From Bacteroidota bacterium (GTDB lineage Bacteria; Bacteroidota; Bacteroidia; Chitinophagales; Chitinophagaceae): a stretch of DNA of 36,786 nucleotides. Shown here one piece after another: positions 1 to 36,786 of the stretch (position 1 is its first letter; the number at the start of each line of letters is the position of its first letter). Below the pieces are notes generated by a model. It was given only the letters and a program-made list of their open reading frames with translations. It did not search any database and was not told where the DNA came from. A program made the position numbers and the translations under genes. The DNA is taken from assembly GCA_013288445.1 (NCBI GenBank), contig JABDBX010000011.1, forward strand, positions 1-36,786. Direction: 5' to 3'.

Positions 1-1923
1 ACGCAGGGCAAGAAACTGCCGGAATCAAAGAATTACAAATTCAACATCATTGATACTCCCGGTCACGTGGATTTCACTATCGAAGTGGAACGCTCACTCC
101 GTGTTCTCGACGGCCTTGTGGCTTTGTTCTCTGCCGTTGATGGCGTAGAACCACAGTCTGAGACTGTATGGCGCCAGGCCAACCGTTACAAGGTGCCACG
201 TATAGGCTTCGTAAACAAAATGGACCGTGTAGGCGCTGACTTCCTTATGGTGGTGCAGCAGGTGAAAGACATGCTGGGCGCTAAATCCGTGCCACTTCAG
301 TTGCCTATCGGCGCAGAAGACCATTTCAAAGGCATCGTGGATCTTATCACCATGAAGGCAATCATTTGGGACGATGCTACGCAGGGTATGACCTACAGCG
401 AAGTGCCGATACCGGAAGATATGAAGGAAGACGTGGACTTCTGGCGTGCACACCTCGTAGAGGCTGTTGCTGAGTATGACGACCACCTGCTGGAAAAATT
501 CTTCGCTGATGCAAGCAGCATCTCTGAAAATGAGATACACGAAGCAGTGCGCAAGGCTTGCCTTGACCTGAGCATTGTGCCTATGCTTTGCGGCTCGGCC
601 TATAAGAATAAGGGTGTACAGGTGGCGCTTGACTGCGTGATCCGTTACCTGCCTAGCCCATTGGATATTGAATCAATCAAGGGTATCAATCCTGATACCG
701 GAGAAGAAATAGAGCGTCACCCGAATGCTAAAGAACCATTTTCAGCGCTTGCGTTCAAGATCATGACCGATCCGTTCGTAGGCCGCCTGGCGTTCTTCCG
801 GTGCTATTCAGGCCACCTGGATGCAGGTTCTTATGTGCTCAACGTACGTAGCGGTAAGAACGAACGTATAAGCCGTATCATGCAGATGCACGCCAACAAA
901 CAAAACCCGATAGACTTCATTGAAGCGGGCGATATTGGCGCGGCAGTAGGTTTCAAGGAAATCAAGACGGGTGACACCCTTTGCGATGAGAAGAACCCGA
1001 TAATGCTGGAAAACATGTTTATCCCTGAGCCGGTTATCTCTATATCTGTAGAGCCAAAAACACAGGCCGACGTGGACAAGATGGGTATGGCTATTGCCAA
1101 GCTGGTAGAAGAAGATCCTACACTGCGTGTGAAAACAGACGAAGACACCGGCCAGACCATCCTTAGCGGAATGGGCGAGTTGCACCTGGAGATCATCGTT
1201 GACCGTATGCGTCGCGAGTTCAAGGTGGAGATCAACCAGGGTGCGCCGATGGTTGCTTACAAAGAGGCGTTTACGCTGATGATAGAGCACCGCGAGATCT
1301 ATAAGAAACAAACGGGTGGTCGTGGTAAGTTTGCCGATATTTATTTTGAAATAGGCCCGGCAGAGCCTGAATTCCTTGCAGAAGGTAAGGGCCGCTTCCA
1401 GTTCATCAACGAAATATTTGGTGGTTCTATTCCACGTGAGTTTATCCCTGCTATACAGAAAGGTTTTGAAACCTCTATGGGTACCGGGCCACTTGCTGGC
1501 TTCCCTGTAGAGAGCATGAGGGTGCGTATATTTGATGGTTCTTTCCACCAGGTGGATAGTGATTCTATGTCGTTCGAGCTTTGCGCTAAATCGGGCTTCC
1601 GTGAGGCAGGCAAGAAAGCAAAGACCGTGATACTGGAACCAATAATGAAGGTGGAAGTAACTACGCCAGACCAGTACATGGGTGATGTGACCGGTGACCT
1701 TAACCGTCGCCGTGCTATGCTGGAAGGTATGGACAGCCGTAACAACCTGCAGATAATAAAAGCTAAGGTGCCACTGAGCGAAATGTTCGGTTACGTAACC
1801 CAACTTCGTTCACTTTCTTCAGGCCGTGCTACATCGGTGATGGAGTTCAGCCACTACGCTGCTGCCCCTCGTAATATTGAGGAAGAAGTAGTTGCAAAGA
1901 CAAGGGGTAAGGCACACGCTTAA
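1..1923 (+). CDS. fusA: Elongation factor G (5' truncated by window edge)
   Basis: This is the ribosomal translocation GTPase, which drives tRNA-mRNA movement and also works with ribosome recycling factor. The reading frame is open from base 1 and runs 640 codons to a TAA at 1921-1923. The G3 motif DTPGH is at visible residues 18-22 and the G4 motif NKMD at about 72-75, followed by the beta-barrel domain and the C-terminal domains ending in the region that contains [12 protein letters not shown]. Bacterial EF-G is about 700 residues, so roughly the first 65 residues, including the P-loop GxxxxGKT, lie outside the window. A rho-independent terminator follows directly. No internal oddity was seen. 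It is a housekeeping gene with base composition typical of the core genome here. Confidence 0.97.
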
Positions 1924-1976
1924 TCTCTTTAGTAGATAGTAATTAGTCTTTAGTATATAGACGTTTTGTAAGAAAT

Positions 1977-2005
1977 AAAAACCGCCTCAGTGATGGGGCG
2001 GTTTT
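1977..2005 (+). terminator. Intrinsic terminator after fusA
   Basis: A 9-bp perfect stem (AAAACCGCC / GGCGGTTTT) with an 11-base loop ends in a run of T, 54 bases past the fusA stop. The A-rich 5' arm would also let it act weakly on the opposite strand, but no gene arrives from that side close by. Confidence 0.85.
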
Positions 2006-2285
2006 GTTATGGGTAGTGTATGTTGACTTAGTAGGGGAGTGAGGGCACCACAAAGGGCACGAAGCATATTGCAAATAGGGTAGTTTAGTGCATTTCTGAC
2101 TTATGAGTTGCAAACTGCGCGAGTTCGATGGGCGATGCCCATCGCTGTTGGATGTCACCCTTTCAGGGCTGCTCCCGTTTTCAAAAATGCACAAATGGAT
2201 GAGCAAAATATTATTCACAAAGCACACGAAAATGAGCTTTGTGTCCCTTGTGCACTTCTTGGTGACCTTCGTGGTAAAAAACAAC
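2006..2285. repeat. Intergenic repeats between fusA and sucA
   Basis: No convincing gene lies in this gap between two converging genes. It holds a palindrome GATGGGC-gat-GCCCATC (2127-2143), a second one, CCCTTTCAGGG (2158-2168), and degenerate 'caccacaaagg-cacgaag' style repeats: one forward at about 2047-2064, and another at about 2215-2282 in which a forward half is followed by its approximate reverse complement. The same repeat family recurs at 9.35, 17.14 and 32.08 kb. A copy of the 'tagtagatagt' repeat is at 1930-1962. These look like REP-type debris. Confidence 0.6.
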
Positions 2286-5057
2286 CTACCCCAATGCCTC
2301 CGCCACTAACACTTGCTGCTCGGTAGCATGTAGCTTGGCAAAGCCCGTGGCTGTAGATGCGCTTGCAGGCCTGCTCATATACTTCATAGGGAAGGTATCT
2401 AAGTTCATGTACAGGAACGAGAGGGCGCCCATGTTTCGCGGTTCTTCCTGCACCCATGTCCACGGTGCATCTTTGTATTTGTCTTTCAGTGCGTTCAGTT
2501 GCTGAACAGGGGTAGGGTATATCTGTTCCAGGCGTATGATAGCTACATCATCGCGCTTGTCAGTGATCTGCTTTTCGCTGAGGTCGAAGTACATTTTGCC
2601 GCTGCAAAGCAATACTTTTTTCACTTTCGCGGCATCCTGTATAAATGGATCATCGATCACCTCTTTAAAGCCCCCGGTGGCAAACTCGCTGATGTGCGAA
2701 TAAGAACGTACGTGGCGCAGGTTGGCCTTCGGTGAGAAGTTCACCAGCGGCTTGCGGAACTGCCATGCAAGCTGCCTGCGCAGGCCATGGAAGAAGTTTG
2801 CCGCCGACGTAATGTTTGTGACCACAATATTATTCTCGGCACACATTTGCAGGAAGCGTTCCATCCGTCCGCTGGAGTGGTCCGGCCCGCCGCCTTCGTA
2901 CCCGTGTGGCAGTAACAGCACTACCCCGTTCATATTAGACCATTTCTGCTCAGCCGAGACAAGGTACTGGTCTATGATGGTTTGGGCGCCGTTGGCAAAG
3001 TCGCCATACTGCGCTTCCCAAAGCACCAGGTTATTGGGGTTGGCCATGGCATAGCCATACTCAAAGCCCAGTACGGCAAACTCACTAAGCAGCGAGTTAT
3101 AAATGTAAGGCGTACCCTGGCTCTGCGAAAGATGGCTAAGGCGGTTATAAGGCTCGTTGGTATTTTGGTCATAGATCACCGCATGGCGATGGGAGAAGGT
3201 GCCACGCTTTACATCTTCACCGCTCAGGCGCACCTCGTTACCTGCCGATAGCAGGCTGGCATAGGCCAGCAGTTCGCCGGTGGCCCAGTCTATCTTGCTC
3301 TCGGCCTCAAATAGCTTTATCTTATCCTGTAGCAGCTTCTCCACCTTGCGTAGCGGACTAAAGCCTTCCGGCCATATCATCAGCGCACTGAAAAGCTTTC
3401 TTACTTCCTCTTCACTAACAGCAGTATCCGGTGATTTTTCAAAGTCGGCATCAGTAGCTTTTCTTAATTCCTGCCACCACAATTCCGGTTTTTGATACAC
3501 ATAGGGTAGCGGTTTCTGCTTCACCTCATCAAGGCGTTGCTGCAACTCTGCCCAGAAGGCAGCCTCCATATCCTTAGCCAGTTGCTGTGCATCGGCCTCG
3601 CCGTTTTGCAGCAGGTATTGGGTATATACTTCGCGTGGGTTGGGGTGCTTATCTATGAGTGCATAAAGCTGCGGCTGGGTAAACTTGGGTTCATCGCCCT
3701 CGTTGTGGCCATACTTGCGGTAGCACACCATATCTATGAAAATATCTTCGTTGAATTTCTGCCTGTAGGCCAGCGCCAGTGCAGCGCATTTTACAACAGC
3801 CTCGGCATCATCTCCGTTTACGTGCAGCACAGGGGCATGAAGCATAGAGGCTATGCTGGTGCAATAGTCGGCAGAGCGGGCATCATCAAAGTCGGTGGTA
3901 AAGCCTATCTGGTTGTTTATCACGTAGTGTATTGTGCCGCCGGTATAGTAGCCATCAAGGCGGGCCATTTGCAGTAGCTCGTAGCCTACACCCTGGCCTG
4001 CCACTGCGGCATCGCCATGTATGAGTATGGGTAGTACCTTGTGGTATTCTTTGTTGTATAGCGTGTCGGCCTTAGCCCGCGCAAAGCCTTCCACTACGGG
4101 GTTCACTGCCTCAAGGTGGGATGGGTTAGGTGCAAGCTGCACGTTTATGGTTTTGCCAGACGGAGTCACGATATTCGACTGGAAGCCCAGGTGGTACTTT
4201 ACGTCGCCGCTGCCCATGGTCATATCTTCGGGCATATTGCCTTCAAACTCAGAGAATATCTGTTCGTAGGTTTTGCCCAGTGTATTGGCCAGTATATTCA
4301 GCCTGCCCCGATGCGCCATGCCTATCACAACCTCTTCCACACCTGCAGCTGCGGCATCATTAATAATGGTATCAATGGCGGGGATAGTTGTTTCGCCGCC
4401 TTCCAGCCCAAAACGTTTCTGCCCTATGAATTTTGTGTTCAGGAATTTCTCAAAGATCACCCCTTCGTTCAGCTTTTCCAGTATCCGTTTGCGCTCGTCT
4501 AATGAGAACGGTTTGCGCATCATTTCTTCATAATTCTTCTGCACCCAATGGCACTTTACCGCATCGGTAATGTAAGTGTATTCAATGCCCACATTGCCCG
4601 TGTACAGGCGTTGCAGCTTGGCTATAATATCCTTCAGCGGCATATCCTTAGCGCCTACAAACCTGCCTGCAAAAAACGAAGTATTAGGGTCGGTATCGCC
4701 CAGGTTAAAGCGCTCCAGTTCCAGCTGTGCGTGGCGGTCTTTTCGGGCGCGTATCGGGTTGGTAGTAGCTGCCAGGTGTCCGCGTTTACGGTATGCCCGT
4801 ATCAGCTCAAATACCCCTATTTCCTTAGCTATCTGGTCTGCACCAACCGCGTCCTTGCGCTCCCTGCTCCCCGCGTCCTTTCGCTCTCCGCTCTCCGCTC
4901 TCCGCTCTCCATTTGGCCCTTGTGCGCTGGCCAGGTCGTATCCTTCAAAAAATTTTTTCCATTCCGGGTCCACTGTAGCAGGGTCAGTTACAAAATCATT
5001 GTACAGCGATTCTATGTAGGCCGGGCTCGGCCCCATCACGTAAGAGAAGTCTTTCAT
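2286..5057 (-). CDS. sucA: 2-oxoglutarate dehydrogenase E1 component
   Basis: This is the thiamine-diphosphate-dependent E1 of the 2-oxoglutarate dehydrogenase complex (TCA cycle), which decarboxylates 2-oxoglutarate and passes the succinyl group to E2 lipoyl domains. At 923 residues it is normal for the family. It has the N-terminal E2-binding segment (residues 1-40, SYVMGPSPAYIESLY), the GMAHRGRLN motif near 245, the HGDAAVAGQG diphosphate/Mg-binding region, the YRKYGHNEGDEP motif and the C-terminal transketolase-like domain ending in ATEQQVLVAEALG. sucB is not adjacent. Oddly, the linker after the N-terminal helix (about residues 48-72) is encoded by low-complexity DNA containing four 7-bp tandem units (4882-4910), which gives the sequence GERRAESGERKDAGSRERKD. 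The start at 5057 matches the usual MKDFSYV-type beginning. Confidence 0.97.
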   Translation of the reverse strand: MKDFSYVMGPSPAYIESLYNDFVTDPATVDPEWKKFFEGYDLASAQGPNGERRAESGERKDAGSRERKDAVGADQIAKEIGVFELIRAYRKRGHLAATTNPIRARKDRHAQLELERFNLGDTDPNTSFFAGRFVGAKDMPLKDIIAKLQRLYTGNVGIEYTYITDAVKCHWVQKNYEEMMRKPFSLDERKRILEKLNEGVIFEKFLNTKFIGQKRFGLEGGETTIPAIDTIINDAAAAGVEEVVIGMAHRGRLNILANTLGKTYEQIFSEFEGNMPEDMTMGSGDVKYHLGFQSNIVTPSGKTINVQLAPNPSHLEAVNPVVEGFARAKADTLYNKEYHKVLPILIHGDAAVAGQGVGYELLQMARLDGYYTGGTIHYVINNQIGFTTDFDDARSADYCTSIASMLHAPVLHVNGDDAEAVVKCAALALAYRQKFNEDIFIDMVCYRKYGHNEGDEPKFTQPQLYALIDKHPNPREVYTQYLLQNGEADAQQLAKDMEAAFWAELQQRLDEVKQKPLPYVYQKPELWWQELRKATDADFEKSPDTAVSEEEVRKLFSALMIWPEGFSPLRKVEKLLQDKIKLFEAESKIDWATGELLAYASLLSAGNEVRLSGEDVKRGTFSHRHAVIYDQNTNEPYNRLSHLSQSQGTPYIYNSLLSEFAVLGFEYGYAMANPNNLVLWEAQYGDFANGAQTIIDQYLVSAEQKWSNMNGVVLLLPHGYEGGGPDHSSGRMERFLQMCAENNIVVTNITSAANFFHGLRRQLAWQFRKPLVNFSPKANLRHVRSYSHISEFATGGFKEVIDDPFIQDAAKVKKVLLCSGKMYFDLSEKQITDKRDDVAIIRLEQIYPTPVQQLNALKDKYKDAPWTWVQEEPRNMGALSFLYMNLDTFPMKYMSRPASASTATGFAKLHATEQQVLVAEALG

Positions 5058-5201
5058 CTAAAATAAAATATACAAATATTATTCCACAGCCCTAAAGGAG
5101 GGCTGCGATTGGGAGTGCAAAATTAGGGGATTAGCGGGGAATTGCCCAATTGAAAAAAGTACCGAACAGTGGATAAATTTGCACTTTATCAAGTTATACA
5201 C

Positions 5202-5347
5202 TAATAGCCCCGGTCTTTAGACCGGGGACAGGCTATAATGAACTGGCTTTAGCCAAAACTGCGTAACACAAGCTTTCCGGCGGGAGTGGTTTCGGCTAAA
5301 GCCTACATGTTCCCGATTTTACCCCGGTCTAAAGACCGGGGCTATTA
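5202..5347. repeat. Nested palindromic intergenic element
   Basis: The two outer arms TAATAGCCCCGGTCTTTAGA... (5202-5227) and its reverse complement (5322-5347) match almost perfectly. Each arm is itself a palindrome (CCCCGGTCTTTAGACCGGGG). Inside lies a second layer, TGGCTTTAGCCA (5244-5255) and GGCTAAAGCC (5294-5303). The whole 146-bp block lies between the divergent-side start of sucA and the end of the next minus-strand gene. It resembles REP/BIME-type elements. No transposase is encoded in it. About 140 bases between 5058 and 5201 hold no gene and presumably the sucA promoter. Confidence 0.8.
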
Positions 5348-5361
5348 AATTAAAGTGTAGT

Positions 5362-6141
5362 TTAGTAATAATGTAGTCTATGTATTGATCGTTCTACGGG
5401 CGTAATCTTTTCAAATTTTAATTCACTTTTTATACGCAGCGTCACATTCCCATTTGCATCGTAGCTATACTGAAATGTTTGTCCGTGCTCATTGCATATT
5501 ATATCTCCGTTTTCGTTGTACAAATATTTGTAGCCATCCGGTTGTTCACTGTTTTTAAAAAACATGTCGCCAATATAGTGTCCAAGACTATCGAAGGTCA
5601 ATTTACCTTCACTGGAGTATATCGCAGCTACTTTCCCATTTTTATGATATTCATAATTATAAGCCACATACCCCTCGTAATTCCCATTTGAACTGTAGTT
5701 TTTTATTTCCGACAACAATCCATTGTCTAAATAAGAATAGAAAGACTTGCGCAATACCATTCCATTAGATTGGTATATAGCGCGTTGATTTAATCTTCCA
5801 ATATTATCGTAAAATAGCAAAGCTCTATGTGAATCATAGGCATTGTCAAACAATGTATCAGTTTGGTATAATTGTTTGTCATGATAAGAATTAGCTATCT
5901 TTTTTGTAGGATTATTTCGCTCGTTGAAGTATGTAATTTCTTCTATATTTCCAATTGAGTTGAATTTTAATGCCTCTTTATCTCTATAACTCAAAACATC
6001 CTTCCCCATTTGATCGAAAACATCATAATAAAAGCAAGTATCTGACTTCACTTTACCTTTCATATTCATTTTAGAAAGATCATTTTGGGCATACATTAAG
6101 TGTGGAATTAATAAAAATAAAATTATTCTCATTTTTGTCAT
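5362..6141 (-). CDS. Secreted YD-repeat-like protein, unknown function
   Basis: The 259-residue protein begins with a signal peptide (MTKMRIILFLLIPHLMYAQ, cleavage likely after AQ). Met-4 is an alternative start. The rest is a run of loose Y/G/N-rich units such as FYDNIGRLNQRAIY, YNYEYHKNGKVAAIY, YLYNENGDIICN and YSYDANGNVTLR. These are the kind of degenerate YD/MORN-like beta-hairpin repeats seen in Rhs-related wall or secreted proteins of Bacteroidota. There is no toxin domain, no C-terminal sorting domain and no lipobox. The gene is AT-rich compared with sucA and belongs to the accessory islet. The exported location is well supported; function is unknown. Confidence 0.8.
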   Translation of the reverse strand: MTKMRIILFLLIPHLMYAQNDLSKMNMKGKVKSDTCFYYDVFDQMGKDVLSYRDKEALKFNSIGNIEEITYFNERNNPTKKIANSYHDKQLYQTDTLFDNAYDSHRALLFYDNIGRLNQRAIYQSNGMVLRKSFYSYLDNGLLSEIKNYSSNGNYEGYVAYNYEYHKNGKVAAIYSSEGKLTFDSLGHYIGDMFFKNSEQPDGYKYLYNENGDIICNEHGQTFQYSYDANGNVTLRIKSELKFEKITPVERSIHRLHYY

Positions 6142-6269
6142 TGGTTTTCAGGAAAATAAAGGTGCAGCGATTGTACTTATAGATTTTATTTTGAACCATA
6201 AAAGTATTAAATTGTTTTAAATAATAACAGCCAAATAATGATTTTGTACGTTTGGGTAAAGACATAATT

Positions 6270-6863
6270 ATGGGCATTACAAAAAAATGGGATTTCTCTT
6301 TAATAGACGAATTAGATTACATTTTAAACTGGTTTGCTTTGTGGGAAAATAGAGGGATGGAAAGGAATTTTGAAACTATTTATAATGCACTATATACGTC
6401 CAGATATAAGGAGCGAAATGGGTACACAAAAGATACCGCAGGCATTATTGAAGTATGCTTAGGTAAACTAATTCGGGATGGTTTTATTACAGAAAATAAG
6501 GCCGGAAAACTTATTGATATGAATACCGGAATGGAAACATTGGAAACGCGATATGGCATAACCTTTGAAGGATTATTGTTTCTTGAAACTAATATAAGCT
6601 ATCAAATCGAATTTAAATCTTCGGATTTAAGGAAATTCGAGGCGAAGACATTGCAGAATCAAATGGAAACGAATGCATGGCGGTTAAATTATATGACCGC
6701 TGTTTTGTGTGTGGCAACGGGTGCCTTGGCTGTTTCTGAAATAATAAAAATCTACAAAACATATCCGGACGTTTTTTGTAGATACATTGTTTTAGTATCA
6801 ATGCTAATTTTAGTAATAACACTGGGTTTCCTATACAATAAAAAGCAAAAGAGTTCAACCTGA
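6270..6863 (+). CDS. Hypothetical protein with C-terminal membrane hairpin
   Basis: I chose the ATG at 6270 (MGITKKWDF...), which gives 197 residues; an in-frame TTG at 6252 would add six. Residues 1-130 are soluble and look helical, with a possible winged-helix-like segment: AGIIEVCLGKLIRDGFITENK followed by a GITFEGLLFL strand/helix. Residues about 140-190 form two hydrophobic segments (MTAVLCVATGALAVSEI and YIVLVSMLILVITLGFLY) with a short basic tail KKQKSS. This layout, a DNA-binding-like head on a membrane hairpin, occurs in accessory proteins of phage/TA islets, but I do not recognise the family. The gene is AT-rich and stands alone, followed by a REP-like repeat. Confidence 0.7.
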   Translation: MGITKKWDFSLIDELDYILNWFALWENRGMERNFETIYNALYTSRYKERNGYTKDTAGIIEVCLGKLIRDGFITENKAGKLIDMNTGMETLETRYGITFEGLLFLETNISYQIEFKSSDLRKFEAKTLQNQMETNAWRLNYMTAVLCVATGALAVSEIIKIYKTYPDVFCRYIVLVSMLILVITLGFLYNKKQKSST

Positions 6864-6886
6864 TTTTAATAGATTTTTGCGCCCAT

Positions 6887-6955
6887 TGTCGCAGATGTTC
6901 CCCAAGGAGGGCATCTGTGACAACAAATAAGCGCCGTTTGTAAAGGAGTTCATGC
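6887..6955 (+). repeat. 69-bp REP-like repeat, copy 1
   Basis: This is the same orientation and nearly the same sequence as 8402-8470. It contains an imperfect hairpin, GTCGCAGATG...CATCTGTGAC, followed by GCGCCGTTTG. In copy 2 the distal part also forms CCGTTTGCAACGG. The two copies bracket the group of toxin/antitoxin fragments. Confidence 0.75.
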
Positions 6956-7064
6956 CAGCAAACTGGCAAGAAGCTGTGCCTCTACTCCACCAATAAGGCA
7001 ATAAAAAAAGATCCATAAAAAGCACCTAATGTCAATTTTTTTTGCTACCTTAGTAAGGTAAATT

Positions 7065-7598
7065 ATGGCTACAAATTACCTTGATTTTGAAATCGACAAA
7101 CTGACCAACTCTATAGAGAATGTTATTTCAGGCGAGGTCTTTGATACAGTAGTTATAAAGCTTCATCCTGGAGATAGCAGGCAAATAAAGAAAACAGAAT
7201 GGGCATTTAATTGGCATAGCGAACTTAAAGACAGCGCCAAACAGGTTTATAAACTGACAACAATTAAAAACCCGTCAATCATTCATGGGCTTACATCTCT
7301 TACCGACAAGCATGACCATGTATTTATGGATCTGATAGAGAGTGCAAAATTTAACAAGGGCAAACAAAAACTTTACAATGGGGTTGCCGGTAATCTTGTC
7401 GCCTTTGCGTGTAAAATGGCTTTTGAATTAAAATATGACGGCGTAATTTCTTTTATTGCCAAAACCCAATTGATAGAGCATTACCGGAATACGCTTGGTG
7501 CAGAGCTGTTTGGCGGTAATCGTATGTTTATAGATACCAAGCCAGCCTTGCAATTAGTGACAAAATATTTTAAAGACTTTAATTATGATAAACTTTAA
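7065..7598 (+). CDS. GNAT-like acyltransferase domain protein
   Basis: A 177-residue protein starting at ATG 7065. The second half reads like an acetyl-CoA-binding GNAT fold. KLYNGVAGNLVAFACKMAFE resembles the pyrophosphate-binding loop and following helix, followed by YDGVISFIAKT (strand), LIEHYRNTLGAELFG (helix/strand) and NRMFIDT. The first half is short and unlike standard acetyltransferases. The last 14 bases overlap the start of a 54-residue basic protein, so the two are translationally coupled. The pairing of a GNAT-like protein with a tiny charged partner recalls GNAT-type toxin-antitoxin pairs, but here the small gene comes second. Function is inferred from fold resemblance only. Confidence 0.7.
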   Translation: MATNYLDFEIDKLTNSIENVISGEVFDTVVIKLHPGDSRQIKKTEWAFNWHSELKDSAKQVYKLTTIKNPSIIHGLTSLTDKHDHVFMDLIESAKFNKGKQKLYNGVAGNLVAFACKMAFELKYDGVISFIAKTQLIEHYRNTLGAELFGGNRMFIDTKPALQLVTKYFKDFNYDKL

Positions 7599-7749
7599 GA
7601 AAATGGACGACAAAGATTTTGTGTTTATAAACAAACCTTTGGACGACAAAGAAGAAAAAGAATTCAGCGATTTCTTAAAAAATCGTAAAGCGTTAGCTCG
7701 TCGTTCAACAAAACGTGTGAAAAATACCGGGAAGGCTAAAGCTGCTTAA
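7585..7749 (+). CDS. 54-residue highly charged protein, coupled to GNAT-like gene
   Basis: A short frame from ATG 7585 (alternative ATG 7603) to TAA 7747-7749. It begins MINFKKMDDKDFVFINKPL, continues with an acidic DDKEEKEFSDFL helix, and ends in a basic tail (NRKALARRSTKRVKNTGKAKAA). It overlaps the upstream GNAT-like gene by 14 bases, which is strong evidence that it is a real translated gene. The acidic N-terminus and basic C-terminus would suit a partner or nucleic-acid-binding protein. It may be the antitoxin of a module with its neighbour. I do not recognise the family. Confidence 0.65.
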   Translation: MINFKKMDDKDFVFINKPLDDKEEKEFSDFLKNRKALARRSTKRVKNTGKAKAA

Positions 7750-7844
7750 TGTCCTTGTCGTGTTTTAGTTTCGCAAAGCATGTCGGGAAATAAGACAAGC
7801 GACGGAAAAAAAAGAAAACATTCATTATATTTGCATAAAGAACT

Positions 7845-7904
7845 TTAGTTATGACTCTTGATCTCTTTCTCAAACCGGTCCGATATTTATATCTTATAAC
7901 TCAC
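7845..7904 (-). pseudogene. Remnant 5' end of a RelE/ParE-type toxin
   Basis: Read on the minus strand from GTG at 7904, the codons give MSYKI, a TAA stop, then ISDRFEKEIKSHN and another stop. ISDRFEKEIK is the kind of N-terminal strand-helix seen in RelE/ParE toxins. If the adjacent MITE and one TAA are removed, this GTG overlaps the end of the neighbouring antitoxin gene, as in normal antitoxin-toxin operons. The fragment is dead: it has an early nonsense codon and no C-terminal part. The call rests on a short match and on context. Confidence 0.45.
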
Positions 7905-7907
7905 TAA

Positions 7908-8064
7908 GTGACGATGACAAAATAAATACCACCATCTGACTCGTTCTTTTCCATTTCTGCTTCGTCTCAAAAGTCCTTAAATAGCTCACTATTCGCGGAT
8001 TTTGCGCCTCGCATAAAAGAAAAACAACTTCGTCATATGGTGGTATTTATTTCGCCAACGTCAC
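7908..8064. mobile_element. 157-bp MITE, copy 1
   Basis: It has terminal inverted repeats of 28 bp with about three mismatches (left end GTGACGATGACAAAATAAAT, right end its complement). It is flanked on both sides by the direct repeat TAA (7905-7907 and 8065-8067). It has no coding capacity. A second copy of identical length and about four visible differences lies at 32200-32356, also flanked by TAA. The 3-bp TNA-type duplication suggests mobilisation by an IS5-family (IS1031-like) transposase elsewhere in the genome, which is an inference. This copy landed at the 3' end of an antitoxin gene. Confidence 0.85.
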
Positions 8065-8278
8065 TAAGAAGCTGTTCTGCCGATTTTAGTTTTATTTTCC
8101 CCTGTTTTGCCAGGTTCACCTGGTCCACGGCTTCCTTGAATTCATTAAGGAATTTTTGTTTGGAGGATGAAACTGTAGTTTTCTTAGGCTCTTTTACCTG
8201 CACAAAATCAAGCTTTTTTATGAGAGTCATAAAAAATGAATAATCTTTATCGGGTACTGACAGACTGATGTCTTTCAT
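8033..8278 (-). CDS. Type II antitoxin-like protein with MITE-encoded C-terminus
   Basis: An 81-residue protein starting at ATG 8278. The N-terminus MKDISLSVPDKDYSFFMTLIKKLDF and the KQKFLNEFKEAVDQVNLAKQGKIKLKSAEQLL pattern match the small Bacteroidota antitoxins that precede RelE/ParE toxins. These usually end in a short '...LLxEL' tail. Here the last nine codons (DVGEINTTI) and the stop come from the inserted MITE. Excising the MITE restores ...LLSEL and TAA. A TAGTTTTG promoter lies 25 bases upstream. The toxin partner is only a dead stub (7845-7904), so the antitoxin is now an orphan that may still be expressed. Confidence 0.75.
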   Translation of the reverse strand: MKDISLSVPDKDYSFFMTLIKKLDFVQVKEPKKTTVSSSKQKFLNEFKEAVDQVNLAKQGKIKLKSAEQLLSDVGEINTTI

Positions 8279-8303
8279 GGTTATTCTATTAGCCGTTGTT
8301 TTA

Positions 8304-8311
8304 CAAAACTA
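8304..8311 (-). promoter_or_regulatory. -7 element of the orphan antitoxin
   Basis: On the minus strand this reads TAGTTTTG, an exact TAnnTTTG match, ending 25 bases before the ATG at 8278. The -33 element is not clear. Confidence 0.55.
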
Positions 8312-8401
8312 AGTATTATTGTAAATATTTCATCGTGTTTGGTTTCAGGAAGAGCGATAATTGTTAGTTTAACCATATGACATAGGGTTGACTTATTCAG
8401 T

Positions 8402-8470
8402 TGTCGCAGATGTTCCGCAAGGCGGGCATCTGTGACAGCAAATAAGCGCCGTTTGCAACGGAGTTCATGC
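8402..8470 (+). repeat. 69-bp REP-like repeat, copy 2
   Basis: A direct copy of 6887-6955 with a few substitutions: hairpin GTCGCAGATG...CATCTGTGAC, then CCGTTTGCAACGG. It lies in the 291-base gap 8279-8569, which otherwise contains only the two divergent promoters. Confidence 0.75.
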
Positions 8471-8544
8471 AGCCAGAAGTTGATTGTTGTTCTGAACCAA
8501 TATAATTTAGGGTGCTTTAATTTCCCTTGAAGAACGACATTTCT

Positions 8545-8552
8545 TATATTTG
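8545..8552 (+). promoter_or_regulatory. -7 element TATATTTG of a truncated antitoxin
   Basis: An exact TAnnTTTG match, 17 bases before the ATG at 8570. Confidence 0.55.
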
Positions 8553-8569
8553 TACAAACAACCGTATTC

Positions 8570-8698
8570 ATGACAGCGGCAGCAAGAAGGCAACAACTAC
8601 ACCAGTACATAGATATGGCGGACGACAAGAAAGTAAAAACTATCTTCGATTATATTGAAAGGAATATAGTAGTGGAAATGGGTGTAATTTTTCTTTAA
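8570..8698 (+). pseudogene. Truncated antitoxin
   Basis: Forty-two codons from ATG 8570 to TAA 8696-8698. The start MTAAARRQQLHQYIDMADDK and the following VKTIFDYIER resemble the N-terminal half of common Bacteroidota antitoxins, of the type 'xxLHxYIDxADDKxxKAIYxxxxx'. The intact antitoxin at 26608 is a distant relative (KLHDLIDHAEQDKVMAIYTLL). Family members are about 70-80 residues. Here similarity stops after IER, and the rest (NIVVEMGVIFL) runs into the promoter of the next operon. The C-terminal toxin-binding half and the toxin are missing. A good promoter remains, so a fragment could still be made. Confidence 0.6.
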
Positions 8699-8703
8699 CT
8701 TTG
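8696..8703 (+). promoter_or_regulatory. -7 element TAACTTTG of the PIN toxin-antitoxin operon
   Basis: An exact TAnnTTTG match 18 bases before the ATG at 8722. It overlaps the stop codon of the truncated antitoxin. Confidence 0.6.
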
Positions 8704-8721
8704 TAATTGTAAATTAAAGCA

Positions 8722-8904
8722 ATGGTAGTTACAATAAATAGCAATGCAACCCCGGAACAAATAAAAATTGCTCTGGATAAGCTATATACCGGTAGCAAGA
8801 AAGGTACAGAAAAACAACTGGATGCTTTAAAATACAAAGGTGTCATTAAACTGAAAGAAGACCCTTTGGTCATTCAAAAACGTATGCGTGATGAATGGCA
8901 ATGA
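8722..8904 (+). CDS. Antitoxin of a PIN-domain toxin-antitoxin pair
   Basis: A 60-residue protein, MVVTINSNATPEQIKIALDKL..., whose N-terminal strand-helix (TINSNATPEQIKIALDKL) is followed by a linker and a C-terminal helix (DPLVIQKRMRDEWQ) likely to plug the toxin active site. This layout is typical of small antitoxins located before PIN/VapC toxins in Bacteroidota. The frame ends at TGA 8902-8904, overlapping the toxin gene by 14 bases if the toxin starts at 8891. The pair is expected to be autoregulated through the TAACTTTG promoter. Confidence 0.8.
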   Translation: MVVTINSNATPEQIKIALDKLYTGSKKGTEKQLDALKYKGVIKLKEDPLVIQKRMRDEWQ

Positions 8905-9268
8905 TAAATTCCTTTTGGATACAAACATTGTACTGTATTTTCTAAACGGAGACGAGGTTTTATTTGAGATCCTGGATAAGAAAACCATCTATATTTCCTT
9001 TATTACTGAAATGGAGCTATTGAGTTATGGTAAATATTCGGTACCCGAAGAAACAAAAGTAAAAGAGTTTTTAGGGGATTGTTATATTGTAGAAATGAAT
9101 GCCGCTATAAAACAACAGGCAATAAAAATCAGGAAAGCGCATAAATTAAAATTGCCTGATAGCATAATTGCCGCAACCACTATTGATTTGAATATCCCAC
9201 TGTTGACGGCTGACATTGAGTTCAATAAATTAAAATCAATGCAGATATTGCAATATAACAAGCAATAA
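8891..9268 (+). CDS. PIN-domain (VapC-like) ribonuclease toxin
   Basis: About 125 residues with the PIN acidic signature: LLDTNIVLYFLNG near the N-terminus (first Asp), EMELLSYG (Glu), LPDSIIAATTIDLNIPLLTADIEFNKL (third and fourth acids). PIN toxins are Mg-dependent endoribonucleases that cleave tRNA, rRNA or mRNA when free of antitoxin. I prefer ATG 8891; a GTG at 8888 is also possible. The overlap with the upstream antitoxin implies coupled translation. All four acidic positions appear to be present, so this module looks intact, unlike the fragments around it. Confidence 0.88.
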   Translation: MNGNDKFLLDTNIVLYFLNGDEVLFEILDKKTIYISFITEMELLSYGKYSVPEETKVKEFLGDCYIVEMNAAIKQQAIKIRKAHKLKLPDSIIAATTIDLNIPLLTADIEFNKLKSMQILQYNKQ

Positions 9269-9769
9269 TCCGAATACCCCAATAAATATTTCGTCTTGGG
9301 GCGCGTCTATTCCCCAGCTATCTTTGTGCAGGGAAATGAAAGGAGTAGTGAAAACAACCACAAAGGACACGAAGTTGAACCACAAAGGACACAACCCTGA
9401 GCTTTGTGGTAGGGTCACAAATAGGGTCACCCTAAAAATCAAGTAGCCTGCAAAACCCTTTACCAGCATATCATACCGCAGAGCCAGCAATATGAGTTAT
9501 CCACAATATTTTTTTTGAGTGGGGTGTCGGAAGGTGAAAAAACGGGACATTGCCAGGACATCCCCCTATCCCCCTTCGCCGATGCACAAAACCTGCGCGC
9601 AAGGGGGAATGCACACGAATATGCTGTCAACTTCATCGTCCCATATGCTTTTTTCGTTAAGTTAATGATTGCCGGTTAATCCGGGGATATTGAGTCATTG
9701 AGCAATTAAGTCATTGAGCAATTAATTGCAGTTATATTTCGCTAATTTTGCACCCGCTAATCACACACC
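9269..9769. other. Intergenic region before ftsY
   Basis: Five hundred bases with no convincing gene. It contains two 'accacaaaggacac' repeats with a partial inverted arm (about 9354-9416), one perfect DnaA-box-like nonamer TTATCCACA (9497-9505) next to an eight-T run, a small palindrome CCGGTTAATCCGG (9673-9685), and two exact 16-bp tandem units GTCATTGAGCAATTAA (9694-9709, 9710-9725) directly upstream of the ftsY promoter. Confidence 0.6.
9743..9750 (+). promoter_or_regulatory. -7 element TAATTTTG of ftsY
   Basis: An exact TAnnTTTG match, 19 bases upstream of the ftsY ATG. Confidence 0.6.
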
Positions 9770-10747
9770 ATGGGCTTATTCGATAAACTGTTTAAACGCA
9801 ATAAAGATCAGGAAGAACAAAAGCAGGCTTTAGACGAGGGCTTGAAGAAAACCAAGGAGGGCTTTTTCTCCAAGATCAGCAAGGCTATTGCTGGCAAGGA
9901 CAAGGTGGACGAAGAGGTGCTTGATGAGGTAGAAAACGCCCTTGTAAGCGCCGATGTGGGCGTGGAGACTACCGTGGCCATTATAGACCGTATAGAGAAG
10001 CGCGTGGCCCGTGACAAATATGTAGGCACGTCAGAACTCAATAAGATATTGCAGGAGGAGATAATGAGTATGCTCACTGCGGCACCCTCTAATGAGTTTG
10101 CTACATTTGATGTGCCTGCCGGTAAGAAGCCTTATGTAATACTTGTAGTAGGCGTAAATGGTGTGGGTAAGACTACTACTATAGGCAAGCTGGCATATAA
10201 TTTTAAGAAAAATGGCAAGCAGGTTCTGCTGGGCGCAGCAGATACTTTCCGTGCTGCTGCGGTGGACCAACTGACCATATGGAGCGAACGTGTGGATGTG
10301 CCAATAGTGAAAAAAGAAATGGGTAGCGATCCCAGTTCGGTGGCGTTTGATACGGTGGTAGCGGGCATAGCCAAAGGATCGGACGTGGTGATAATAGACA
10401 CCGCAGGCCGACTGCATAACAAGGCTTACCTGATGAACGAGCTGGAAAAGATACACCGGGTAATAAAAAAGAAGATGCCTGATGCGCCACATGAGGTGCT
10501 GCTGGTGCTTGACGGCAGCACAGGCCAGAACGCACTGGAGCAGGCAAAGCATTTCACCGCATCAACAAATGTCACTGCCATAGCCATTACCAAGCTCGAT
10601 GGCACAGCGAAGGGCGGGGTAGTGCTGGCCATAGCCAACCAGTTCAAAATACCCGTGAAATACATAGGTGTGGGTGAAAAACTGGAGGATCTCCAGATAT
10701 TTAACAAGGAAGAGTTTGTGGATACGTTGTTTAGTTTGAACCCCTGA
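9770..10747 (+). CDS. ftsY: Signal recognition particle receptor FtsY
   Basis: This is the SRP-receptor GTPase that docks ribosome-SRP complexes at the membrane for co-translational insertion. It has 325 residues: a short charged N-terminus (MGLFDKLFKRNKDQ) that could contact the membrane, the helical N domain (20-110), then the G domain with P-loop GVNGVGKTTTIGKLA near 127, AADTFRAAAVDQL, DTAGRLHNKAYLM, TKLDGTAKGG and the closing GVGEKLEDLQIFNKEEF. It lacks the long acidic A domain of enterobacterial FtsY, as is usual in Bacteroidota. It is a single gene with its own promoter. A 113-bp tandem array begins at the base after the stop codon. Confidence 0.97.
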   Translation: MGLFDKLFKRNKDQEEQKQALDEGLKKTKEGFFSKISKAIAGKDKVDEEVLDEVENALVSADVGVETTVAIIDRIEKRVARDKYVGTSELNKILQEEIMSMLTAAPSNEFATFDVPAGKKPYVILVVGVNGVGKTTTIGKLAYNFKKNGKQVLLGAADTFRAAAVDQLTIWSERVDVPIVKKEMGSDPSSVAFDTVVAGIAKGSDVVIIDTAGRLHNKAYLMNELEKIHRVIKKKMPDAPHEVLLVLDGSTGQNALEQAKHFTASTNVTAIAITKLDGTAKGGVVLAIANQFKIPVKYIGVGEKLEDLQIFNKEEFVDTLFSLNP

Positions 10748-11235
10748 CGCATAAACCCCTGACCCCTAAAGGGGGACCATCCATTTAGCTATGGTAGGAT
10801 ACCTTGGCAGGGGAGATTGATTTGGCAAAATTATTTTTTATCGTCACGAAAAATCCCAAGCGCATAAACCCCTGACCCCTAAAGGGGGACCATCCATTTA
10901 GCTTTGGGAGGAAACTTTGGCAGGGGAGATTGATTTGGCAAGATTGTTTTTTATCGTCACGAAAAATCCCAAGCGCATAAACCCCTGACCCCTAAAGGGG
11001 ACCATCCATTTAGCTTTGGGAGGAAACTTTGGCAGGGGAGATTGATTTGGCAAGATTGTTTTTTATCGTCACGAAAAATCCCAAGCGCATAAACCCCTGA
11101 CCCCTAAAGGGGACCATCCATTTAGCTTTGGGAGGAAACTTTGGCAGGGGAGATTGATTTGGCAAGATTGTTTTTTATCGTCACGAAAAATCCCAAGCGC
11201 ATAAACCCCTGACCCCTAAAGGGGGACCATCCATT
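10748..11235 (+). repeat. Tandem array of a 112-113-bp unit (4 copies plus a partial)
   Basis: Units start with CGCATAAACCCCTGACCCCT at 10748, 10861, 10974, 11086 and 11198; the fifth breaks off after about 38 bases. Units 2-4 are nearly identical and unit 1 has diverged slightly in the middle. Each carries the hairpin CCCCTAAAGGGG and an AT-rich tail (TTTTTTATCGTCACGAAAAA, itself partly self-complementary). The period is not a multiple of three and has no shared reading frame, so it is not coding. Bases 11236-11349, up to the next gene, hold nothing recognisable. Confidence 0.92.
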
Positions 11236-11349
11236 AGGCAACTTTCACCATTTCAGCATAAGCAATCTCTTCAGCATTTATTATTTTTAGGTTTAGCGAA
11301 TTTGGAAAATGAGAGATTATCCTTTGGGGAGCTTAGGGTTTTGCAAGTT

Positions 11350-11727
11350 TTAGTCTTTGGTTTTATTTTGAATATAACGCTCGATGGTTTCAATTACAAC
11401 TTCTAAGTTCTTTTCAACAGCAAAGTTCGTAAATCTGAGAAAACCGATGCCTTCTGCCTCGAGGTTTCTCTGGCGTTCAATATCATGGGTATGAACTCTA
11501 TCTTTATCGTGAATATTACCATCTACTTCTATAATCAATTTCAGGGAATGGCAATAAAAGTCGGCAATATAAATACTTATCGGATGTTGCCTCCTGAATT
11601 TATGGCCTAAAGGTTTTTGTCGTAGATAAGACCAAAGTATTGATTCGGCTGGGGTCAGGTTATTTCTTAAATCTTTCGCCTTCTCAAATATCAAATTACT
11701 TGCACGAAGGAACATTTTCTTCTCCAT
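11350..11727 (-). CDS. DUF559 / Vsr-like endonuclease-fold protein
   Basis: A 125-residue stand-alone member of the DUF559 branch of the PD-(D/E)xK nucleases, related in fold to very-short-patch repair endonuclease. The family pattern is complete: helix LRNNLTPAESILWSYLRQ, then KFRRQHPI, IADFYC with the first catalytic Asp, LIIEVDG with the ExD pair, H after it, ERQRNLEAEGIGFLRF, and a C-terminal helix. The natural function of such orphan proteins is not established. The gene sits between a five-unit direct array of the CCCCTGACCCCTAAAGGGG motif on one side and two inverted copies on the other, as if the repeats and the gene form one unit. The start at ATG 11727 fits MEKKMFLRAS-type beginnings. 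Confidence 0.85.
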   Translation of the reverse strand: MEKKMFLRASNLIFEKAKDLRNNLTPAESILWSYLRQKPLGHKFRRQHPISIYIADFYCHSLKLIIEVDGNIHDKDRVHTHDIERQRNLEAEGIGFLRFTNFAVEKNLEVVIETIERYIQNKTKD

Positions 11728-11805
11728 AAGCGGTCAAATGACAATAAAAATAATCCTGCAAAATTAATCTCCAACCTCAAAGTTTCCCCATAAAGTCTAA
11801 TAGCA

Positions 11806-11868
11806 GGTCCCCCTTTAGGGGTCAGGGGTTTCTAACTGGATGGTCCCCCTTTAGGGGTCAGGGGTTTC
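11806..11868 (-). repeat. Two inverted copies of the array's head motif
   Basis: Copies at 11806-11832 and 11839-11868 read, on the minus strand, GAAACCCCTGACCCCTAAAG... and continue GGGGACC, the same motif as the start of each 113-bp unit but in opposite orientation. The second overlaps the stop codon (11867-11869) of the sirtuin gene. Confidence 0.85.
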
Positions 11869-12556
11869 AGGTGAGTTTTAGCATCTTCATTAGTTCCACC
11901 ACACCCATGGTAGCGGGCATTTCAATTGGCACTACGTTCTTGTACTTGCTCACGGGTGGTATGCTCTTGTCTATCACATACTTTGTCACTTTTTCCCGCA
12001 CATAGTCAACCAGGCCGGCGGCAGGATATACTGCCAGCGATGTGCCAATAAGCACAAAAACATCTGCGTCATAAAGTATGGGTATGGCCTGCTCTATCAT
12101 CGGCACTGGCTCCTCAAACCATACTATGTGCGGCCTGTACTGCCCGCCATCTGCGGCCTTGTCGCCCAGCTTTATGTCTTTCTTTATGGTGTATGATTTA
12201 TGTTCGTTTTTCTCGCTCCTCATTTTCAGTATTTCGCCATGCAGGTGCAGCACTTTTTTTGAGCCAGCGCGCTCGTGCAGGTCGTCCACATTCTGGGTAA
12301 TGATGTGTACATCAAAGTGCGCTTCCAGGTCGGCAAGCGCTTTGTGGGCTGCATTGGGCGCGGCAGCAAGCACATCCCTGCGTCGCATATTGTAAAAATC
12401 GAGCACCATTTGCGGGTCTTTGCGCCAGCCGCGTGGAGTGGCCACATCTTCTATGTTATAGCCTTCCCACAGCCCATCGCTATCCCTGAATGTGCGCAAG
12501 CCACTCTCGGCGCTTATCCCTGCACCTGTGAGTACTACGAGTTTTTGTTTTTGCAT
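11867..12556 (-). CDS. cobB: SIR2-family NAD-dependent protein deacylase, zinc-less
   Basis: A 229-residue sirtuin that removes acetyl/acyl groups from lysines using NAD+. It has the Rossmann motif GAGISAESGLRTFRD (residues 11-25), VEDVATP-like IEDVATP, TQNVDDLHERAGS, the catalytic HLHGE, and GTSLAVYPAAGLVDYV. The segment between HGE and GTSL has no cysteines, so the usual structural zinc knuckle (two CxxC pairs) is missing. This also occurs in other Bacteroidota CobB-like proteins as far as I know. The start codon lies inside the end of the upstream antitoxin-like gene (22-base overlap), so the two are probably co-transcribed. The last codons border a palindromic repeat. Confidence 0.9.
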   Translation of the reverse strand: MQKQKLVVLTGAGISAESGLRTFRDSDGLWEGYNIEDVATPRGWRKDPQMVLDFYNMRRRDVLAAAPNAAHKALADLEAHFDVHIITQNVDDLHERAGSKKVLHLHGEILKMRSEKNEHKSYTIKKDIKLGDKAADGGQYRPHIVWFEEPVPMIEQAIPILYDADVFVLIGTSLAVYPAAGLVDYVREKVTKYVIDKSIPPVSKYKNVVPIEMPATMGVVELMKMLKLT

Positions 12557-12720
12557 AAGTCAGATTTGCTATTGCCTGTAATAATATCTTTGGCTTCTTC
12601 CCAAGAGGATGTTTTACTTTCGCCACTTAGTCTTTTTTTTCTGCGTTCTTCAAATTGCGCGAGATCAGCATTGGTAAAAGTAAATTCATTATTGTCAGTG
12701 TCGCGTTCTTTTGCTGCCAT
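12535..12720 (-). CDS. Antitoxin-like small protein, orphan
   Basis: A 61-residue protein, MAAKERDTDNNEFTFTNADL..., with the helix LAQFEERRKKRLSGESKTSSWEEAKDIITG. This EExRxxRLSGxSKTxxWEExKxxIxG pattern is typical of small Bacteroidota antitoxins located directly before RelE/HigB-like toxins. Here the next gene is a sirtuin, overlapping by 22 bases, and no toxin is present. It could be an orphan that was left behind, or it could have been recruited as a regulator of the sirtuin. The upstream region up to 12834 is AT-rich and contains the divergent promoters for this gene and the small gene on the other strand. Confidence 0.7.
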   Translation of the reverse strand: MAAKERDTDNNEFTFTNADLAQFEERRKKRLSGESKTSSWEEAKDIITGNSKSDLCKNKNS

Positions 12721-12834
12721 TTTGAAGTATGTTTATAGGTCCCAAACAATTATTTGTTTCATCTATTACAAAAATAGAATGGTATGACTTAAAAGAAGTA
12801 TAAATTACGAACAATTTTACAAAACACAAAAAAC

Positions 12835-12978
12835 ATGGGTAATAAAAAGGAACTTAACAAAAGGAAACCTCCCGTTATCCAAATAGGTAAGTCTCTTGAA
12901 AAATACAAGAATCTGCCTCTATTCCAGGATAAAGTGGATAAAGCAAATGAAAATGCTCTGAACGATTGGCTTGCCTGA
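12835..12978 (+). CDS. Possible 47-residue protein
   Basis: A short frame from ATG 12835 to TGA 12976-12978: MGNKKELNKRKPPVIQIGKS, then a helix-like LEKYKNLPLFQDKVDKANENALNDWLA. The composition (Lys/Asn/Leu-rich, ordered helix end) looks protein-like and its codon use matches the AT-rich neighbours. No family is recognised and no clear -7 element is seen, so it may be a chance frame. It converges with the membrane-protein gene that ends at 13022. Confidence 0.45.
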   Translation: MGNKKELNKRKPPVIQIGKSLEKYKNLPLFQDKVDKANENALNDWLA

Positions 12979-13021
12979 ACCAAGATAGAGACACTCAAAG
13001 TTATTGCATCTTTTTCTGGCT

Positions 13022-13546
13022 CTACCATAACGAATGATAGAAGACGATGGTTCTATTGTCTTTGAAGAAAAGGAGGTAGCTGCCCGTCGCTTTCTTCGTG
13101 GTTTCGCGATGGACGAAAAGGACCTCATCCTTTTTATAATGCCTCATTACTTTGTTATAAGAGTCGAAGTCATCTATTGAGTCAATTTCGAAATTGGCGA
13201 CAAACTTTGTTTTTAAATCTGAAAAGTCTTTCTGTTCAACTTCTATTGCGCAACATGCAAGGTAGTGGCCATGAATATCAGGATATGTAGCGTCTTTTCT
13301 TAGTATAGACGCATGATTGGGAAAGGGTCTGCCAAGATCGGTTTCAAAGTCCTCTTTGTAAAAACTATCTGAAGGATAAATGGCTGTGTATATCCCGTAC
13401 AACATCACCAGCAACAGAGAAATAATTATAGCATTAGCGGATTTCTTGAACCCTTTTTTATAAAGAGATTTCATGCCTTTTATGAACAGAATTAGTATCG
13501 CAAGCAATATTGCAAGAGCAACAAAAACTATTGATAAAAATCCCAT
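13022..13546 (-). CDS. Hypothetical membrane-anchored protein
   Basis: A 174-residue protein starting MGFLSIVFVALAILLAILIL (first membrane segment), followed by a basic loop (KGMKSLYKKGFKKSA) and a second membrane segment (IIISLLLVMLYGIYTAIY). The remaining ~120 residues are soluble and probably periplasmic or cytosolic alpha/beta, with HGHYLACCAIEVEQKDF, FEIDSIDDFDSY and VLFVHRETTKKATGSYLLFF. It is AT-rich and isolated. I do not recognise the family. Confidence 0.7.
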   Translation of the reverse strand: MGFLSIVFVALAILLAILILFIKGMKSLYKKGFKKSANAIIISLLLVMLYGIYTAIYPSDSFYKEDFETDLGRPFPNHASILRKDATYPDIHGHYLACCAIEVEQKDFSDLKTKFVANFEIDSIDDFDSYNKVMRHYKKDEVLFVHRETTKKATGSYLLFFKDNRTIVFYHSLW

Positions 13547-13618
13547 CAGAAACTAAACTTTACAAGTAGCGAATTGGAAATCTTGTGCCTTGATTTAGCT
13601 TCGTGCCATGGTTCAACA

Positions 13619-13648
13619 TGTCATGGTTCGGCGTGGCTCACCATGACA
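13619..13648. repeat. REP-like palindrome TGTCATGGT...ACCATGACA
   Basis: A 9-bp perfect inverted repeat with a 12-base loop (TCGGCGTGGCTC). A partial echo (GCCATGGTTCAACATG) is immediately to the left. It lies just past the stop of the threonine dehydrogenase gene and could act as its terminator hairpin, although no T-run follows. Confidence 0.7.
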
Positions 13649-13703
13649 GAATATCTATTTGACATTGTGGGAGACAGCAGGTACTTTTCCTTGTCACAAC
13701 CAC

Positions 13704-14666
13704 CTACACAGTTTCCATCATCTTCTCCTTCAAATGCATAAGCATATCAGCCGTCATTTTGTCTAAGTCGAATTCGTTTTTCCAGCCCCAGTGGTTGCGT
13801 GCTGCGGTATCATCAATGCTTTTTGGCCAGCCGTCTGCTATGGCCTGGCGGAAGTCGGGGTTGTAGTCTATGGTGAAGTCGGGGATGTGCTTTTGGATGG
13901 ATGCTGCTATTTCTTTTGGCGAGAAACTCATAGCTGCGAGGTTGTAGGCCATGCGTGTTTTCATTTGCTCTGCCGGTGCTTCCATTAGCTCTATGGTGCC
14001 GCGTATGGCATCGTCCATATACATCATAGGGAGGTAGGTGTTTTCAGACAGGAAGCTGGTGTATTTCTTGTTCTTTAAGGCTTCGTGGTATATCTCCACT
14101 GCATAATCGGTGGTGCCGCCGCCCGGTTCAGATTTCCAGCTTATGAGGCCGGGATAGCGCAGGCTGCGCACATCGAGGCCCCAGCGCTGGTTGTAGTATT
14201 GGCACCATAGCTCGCCGGCATACTTGCTGATGCCATATACCGTTCGGGGTTCTATTACGGTTTGCTGCGGCGTTTGCTCCGTAGGCGTTGTTGGGCCAAA
14301 AACGGCTATGGAACTTGGCCAGTATATTTTTGTTAGTTTCTCCTGCACTCCAAGGTCAAGTACATGCATCAGGCTCTGCATATTTATTTCCCATGCTTTG
14401 TGCGGCGCTTTTTCGCCCGTAGCAGAAAGCAGCGCAGCCAGCAGGTATATCTGGGTTATGCCTTCCTGCTTCACCAGTTCGTGGGTGGCTTTGGCGTCCA
14501 TGGCATTAAGTATGGCGTATGGGCCATTATCCTTCAGCAATGGGTGGGCTTCCTTTATATCAGAGGCTACGACATTGTCCGTACCGTACAGTTTGCGTAA
14601 AGCAAGTGTAAGTTCTACACCTATCTGGCCACCAGCGCCTATAATGAGAATTTTTTCCTGTTTCAT
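13704..14666 (-). CDS. L-threonine 3-dehydrogenase, SDR type
   Basis: A 320-residue extended short-chain dehydrogenase that matches the NAD-dependent threonine dehydrogenases related to UDP-glucose epimerases, which oxidise L-threonine to 2-amino-3-ketobutyrate in threonine catabolism. It has the Rossmann motif IIGAGGQIG (8-16), LLAALLSATGE, SSIAVFGP, the catalytic YGISKYAGE (YxxxK) and the substrate loop LRYPGLISWKSEPGGGTTDYAVEI, typical of this branch. A glycine C-acetyltransferase is not adjacent. Immediately upstream of the ATG lies an 80-base block of 'tagtagatagtcgttagt' repeats, which displaces any normal leader. A more general NAD-dependent epimerase role is the alternative. Confidence 0.88.
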   Translation of the reverse strand: MKQEKILIIGAGGQIGVELTLALRKLYGTDNVVASDIKEAHPLLKDNGPYAILNAMDAKATHELVKQEGITQIYLLAALLSATGEKAPHKAWEINMQSLMHVLDLGVQEKLTKIYWPSSIAVFGPTTPTEQTPQQTVIEPRTVYGISKYAGELWCQYYNQRWGLDVRSLRYPGLISWKSEPGGGTTDYAVEIYHEALKNKKYTSFLSENTYLPMMYMDDAIRGTIELMEAPAEQMKTRMAYNLAAMSFSPKEIAASIQKHIPDFTIDYNPDFRQAIADGWPKSIDDTAARNHWGWKNEFDLDKMTADMLMHLKEKMMETV

Positions 14667-14670
14667 TTTT

Positions 14671-14750
14671 TTAGTAGATAGTCGTTAGTATTTAGTAGAT
14701 GGTCGTTGATTTTAGTAGATAGTCGTTAGTAAATAGTAGGTGGTCGCGAG
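14671..14750. repeat. Degenerate 'TAGTAGATAGTCGTTAGT' repeats
   Basis: Four imperfect units of about 20 bases (14671, 14691, 14711, 14732). They are followed by 'attgagc'-type sequence up to the end of carA at 14807. Related single units are at 1930-1962, 17040-17074 and 17257-17271. They sit directly before the threonine dehydrogenase start. Confidence 0.75.
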
Positions 14751-14806
14751 TGCATTTTATGCGTTATATGTTAATTCAGGCATTGAGCCAATGAGTAATT
14801 CAGCCA

Positions 14807-15934
14807 TTAATTTATTGAACGATTGAGCAATTCCTGGGAACAATTTTTCATGAAGTCATCAAACAAATATCTTGAATCGTGTGGGCCGGGCGTTGCTTCA
14901 GGGTGATACTGTACCGAGAATACAGGCTTGCCTATCATCCTTATACCTTCTATAGAGCCATCGTTAAGGTTCAGGTGGGTGACCTCAATGTGTGTGCTGT
15001 TTTTTATGGCTTCGGGGTCAACGCCAAATCCGTGGTTTTGTGTAGTGATCTCTGACTTGCCGGTGATCAGGTTTTTAACCGGGTGATTGAGACCTCTGTG
15101 GCCATGATGCATTTTGAATGTGGGAATATCGTTGGCGCGGGCAAGCAACTGATGGCCCAGGCAAATGCCGAAAAACGGTTTGTTGGTAGCCAATATATCT
15201 TTCACAATGGTAACCGCATAATCCATGGAGCCAGGGTCGCCGGGGCCATTGGATATGAAGTAGCCATGTGGATTAAATTCCTTCAACACATCAATGCCCG
15301 TCTTTGCAGGGAACACTTTTACATAGGCATTGCGGTCAACGAGGCACTGGAGTATCTTTATCTTCACGCCATAGTCCATCACCGCTATACGGATCGGGGC
15401 TTCGGGGTTGCCTAAAGTATAGGCTTCCTTTGTAGATATCTGTGATGACAATTCAAGGCCGGCCATGTCCGGAACTTTTGCGAGTTCTGCTTTCAGGGTT
15501 TCTTCATCTGCCAAATCTGTGGAGATAATGCAGTTCATTGCGCCCTTGTTGCGGATATGCTGCACCAGCGCCCGCGTATCAACGTCAAAGATGGCTACGA
15601 TGTTGTTTTTTACCAGGTAATCTTCCAGGCTGTTATCGGCTATCATCCTTGAATAACGGTAAGACACATTTTTGCAAATGAGGCCGCTTATTTTCACGGA
15701 GTCGCTTTCTACGTCCTCATTTTTCACGCCGTAGTTGCCTACGTATGCGTTGTTCATTATAAGTACTTGCCCGGTATAGGAAGGGTCTGTAAAAACCTCC
15801 TGGTAACCCGTCATGCCGGTATTAAAACAGATCTCGCCACCGGCAGTGCCTTTTGCGCCAAAAGATTTTCCTTTAAAGAGAGTGCCGTCCTCAAGCAATA
15901 GCCATGCAGGGGAGGAAGTATGTGTTGGAGCCAT
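14807..15934 (-). CDS. carA: Carbamoyl-phosphate synthase small subunit
   Basis: This is the glutamine amidotransferase subunit, which supplies ammonia to CarB for carbamoyl phosphate (arginine and pyrimidine synthesis). It has 375 residues from ATG 15934 (MAPTHTSSPAWLLLEDG). A TTG 21 bases upstream is unlikely as a start because it falls in the promoter. The N-terminal domain contains GEICFNTGMTGYQEV and DPSYTGQ. The C-terminal class-I glutaminase has SNGPGDPGS, the nucleophile loop FFGICLGHQLLA, the HHGHRGLNHPV segment and the catalytic His/Glu pair in VQYHPEATPGPHDS. All catalytic residues are present. carB is not in the window. The family length of about 360-385 is matched. Confidence 0.96.
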   Translation of the reverse strand: MAPTHTSSPAWLLLEDGTLFKGKSFGAKGTAGGEICFNTGMTGYQEVFTDPSYTGQVLIMNNAYVGNYGVKNEDVESDSVKISGLICKNVSYRYSRMIADNSLEDYLVKNNIVAIFDVDTRALVQHIRNKGAMNCIISTDLADEETLKAELAKVPDMAGLELSSQISTKEAYTLGNPEAPIRIAVMDYGVKIKILQCLVDRNAYVKVFPAKTGIDVLKEFNPHGYFISNGPGDPGSMDYAVTIVKDILATNKPFFGICLGHQLLARANDIPTFKMHHGHRGLNHPVKNLITGKSEITTQNHGFGVDPEAIKNSTHIEVTHLNLNDGSIEGIRMIGKPVFSVQYHPEATPGPHDSRYLFDDFMKNCSQELLNRSIN

Positions 15935-15952
15935 GGAAAAAAACAAATTGCG

Positions 15953-15960
15953 CAAATGTA
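15953..15960 (-). promoter_or_regulatory. -7 element TACATTTG of carA
   Basis: On the minus strand this is an exact TAnnTTTG match, 18 bases before ATG 15934. It supports the downstream start choice. Confidence 0.6.
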
Positions 15961-16073
15961 AGTTTTATTGCCCAATGGCTGAAATGATAATTACCGAAAA
16001 TCAGGTTAAATTGTTGGGTGAATTGTGAAAGGCTTTGTAAAATCCCCTGTAGAGCGGAGATAGAAGGGTATAT

Positions 16074-16122
16074 TAAAATTTCACGCAAAGTACGCAAAGG
16101 TCTGACGCAAAGAAGGCGCAAA
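16074..16122. repeat. 'ACGCAAAG' intergenic repeats
   Basis: Four tandem variants (CACGCAAAG, TACGCAAAG, GACGCAAAG, GGCGCAAAG) lie within 45 bases between carA and the next glycosyltransferase. They are a cousin of the 'accacaaaggacacaaag' family seen elsewhere in the window. Confidence 0.65.
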
Positions 16123-16228
16123 GCTCGTACTTAAAAGGCATTTTTTTGTACATTGTCAAGTACAACAGGGAGTGTATAGTTATTTGATTGTAAATTTGGC
16201 CCATCGAAACCACTTCTGTGAATGTGCT

Positions 16229-17041
16229 ATGAATAAAGGCTGCTCATTAATTATTACTACGTATAACTGGCCTGCTGCCTTGAAGAAATGCCTGCAGAGC
16301 GTGCGCTGGCAGTCGAGGCTGCCTGATGAAGTGATAATAGCAGATGATGGCAGCAATAGTGATACGGCTGATCTGATCGCAACGATGACGAAGGAGTTCC
16401 CGGTCCCAGTGATCCATCTTACACAGGAAAAAAAGGGACGACGTAAAACCCGGATTGATAATATAGCGATCGCAAATGCAAAATACCCCTACGTTATCTT
16501 TATTGACCACGACATGGTATTGCATCCCGATTTTATTAAGGACCATCTTGCTTTGTCAGAGAAGGGGTACTTTTTGAATGGCAGCCGTTTCTTAGTTGAT
16601 GAAACTGCTACACAAGGCTTTTTAAAGCAGGAAACATTCAGTCTTACCGATCTTAAAAATTTAACGGGTAAGAATGGCATGAATAAACTAAGGATGCCTT
16701 TTCTTATGCGATTCATGGCGCGTAAGTATAGGACAAAGGATAAGGATATTATTGAGGTACGGGGGTGCAATATGTCGTTTTGGCGTGAAGACCTTGTAGC
16801 AGTGAATGGCTATGACGAGGCGTACGGCGAGTGGGGAAGGGAAGACAGTAACATCGCCATCCGGTTATTTAACACGGGTATAAAAAAGAAGTCAATAAAA
16901 TTTGGTGGGGTGGCTTTTCATCTACATCATAATTTTGCCAGCAGGGAAGACGATGCACGGAACATGAAGATGTTGCAGGAATCAATGCAGCGAAAGGATA
17001 GGTGGGCTGTGGTGGGGTTGGATCAGCATATGGTGGGGTAG
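16229..17041 (+). CDS. Family 2 glycosyltransferase
   Basis: About 270 residues from ATG 16229 (MNKGCSLIITTYNWPAALKK). A GTG 57 bases upstream is disfavoured because a TAAATTTG -7 element (16191-16198) lies between the two. The GT-A fold motifs are IITTYNWP, VIIADDGSNSDT (nucleotide-sugar binding), KGRRKTRIDNIAI, the metal-binding DxD as FIDHDMVLHPDF, and the acceptor/catalytic segment EVRGCNMSFWREDLVAVNGYDEAYGEWGREDSN with the ED pair. This resembles chondroitin-polymerase-like and LPS/capsule GT2 enzymes. The sugar donor cannot be read from the sequence. The protein is cytosolic, probably membrane-associated, and is followed by a second GT2 after a repeat-filled gap. Confidence 0.88.
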   Translation: MNKGCSLIITTYNWPAALKKCLQSVRWQSRLPDEVIIADDGSNSDTADLIATMTKEFPVPVIHLTQEKKGRRKTRIDNIAIANAKYPYVIFIDHDMVLHPDFIKDHLALSEKGYFLNGSRFLVDETATQGFLKQETFSLTDLKNLTGKNGMNKLRMPFLMRFMARKYRTKDKDIIEVRGCNMSFWREDLVAVNGYDEAYGEWGREDSNIAIRLFNTGIKKKSIKFGGVAFHLHHNFASREDDARNMKMLQESMQRKDRWAVVGLDQHMVG

Positions 17042-17275
17042 TAGATAGTAGTTAGTCAATAGTAGATAGTCGTTGCCGGGAACTGTTTCGTGGGGTTGAT
17101 AGTTGTTTGTATAGTAAGTGCTTGAGGAAAGGTGTAGTGAAAGTCACCACAAAGGACACAAAGTTAACCACAAGGGACACAAAGTGAGTTTTGTGACCTT
17201 TGTGAATTCCTGGTGGCCTTAGTGGTAAAAACAAGTATATTGATTGATGCTATTTGGATAGTAGATGTTAGTTTT
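17040..17275. repeat. Mixed intergenic repeats between two glycosyltransferases
   Basis: 'TAGTAGATAGT' units at 17040-17074 and 17257-17271 surround a long imperfect hairpin at about 17139-17233. The left arm has two 'accacaaaggacacaaagtt' units. The right arm is their degenerate reverse complement (tttgtgacctttgtgaattc, then ggtggccttagtggt). Confidence 0.7.
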
Positions 17276-17296
17276 TAAAGAAAAAGAAGAAAAGTA

Positions 17297-18085
17297 ATGG
17301 CAAAAGGCAGTGCAGTGTCTGTTATAATTATTACCAAGAATGAGGCTGAAAATATTACAGGCTGCATTGAGGGCGCCCGCATGGCGAGTGATGATATTAT
17401 TGTTATTGACTCAGGCAGTACGGATGCTACCGTAGCGCTTGCCGAGAAAGCTGGCGCAAGGGTCATTACAGTGCTTTGGGAGGGGTTTGGGGCTGCACGG
17501 AATGCTGGCGCGAAGGTGGCTTTGAACGACTGGATACTGGCAATTGATGCTGATGAGCGCGTGACGAGGGAACTGGCGAATGCTGTTGGTGCTATCAATA
17601 CAGGGGACGAGGCGGTGATCTATGGTTTTAAACGGCAGAATTATTTTTTGGGAAAGAAGATACGGTTTGGGGAATGGGGGAGGGATAAAGTTTATAGATT
17701 ATATAACCGGAAGCGCGTAGCCTGGGATCTGTCGCCGATACATGAGCACCCTGTTGGGGAAAATACAACGCATAAGATGATAGGAGGCGCAGCAGATCAT
17801 TACCCAGTTACCCGGGAAGAGCAGAACACGGAGAAAACAATAAGATATGCGACGCTGAATGCAGAGAAGTTTTATATGCGGGGAAAGAAAGCAACGTTCG
17901 TAAAAAGATTTCTTTCGCCGGCGTTTAACTTTTTTAAATGCTACGTATTATTGCTTGGGTTTTTAGATGGCAAAGAAGGCTTTGCAATAGCCAGGGTTAC
18001 GTCATACTACGTATGGCTTAAATACGATTTGTTGCACAAGTTGTACCTGCGTGAAGGTGGGGTAGGGTGTAGTAAGTGCCAGTGA
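17297..18085 (+). CDS. Family 2 glycosyltransferase, WaaE/KdtX-like
   Basis: A 262-residue GT2 of the short LPS-core type. It has VSVIIITKNEAENITGCIEGAR, IIVIDSGSTDAT, GFGAARNAGAKVA, the DxD motif as LAIDADERVTREL, FKRQNYFLGKKIRFGEWGRDKVYRLYNRK, then the family signature IHEHPV and a C-terminal membrane-associating region (FLSPAFNFFKCYVLLLGFLDGKEGF). Enzymes of this group add glucose or a related sugar to the inner LPS core, so a role in LPS or another surface glycan is likely. The ATG at 17297 follows an AAGAAAAGTA purine stretch. It shares surface-glycan context with the preceding GT2 and the later heptosyltransferase. Confidence 0.88.
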   Translation: MAKGSAVSVIIITKNEAENITGCIEGARMASDDIIVIDSGSTDATVALAEKAGARVITVLWEGFGAARNAGAKVALNDWILAIDADERVTRELANAVGAINTGDEAVIYGFKRQNYFLGKKIRFGEWGRDKVYRLYNRKRVAWDLSPIHEHPVGENTTHKMIGGAADHYPVTREEQNTEKTIRYATLNAEKFYMRGKKATFVKRFLSPAFNFFKCYVLLLGFLDGKEGFAIARVTSYYVWLKYDLLHKLYLREGGVGCSKCQ

Positions 18086-18127
18086 CAAGAATCGTTAGAC
18101 CAGAAAGCATCTATGCAAACGTGGGTT

Positions 18128-18194
18128 CGATACCTTCGGCATCGTCACTTATTTTGTATTGATATTTCTATAAACGTTTGATGCCTTCAGCATC
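18128..18194. terminator. Two similar hairpins between convergent genes
   Basis: A 21-base motif occurs twice, as GATACCTTCGGCATCGTCAC and GATGCCTTCAGCATCATCAC, 51 bases apart. Each can fold on itself around TTCG or TTCA. They separate a plus-strand gene ending at 18085 from a minus-strand gene ending at 18231, so a bidirectional transcription stop is plausible. There is no T-run. Confidence 0.4.
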
Positions 18195-18230
18195 ATCACC
18201 TGGAATGACATTAGCTTGATGATGTTTGAT

Positions 18231-18692
18231 TTAGGATAGCAACTTTTGTCTTAGCAGGAATTCGAGTTGCTCGTTGGAAAGGGTGAGTTTGCTGTTCATT
18301 TCCTTTTCGTCCATTTTCTGCTGATATACTTCAAATGCCCTGGTGATTGCCATATCCAATTCTTCTTCGTTCCAGGGTTTGGTGAGGTAATGGAATATTT
18401 TACCTTTGTTGATGGCGTCAATGACGGCGTTCATATCGGCATAGCCTGTAAGGAGTATTCGTATCGGATCGGGAAATTCATCGAGTATTGATTCCAGGAA
18501 CTCTACCCCGGTCATCTGGGGCATACGCTGATCTGTAATAATTATGTTTATTTGTTTGTTTTTCAGTATTTTAATGGCTTCTTCACCACTAATAGCAGTA
18601 AAAATGTTATATTTTATGCGAAAAACAGCTTTAAATGAGACAAGGTTGTTCATTTCATCGTCAACATATAAGATGGATATTTTTTCACTCAT
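18231..18692 (-). CDS. Response regulator, receiver domain with helical tail
   Basis: A 153-residue protein. The receiver domain (1-125) has the acidic pair D11/D12, phospho-acceptor D54 in ITDQRMPQMTG, the switch Thr in ILLTGYAD, and the Lys in LTKPW. The tail (126-153) is a charged helix. There is no DNA-binding output domain, so it must act through a partner or as a phosphate sink. It resembles the receiver at the front of the hybrid protein at 24126 (shared VDDExNNL, DQRMPxxTG, GYADxxxVIxAxNxGxIFxYxxKPW). It is divergent from the operon starting at 18885, with a 192-base AT-rich gap that holds no other gene. This suggests it belongs to the same signalling unit. Confidence 0.92.
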   Translation of the reverse strand: MSEKISILYVDDEMNNLVSFKAVFRIKYNIFTAISGEEAIKILKNKQINIIITDQRMPQMTGVEFLESILDEFPDPIRILLTGYADMNAVIDAINKGKIFHYLTKPWNEEELDMAITRAFEVYQQKMDEKEMNSKLTLSNEQLEFLLRQKLLS

Positions 18693-18884
18693 AAAAGGTA
18701 ATTCGCATGAAATTTAAGAAATTTATTGGAAGTAGCCTACTACTATTTAACATTGTAAAAATAAATTCTTATTATTACACTACAATTTGAAAAAGGGAAC
18801 TTTTTAAATATTTTATTTTAATAGCTAACTTTTGTTTAATTTTATAAGCGCATTTTTTATTTTGCCTATTTTAATTTTATTAGT

Positions 18885-19604
18885 TTGGACCAAATAAAAT
18901 TAGTTATCAAGGCGTTTAGGGCAGTTGACGATCTGGAAACATGCCAAATGTACGTTGAGGGCCACTCAAAGGTACTAAAGATTTATGGTATTGCTATGAT
19001 CACCTCTGCTAAAGCGGTATGGTTCAACGACCCCGATACATACGTGATTTTGGTGGAATCGGAAGATGGGGAAAAAATATACGGGGGAGCGAGAATACAG
19101 GTTGCCAAAGGAAAATTTCCCTTACCTATAGAGGATGCATTGACTAAGTTTGACCCAAATATTCATGGGTTTGTGAAGAACCATTCCGCAGATGGTACCG
19201 GTGAATTATGCGGGTTGTGGAATTCGAGGGAAGTTGCGGGTCTGGGTATCGGCAGTATTTACCTGACGAGGGTAGGCGTGGCCATTGCGTCGCAGTTAAA
19301 ACTACAAACGCTTTATGCATTGTGCGCCCCGGCAACTGTGAAAAATTCTAACCGGGTAGGTTTTCTCGTAGATGAGCGCCTGGGTGACAAGGGCACTTTT
19401 TTCTATCCGAAGGAGGGGCTTGTGGCAACTTCAGTATTGCTTAGTGATGTGGCAGAGTTGTCGATGGCTGACCCTGATGAGCGGGATAAGATTTTTGAAT
19501 TGAGGGAAAACCCGGTACAGCAGAAAATTGAAATTTCTCCGAGGGGAGATGGCTTAGAGGTTAATTATAATCTGATTATCAAATCAGCGCATATATCTTT
19601 GTAA
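18885..19604 (+). CDS. GNAT / LuxI-FeeM-like acyltransferase family protein
   Basis: A 239-residue protein starting at TTG 18885 (no ATG is available before residue 22). A basic N-terminal stretch is followed by IYGGARIQ and PLPIEDAL, which resemble the 'xGTxRL...lPLp' part of autoinducer synthase/FeeM-type N-acyltransferases. Then come ELCGLWNSREVAGLGIGSIYLTRVGVAIASQLKLQTLYALC, an acyl-donor-binding loop and helix pattern, and NRVGFLVDERLGDKGTFFYP, the matching last strands. I infer that it transfers an acyl group from acyl-CoA or acyl-carrier protein to an amino group. It is the first gene of a six-gene cluster, 30 bases before the ThiF-nitroreductase gene. Substrates are unknown. Confidence is moderate for the fold and low for LuxI/FeeM activity. 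Confidence 0.65.
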   Translation: MDQIKLVIKAFRAVDDLETCQMYVEGHSKVLKIYGIAMITSAKAVWFNDPDTYVILVESEDGEKIYGGARIQVAKGKFPLPIEDALTKFDPNIHGFVKNHSADGTGELCGLWNSREVAGLGIGSIYLTRVGVAIASQLKLQTLYALCAPATVKNSNRVGFLVDERLGDKGTFFYPKEGLVATSVLLSDVAELSMADPDERDKIFELRENPVQQKIEISPRGDGLEVNYNLIIKSAHISL

Positions 19605-19634
19605 AGTTGCAAGGAAAAAAGAAGTGAAAATTTA

Positions 19635-21956
19635 ATGGATATGGGTCCGAAGTATCACCAGTTGCTGCAAAATAGTATAAACACGAAGGAGCAATACCGA
19701 CCTGATTTTTTTCGGCTTGCAAATGAAGAAAGCAAAAAGAGTTTTAATGACCTTTTAGAATCCGGATCCGTTTTCTGTATCAATGATGAACTATACGACC
19801 AGTTAAGAGAACTCAATAAGAGTCGAAATCCTACGCGGAAGCTAACGACGGAAGACTACTCACACCTTATAGCGCAACATTTAAACGGGCAAGACATAAA
19901 GGAATACGGTGTTTGGGTTTTTTATCCCTGGTCTGGCCGTATGGTGCATATGCTTGACGAGGCCGAATTTATAGAATTGAGGACTGCGGCAAACAGGAAT
20001 AAGATAACTATTGCGGAGCGGGAAGTGTTGGCTACAAAGAAGGTGGGTGTAATTGGCTTGTCTGTTGGGCAGTCGGTGTCGGTGACGCTGGCGCTGGAGC
20101 GGGGATGCGGAGAGTTGAGGTTGGCTGATTTTGACACTTTGGAATTGAATAACCTGAACAGGATCAGAACGGGCGTGCACAACCTGGGTTTATTAAAGGC
20201 TTATGCCGTAGCCCGGGAGATCGCCGAAATAGATCCCTTTTTTAAGACTGTGTGTTATACGGAGGGGCTTACAGACGAGAACATTGATGACTTCTTTATG
20301 AAGGGCGGGAAACTGGATGCGGTGATAGACGAGTGCGACAGTGTAAATGTGAAAATACAATGCCGGATAAAGGCCAAAGAACTGCATGTGCCGGTGATAA
20401 TGGAAGCCAGCGACCGCGGGACCCTTGATGTGGAACGCTTTGACCTGGACCCGCAACGGCCAATAATACATGGCTGGCTGGAGGGCCTGACCATAGACCT
20501 CAATGTATTAAAAAACCTGAAAACAACGGAAGAGAAGCTGCCGTATATGCTGCCGATCTCGGGCCTCGAAACGTTATCGAACCGCATGAAGGCTTCGATG
20601 GTGGAGATAGAGAACACGCTCACTACCTGGCCACAGTTGGCAAGTGCCGTGGCGCTTGGTGGCGCAGTGGCAGCAGATACGTGCAGGCGGATATTCCTGG
20701 ACCAATACACCGATTCGGGAAGGTATTTTATAGACCTTGAAAAGATAATCCCCGATACAAGGGTGAGGGAGGAGTTTGTGCTACCCTATGCTGCCGATCC
20801 ATTGACAGAAGAAGAAATGAGCAGTCTTGCTAACGATGCGTTGCGAAATTTGCCGGCGAATGTTACTGAAATTGGTACGAACGAAATTACTGAAATTGTT
20901 GGCGCTGCAATACAAGCGCCATCTGCCGGTAATAACCAACCATGGAAATGGCTCTATAAGCAAGGGACATTATTTCTCTTTCATGATAAAGTGCGTTCTA
21001 TTTCTTTTGGTGATTTCGAAAATATAGCATCAGATATCGCTTTAGGGGCTGCCATAGAAAACCTGGAATTGCAGTCCAGTAAAATGAATGTAGGCACATC
21101 CGTCCATTATTTTCCGATACCTGGAAATACTAAGTTGATAGCTGCAATTCAATTCACCGCAACTGTTAATTCTTCGTCATTGTATAATACGGCAGAACTT
21201 GGCAACTATATATTTTTACGGGAAACCAACCGGAACTTCGGGCCGAGGGTTAGGATTGATGAGGATAAAATAAATTTATTGAGAGAAGCCGTTGCATCCG
21301 TGCCGGGTGCGGGGCTTTTTATCCTGGATAAGGAAGATGAGCTGGATGAGATAGCCGATATTTTCGGTTCAGCCGAACGCTTACGGCTGCTACACCCGGA
21401 GGGGCATATAGAATTTTACCAGAAAGAACTGCGCTGGACACCCGAGCAGAGCCAGGCAAGCAAGGACGGTATAGACCTGGCTACAATTGAGTTATTAGAA
21501 TCGGAAATGGTGGGGTTGCGTTTGGTAAAGGACATGGAAGTAGCCAAACTGCTGAGTACCTGGCGGGCGGGCAAGGGGCTGGAGCGGATACCAAGGAAGG
21601 CAGTTAAGTCGGCCTCAGTGGTCGGGCTGGTGACAATGCCAGATTTCTCACCGATGAGTTTTCTCACCGGGGGGCGTGCCGTGCAGCGCATGTGGCTGCA
21701 GGCCGCTAAATGCGATGTGTCGCTGCAACCTATGGTGGCTGCATTGCTGCACTTTGCGCGCCTTGTGCATGGCGACGGGGTAGGGATGCCGGCATTAATG
21801 AAGGAGGAATTCACAGAGTTATACCCAAGGTTTGTAAAACTTTTTCCGGGTGCAATTGGCAAAGAACCTGTATTTTTATTCCGGTTAAGCATTGCCAATA
21901 AACCCTCGGTAAAATCCTACAGGATACCGGTTGATAAGATGCTTACATTTGCCTGA
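19635..21956 (+). CDS. ThiF-type (E1-like) domain fused to nitroreductase, Rv1355c/MoeY-like
   Basis: A 773-residue two-enzyme fusion. Residues about 1-125 are an unclassified N-terminal region. Residues about 135-370 are an E1/ThiF/MoeB-like adenylating domain: KKVGVIGLSVGQSVSVTLALERG (nucleotide loop), LADFDTLELNNLNR and VIDECDSVNVKI, but without the zinc CxxC pairs. Residues about 410-770 are an FMN-dependent nitroreductase-like domain: IVGAAIQAPSAGNNQPWKW, ELGNYIFLRETNRNFG and a C-terminal GxxKEPVFLFRLS. The same fusion is known as the Rv1355c family, named after a mycobacterial protein annotated MoeY. Its reaction is unknown. The order suggests carboxylate adenylation and a flavin redox step on a small molecule. 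The next gene begins 7 bases after the stop. Confidence 0.88.
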   Translation: MDMGPKYHQLLQNSINTKEQYRPDFFRLANEESKKSFNDLLESGSVFCINDELYDQLRELNKSRNPTRKLTTEDYSHLIAQHLNGQDIKEYGVWVFYPWSGRMVHMLDEAEFIELRTAANRNKITIAEREVLATKKVGVIGLSVGQSVSVTLALERGCGELRLADFDTLELNNLNRIRTGVHNLGLLKAYAVAREIAEIDPFFKTVCYTEGLTDENIDDFFMKGGKLDAVIDECDSVNVKIQCRIKAKELHVPVIMEASDRGTLDVERFDLDPQRPIIHGWLEGLTIDLNVLKNLKTTEEKLPYMLPISGLETLSNRMKASMVEIENTLTTWPQLASAVALGGAVAADTCRRIFLDQYTDSGRYFIDLEKIIPDTRVREEFVLPYAADPLTEEEMSSLANDALRNLPANVTEIGTNEITEIVGAAIQAPSAGNNQPWKWLYKQGTLFLFHDKVRSISFGDFENIASDIALGAAIENLELQSSKMNVGTSVHYFPIPGNTKLIAAIQFTATVNSSSLYNTAELGNYIFLRETNRNFGPRVRIDEDKINLLREAVASVPGAGLFILDKEDELDEIADIFGSAERLRLLHPEGHIEFYQKELRWTPEQSQASKDGIDLATIELLESEMVGLRLVKDMEVAKLLSTWRAGKGLERIPRKAVKSASVVGLVTMPDFSPMSFLTGGRAVQRMWLQAAKCDVSLQPMVAALLHFARLVHGDGVGMPALMKEEFTELYPRFVKLFPGAIGKEPVFLFRLSIANKPSVKSYRIPVDKMLTFA

Positions 21957-21963
21957 TAATACT

Positions 21964-24117
21964 ATGATCAGAAACAGAGTAATAAGTTATTTTTTAGTCT
22001 TGTTTTCTTTAATATCCGTCCATGGATACGGGCAGGATACTGTGGTTTATAGCAACCCTTCACGAAATGTAATAATAGGGGATAAGGTTGCGATACTGGA
22101 AGATAAGCATAATGACCTGAGCTTTGAACAGGTATTGGCATCGAAGGATTTTGTCAATAAACATCAGCAAGTGCCTAACCTGGAGGTAAGCGCCTCATCA
22201 TTCTGGGTAAAGATCTGCATTTCGAATCATACTACAGCCCCAACGTTAGCTTTACAATTAGAATATCCTACGATAGATACCGTTACTTTTTTCAGCCCAA
22301 ATGCGGGAGGAATTTATAATAAGCTTGTTACGGGGGAGTTTGTGCCATTTTATGCACGGCAGTACAAGCACCAGAGCTACATCTTTAACCTGGCCATAGC
22401 TCCATCTGAAACGAAGGTTTTTTACATGAAGGTAATTGCATCTGAGCAAATGCAATTGCCTTTAAACATTGGTACAAGCCAAAGCATATCAGACGCCATA
22501 TATACCAATGACCTGATCTTTGGCCTGTATGCGGGCATCATAATCGTGATGTTGTTGTACAACCTGTTCATCTATTTTACGGTTCGTGACAAGACATACC
22601 TGCATTATGTACTGTATATACTTTTTGTGGGTCTTGTGCAAGCCTGCCTGCAGGGATATGCTCCGCGGTTTTTTTATCCGGATTCTTTTTTTCTTGCAAA
22701 TGTAATGATCGTATGGGTGCCCGCGCTGTCAGGTATTTTTGGAATTTCTTTTACTAAAGTATTTCTTTCCGTTAAGCAATACACACCAACGCTTTATAAG
22801 ATACTTACCGGGATACAGGTAGTATATGTAATAATTATTTGCTTTAGTTTTTTTGGGGATTACCGTACCTGTGCAAATGTATTGCTTGGGGTAGTAGGAA
22901 CACTTGCAATCATTGTTTACCTGACGTCTGTAAGAATAGCGCTGAAAGGGTACCGGCCTGCAAAGTTTTTCGTGATAGCGTGGACCCTTTTTATAGCGAG
23001 TGTGGTGATCTTTGTATTGAGAAATTTCAATGTGCTGCCATATAACCACTTTACGTATTATGCGCTGCAGGGTGGTTCGGCTTGTGAGATCGTTTTACTG
23101 TCTATAGCGCTGGCCGATAAAATTAATATCTTCCGCAAGGAGAAGGAAGAGTCGCAGGCCCAGACTGTGCAGGCATTGCAGGAAAATGAACGAATAGTGC
23201 GGGAGCAAAACGTAATATTGGAAGGCAAGGTGACGGAGCGGACAATAGAATTAAAAGCCGCGAACAATGATCTGCACCAGGCGATGGTGGAACTAAAGGA
23301 AGCTGAATCGCAATTGGTGGAGTCAGAGAAAATGGCTTCACTCGGCCAGTTGACGGCTGGTATAGCACACGAAATAAATAACCCGATCAACTTTGTAACA
23401 TCGAACGTAAAACCACTGAACCGGGATGTAAGGATACTTCTGGATATTGTGGATGAAATGGAGCAGATCATTGAACTGGATATGCCGCTGGCAGACAAAA
23501 AGAAAAAGGTAGAACAGTATAAAGAAGACATTGATTTCGATTATCTGAAAATAGAAATAGACCAGTTGCTGAGCGGTATAGGCGATGGTGCGTCGAGAAC
23601 GGCTGAGATAGTGAAGGGCCTGCGCATATTCTCGCGGCTTGATGAGGATGACCTGAAAAAGGCAGACATTAATGAAGGGCTGGAATCAACCCTGGTTATT
23701 ACAAATAACCTTTTGGGTACGAAGGTGAAATTAGAAAAACACTATGCCAACCTGCCCGTGATAGAATGCTACCCTGGCAAGCTAAACCAGGTATTTTTGA
23801 ATATTATCTCAAATGCTATTTACGCTATAAAGAAAAAGTATTTAGAAAATGATGGCGGATTGCTTACTATTACGACTACATTTGATGAAACCAGCATTTA
23901 CGTTAAGATAGCGGACAATGGAACAGGCATGGATGAAAATACCAAGAAACGACTTTTTGAACCGTTCTTTACAACGAAGGACGTGGGAGAGGGTACAGGA
24001 TTGGGACTGTCCATAGCATATAATACGATAAATAAACACAATGGGCAGATCCAGGTAAATTCAGAGGTTGGCGTGGGGACGGAGTTCATTCTTATATTAC
24101 CTTTAATCCAGAAATAG
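21964..24117 (+). CDS. 7TMR-DISM sensor histidine kinase
   Basis: 717 residues from ATG 21964, giving a clean signal peptide (MIRNRVISYFLVLFSLISVHGYGQ); a TTG at 21931 is disfavoured. Domains: a periplasmic DISMED2-type beta-sandwich (about 25-160, with ASSFWVKICISNHT and LQLEYPTIDTVTFFSPN); seven membrane helices (about 175-390, beginning NDLIFGLYAGIIIVMLLYNLFIYFTVRDKTYLHYVLY); a coiled coil (395-460); the phosphoacceptor region GQLTAGIAHEINNPINFV; and an HATPase with NxxxNAIYA (N box), ADNGTGMDE (G1) and GEGTGLGLSIAY (G2). The DISMED2 domain normally binds small, often carbohydrate-like ligands. It is encoded immediately after the ThiF-nitroreductase, so it is the obvious candidate to sense the operon's product. 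Confidence 0.94.
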   Translation: MIRNRVISYFLVLFSLISVHGYGQDTVVYSNPSRNVIIGDKVAILEDKHNDLSFEQVLASKDFVNKHQQVPNLEVSASSFWVKICISNHTTAPTLALQLEYPTIDTVTFFSPNAGGIYNKLVTGEFVPFYARQYKHQSYIFNLAIAPSETKVFYMKVIASEQMQLPLNIGTSQSISDAIYTNDLIFGLYAGIIIVMLLYNLFIYFTVRDKTYLHYVLYILFVGLVQACLQGYAPRFFYPDSFFLANVMIVWVPALSGIFGISFTKVFLSVKQYTPTLYKILTGIQVVYVIIICFSFFGDYRTCANVLLGVVGTLAIIVYLTSVRIALKGYRPAKFFVIAWTLFIASVVIFVLRNFNVLPYNHFTYYALQGGSACEIVLLSIALADKINIFRKEKEESQAQTVQALQENERIVREQNVILEGKVTERTIELKAANNDLHQAMVELKEAESQLVESEKMASLGQLTAGIAHEINNPINFVTSNVKPLNRDVRILLDIVDEMEQIIELDMPLADKKKKVEQYKEDIDFDYLKIEIDQLLSGIGDGASRTAEIVKGLRIFSRLDEDDLKKADINEGLESTLVITNNLLGTKVKLEKHYANLPVIECYPGKLNQVFLNIISNAIYAIKKKYLENDGGLLTITTTFDETSIYVKIADNGTGMDENTKKRLFEPFFTTKDVGEGTGLGLSIAYNTINKHNGQIQVNSEVGVGTEFILILPLIQK

Positions 24118-24125
24118 CGAAAGCA

Positions 24126-25232
24126 TTGAATACACCGGACAAAATAAAAGTCTTATATATAGACGATGAACAAAACAATCTGAACGGGTTTAAGGCCACG
24201 TTCAGGTTCGACTATACAGTTTATATAGCGGCGAATACTGCGCAGGCGTATGAGCATTTAAAAGCGCATCCGGATATAAGCGTGGTGTTGTGCGATCAAC
24301 GGATGCCGGATAAAACCGGTGCACAGTTTTATTCGGAGATGCGGGAAACATACCCTGAACCGGTGCGGATGTTGATAACGGGCTATGCGGATATAGAATC
24401 GGTGATAGAGGCGGTGAACATGGGCCACATATTCAGGTACATAAAAAAGCCCTGGACAGATACAGACATAAAGTCGGCAATAGAGGAGGCCAATAAATTT
24501 TATATTACAAACTCGCTGCTAACTGCCAAGAATAAGGAGTTGCAATCGGCTTATGACGAGCTTGGGAAATTTGCTTATAGCGTTACCCACGATCTTAGGG
24601 GGCCGTTATTGAGCGTTATAGGCGCCCTTGACCTGGCAAAGACAATGGACAGTTTGCCAGACCTGCGGGAAATTCTCGGGATGATGGATGTAGCTGTTAA
24701 AAAATTAGATGAATTCATAAAAAATACGCACGAATACTACAACCTTAAAAGAGGCAGATTGGTATTTGAACAACTGGATTTTAATAACATTGTTAATGAT
24801 ACTGCCGCACTTTTCAGGATAGCCGGGAGAATGGATAACGTACGTTTTACTTCCCGTGTTATTCAGAATGAGCCGTTTATATCTGATGAAATATCTATTA
24901 AAATAGTGCTGAATAATCTGTTTTCAAATGCATTTAAGTTTCAGCGAAAAACAGCGACTGACAAATTTGTGGACATAGACGTTGAAGTTGCCAATAATAC
25001 TGCGATAATTTTAGTTAAAGATAATGGTATAGGCATACAGGAAAACCACATAAATAATATCTTTACAATGTTCTACAGGGCAACCTCTGAGGCAGCGGGC
25101 TCAGGTTTTGGATTGTACAATGTAAAGGATGCATTGAATAAACTGAACGGAACAATAGAAGTATCGTCAGTATTTAACGAAGGGACTAATTTTAAAGTAA
25201 CAATACCTGGAAAGGCAAATGGTGCAAACTAA
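24126..25232 (+). CDS. Receiver-histidine kinase hybrid protein
   Basis: 368 residues from TTG 24126 (no nearby ATG), eight bases after the preceding stop. An N-terminal receiver domain (1-125: D13/D14, phospho-acceptor D57 in LCDQRMPDKTG, LITGYAD, KKPW) is joined by a helical linker to a histidine kinase core: H155 in FAYSVTHDLRGPLLSVIGAL, NNLFSNAFKFQ (N box), VKDNGIGIQENHINNIF (G1/F) and GSGFGLYNVKDA (G2). There is no membrane segment, so it is cytosolic. It is expected to take phosphate from the 7TMR-DISM kinase and then autophosphorylate or relay it to the single-domain receiver encoded next. The 14-base overlap with that gene supports co-production. Confidence 0.93.
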   Translation: MNTPDKIKVLYIDDEQNNLNGFKATFRFDYTVYIAANTAQAYEHLKAHPDISVVLCDQRMPDKTGAQFYSEMRETYPEPVRMLITGYADIESVIEAVNMGHIFRYIKKPWTDTDIKSAIEEANKFYITNSLLTAKNKELQSAYDELGKFAYSVTHDLRGPLLSVIGALDLAKTMDSLPDLREILGMMDVAVKKLDEFIKNTHEYYNLKRGRLVFEQLDFNNIVNDTAALFRIAGRMDNVRFTSRVIQNEPFISDEISIKIVLNNLFSNAFKFQRKTATDKFVDIDVEVANNTAIILVKDNGIGIQENHINNIFTMFYRATSEAAGSGFGLYNVKDALNKLNGTIEVSSVFNEGTNFKVTIPGKANGAN

Positions 25233-25617
25233 GAAACTACATTTTATAGTAATTGACGATAGCAAACTTGATTGTTTTATCGCCGAGAAGATCATTAAGA
25301 ATACCGGCAAGAGCGAGTCGATAAGGTCTTTTCTGCAAGCGAAAGAAGCGCTTGAGTTTGTGGCAACATCCCATCCGGATGAACAATCACATACCATTAT
25401 ATTAGTGGACATACAGATGCCGGTAATGAATGGATTTGAGTTCGTAGAGGCATTTGAGGCGCTGCCTACCCACATTACAGCGCATTATACCATTTACGTT
25501 ATATCTTCCTCTATTAATGAGAATGACCTTAACCGGGTACACAACTATTCTTCTGTAAAGCAGTTTTTGAATAAGCCGCTGAACAGCAACAGCCTTACCA
25601 TTCTATTGCAGCAATGA
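25219..25617 (+). CDS. Single-domain response regulator
   Basis: A 132-residue stand-alone receiver: D13/D14 in FIVIDDSKLD, phospho-acceptor D64 in LVDIQMPVMNG, the switch region VISSSINEND and the Lys in FLNKPLN. The long alpha2-beta3 insertion (SHPDEQSHT) is common in Bacteroidota single-domain regulators paired with hybrid kinases. It has no output domain. It overlaps the upstream kinase gene by 14 bases and the downstream lyase gene by 4 (ATGA), so it sits in the middle of a tightly coupled translation unit. It is probably the last known step of the phosphorelay; its target is not in the window. Confidence 0.93.
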   Translation: MVQTKKLHFIVIDDSKLDCFIAEKIIKNTGKSESIRSFLQAKEALEFVATSHPDEQSHTIILVDIQMPVMNGFEFVEAFEALPTHITAHYTIYVISSSINENDLNRVHNYSSVKQFLNKPLNSNSLTILLQQ

Positions 25618-26471
25618 TGACCCTTATTGAATGTCCGCGCGATGCTATGCAGGGTTGGGAAACCTTTATCCCGACCATAGAAAAGGCGAATTATCTGAAT
25701 GTACTCCTTAAAGTTGGTTTTGATGTACTCGACTTTGGTTCTTTTGTTTCGGCAAAGGCAATACCGCAACTGGCTGATACGAAAGATGTGATCCCATTGC
25801 TGGACATGAGTAATACACAGACCAAGCTGCTGGCTATTATTGCTAACACAAGGGGGGCGCAGGATGCTGTGCAGTTTGACGAGATCAGCTACCTAGGATT
25901 CCCTTTCTCCATATCAGAGACATTCCAGTTGCGGAATACCAATAAGACCATTGCGCAATCGCTGGAACAGGTGGAGGAAATGCAAAACCTTTGTGTGCAG
26001 CGGGGAAAGGAACTTGTGATCTATATATCTATGGGCTTTGGCAATCCGTATGGCGACGATTATAGTGCCGATGTGGCCATAAAATGGGTGGGACGGCTTG
26101 CGCAACTGGGTATAAAGACGATAGCCATGTCTGATACCGTAGGCGTAGCAGAGCCAGCCAATATAACCCACATATTCAAACACCTTATTCCTGAATTCAA
26201 GGACGTGCACATTGGTGCGCATTTCCATTCTACGCCCAATAAATGGGAAGAAAAGATAAAGGCCGCATACGACGCGGGGTGCCTGCGGTACGATAGCGCT
26301 ATGAAAGGGATAGGAGGCTGCCCAATGGCGGAAGATGTACTGGTGGGCAACATCGCGACCGAAAATATTGTTGGCTGGTGCGGTCAGCAAAATATTCCGC
26401 TGAGCTTAAACAAAGAGGCGTTTGCCGAGGCGTGGGAAATGGCCGGGCGGATTTTTGTGGGGCATGAATAG
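25614..26471 (+). CDS. Hydroxymethylglutaryl-CoA lyase-like enzyme
   Basis: A 285-residue HMGL/DRE-TIM metallolyase. HMG-CoA lyase cleaves HMG-CoA to acetoacetate and acetyl-CoA in leucine breakdown. Visible features are LIECPRDAMQGW (the position of the family's RD motif), FVSAKAIPQLAD, the barrel strands, the metal-binding HIGAHFHSTP (family HxH) and the signature loop GIGGCPMAED with the catalytic Cys. Length is normal (about 285-300). Start ATG 25614 overlaps the stop of the receiver gene (ATGA); a second ATG follows at 25617. It may simply be read through from the signalling operon, or it may be part of it. Related homocitrate-type aldolases are a less likely alternative. Confidence 0.9.
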   Translation: MMTLIECPRDAMQGWETFIPTIEKANYLNVLLKVGFDVLDFGSFVSAKAIPQLADTKDVIPLLDMSNTQTKLLAIIANTRGAQDAVQFDEISYLGFPFSISETFQLRNTNKTIAQSLEQVEEMQNLCVQRGKELVIYISMGFGNPYGDDYSADVAIKWVGRLAQLGIKTIAMSDTVGVAEPANITHIFKHLIPEFKDVHIGAHFHSTPNKWEEKIKAAYDAGCLRYDSAMKGIGGCPMAEDVLVGNIATENIVGWCGQQNIPLSLNKEAFAEAWEMAGRIFVGHE

Positions 26472-26595
26472 TGGGTAGTAAACTGGTCAATGCTATGCGG
26501 ATATCAGACTGTCCCTGCTGATGGCCATATTATGGACGGGCTTGCCGGAAGATATAAACGCTTAATTTTCATAAAACCTTAGTAAATTTACATGC

Positions 26596-26603
26596 TAAAT
26601 TTG
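26596..26603 (+). promoter_or_regulatory. -7 element TAAATTTG of the ParE toxin-antitoxin operon
   Basis: An exact TAnnTTTG match whose last base is only four bases from the ATG at 26608. The transcript would start at or very near the start codon (leaderless). Confidence 0.55.
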
Positions 26604-26607
26604 CGTT

Positions 26608-26850
26608 ATGAACTATGATGTTGTAAAGGAGAAACTGCATGATTTAATTGACCATGCGGAACAGGATAAAGTAATGGCGATCTATACTTTATTAAGCAAT
26701 GAAGCGGGGTCGGGAGTTGCTTATGACGAAGCAACTCTAAATATGCTAGAGGCGACAAAAGAAAATATGCTTTCTGGTAAAGAGAAAACCTACACTTTAG
26801 AGCAAACAATTGATAACATCCGTAAGCATCGAAGCAGTAATGGTGTATGA
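26608..26850 (+). CDS. Antitoxin of a ParE/RelE-type pair
   Basis: An 80-residue protein. The N-terminal helices MNYDVVKEKLHDLIDHAEQDKVMAIYTLL form the dimer/DNA-binding part common to this Bacteroidota antitoxin family, and the C-terminal half (LNMLEATKENMLSGKEKTYTLEQTIDNIRKHRSS) contains the typical 'SGKxKxYTLEEx' toxin-wrapping segment. It overlaps the toxin gene by 11 bases. It is distantly related to the truncated antitoxin at 8570. The operon is expected to be autorepressed. The promoter sits almost on the start codon. Confidence 0.85.
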   Translation: MNYDVVKEKLHDLIDHAEQDKVMAIYTLLSNEAGSGVAYDEATLNMLEATKENMLSGKEKTYTLEQTIDNIRKHRSSNGV

Positions 26851-27136
26851 TTTAATTTTTAGTCAACGTTCGCAGGAGGACACAAATACAGCTATTGATT
26901 ATTATGATCAGATAAATCCGTCACTTGGCGAACGCTTTTTTATTGAGTTATTGGAAGTCTATCAAAAGCTATCTTCAGCGCCTCAATATTATTCATTTAT
27001 TTCGTCAGTTCGCATCAGTAAAATAAGGGATGTAAAACTTCCTTCATTCCCATATGTTGTAATTTATGAAGTGCAGGAAAATAAGGTCTATGTAATTGCA
27101 ATAATGAACAGCCACAAAAGGCCGTTGTTTGGTTGA
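26840..27136 (+). CDS. ParE/RelE-superfamily toxin
   Basis: 98 residues from ATG 26840; a TTG at 26810 would add ten residues but lies deep inside the antitoxin gene. It has the fold order of ParE: strand VYDLIFSQRSQEDTNTAIDYYDQINPSLGERFFIELLEVYQKLSSAP (helical hairpin), then IRDVKLPSFPYVVIYEVQENKVYVIAIMNSHKRP with the C-terminal beta-sheet and HxxRxP. ParE toxins poison gyrase; RelE relatives cleave mRNA, and the sequence alone does not decide which. The module looks intact. Confidence 0.85.
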   Translation: MVYDLIFSQRSQEDTNTAIDYYDQINPSLGERFFIELLEVYQKLSSAPQYYSFISSVRISKIRDVKLPSFPYVVIYEVQENKVYVIAIMNSHKRPLFG

Positions 27137-27187
27137 TAGCTTATCTGCAATTTTTCAATAACCGGCGGTGGCGTTTCGGGTTTATTA

Positions 27188-27195
27188 TATCTTTG
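27188..27195 (+). promoter_or_regulatory. -7 element TATCTTTG of purB
   Basis: An exact TAnnTTTG match ending five bases before the purB ATG, again implying a leaderless or near-leaderless mRNA. Confidence 0.5.
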
Positions 27196-27199
27196 CCCA

Positions 27200-28549
27200 A
27201 TGGAACTCAACTCGCTTACTGCCATCAGCCCGATAGATGGGAGATACCGCTCACAACTTTCATCTTTAGCGCCCTATTTTTCGGAATATGGATTGATACG
27301 TTACCGGGTAAGGGTAGAAGTGGAGTATTTTCTTTTCCTCGCTGAGAAAAAAGTGATAACCCTGCCTGCAAAACTGAAGCCTGCAAAACTGCGGCAGATA
27401 TACCAGGATTTTACTGAGGCCGATGCACAGCTGATAAAGACCACGGAGCGAACTACTAACCATGATGTAAAGGCTGTAGAGTATTTTCTGAAAGATAAGC
27501 TAAAGGCCCTTGGGGCTGGGGACAGCGTGGAATGGATACATTTTGGCCTTACGTCGCAAGACATAAATAATACGTCCATTCCGCTATCGTGGAAAGATGC
27601 CCTGGAAGAACAATACCTGCCAGCGCTATTGAACCTGCACTTACAGCTATACCATCTTGCTACTGAGTGGAGGGGCATACCCATGCTGGCCCGCACGCAT
27701 GGGCAGCCTGCATCGCCTACCACGCTTGGCAAAGAAATAATGGTATTTGTGGAGCGCCTGGAGGGGCAGATAGACCAGTTACTGAACATTCCCTTTGCTG
27801 CAAAATTTGGTGGGGCTACCGGTAACTTCAATGCGCATACGGTAGCTTTCAAACACATAGACTGGGAAAAATTCGGGAATGACTTTGTGAATAAAAAGCT
27901 GGGGTTGGAGCGGATGCAGTTCACCACCCAGATAGAACACTATGATAACATTGCCGCGCAGTTTGATGCGTTAAAACGCATTAATACGATACTCATAGAC
28001 CTGTGCAGGGATGTGTGGCAATACATATCTATGGAGTATTTTAAACAGAAGGTGAAGGAAGGCGAAGTGGGCAGCAGCGCTATGCCGCACAAAGTGAACC
28101 CGATAGACTTTGAGAACGCCGAAGGTAACCTGGGTATAGCCAATGCGCTGTATGAACATCTGAGCGCCAAGCTCCCCGTGAGCCGCCTCCAGCGAGACCT
28201 CACGGATAGCACAGTATTGCGCAACATAGGTATGCCCCTAAGTCATAGTTTCCTTGCACTGCGCTCCATAGAGAAAGGGCTGAATAAACTATTGCTTAAC
28301 AAGCAAAAAATGGAGGACGACCTGGAGCGGAACTGGGCCGTGGTAGCTGAGGCGATACAGACCGTGCTTCGGCGCGAAAACTATCCGCAGCCTTATGAGG
28401 CTTTAAAAGCGCTTACCCGCGGGAAGGCCAGCATCACGAAGCAGGACATACATGAGTTTGTGAATACGCTAAAAGTAAATGCTAAAGTGAAGAAAGAACT
28501 AAAGGCAATTACGCCGCATAACTATACGGGTGTAGATTTTCAGATATAG
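27200..28549 (+). CDS. purB: Adenylosuccinate lyase
   Basis: A 449-residue member of the fumarase/aspartase superfamily. It releases fumarate from SAICAR and from adenylosuccinate in purine synthesis. The start MELNSLTAISPIDGRYRSQ is the typical N-terminus of the long (E. coli-type) PurB. Catalytic regions are EWIHFGLTSQDINNTS (His), ARTHGQPASPTTLGKE (second His) and the signature loop GSSAMPHKVNPIDFENAEGN with the catalytic Ser. Length is normal. It has its own promoter and is followed after 24 bases by the RNA methyltransferase gene, so the two may be co-transcribed. Confidence 0.97.
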   Translation: MELNSLTAISPIDGRYRSQLSSLAPYFSEYGLIRYRVRVEVEYFLFLAEKKVITLPAKLKPAKLRQIYQDFTEADAQLIKTTERTTNHDVKAVEYFLKDKLKALGAGDSVEWIHFGLTSQDINNTSIPLSWKDALEEQYLPALLNLHLQLYHLATEWRGIPMLARTHGQPASPTTLGKEIMVFVERLEGQIDQLLNIPFAAKFGGATGNFNAHTVAFKHIDWEKFGNDFVNKKLGLERMQFTTQIEHYDNIAAQFDALKRINTILIDLCRDVWQYISMEYFKQKVKEGEVGSSAMPHKVNPIDFENAEGNLGIANALYEHLSAKLPVSRLQRDLTDSTVLRNIGMPLSHSFLALRSIEKGLNKLLLNKQKMEDDLERNWAVVAEAIQTVLRRENYPQPYEALKALTRGKASITKQDIHEFVNTLKVNAKVKKELKAITPHNYTGVDFQI

Positions 28550-28573
28550 CATACTTATACTCCGAACAACTTC

Positions 28574-29938
28574 TTGAAAAACTTACCGGCGCCATTAATA
28601 CACGATCTGCAAGGCATAAAGGGCTTCGATGAGGCCTCCTTCATTGCTGCGCATAAGCATGGGCCGGTAACATCTGTGCGGATAAACAAGGCTAAGGATA
28701 TAGCTCTGTTTACTGTGAATGAAAAGGTGCCGTGGTGCAATGATGGTGTATATCTTAATGAGCGGCCCGTATTTACGCTTGACCCTGCATACCATGCCGG
28801 GGCATATTATGTGCAGGAGGCATCGTCTATGTTTTTGGCGCACCTTTTTAAAAATTGCGTTGGCGATAGAACTGGTTTGCGTGTGCTTGATCTGTGTGCG
28901 GCGCCCGGTGGTAAGAGTACGCTTATCGCATCCCTGTTAGATAAGGAGAGCCTCCTGATATCTAATGACGTGATCCGTGCCAGGGCAACAATACTGGAAG
29001 AAAACATGACACGCTGGGGATATATGAATAGTTGGGTTACCAGCAATGATCCCCGGGATTTTGGACGGCTGCATGGGTATTTCGATGTGGTAGTGGTGGA
29101 TGCTCCATGCAGCGGTTCCGGGCTATTTCGGAAGGATGCCCGCGCGCTGGATGAGTGGAGCGAAAACAATGTGCAACTTTGCGGGGAACGCCAGCAAAGG
29201 ATACTGGCTGATGTGTGGCCTTCATTAAAAGAAGATGGGATACTTATTTATGCAACTTGCTCCTATTCGCCGCAGGAGGATGAAGAAATACTCGACTGGC
29301 TGGAAGAAAATCACGCAATTGTAAGTCTTGATATTCCGATAAATGAGGAATGGGGAATTGTTAAAGTTCTTTCACCGAAGGGTATGGCCGGGTACCGCTT
29401 TTTTCCGGGGAAGGTAAAAGGCGAAGGCTTTTTTATTGCTGCTATACAGAAGAAGGAAAATGCCGAAACGCTAAAATATGCGAGATTCAAAACAGCGCAC
29501 GATAAAAAGATACAGGAGCAGGCCGGGTACTTATTGAACAATGAAGATGTGTGCGTGATAAAAACAGATAACGAGCATTTCAGCGCCATCCGTCCCGGCC
29601 ATGAACCGGATATTCAATTGCTGCAGAAGACTGTTTATTTCAGAAAGACAGGGTTGCTGCTTGGTTCGCCTACTGCCAAAGATTGGCTTCCGGCGCATGA
29701 TGTGGCGTTGAGCATAGATGCAAACGAAAATTTGTCGGGCATCAATTTAAACAGGGAGCAGGCTTTACATTTTTTGAAAAGAGAAGACATAGGGGGGCTG
29801 GAACAAATAGAAAAAGGTTGGCTGGTGGTGCGATACAACGGACTTGGACTTGGCTGGGTAAAATCGCTTGGGAACAGGATCAATAATTATTTGCCCAAAC
29901 ACTGGCGGATCCGTATGGATATTACAGATTATGATTAG
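28574..29938 (+). CDS. RNA m5C methyltransferase (RsmB/RsmF, NOL1/NOP2/Sun family)
   Basis: 454 residues starting at TTG 28574, which is the only plausible start because the stop of purB is 24 bases upstream and no ATG is near. It has the SAM site VLDLCAAPGGKSTL, NDVIRARATILEENM, and the two cysteines of the family: DAPCSGSGLFRKD (motif IV) and ATCSYSPQEDEEILDWLEEN (motif VI). The C-terminal third (from about 290) has the RsmF-like PUA/RlmI-type domains (PGKVKGEGFFIA, LNREQALHFLKRED, GWLVVRYNGLGLGWVKSLGNRINNYLPK). It is most like 16S rRNA C1407 methyltransferase RsmF, although the exact target is inferred. Confidence 0.92.
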   Translation: MKNLPAPLIHDLQGIKGFDEASFIAAHKHGPVTSVRINKAKDIALFTVNEKVPWCNDGVYLNERPVFTLDPAYHAGAYYVQEASSMFLAHLFKNCVGDRTGLRVLDLCAAPGGKSTLIASLLDKESLLISNDVIRARATILEENMTRWGYMNSWVTSNDPRDFGRLHGYFDVVVVDAPCSGSGLFRKDARALDEWSENNVQLCGERQQRILADVWPSLKEDGILIYATCSYSPQEDEEILDWLEENHAIVSLDIPINEEWGIVKVLSPKGMAGYRFFPGKVKGEGFFIAAIQKKENAETLKYARFKTAHDKKIQEQAGYLLNNEDVCVIKTDNEHFSAIRPGHEPDIQLLQKTVYFRKTGLLLGSPTAKDWLPAHDVALSIDANENLSGINLNREQALHFLKREDIGGLEQIEKGWLVVRYNGLGLGWVKSLGNRINNYLPKHWRIRMDITDYD

Positions 29939-30081
29939 AAATTGTGTAGCAAATGTTCGTTTTGCAACTATTGGTTATTGTTATAGAAACCTCAATAATT
30001 CAGATGTATAATTTTATATAGCATAACATTAGCAATTTTGGGCATAATTGTTGTACTTTTCGCCATAAATCAGATAGACTC

Positions 30082-30936
30082 ATGTTAAAGCGTTTGTTGA
30101 TAGTTTTATTTTCATTATCAGTTATTTCTGCGAGTGCGCAAACATCAGACAGTTTGTTTACCGTACGCAAGGGTAATAGCTGGGCAATAAAGTACGTGAT
30201 GCGGGCTGGGGAAACTTTGCACATGCTTGCAAAGCGGTTTTATATTACAGATGTAGCGCTGGAATATGCGAACGATTACCAGGATGTAAAGAAATACGTG
30301 GCTGGGGCTACGATAAATATCCCTGTTACACCGGATAACTATTCGGTGAACAAGCAAACATTCAGTGGCCAATGCCCGTTATATTACCGTGTTGCCGCCA
30401 AGGATGATATGGGTGTTTTAAGCACGTATGCCGGCGTTACAAAGGACGATATGCGGAAATGGAACAACCTTAAAGGTTATACTATTATTCCTGGGCAGAC
30501 GTTATTTATTGGATGGGTGAAAATAGTGCCGAGGGATTCAGCAAACCCTGCAAGTGAGGTAGCCTATGTTCTGATGAAAAAAGGGCCGTCATACGACACC
30601 TCTAAGTTTCATATCCTTGGCGGGCTTGATACTGCATATAACAGGCAGACGAATAATGGTACCAATGTTTTGACCGAAAAGGGTACGGCTGTATTCTTCG
30701 ACAAACAGGGTAAGAACAATATCTACTATGCCTTTCATAATACTGCTGCACGGGAAAGTGTAATAAAGGTGTACAACCCCGGCATGGATAAAACAATTTA
30801 TGTGCGTGTGCTGGGGCCGATACCTAATACCAAGCAATTTGCAAATTGCATCATAGGCATTTCTTCTGCCGCTAAGGCTGCACTGGGAGTGACGGAAAGC
30901 AAGGCATGGTGCGAGCTGACCTATTCTGCTAATTAG
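30082..30936 (+). CDS. Secreted LysM protein with RlpA-like double-psi barrel
   Basis: A 284-residue exported protein. Signal peptide MLKRLLIVLFSLSVISASAQ, then two LysM-type peptidoglycan-binding repeats (KYVMRAGETLHMLAKRFY...GATINIPV at about 38-80, and YYRVAAKDDMGVLSTYAGVTKDDMRKWNNL...PGQTLFIGW at about 95-145). The C-terminal domain (about 205-284) fits the double-psi beta barrel of RlpA: GTAVFFD, VIKVYNPGMDKTIYVRVLGPIP, CIIGISSAAKAALGV. The catalytic Asp that normally lies in the 'NDRGP' turn is absent (RVLGP here), so the domain may bind rather than cleave glycan. Location: periplasm or cell wall. It ends shortly before a strong hairpin. Confidence 0.82.
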   Translation: MLKRLLIVLFSLSVISASAQTSDSLFTVRKGNSWAIKYVMRAGETLHMLAKRFYITDVALEYANDYQDVKKYVAGATINIPVTPDNYSVNKQTFSGQCPLYYRVAAKDDMGVLSTYAGVTKDDMRKWNNLKGYTIIPGQTLFIGWVKIVPRDSANPASEVAYVLMKKGPSYDTSKFHILGGLDTAYNRQTNNGTNVLTEKGTAVFFDKQGKNNIYYAFHNTAARESVIKVYNPGMDKTIYVRVLGPIPNTKQFANCIIGISSAAKAALGVTESKAWCELTYSAN

Positions 30937-30956
30937 GGGCATCATTACTTATAGAT

Positions 30957-30982
30957 GTCCCACGCCAAAAAAGGTGTGGGAC
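30957..30982 (+). terminator. Strong hairpin after the LysM gene
   Basis: A 10-bp stem with one G-T pair, GTCCCACGCC / GGTGTGGGAC, around an A6 loop, 20 bases past the stop. No T-run follows, so it may be a terminator or an mRNA-stabilising hairpin. Confidence 0.6.
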
Positions 30983-31025
30983 GCCTACTTCCCAATATTT
31001 AAGCAATCAATCGTTTGTTTTCGTT

Positions 31026-32054
31026 ATGAAGGTGTTGGTGATCCGTTTTTCTTCCATTGGCGATATTGTGCTTACCACGCCTGTTGTTCGCTGCCTGAAG
31101 CAGCAACGGCCCGATGCCGAAGTGCACTATCTTACCAAGATGACGTTTGGGCCACTACTCAATAACAACCCTTACATAGATAAGCTCCATTACCTGCAGG
31201 ACGACCTTCAAGAAGCCATAGAAGAACTGAGAAAGGAAAAGTTTGACCTTGTTATAGACCTGCACAATAATCTACGCACGTTACGGGTAAAGAGGGCTTT
31301 GAAGGTGCAGAGTTATGCTTTCCAGAAGCTGAATATTAAGAAGTGGCTGCTCACTAACTTTAAAATTGACCTCATGCCCGATAAAAGCATTGTTGAAAGA
31401 TATTTTGAGGCGGTGCGACCATTGGGTATCAATAATGACGGTAAGGGGCTCGACTATTTTTTGCCGGAGCATAAAAGAATAGGTAATAAAGATGTGCCCA
31501 TGAGCCACTGGAGCGGGTATGTGGGCTTCGTGATAGGCGGCTCTTACAATACCAAGAAACTACCTGTGGAGCAATGGAAGAAACTTTGTGAACTTGTACC
31601 ATACCCTATACTGCTCTTGGGGGGTAAAGAAGACATTGACGAGGGCATGGATATAGCGTTGCAGGATCCTGTGAAAATATATAATTCGTGCGGTAAATTC
31701 AGTATAAATGAGTCGGCGGAATTGGTGAAACATGCCCGCGTAATAGTGAGTAATGATACGGGGTTAATGCATGTAGCTGCGGCTTTTCAAAAACCTGTGA
31801 TATCGCTTTGGGGCAATACCTCGCCGGAGATGGGTATGTTTCCCTACTATGGCTTTAATAATCTTAAAGACCGGGTAGCCATGCAGTCTGTGATAATGGA
31901 GCGTAAAGAACTAAGCTGCCATCCTTGCAGCAAACTGGGCTACGACAAATGCCCTAAAAAACACTTTAATTGCATGAATGAACTGGATATGAATACCGTT
32001 GCAGAACAGGTGAAGAAGTTCTGGGCAATTACAACCACTAAGCCCATCAGCTGA
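31026..32054 (+). CDS. Family 9 glycosyltransferase (ADP-heptose:LPS heptosyltransferase-like)
   Basis: A 342-residue GT-B enzyme. It starts MKVLVIRFSSIGDIVLTTPVVRCLKQQRPDAE, the hallmark N-terminus of WaaC/WaaF-type heptosyltransferases, followed by FDLVIDLHNNLRTL. The C-terminal domain carries GFVIGGSYNTKKLPVEQW, PILLLGGKED and the donor-binding stretch VSNDTGLMHVAAAFQKPVISLWGNTSPE. It likely transfers heptose from ADP-heptose to the LPS inner core at the cytosolic face of the inner membrane. It stands alone with an ATG at 31026 and no operon partner. The tail has four cysteines in CHPCSKLGYDKCPKKHFNC, often seen in Bacteroidota members. Confidence 0.92.
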   Translation: MKVLVIRFSSIGDIVLTTPVVRCLKQQRPDAEVHYLTKMTFGPLLNNNPYIDKLHYLQDDLQEAIEELRKEKFDLVIDLHNNLRTLRVKRALKVQSYAFQKLNIKKWLLTNFKIDLMPDKSIVERYFEAVRPLGINNDGKGLDYFLPEHKRIGNKDVPMSHWSGYVGFVIGGSYNTKKLPVEQWKKLCELVPYPILLLGGKEDIDEGMDIALQDPVKIYNSCGKFSINESAELVKHARVIVSNDTGLMHVAAAFQKPVISLWGNTSPEMGMFPYYGFNNLKDRVAMQSVIMERKELSCHPCSKLGYDKCPKKHFNCMNELDMNTVAEQVKKFWAITTTKPIS

Positions 32055-32199
32055 CCAACAACCAATGCACTTGCTTTTTTACCACAAAGGACACAAAGAA
32101 ATACACAAGGGTCACTAAGCCAATGTGTTCGATTTTGGCTATTTTCAGTACACCAATGACTTAGGAACGATGACATTCGCGAGAAAACCCCAACCCTAA
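32055..32199. other. Intergenic, CAAAGG repeat
   Basis: A non-coding stretch after the heptosyltransferase. It has one 'taccacaaaggacacaaag' unit and a partner 'atacacaagggtcactaag' (about 32079-32119), then unremarkable sequence to the TAA (32197-32199) that flanks the MITE. Confidence 0.55.
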
Positions 32200-32356
32200 G
32201 TGACGATGACAAAATAAATACAACCATCTGACTCGTTCTTTTCCATTTCTGCTTCCTCTCAAAAGTCCTTAAATAGCTCACTATTCGCGGATTTTGCGCC
32301 TCGCATAAAAGAAAAATAACTTCGTCATATAGTGGTATTTATTTCGCCAACGTCAC
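32200..32356. mobile_element. 157-bp MITE, copy 2
   Basis: It has the same length and orientation as the copy at 7908-8064 with about four visible differences, the same terminal inverted repeats, and TAA on both sides (32197-32199 and 32357-32359). It has no coding capacity. It lies in an intergenic region and disturbs no gene. Seeing the identical boundaries and TAA flank twice fixes the element's ends. Confidence 0.88.
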
Positions 32357-32416
32357 TAAAGGGAGATGCCACGTAATTCGCGAGTTATTATTACTATTTC
32401 AATCTGCGAATAATAA

Positions 32417-32563
32417 ACCAACCCGACAGTATGGGTAAGGAGTCCTGAAGTTAAGCAACTACAACATTTTCTATGCCTCGTTCAACCCATGCCGGGTTGG
32501 TGCTTGTCAACATTTTCCGCCGGTTTCACCGGCGGCTATTCCTATTGAAGTCCTCCAGACTTC
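32417..32563. repeat. Cluster of palindromes (REP/RAYT-like)
   Basis: There are three distinct inverted repeats in 150 bases: ACCAACCCGACAGTATGGGT (32417-32436) with ACCCATGCCGGGTTGGT (32485-32501); the perfect hairpin CCGCCGGT-ttc-ACCGGCGG (32517-32535); and GAAGTC-ctcca-GACTTC (32547-32563). The remaining bases to 32640 contain the promoter region of the next gene. No coding sequence is present. The arrangement resembles the ends of IS200/REP-associated transposase units. Confidence 0.7.
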
Positions 32564-32640
32564 CCTAAGGAACGAGATTGTATTCTTATACTTAATAAAT
32601 TCTGCAATTGTTTCTTATCTTTAGTTATATAAATTCCGTC

Positions 32641-33153
32641 ATGCAGCCACTTCCTTATGAACAGGTGCCATTGTCGGCAGATGAAAAAGATCTGCTGCTA
32701 ACGGTTTATGACCAGCGGAGGAGGCTGCTTTTTGTTGTCTATGTATTCCTTTTTGCCCTGGCCTTTTCCAAGTCAATAAACGGTATATTTAGTTGGGAAA
32801 GAAATGATGATGCAAAATTTATTTCAAGGTTTGGAACGCAGATTATAAGTATCGTCTTCGTCGAGACGATATTCATGAGTACAGGTGTCTATTTTTGGAT
32901 GAAAAGAGTGCGGCCGCTAAAGAAAGATGCAGATATGGGCGTAAAGGAAAAAGTACCCTACCTGATCGTAAAGAAAGAATATTACGAGGTAAGCGGGCAA
33001 TATTTTTTTGATATTGACGATGCCGTTTACCTGCACCACGAAGTAGATGAAGACACCTACTATAAAATGAATGAAGGGGATTATTTTTATGTCAACAGGG
33101 GTGTGCATTCCAAATTTGTTTTTGAAGAAAGTGGCAGATATACCATAATGTAA
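32641..33153 (+). CDS. Membrane protein, paralog A of a tandem pair
   Basis: 170 residues from ATG 32641. Short N-terminal motif PLPYEQVPLSADEKDLLLTVYDQRRR, two membrane segments (LLFVVYVFLFALAFS at about 30-45 and TQIISIVFVETIFMSTGVYFW at about 75-95), then a soluble domain: LKKDADMGVKEKVPYLIVKKEYYEVSGQYFFDIDD and HHEVDEDTYYKMNEGDYFYV. The next gene has the same layout and many identical positions. Function is unknown. The C-terminal domain looks like a small beta domain on the cytosolic side. The two genes are 12 bases apart and form an operon. Confidence 0.78.
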   Translation: MQPLPYEQVPLSADEKDLLLTVYDQRRRLLFVVYVFLFALAFSKSINGIFSWERNDDAKFISRFGTQIISIVFVETIFMSTGVYFWMKRVRPLKKDADMGVKEKVPYLIVKKEYYEVSGQYFFDIDDAVYLHHEVDEDTYYKMNEGDYFYVNRGVHSKFVFEESGRYTIM

Positions 33154-33165
33154 TTGCAAAATAAT

Positions 33166-33714
33166 ATGGAGAAACCCACGCCGGAAAAGGTTCCGTTAAC
33201 GCCGGAGGAAAGAAGCTGGTTAATGTATATCTACCGGAAGCGGTTAAAATCGTTGTGGATAGGGTTCTTCGGTAACACGGTGATACTCACGATATTTTCA
33301 TTTACGTATTTTGGTTTTAAGGTGTACGCCTGTGTGAATGACTTGATATTAGATGGTAAAGACACCTGGATGGTTGATCAGAACTTTTTATCGGGTTGGT
33401 ATATTAAAATTGGGATTGCCGCTGTGATCTCTGTTGTATTCTGTGCTTTGTCCTATCTGAGCAGTATGCTGCCATACAGAATGGATGCGGATTCCGGTAT
33501 GAAGCTTCGGGTGCCTTACAGGGTCACAAGGAAAGAATATTTTCCAATAACCGGCCAGTGTTTTGTTTCACTCAGCGGTATCCGCAAGCATTTTGAGGTG
33601 GATGCAGAAACATACCAAAAGTGCGAGGAAGATGGTATCATTTATATGGACCAGGCAGCACTGTCAAGATACATTTTTAGTGAAAATAACGAGTTTAAGA
33701 TATTTTCGTTTTAA
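33166..33714 (+). CDS. Membrane protein, paralog B of a tandem pair
   Basis: 182 residues from ATG 33166. A TTG 12 bases earlier exists, but ATG is preferred. It parallels the preceding protein: EKVPLTPEERSWLMYIYRKRLKSLW, two membrane segments (IGFFGNTVILTIFSFTYFGF and IKIGIAAVISVVFCALSYLSS), then RMDADSGMKLRVPYRVTRKEYFPITGQCFVSLSG and HFEVDAETYQKCEEDGIIYM. The shared 'DADxGxKxxVPYxxxxKEYxxxxGQxF' core shows an old tandem duplication. It ends three bases before the converging TPR gene. Function unknown. Confidence 0.78.
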   Translation: MEKPTPEKVPLTPEERSWLMYIYRKRLKSLWIGFFGNTVILTIFSFTYFGFKVYACVNDLILDGKDTWMVDQNFLSGWYIKIGIAAVISVVFCALSYLSSMLPYRMDADSGMKLRVPYRVTRKEYFPITGQCFVSLSGIRKHFEVDAETYQKCEEDGIIYMDQAALSRYIFSENNEFKIFSF

Positions 33715-33717
33715 TGG

Positions 33718-35570
33718 TCACTTTTTCAGCGAATAATAATAAGCGGTATCCACCTTTTTGTAGCCCAGCGACAACGCCGTTTCTATATCCTTTAGCGCAA
33801 GGTCTTTAAATCCCAATTGGGTGTCGCAAAATGAGCGCTGGTAGTAGTTTTCGCCGTAAGACGGGTTTATTTCTATGGCCTTATTAAAGTCGCGCATGGC
33901 TTCGTCCCACCGGTTTTGGCGTTTAAGTATTTTGCCACTGTTGAAGTAGGGTGCATACATATCCGGGTTTTCAGAAATGGCTATGTCGTATTCCATAAGC
34001 GCAGAATCTGACTTGCCTATTTTTTCAAGGAAGTTGCCATAGTTGGCATGTTCTTCCGGCGATGGTTTTAGCCGCAAAGCGGTGCGGTAGCAATAGCCAG
34101 CTGCGGCATAGTTTTTCTTAGAATAGTATAGCATGGCCAAGCCCTGGTAAGCGCCCACTGAATCGGGCCTTAGCTCAACAGATTTGCTCATAAGGTAAAG
34201 AGCGGAATCATAGTAGGTCTTCGTTTCAAAATGATCGGTAGCATTGTACCATTTGTCGAAATAAACAAAGCCGAGATTGTCATAGGCTATGGGCGCTCTT
34301 TCCGGTTCTTTTTCCAGTTCGTCCCGCCAGAGGCTTGTAGAATCGTACCAAACCATGCAGCGTTCATGGCTGTAATAACCCAGGCAGCCTACGTACAAAA
34401 CAGCAACGCCGAACACCAGGTAACGGGACGGCTTGTTAGCTTTTGTATCTACCCATTGGGAGATATATCCGCCGGCAATAAGGAATAATCCCAGGTAAGG
34501 AAGGTAAGCGTAGCGGTCGGCAATGATAGCCTCTCCTACTGGTATGAACTGGAGCAGCAAAATAATATTTACTATAAAAAAAAGCAGCCCAAATACAACA
34601 ACCTTATTCTGCCGGGCATACTTCCACATTGCGAAAACAATCGCAGCAACTATAAGCGGATAGACATAGAAAATCACCGGGAGCGATCCGCCGGACTTAG
34701 TGGGGTAGGGGTAGAAACACAATAGATTGGCGGGTAATACTGCTTTCCATAAATAGGTGATTAGTGCATAACTCCCAAGGGCTATCCGGTCTATTATATT
34801 ATAATGTTCGCCCCGGTAAATTAACTGCGCCGGTAGCCTGCTGAGACCGGAAGGAAATGACGCCAAAAATTATGGCGACGATGAAATAGGGTATCTTTTC
34901 CAGCCAAAGACTTTTACTCCATTTGCGAAGTTCAAAGTAATCAATCAATAGCAGTACCGGCGGCAAGGTTACCGCTGTGGGTTTGGATAGTAGCGCGCAA
35001 ATAAATAGAATAGCCACGCTAGTAAAACAGAAGACTTTTTTCGTGCCTTTACTTCGAAGATAATATAGGTAGGCAATGGACGCGCCAACGTAAAACAACC
35101 CGCATAAAAGATCCTTTCTGCCCGATATCCATGCTATGGATTCTACATGCATGGGGTGCAGCCCCGAATAGCAGAGCAGTTATCGCAGCGGCAATAGTGT
35201 TGCGGCTTAGCAGCAGCACAAACCAGTAAACCAACACGGTAACAAGGATATGCAGTACAAGGCTGTCGAAATGATAGAGCCAGGGATTAAGCTGAACGAA
35301 ATTATATTCAATAGCGTAGCTTAGAATTGTAAGCGGATGATAATTGCCCATTACCGGGGTGGAGAAAATAGCCTTCAACCCGGTGGGTGAAATGTCTTTA
35401 ACCAGGCTGTTGGCGGAAATATAGCTTACGTCATCCCAATTGGTGAACTGGTTGCCGACACATACTTTTAAGAAAAGAAAAGTGATAACTGCTATTCCCC
35501 CCGCCAGTAAAGCGTGGATGCGATTGGATGTGCGGCTGGGATTATCAAGATCGGTTGAACGACTACTCAT
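33718..35570 (-). pseudogene. GT-C-like membrane protein with C-terminal TPRs, two frameshifts
   Basis: Read from ATG 35570, the product would be about 616 residues after removing two extra bases. The N-terminus has NWDDVSYISANSL and GNYHPLTILSYAIEYNFVQLNPWLYH, the first-loop acidic motif and surrounding pattern of TMTC/PMT-like GT-C membrane proteins. About ten membrane segments follow, then four to five TPR units (AYQGLAMLYYSKKNYAAAGYCYRTALRLKP, YFNSGKILKRQNRWDEAMRDFNKAIEINP and so on). The frame breaks at 35153-35156, a run of four G on the plus strand where three would rejoin APMHVESIAW, and again near 34813-34820 (CCCCGG), where one base fewer would rejoin NLxGEHYNIID. Apart from this, the sequence is well preserved, so either recent inactivation or sequencing indels are possible. 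Confidence 0.8.
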
Positions 35571-35932
35571 CGGTATTTATATCTTGCGTATTGTTCTTCT
35601 GTTAAAACTGCTTTCAATTGTTCATCAACCGAATTATAAAATGACCAAAGTTGGTTATCATTAAGATAAACGCCGTTTTTCACAAGAGAGTCATTCGTTT
35701 TTCTATGCTGATAGACCAGGTTGTAGCATTTTTGTTCTTGTTCGGGTGTAAGTTGCAAATCGGACGACCATACTTTTGACAACATCCTGGCATAGTCTTC
35801 CGGCATCATTTGACTAATATCAACAGGATAAAAATGATCTTTAACGATCTTATACCTCCAAACATCAATTTGACAAGACGCGTTGTAGGAAGAACTGAAA
35901 ATAAATACAACGACAATAATAAGTGCTCTCAT
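35567..35932 (-). CDS. Small secreted protein, unknown function
   Basis: A 121-residue protein with signal peptide MRALIIVVVFIFSSSYNASC; the Cys at 20 could be a lipidation site, although the surrounding NASC is only a fair lipobox. The mature part is helical: PEDYARMLSKVWSSDLQLTPEQEQKCYNLVYQHRKTND and DNQLWSFYNSVDEQLKAVLTEEQYARYKYR. The 'LTPEQ...LTEEQYARY' pattern is like Spy/CpxP-type periplasmic helical proteins, but the match is weak. Its stop overlaps the start of the TPR membrane protein by 4 bases (ATGA), and it lies 20 bases after the Uma2 gene, so these form one minus-strand unit. Confidence 0.75.
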   Translation of the reverse strand: MRALIIVVVFIFSSSYNASCQIDVWRYKIVKDHFYPVDISQMMPEDYARMLSKVWSSDLQLTPEQEQKCYNLVYQHRKTNDSLVKNGVYLNDNQLWSFYNSVDEQLKAVLTEEQYARYKYR

Positions 35933-35952
35933 AAAATGAATTTATGCTGTAA

Positions 35953-36363
35953 CTAATCAATGGTATCAAATAGTTCTTTCAAGTCCAGTAAAAAGCCAGG
36001 TAAAACCGGGGTGGTAACAAAATCGCCAGATGCCATGGGTCTTGCTGTAACATAATGCCCGTCCACGAGCGTATTCACCAGGAATGTTTTGTTCTGTGGC
36101 GATACGATCCAATATTCCTGTACGCCCGCTTCCTCGTAGATGTCAAATTTGTTTTTTAACTCCTTCGCGTTATTCCCCGGTGAAAGTATCTCCACCACAA
36201 TATCAGGCGCCCCTATGCAGCCTCTTTTGTCGTACTTGGAAGTATCACACACTACGCAGACATCGGGCTGGAGCACTGTGTAGATATCTTTGTCTTCTTT
36301 TGACTTCCGGGGCAAACGGACATCAAAGGGCGCGACAAAAGCTTTACAGGGCTTTTTACGCAA
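35953..36363 (-). pseudogene. Uma2-family (DUF820) endonuclease, 5' truncated
   Basis: A PD-(D/E)xK-fold Uma2 protein: RKKPCKAFVAPFDVRLP, LQPDVCVVCD (first catalytic Asp region), GAPDIVVEILSPGNN (Asp and ExL pair), KNKFDIYEEAGVQEYWIVSPQ and a normal C-terminus. Family members are about 180-200 residues, with an N-terminal 'LTYEEYLxxP...WELIDGE' segment that is missing here. The frame stays open upstream of the TTG at 36363 for only seven codons (AELIRNY) before a stop at 36387-36385. The break falls exactly where nadE sequence begins on the other strand, which means that the gene's 5' third was lost or mis-joined. Confidence 0.75.
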
Positions 36364-36369
36364 ATAGTT

Positions 36370-36786
36370 TCTAATAAGTTCGGCTCAATACTACTCAACA
36401 CTTCCAACAAAAGTGAACTGGCTACAGGCTATGGTACTTTGTACGGCGACATGGCCGGCGGCCTCGGCGTGCTTGGCGACCTGTACAAACAACAGGTTTA
36501 TGCCCTGGCCCGCTACATAAACCGGGACAAGGAAATCATACCCGAAAACATCATCACCAAACCTCCCAGCGCGGAGCTACGGCACGAACAAAAGGATAGT
36601 GATAGCCTGCCGGAATACCACATACTCGACCCCATACTTTACCAATACGTAGAACGCAGGTGCGGGCCTAAAGAGATCATCGGCATGGGCCACGATGCGG
36701 CGCTGGTGACGAGAATATTAAAACTGGTAAATACTAACGAATACAAGCGCAACCAGTTCTGCCCCATTATCCGTGTTTCGCCCAAA
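36370..36786 (+). CDS. nadE: NAD+ synthetase C-terminal part (truncated at both ends)
   Basis: 139 codons from about 36370 to the window end read as the synthetase domain of glutamine-dependent NAD+ synthetase, which amidates nicotinate adenine dinucleotide. The diagnostic stretch is SNKFGSILLNTSNKSELATGYGTLYGDMAGGLGVLGDLYK, then YALARYINRD, KPPSAELRHEQKDSDSLPEYHILDPIL and FCPIIRVSPK. The upstream parts (nitrilase-type glutaminase domain, P-loop SGGxDS; about 400 or more residues) are absent: the sequence 5' of the SNKFG codons is the Uma2 gene in reverse. No start codon or promoter belongs to this fragment as given. Confidence 0.9.

Follow-up and report, generated by a model that had tools for sequence, protein, structure and literature searches.

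The question raised by this locus is whether two putative biosynthetic genes and the signalling genes beside them form one system, in which the product of the former is read by the latter. The DNA analysed (the window) is a stretch of 36,786 nucleotides from a member of the Chitinophagaceae (Bacteroidota). An earlier note had described six co-directional genes within it, and the ORFs of positions 18885-26471, together with a Pfam scan, bore this out: six plus-strand ORFs are spaced by 30, 7 and 8 bases and then overlap by 14 and 4 bases. That description had missed a seventh gene, the divergent single receiver upREC, which belongs to the cluster. The features are as follows.

18231-18692, minus strand: upREC, divergent single-domain receiver of 153 aa, without an output domain (NCBIfam receiver matches; Pfam on a homologue)
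18693-18884, no strand: intergenic region between receiver and operon, presumably a divergent promoter region (ORF map only)
18885-19604, plus strand: gene 1, predicted TrzA-like N-acyl amino-acid synthase of 239 aa, GNAT with a FeeM/LuxI-like fold (AlphaFold2, Foldseek, VIA)
19635-21956, plus strand: gene 2, TrzS, whole ORF (ThiF and Nitroreductase, Pfam)
19635-20789, plus strand: TrzS ThiF-like cyclase domain, aa 1-385 (PF00899, 56.9 bits)
20847-21953, plus strand: TrzS flavin-dependent oxidase domain of the nitroreductase superfamily, aa 405-773 (PF00881, 26.0 bits; NF047509, 118 bits)
21964-24117, plus strand: gene 3, 7TMR-DISM kinase, whole ORF (7TMR-DISM_7TM, 7TMR-DISMED2 and HATPase_c, Pfam)
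21964-23133, plus strand: sensor half of this kinase, with N-terminal helix, DISMED2 jelly roll and 7 TM helices, aa 1-390 (PF07696, 103 bits; PF07695, 165 bits)
23134-24117, plus strand: linker and kinase half (HisKA/HATPase_c) of the same protein, phospho-acceptor His469 (PF02518, 78 bits)
24126-25232, plus strand: gene 4, receiver-histidine kinase, REC-HisKA-HATPase, D57 and H155 (Response_reg, 60.8 bits; HATPase_c, 76.6 bits)
25219-25617, plus strand: gene 5, single receiver, D64 (PF00072, 45.6 bits)
25614-26471, plus strand: gene 6, HMG-CoA-lyase-like enzyme, probably outside the core system (PF00682, HMGL-like, 60.4 bits)

Gene 3 starts at an ATG (21964) in the ORF map, and a TTG at 21931 is likewise open. 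To call the signalling genes a complete phosphorelay, as had been done, is too strong, because Pfam and NCBIfam scans of the cluster proteins revealed neither an HPt nor an output domain. No matches came from scanning the window against Rfam (at the gathering threshold) or for tRNAs.

The biosynthetic part of the cluster resembles a pathway already described in actinobacteria. TrzS of the window is an Rv1355c-family member by the NCBIfam equivalog, scoring 766.9 bits (cut-off 476) over residues 15-771, and shares 31-35% identity with full-length actinobacterial members; residues G141, G145, D165, N173, R176, K188 and D235 of its ThiF domain were invariant in 17 sequences. TrzA and TrzS are reported to produce N-acyl oxazolones in actinobacteria (PMC12856293), and the discussion of the same paper calls the physiological role of these compounds “a major unresolved question”. 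Gene 1 had no family match in Pfam and NCBIfam searches, and against PDB sequences the best row of a single query had an E value of 0.39, while a profile query gave none. Its AlphaFold2 model (pLDDT 87.8) retrieved BjaI (2.6e-7) and FeeM (6.2e-7) in Foldseek, with TMt values of 0.66-0.81, and FeeM in VIA with Z 16.6 over 177 residues, where ElaA-type GNATs tie at 16.1-16.5. The structural comparison proposed in the earlier note thus yields a predicted GNAT fold, with FeeM and the CoA-dependent LuxI-type synthases among the closest matches and ElaA-type GNATs tied with FeeM in Z. FeeM and the CoA-dependent AHL synthases BjaI and RpaI are similar to gene 1 in predicted fold, but at 11-15% identity in structural alignments.

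Several sets of loci were used to examine the neighbourhood of these genes. From 538 loci ranked by closeness to the window, the best 80 form the named set, whose counts are therefore biased towards relatives; a set of 23 loci from relatives overlaps it through six duplicate pairs. A sample of 395 genomes from the phylum, with 10 such loci, was not selected by closeness to the window in this way. A locus was regarded as full-flank if trzS had 2.5 kb or more upstream of it and 5 kb or more downstream (62 of the 80 named loci, the best of 538; 15 of the 23 relatives; 9 of the 10 in the phylum sample), and genes were assigned from ORFs by in-house profile thresholds. Seven duplicate pairs were reduced to one member each for tree and distance work, while both members were kept in linkage and residue counts, the latter leaving out truncated copies by length.

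The earlier note had also suggested a search for co-occurrence of the ThiF-nitroreductase and GNAT genes with 7TMR-DISM kinases, and this linkage was found to be firm. Of the 62 full-flank named loci (from the best 80 of 538), 61 have a 7TMR-DISM kinase alongside trzS, 60 have upREC adjoining the trz genes in opposite orientation, and 51 have the single receiver encoded by gene 5. In the phylum sample the acyltransferase is present in 13 of 395 genomes, with a DISM kinase adjacent or one gene away in all 13. When contig ends are included, the kinase is found at 74 of the 80 named loci (the best of 538), 21 of 23 in relatives and 10 of 10 in the phylum sample. Members of the 7TM family are few, at 0-5 per genome in 23 genomes. 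In almost every Bacteroidota locus examined, the kinase is a neighbour of the trz genes, which is more than chance would give. In addition, trzA, trzS and the trz-type sensor are jointly absent from three genomes (G011, G022 and G024), and DISM proteins of genomes without TrzA (12 loci, L148-L159) had no TrzA-profile match alongside.

The HMG-CoA-lyase-like gene, which had been counted as part of the cluster, behaves as a local neighbour and was rejected as a core member: it occurs at 13 of 15 full-flank loci of relatives, compared with 8 of 62 named ones (from the best 80 of 538) and 0 of 9 in the phylum sample, and its 178.5 bits are under the NCBIfam HMG-CoA lyase cut-off of 246. The enzyme that accompanies the acyltransferase is also variable. 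Among the 13 phylum-sample genomes it is a ThiF-oxidase fusion in 4, ThiF alone in 7 and an ICMT-like methyltransferase in 2, so that the tailoring enzyme varies around a fixed acyltransferase-sensor pair.

Exceptions to the linkage were few. Only one of the 86 full-flank loci (L116) has no counted DISM kinase. Two loci on contigs of 7-8 kb are also without it: L086, in which 5.1 kb downstream holds neither DISM nor TrzA, and L126, with a weak TrzA and 1.2 kb remaining downstream. At L044 trzS is located at the contig end, three genes from trzA, which itself adjoins the kinase. Evidence against a make-and-sense reading comes from trz-class kinases without adjacent trz genes (L140, L141, L163 and L164), which form a separate lineage of their own, and from actinobacterial trzS on two plasmids, which is not beside a DISM kinase; oxazolone enzymes can thus serve without such a receptor. 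A Rhodococcus gene neighbouring trzS matches the TrzA profile weakly (20.3 bits), and c-di-GMP genes have been reported near actinobacterial trz genes (PMC12856293). No report of a link between oxazolones or Rv1355c and 7TMR-DISM proteins is named in the titles and abstract openings surveyed in the open-access literature.

The signalling proteins carry the residues expected to take part in phosphotransfer. Gene 3 has the DISMED2, 7TM and histidine-kinase domains of a 7TMR-DISM sensor kinase, and its predicted ectodomain (sensor model, pLDDT 89.9) resembles that of RetS (3jyb, TMt 0.82). Among the copies picked, H469 of the kinase is present in 102 of 102, D57, K108 and H155 of the receiver-kinase in 93 of 93, D64 and K119 of the single receiver in 81 of 81, and D54, T82 and K105 of upREC in 96 of 96. 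We propose upREC as a phosphotransfer partner of the kinase. An output module of REC-PglZ, TsaE and alanine dehydrogenase, suspected at one locus (L131), proved not to be general.

The most informative observations concern the histories of the individual segments, which fall into two modules that cross gene borders: TrzA, TrzS and the sensor half of the kinase on one side, and the kinase half, the receiver-kinase and upREC on the other. In tree distances the members of the second module are correlated at r 0.85-0.91 (upREC with the kinase half, 0.86). For the sensor we relied on the 7TM part, because ectodomain distances are saturated (ectodomain-oxidase r 0.32); its tree distances correlate with those of ThiF at r 0.55, versus 0.23 with its own kinase. 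The partial correlation between 7TM and ThiF is 0.51, a value reached by 0 of 999 permutations, and that between 7TM and kinase is -0.04. In identity distances the 7TM-oxidase partial correlation is 0.42, the oxidase being the part most strongly matched to the 7TM. The same grouping was obtained from likelihoods. The 7TM data placed on other trees gave dlogL values of 587 (oxidase), 848 (ThiF), 1002 (TrzA) and 2630 (kinase), and the kinase data 227 (upREC), 293 (receiver-kinase) and 2273 (7TM); the sensor tree agrees much more closely with the oxidase and cyclase than with the attached kinase.

Comparisons of pairwise identity agree with this. In 82 pairs of loci similar in their signalling genes, mean oxidase identity is 35% where 7TM identity is below 55% and 73% above it, with kinase identities of 79 and 87%. 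In a stricter set of 30 pairs, oxidase identity is 30% in the 7 with differing 7TM parts and 78% in the other 23, at kinase identities of 88 and 89%. Same-genus pairs sharing a sensor type (types are defined by the 7TM itself) have 64% identity in the oxidase and 83% in TrzA, compared with 34 and 44% between types, and are slightly nearer in the kinase as well (82 versus 76%). How many sensor types are distinguished varies with the cut; one clustering gave 15. The close relatives L031 and L034 are a striking case: the oxidase domain (30% identity) and the sensor (22-39%) have both been replaced, with sharp borders, and the remainder, including trzA between the replaced tracts, was retained at 80-97%. 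Of the 28 closest pairs, 6 show such a clean double replacement; each of these joins the same two groups, and together they represent one event, for which the oxidase donor is a same-genus tie. The module effect persists in a de-replicated set of 27 loci.

Congruence within the modules is imperfect: for all four segments submitted to an AU test, the trees of the other genes were each rejected. The Spearman coefficient for 7TM and TrzA is only 0.15 in tree distances, and the 7TM-TrzA value drops to 0.17 in the 27 de-replicated loci. Among 46 loci whose nearest neighbours differ between 7TM and kinase, the oxidase follows the 7TM in 12 and the kinase in 9. One pair (L131/L132) counts against matching of sensor and product, with an ectodomain identity of 26% but 65% in the oxidase and 77% in the 7TM. 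The sensor half nevertheless varies with the synthesis genes, and at the level of evolutionary pattern this is comparable to the pherotypes of agr and comQXPA.

It may be asked whether such a block pattern reflects function at all. Fast evolution of sensor and oxidase against slow kinase and receivers, combined with recombination driven by proximity, might produce it as an artefact involving no functional matching. The ectodomain and the oxidase are indeed the least conserved segments, the oxidase, TrzA and sensor are neighbours in the S-A gene order, and the kinases of same-type pairs are slightly closer too. We consider this explanation very improbable. In most loci upREC is found at the trz end, but its history follows that of the kinase at the opposite end; trzA was kept between the replaced tracts of L031/L034; the oxidase differs with the 7TM in the 30 pairs of equal kinase identity; pairs of one type within a genus retain similar oxidase and TrzA; and the effect survives de-replication.

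Less improbable, though still unlikely in our opinion, is a reading in which the kinase is devoted to regulating oxazolone production but responds to a signal from outside (a glycan or envelope stress, for example) rather than to the product, and is linked to the pathway since it activates it. The ectodomain is a RetS-like jelly roll, and DISMED2 domains of this kind are predicted to sense carbohydrate (PMC8846402), which counts against perception of the product; moreover, according to the discussion of PMC12856293, oxazolones are induced by subinhibitory antibiotics in several proteobacteria. For a cue sensor, however, there would be no reason for a history shared with the oxidase and cyclase rather than with its own kinase, or for joint replacement with the oxidase domain, and direct control of the operon is not evident because the encoded receivers have no output domain. 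Matched variation is also known in toxin-immunity loci, and the sensor might serve self-protection or inhibition by reading the product of the cell itself or of a competitor; the product could, for instance, be an antimicrobial against which the kinase arms immunity. N-acyl tyrosine derivatives have been described as antimicrobial (PMC12856293), but scans of the flanks with eight profiles and a few Pfam scans gave no positive evidence of an immunity gene. We regard this idea as distinctly doubtful; it overlaps with the make-and-sense explanation, so that the likelihoods we assign do not add up to one.

The explanation we prefer, and judge to be probable, is that the locus is a quorum-sensing-like make-and-sense system whose sensor would read the product of the pathway. 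TrzA, judged from its fold and from characterised TrzA, TyzA and OxzA, would use acyl-CoA to acylate an amino acid. TrzS would then adenylate the carboxylate, cyclise it to a 5-oxazolone and desaturate this with its flavin domain, reactions that have been shown for actinobacterial TrzS (PMC12856293). The neutral acyl-oxazolone, or a close relative, may leave the cell or partition into the membrane, where the co-evolution data suggest that it would be read by the jelly roll and 7TM half of the adjacent kinase. In the actinobacterial study tryptazolone was mostly cell-associated and acyl-tryptophan was found in the supernatant (PMC12856293), which speaks against the final product as ligand; the diffusible ligand could therefore be the intermediate. 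The kinase would exchange phosphate with the receiver-kinase and upREC, candidate partners in view of their shared history and conserved Asp and His residues, and output would proceed through protein contacts or unlinked partners, because the cluster encodes no output domain. Specificity would have diversified as in agr and comQXPA, with the synthesis genes and sensor half as a matched set and the kinase half and its partners conserved.

The proposal of the earlier note, that the first two genes make an acyl or amino-acid compound sensed by the third, is partly supported. It withstood both of the grounds for refutation given there, rare adjacency to the kinase genes and a gene 1 structure unrelated to GNAT/LuxI, and gains from the co-evolution of the sensor half, while its chemistry was already known from OxzAB, TyzACB and TrzAS. 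The note knew of no such coupled system, but make-and-sense pairs in general are familiar from quorum sensing. LuxM/LuxN, CqsA/CqsS and RpfF/RpfC are synthase-receptor pairs. They combine a small-molecule synthase with a membrane histidine-kinase receptor, as predicted here, but differ from the present cluster in synthase chemistry, in the 7TMR-DISM receptor and in a LuxU/LuxO-like output, which the cluster lacks. LuxN, CqsS and RpfC are named as receptors in PMC8895600. The predicted synthase and kinase of our locus are genetically linked, and they would fill the corresponding roles.

The OxzAB pathway reportedly goes back to de Rond in 2021. The cluster shares with it and with TrzAS (Rv1356c-Rv1355c) an acyltransferase and a ThiF-flavin oxidase fusion (OxzB, TrzS; PMC12856293), whereas in TyzACB the ThiF protein (TyzB) and oxidase (TyzC) are split (PMC12856293, PMC10404671). 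Unlike all three, it has kinase-linked ThiF-only and ICMT-like variants as well; the two actinobacterial plasmid copies of TrzAS have no adjacent 7TMR-DISM kinase, and none is mentioned in the available text of PMC12856293. In agrBDCA of Staphylococcus (PMC3673130) and comQXPA of Bacillus (PMC4008528) the synthesis genes and sensor part likewise vary while the kinase part is conserved. Those systems use peptide signals, while an acyl amino-acid derivative is predicted here, and they differ from it in receptor family and phylum and in its two single receivers and second kinase. RetS and other 7TMR-DISM proteins have the same DISMED2 and 7TM architecture, but here it is tied to, and co-evolves with, a biosynthetic pair.

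Taken together, a conserved cluster of enzymes that probably make a signal from a fatty acid and an amino acid, with a sensor that changes along with them, suggests a new cell-to-cell signalling system. We lean, by a small degree, towards a broader view: a widespread class of quorum sensing in Bacteroidota, with acyl-oxazolones or carboxyl-capped acyl amino acids as autoinducers and 7TMR-DISM receptors, in which pherotypes would arise as families swap their specificity segments, the dialect would be set by the tailoring enzyme, and solo receptors would hear a further one. With a candidate oxazolone receptor, the divergent receiver as a candidate partner in phosphotransfer, and matched and mismatched pairs that occur naturally, the cluster makes the question of the role of oxazolones directly testable. 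To our knowledge, few signal-receptor pairs have been characterised in Bacteroidota, and the ligands of the 7TMR-DISM receptor family are mostly unknown. If correct, our interpretation would extend two-component quorum sensing by one class of autoinducer and one of receptor, and would provide a ligand for the 7TMR-DISM receptor family.

We showed that the putative synthesis genes trzA and trzS are closely linked to a 7TMR-DISM kinase gene in the window and in many other genomes, and that the sensor half of this kinase (ectodomain and 7TM) varies with the synthesis genes. Our ORF map and Pfam search bore out the six open reading frames of the earlier note, with their order, spacings and domain content. 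The cluster has a seventh member, a divergent single receiver absent from that note. The genome carrying the window (3.05 Mb in 215 contigs) is 65% complete.

18231-18692 (-), divergent single receiver
18885-19604 (+), trzA, acyltransferase
19635-21956 (+), trzS, ThiF and flavin oxidase domains
26608-26850 (+), small ORF upstream of the ParE-type toxin gene, a possible partner
26810-27136 (+), ParE-type toxin (PF05016, 31.3 bits), between the HMG-CoA-lyase-like (HMGL) and adenylosuccinate lyase genes

Elsewhere in the window, the G+C content is low at 6001-10000 (35-39%, compared with 40-51% in the remainder).

In NCBIfam, TrzS is a member of the 'Rv1355c family' at 766.9 bits, above the cut-off of 476. 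TrzA gave no sequence-family match in Pfam or NCBIfam. The earlier note had likened this 239-residue protein to LuxI and FeeM, and its AlphaFold2 model (built with 24 sequences; pLDDT 87.8) agrees, the top PDB matches being BjaI (a CoA-dependent AHL synthase) and FeeM (an N-acyl amino-acid synthase). VIA placed FeeM at the top (Z 16.6 and 2.7 A over 177 residues), level with ElaA-like GNATs at Z 16.1-16.5; the model therefore makes the GNAT fold firm and kinship to FeeM likely. According to PMC12856293 (2025), Rv1356c/TrzA acylates L-tryptophan, after which the ThiF-flavin oxidase fusion Rv1355c/TrzS first cyclises this product and next desaturates it, giving an N-acyl oxazolone. Earlier oxazolone pathways include OxzAB and TyzACB (PMC12856293), so the synthesis half of the system is already known chemistry. 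For the sensing half, no report was found among the open-access matches listed. The authors of PMC12856293 call the physiological role of N-acyl oxazolones a major unresolved question, and remark on their likeness to cell-cell signals and on nearby c-di-GMP genes. A Rhodococcus plasmid copy of the Rv1355c-family gene also lies near a GGDEF gene (L160, plasmid pLP1, 2997-3977), like the c-di-GMP neighbours of the M. tuberculosis locus (PMC12856293). A profile search of two plasmids, from Rhodococcus and Mycobacterium, gave no DISM match within 5 kb of their trzS copies.

The proposed co-occurrence of the synthesis genes with the kinase was upheld in nearly all Bacteroidota loci compared. A trzA homologue is present in 24 of 40 genomes of relatives (own genome included), among them 20 of the 24 others of the same genus. 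Among 23 neighbourhoods fetched from relatives, all 15 with full flanks contain TrzA, the DISM kinase and the receiver-kinase; the others end early with their contigs. The named loci (the best 80 of 538 by closeness to the window) come from Pedobacter, Mucilaginibacter, Parapedobacter, Daejeonella, Dyadobacter, Arachidicoccus and other groups. Within the 62 that have full flanks, TrzA and the DISM kinase are found in 61 each, the divergent receiver in 60, the receiver-kinase in 58, the third (last) receiver in 51 and HMGL in 8; the lone exception is L116, from a MAG named Blastocatellia. Gene order varies: of the 77 named loci with both genes, 25 have trzA-trzS and 52 have trzS-trzA, the kinase staying alongside. 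In a phylum sample, the acyltransferase profile matched 13 of 395 genomes, and in all 13 a DISM kinase gene is adjacent or one gene away. Since each of the 23 genomes searched has few members of the 7TM family (0 to 5), chance adjacency would be, as a rough figure, about 0.002 per gene.

The tailoring enzyme varies across these 13 genomes: (i) four, including our own, carry the ThiF-oxidase fusion, (ii) seven encode ThiF alone, lacking the oxidase (L139 among them, start-cut by a contig end), and (iii) in two, ThiF is replaced by an ICMT-like carboxyl methyltransferase (213 residues; PF04140, 70.6 and 66.2 bits), encoded between TrzA and the kinase.

L146, 9703-11090, acyltransferase with ICMT-like methyltransferase instead of ThiF-oxidase, beside the kinase
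L147, 6974-8403, the same arrangement

The constant pair is therefore acyltransferase and sensor. The variable enzymes would all target the carboxylate of an N-acyl amino acid. Three loci (L082, L104 and L106) contain only the divergent receiver, TrzS, TrzA and kinase, which marks these four as a minimal set. Tandem TrzA-type genes occur in L082 (12439-13889) and L124. The L131 cluster adjoins a gene read as REC-PglZ (PorX-like), with TsaE and alanine dehydrogenase genes; L130, L132 and L136, of the same family, have a like neighbour, matched by position and size only.

The comparison of tree distances (TrzA, ThiF, ectodomain, 7TM, kinase half, receiver-kinase and divergent receiver; 76 loci) revealed two evolutionary modules. 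Kinase, receiver-kinase and divergent receiver intercorrelate (0.85-0.91), whereas the 7TM correlates better with ThiF (0.55) than with its own kinase half (0.23). The partial 7TM-ThiF correlation, given the three signalling proteins, is 0.51 (reached by 0 of 999 permutations), and that of 7TM and kinase, given ThiF and TrzA, is -0.04 (783 of 999). Both survive half-jackknives and de-replication to 27 loci (0.46 and -0.09). The plain 7TM-TrzA correlation falls to 0.17 in the 27 loci, and its Spearman value is only 0.15 in the 76. Identity distances were compared in the 73 fusion loci among 78 that have all five proteins. Here the oxidase domain is the segment nearest to the 7TM (r 0.58), with a partial correlation of 0.42 once ThiF, TrzA, kinase, receiver-kinase and receiver are accounted for. 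Fitted to the tree of another segment, the 7TM data lose 587 log-likelihood units with the oxidase, 848 with ThiF, 1002 with TrzA and 2630 with the kinase; the kinase data lose 227 with the divergent receiver, 293 with the receiver-kinase and 2273 with the 7TM. Fifteen 7TM types require 19-20 changes when mapped to the trees of oxidase, ThiF and TrzA, versus 30-32 on signalling trees. The AU test rejected every foreign tree for each of four segments tested. In 46 discordant loci, nearest-neighbour votes for the 7TM side over the kinase side were 19 to 5 for TrzA, but only 12 to 9 for the oxidase and 10 to 8 for ThiF. In most loci the divergent receiver sits on the trz side but tracks the kinase at the far end of the cluster, so nearness on the DNA does not account for the blocks.

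The sensor also switches between close relatives. In the window's genus, 16 loci have a single kinase type in common but differ in the 7TM, of which there are seven types (at the 15-cluster cut). Between these types, mean identity is 76% for the kinase, 73% for the receiver-kinase and 82% for the receiver, versus 44% for TrzA, 34% for the oxidase, 41% for the 7TM and 26% for the ectodomain. Of 30 pairs chosen as very alike in signalling genes, the 7 with different 7TMs (below 55%) have a mean oxidase identity of 30%, versus 78% in the other 23, at the same kinase identity. Loci L031 and L034 are 80-97% identical throughout except in the oxidase domain (30%), ectodomain (22%) and 7TM (39%), with sharp borders at about position 365 in TrzS and 385 in the kinase; trzA, between the replaced tracts, is intact (89%). 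This paired replacement is one event, separating L031/L032/L035 from L033/L034. Outside both groups, L083 (with L101, L094 and L087) is the closest match to the former in ectodomain and 7TM, and L083 is so too in the oxidase (58%, tied with same-genus L027); for the latter, L125 is the closest match in oxidase, ectodomain, 7TM, ThiF and TrzA alike. In the signalling genes, both groups are nearest to loci within the genus, L124 being next in the kinase. As trzA precedes trzS in L083, L087, L094 and L101 and follows it in the L031 group, one contiguous exchange would not fit if the L083 type was the donor; the simplest reading would be two exchanges, kept together by selection. In the L131 and L132 kinase genes, the ectodomain is 26% identical, versus 77% for the 7TM and 84% for the kinase, and may switch alone. 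The paired variation of synthesis and sensor segments has the same design as agr, whose hypervariable region covers the 3' part of agrB, agrD and the 5' part of agrC (PMC3673130). ComP likewise combines a variable N-terminal domain with a conserved cytoplasmic domain (PMC4008528).

Parts of the system can be missing. We found no trzA, trzS or trz-type sensor in the same-genus genomes G011 (92% complete), G022 (85%) and G024 (98%); G024 keeps an N-terminally shortened receiver-kinase, receiver and HMGL, and a short contig of G022 carries a like remnant of the receiver-kinase. Neither trzA nor trzS was found in G006 (82% complete), whose one trz-class kinase stands alone on its contig. The trzA-bearing G003, G005 and G034 gave no receiver-kinase match; in the first two the contig stops inside the kinase gene or just past it, and G034 has a receiver after the kinase in place of the receiver-kinase. 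Trz-class kinases without surrounding trz genes occur in G004, G013, G005 and G006 (contigs of 3-6 kb in two of the four).

L140, 7523-9679, solo 7TMR-DISM kinase
L141, 7679-9847, solo 7TMR-DISM kinase
L163, 2781-4955, solo 7TMR-DISM kinase
L164, 723-2876, solo 7TMR-DISM kinase

These four are mutually nearest in the 7TM (61-70%; next the L043/L044 type, 57-62%), and look like one orphan-receptor lineage. A trz cluster of another type is present in three of the four genomes.

In copies picked by score and length, the candidate phosphotransfer residues are invariant: His469 of the kinase (102/102), D57 and H155 of the receiver-kinase (93/93), D54 of the divergent receiver (96/96) and D64 of the last receiver (81/81). 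We found neither an HPt nor an output domain in the cluster proteins, and the phosphotransfer route between these residues is putative. The sensor is modelled as a RetS-like jelly roll (3jyb, TMt 0.82) followed by seven long helices. The earlier note proposed that the first two genes make an acyl- or amino-acid-derived compound perceived by the third. That product class is plausible, and we consider it fairly probable that the sensor binds the pathway product or a close relative. Orphan receptors would fit listening to a signal from other producers. The wider view of the cluster as a quorum-sensing system is one towards which we lean slightly.
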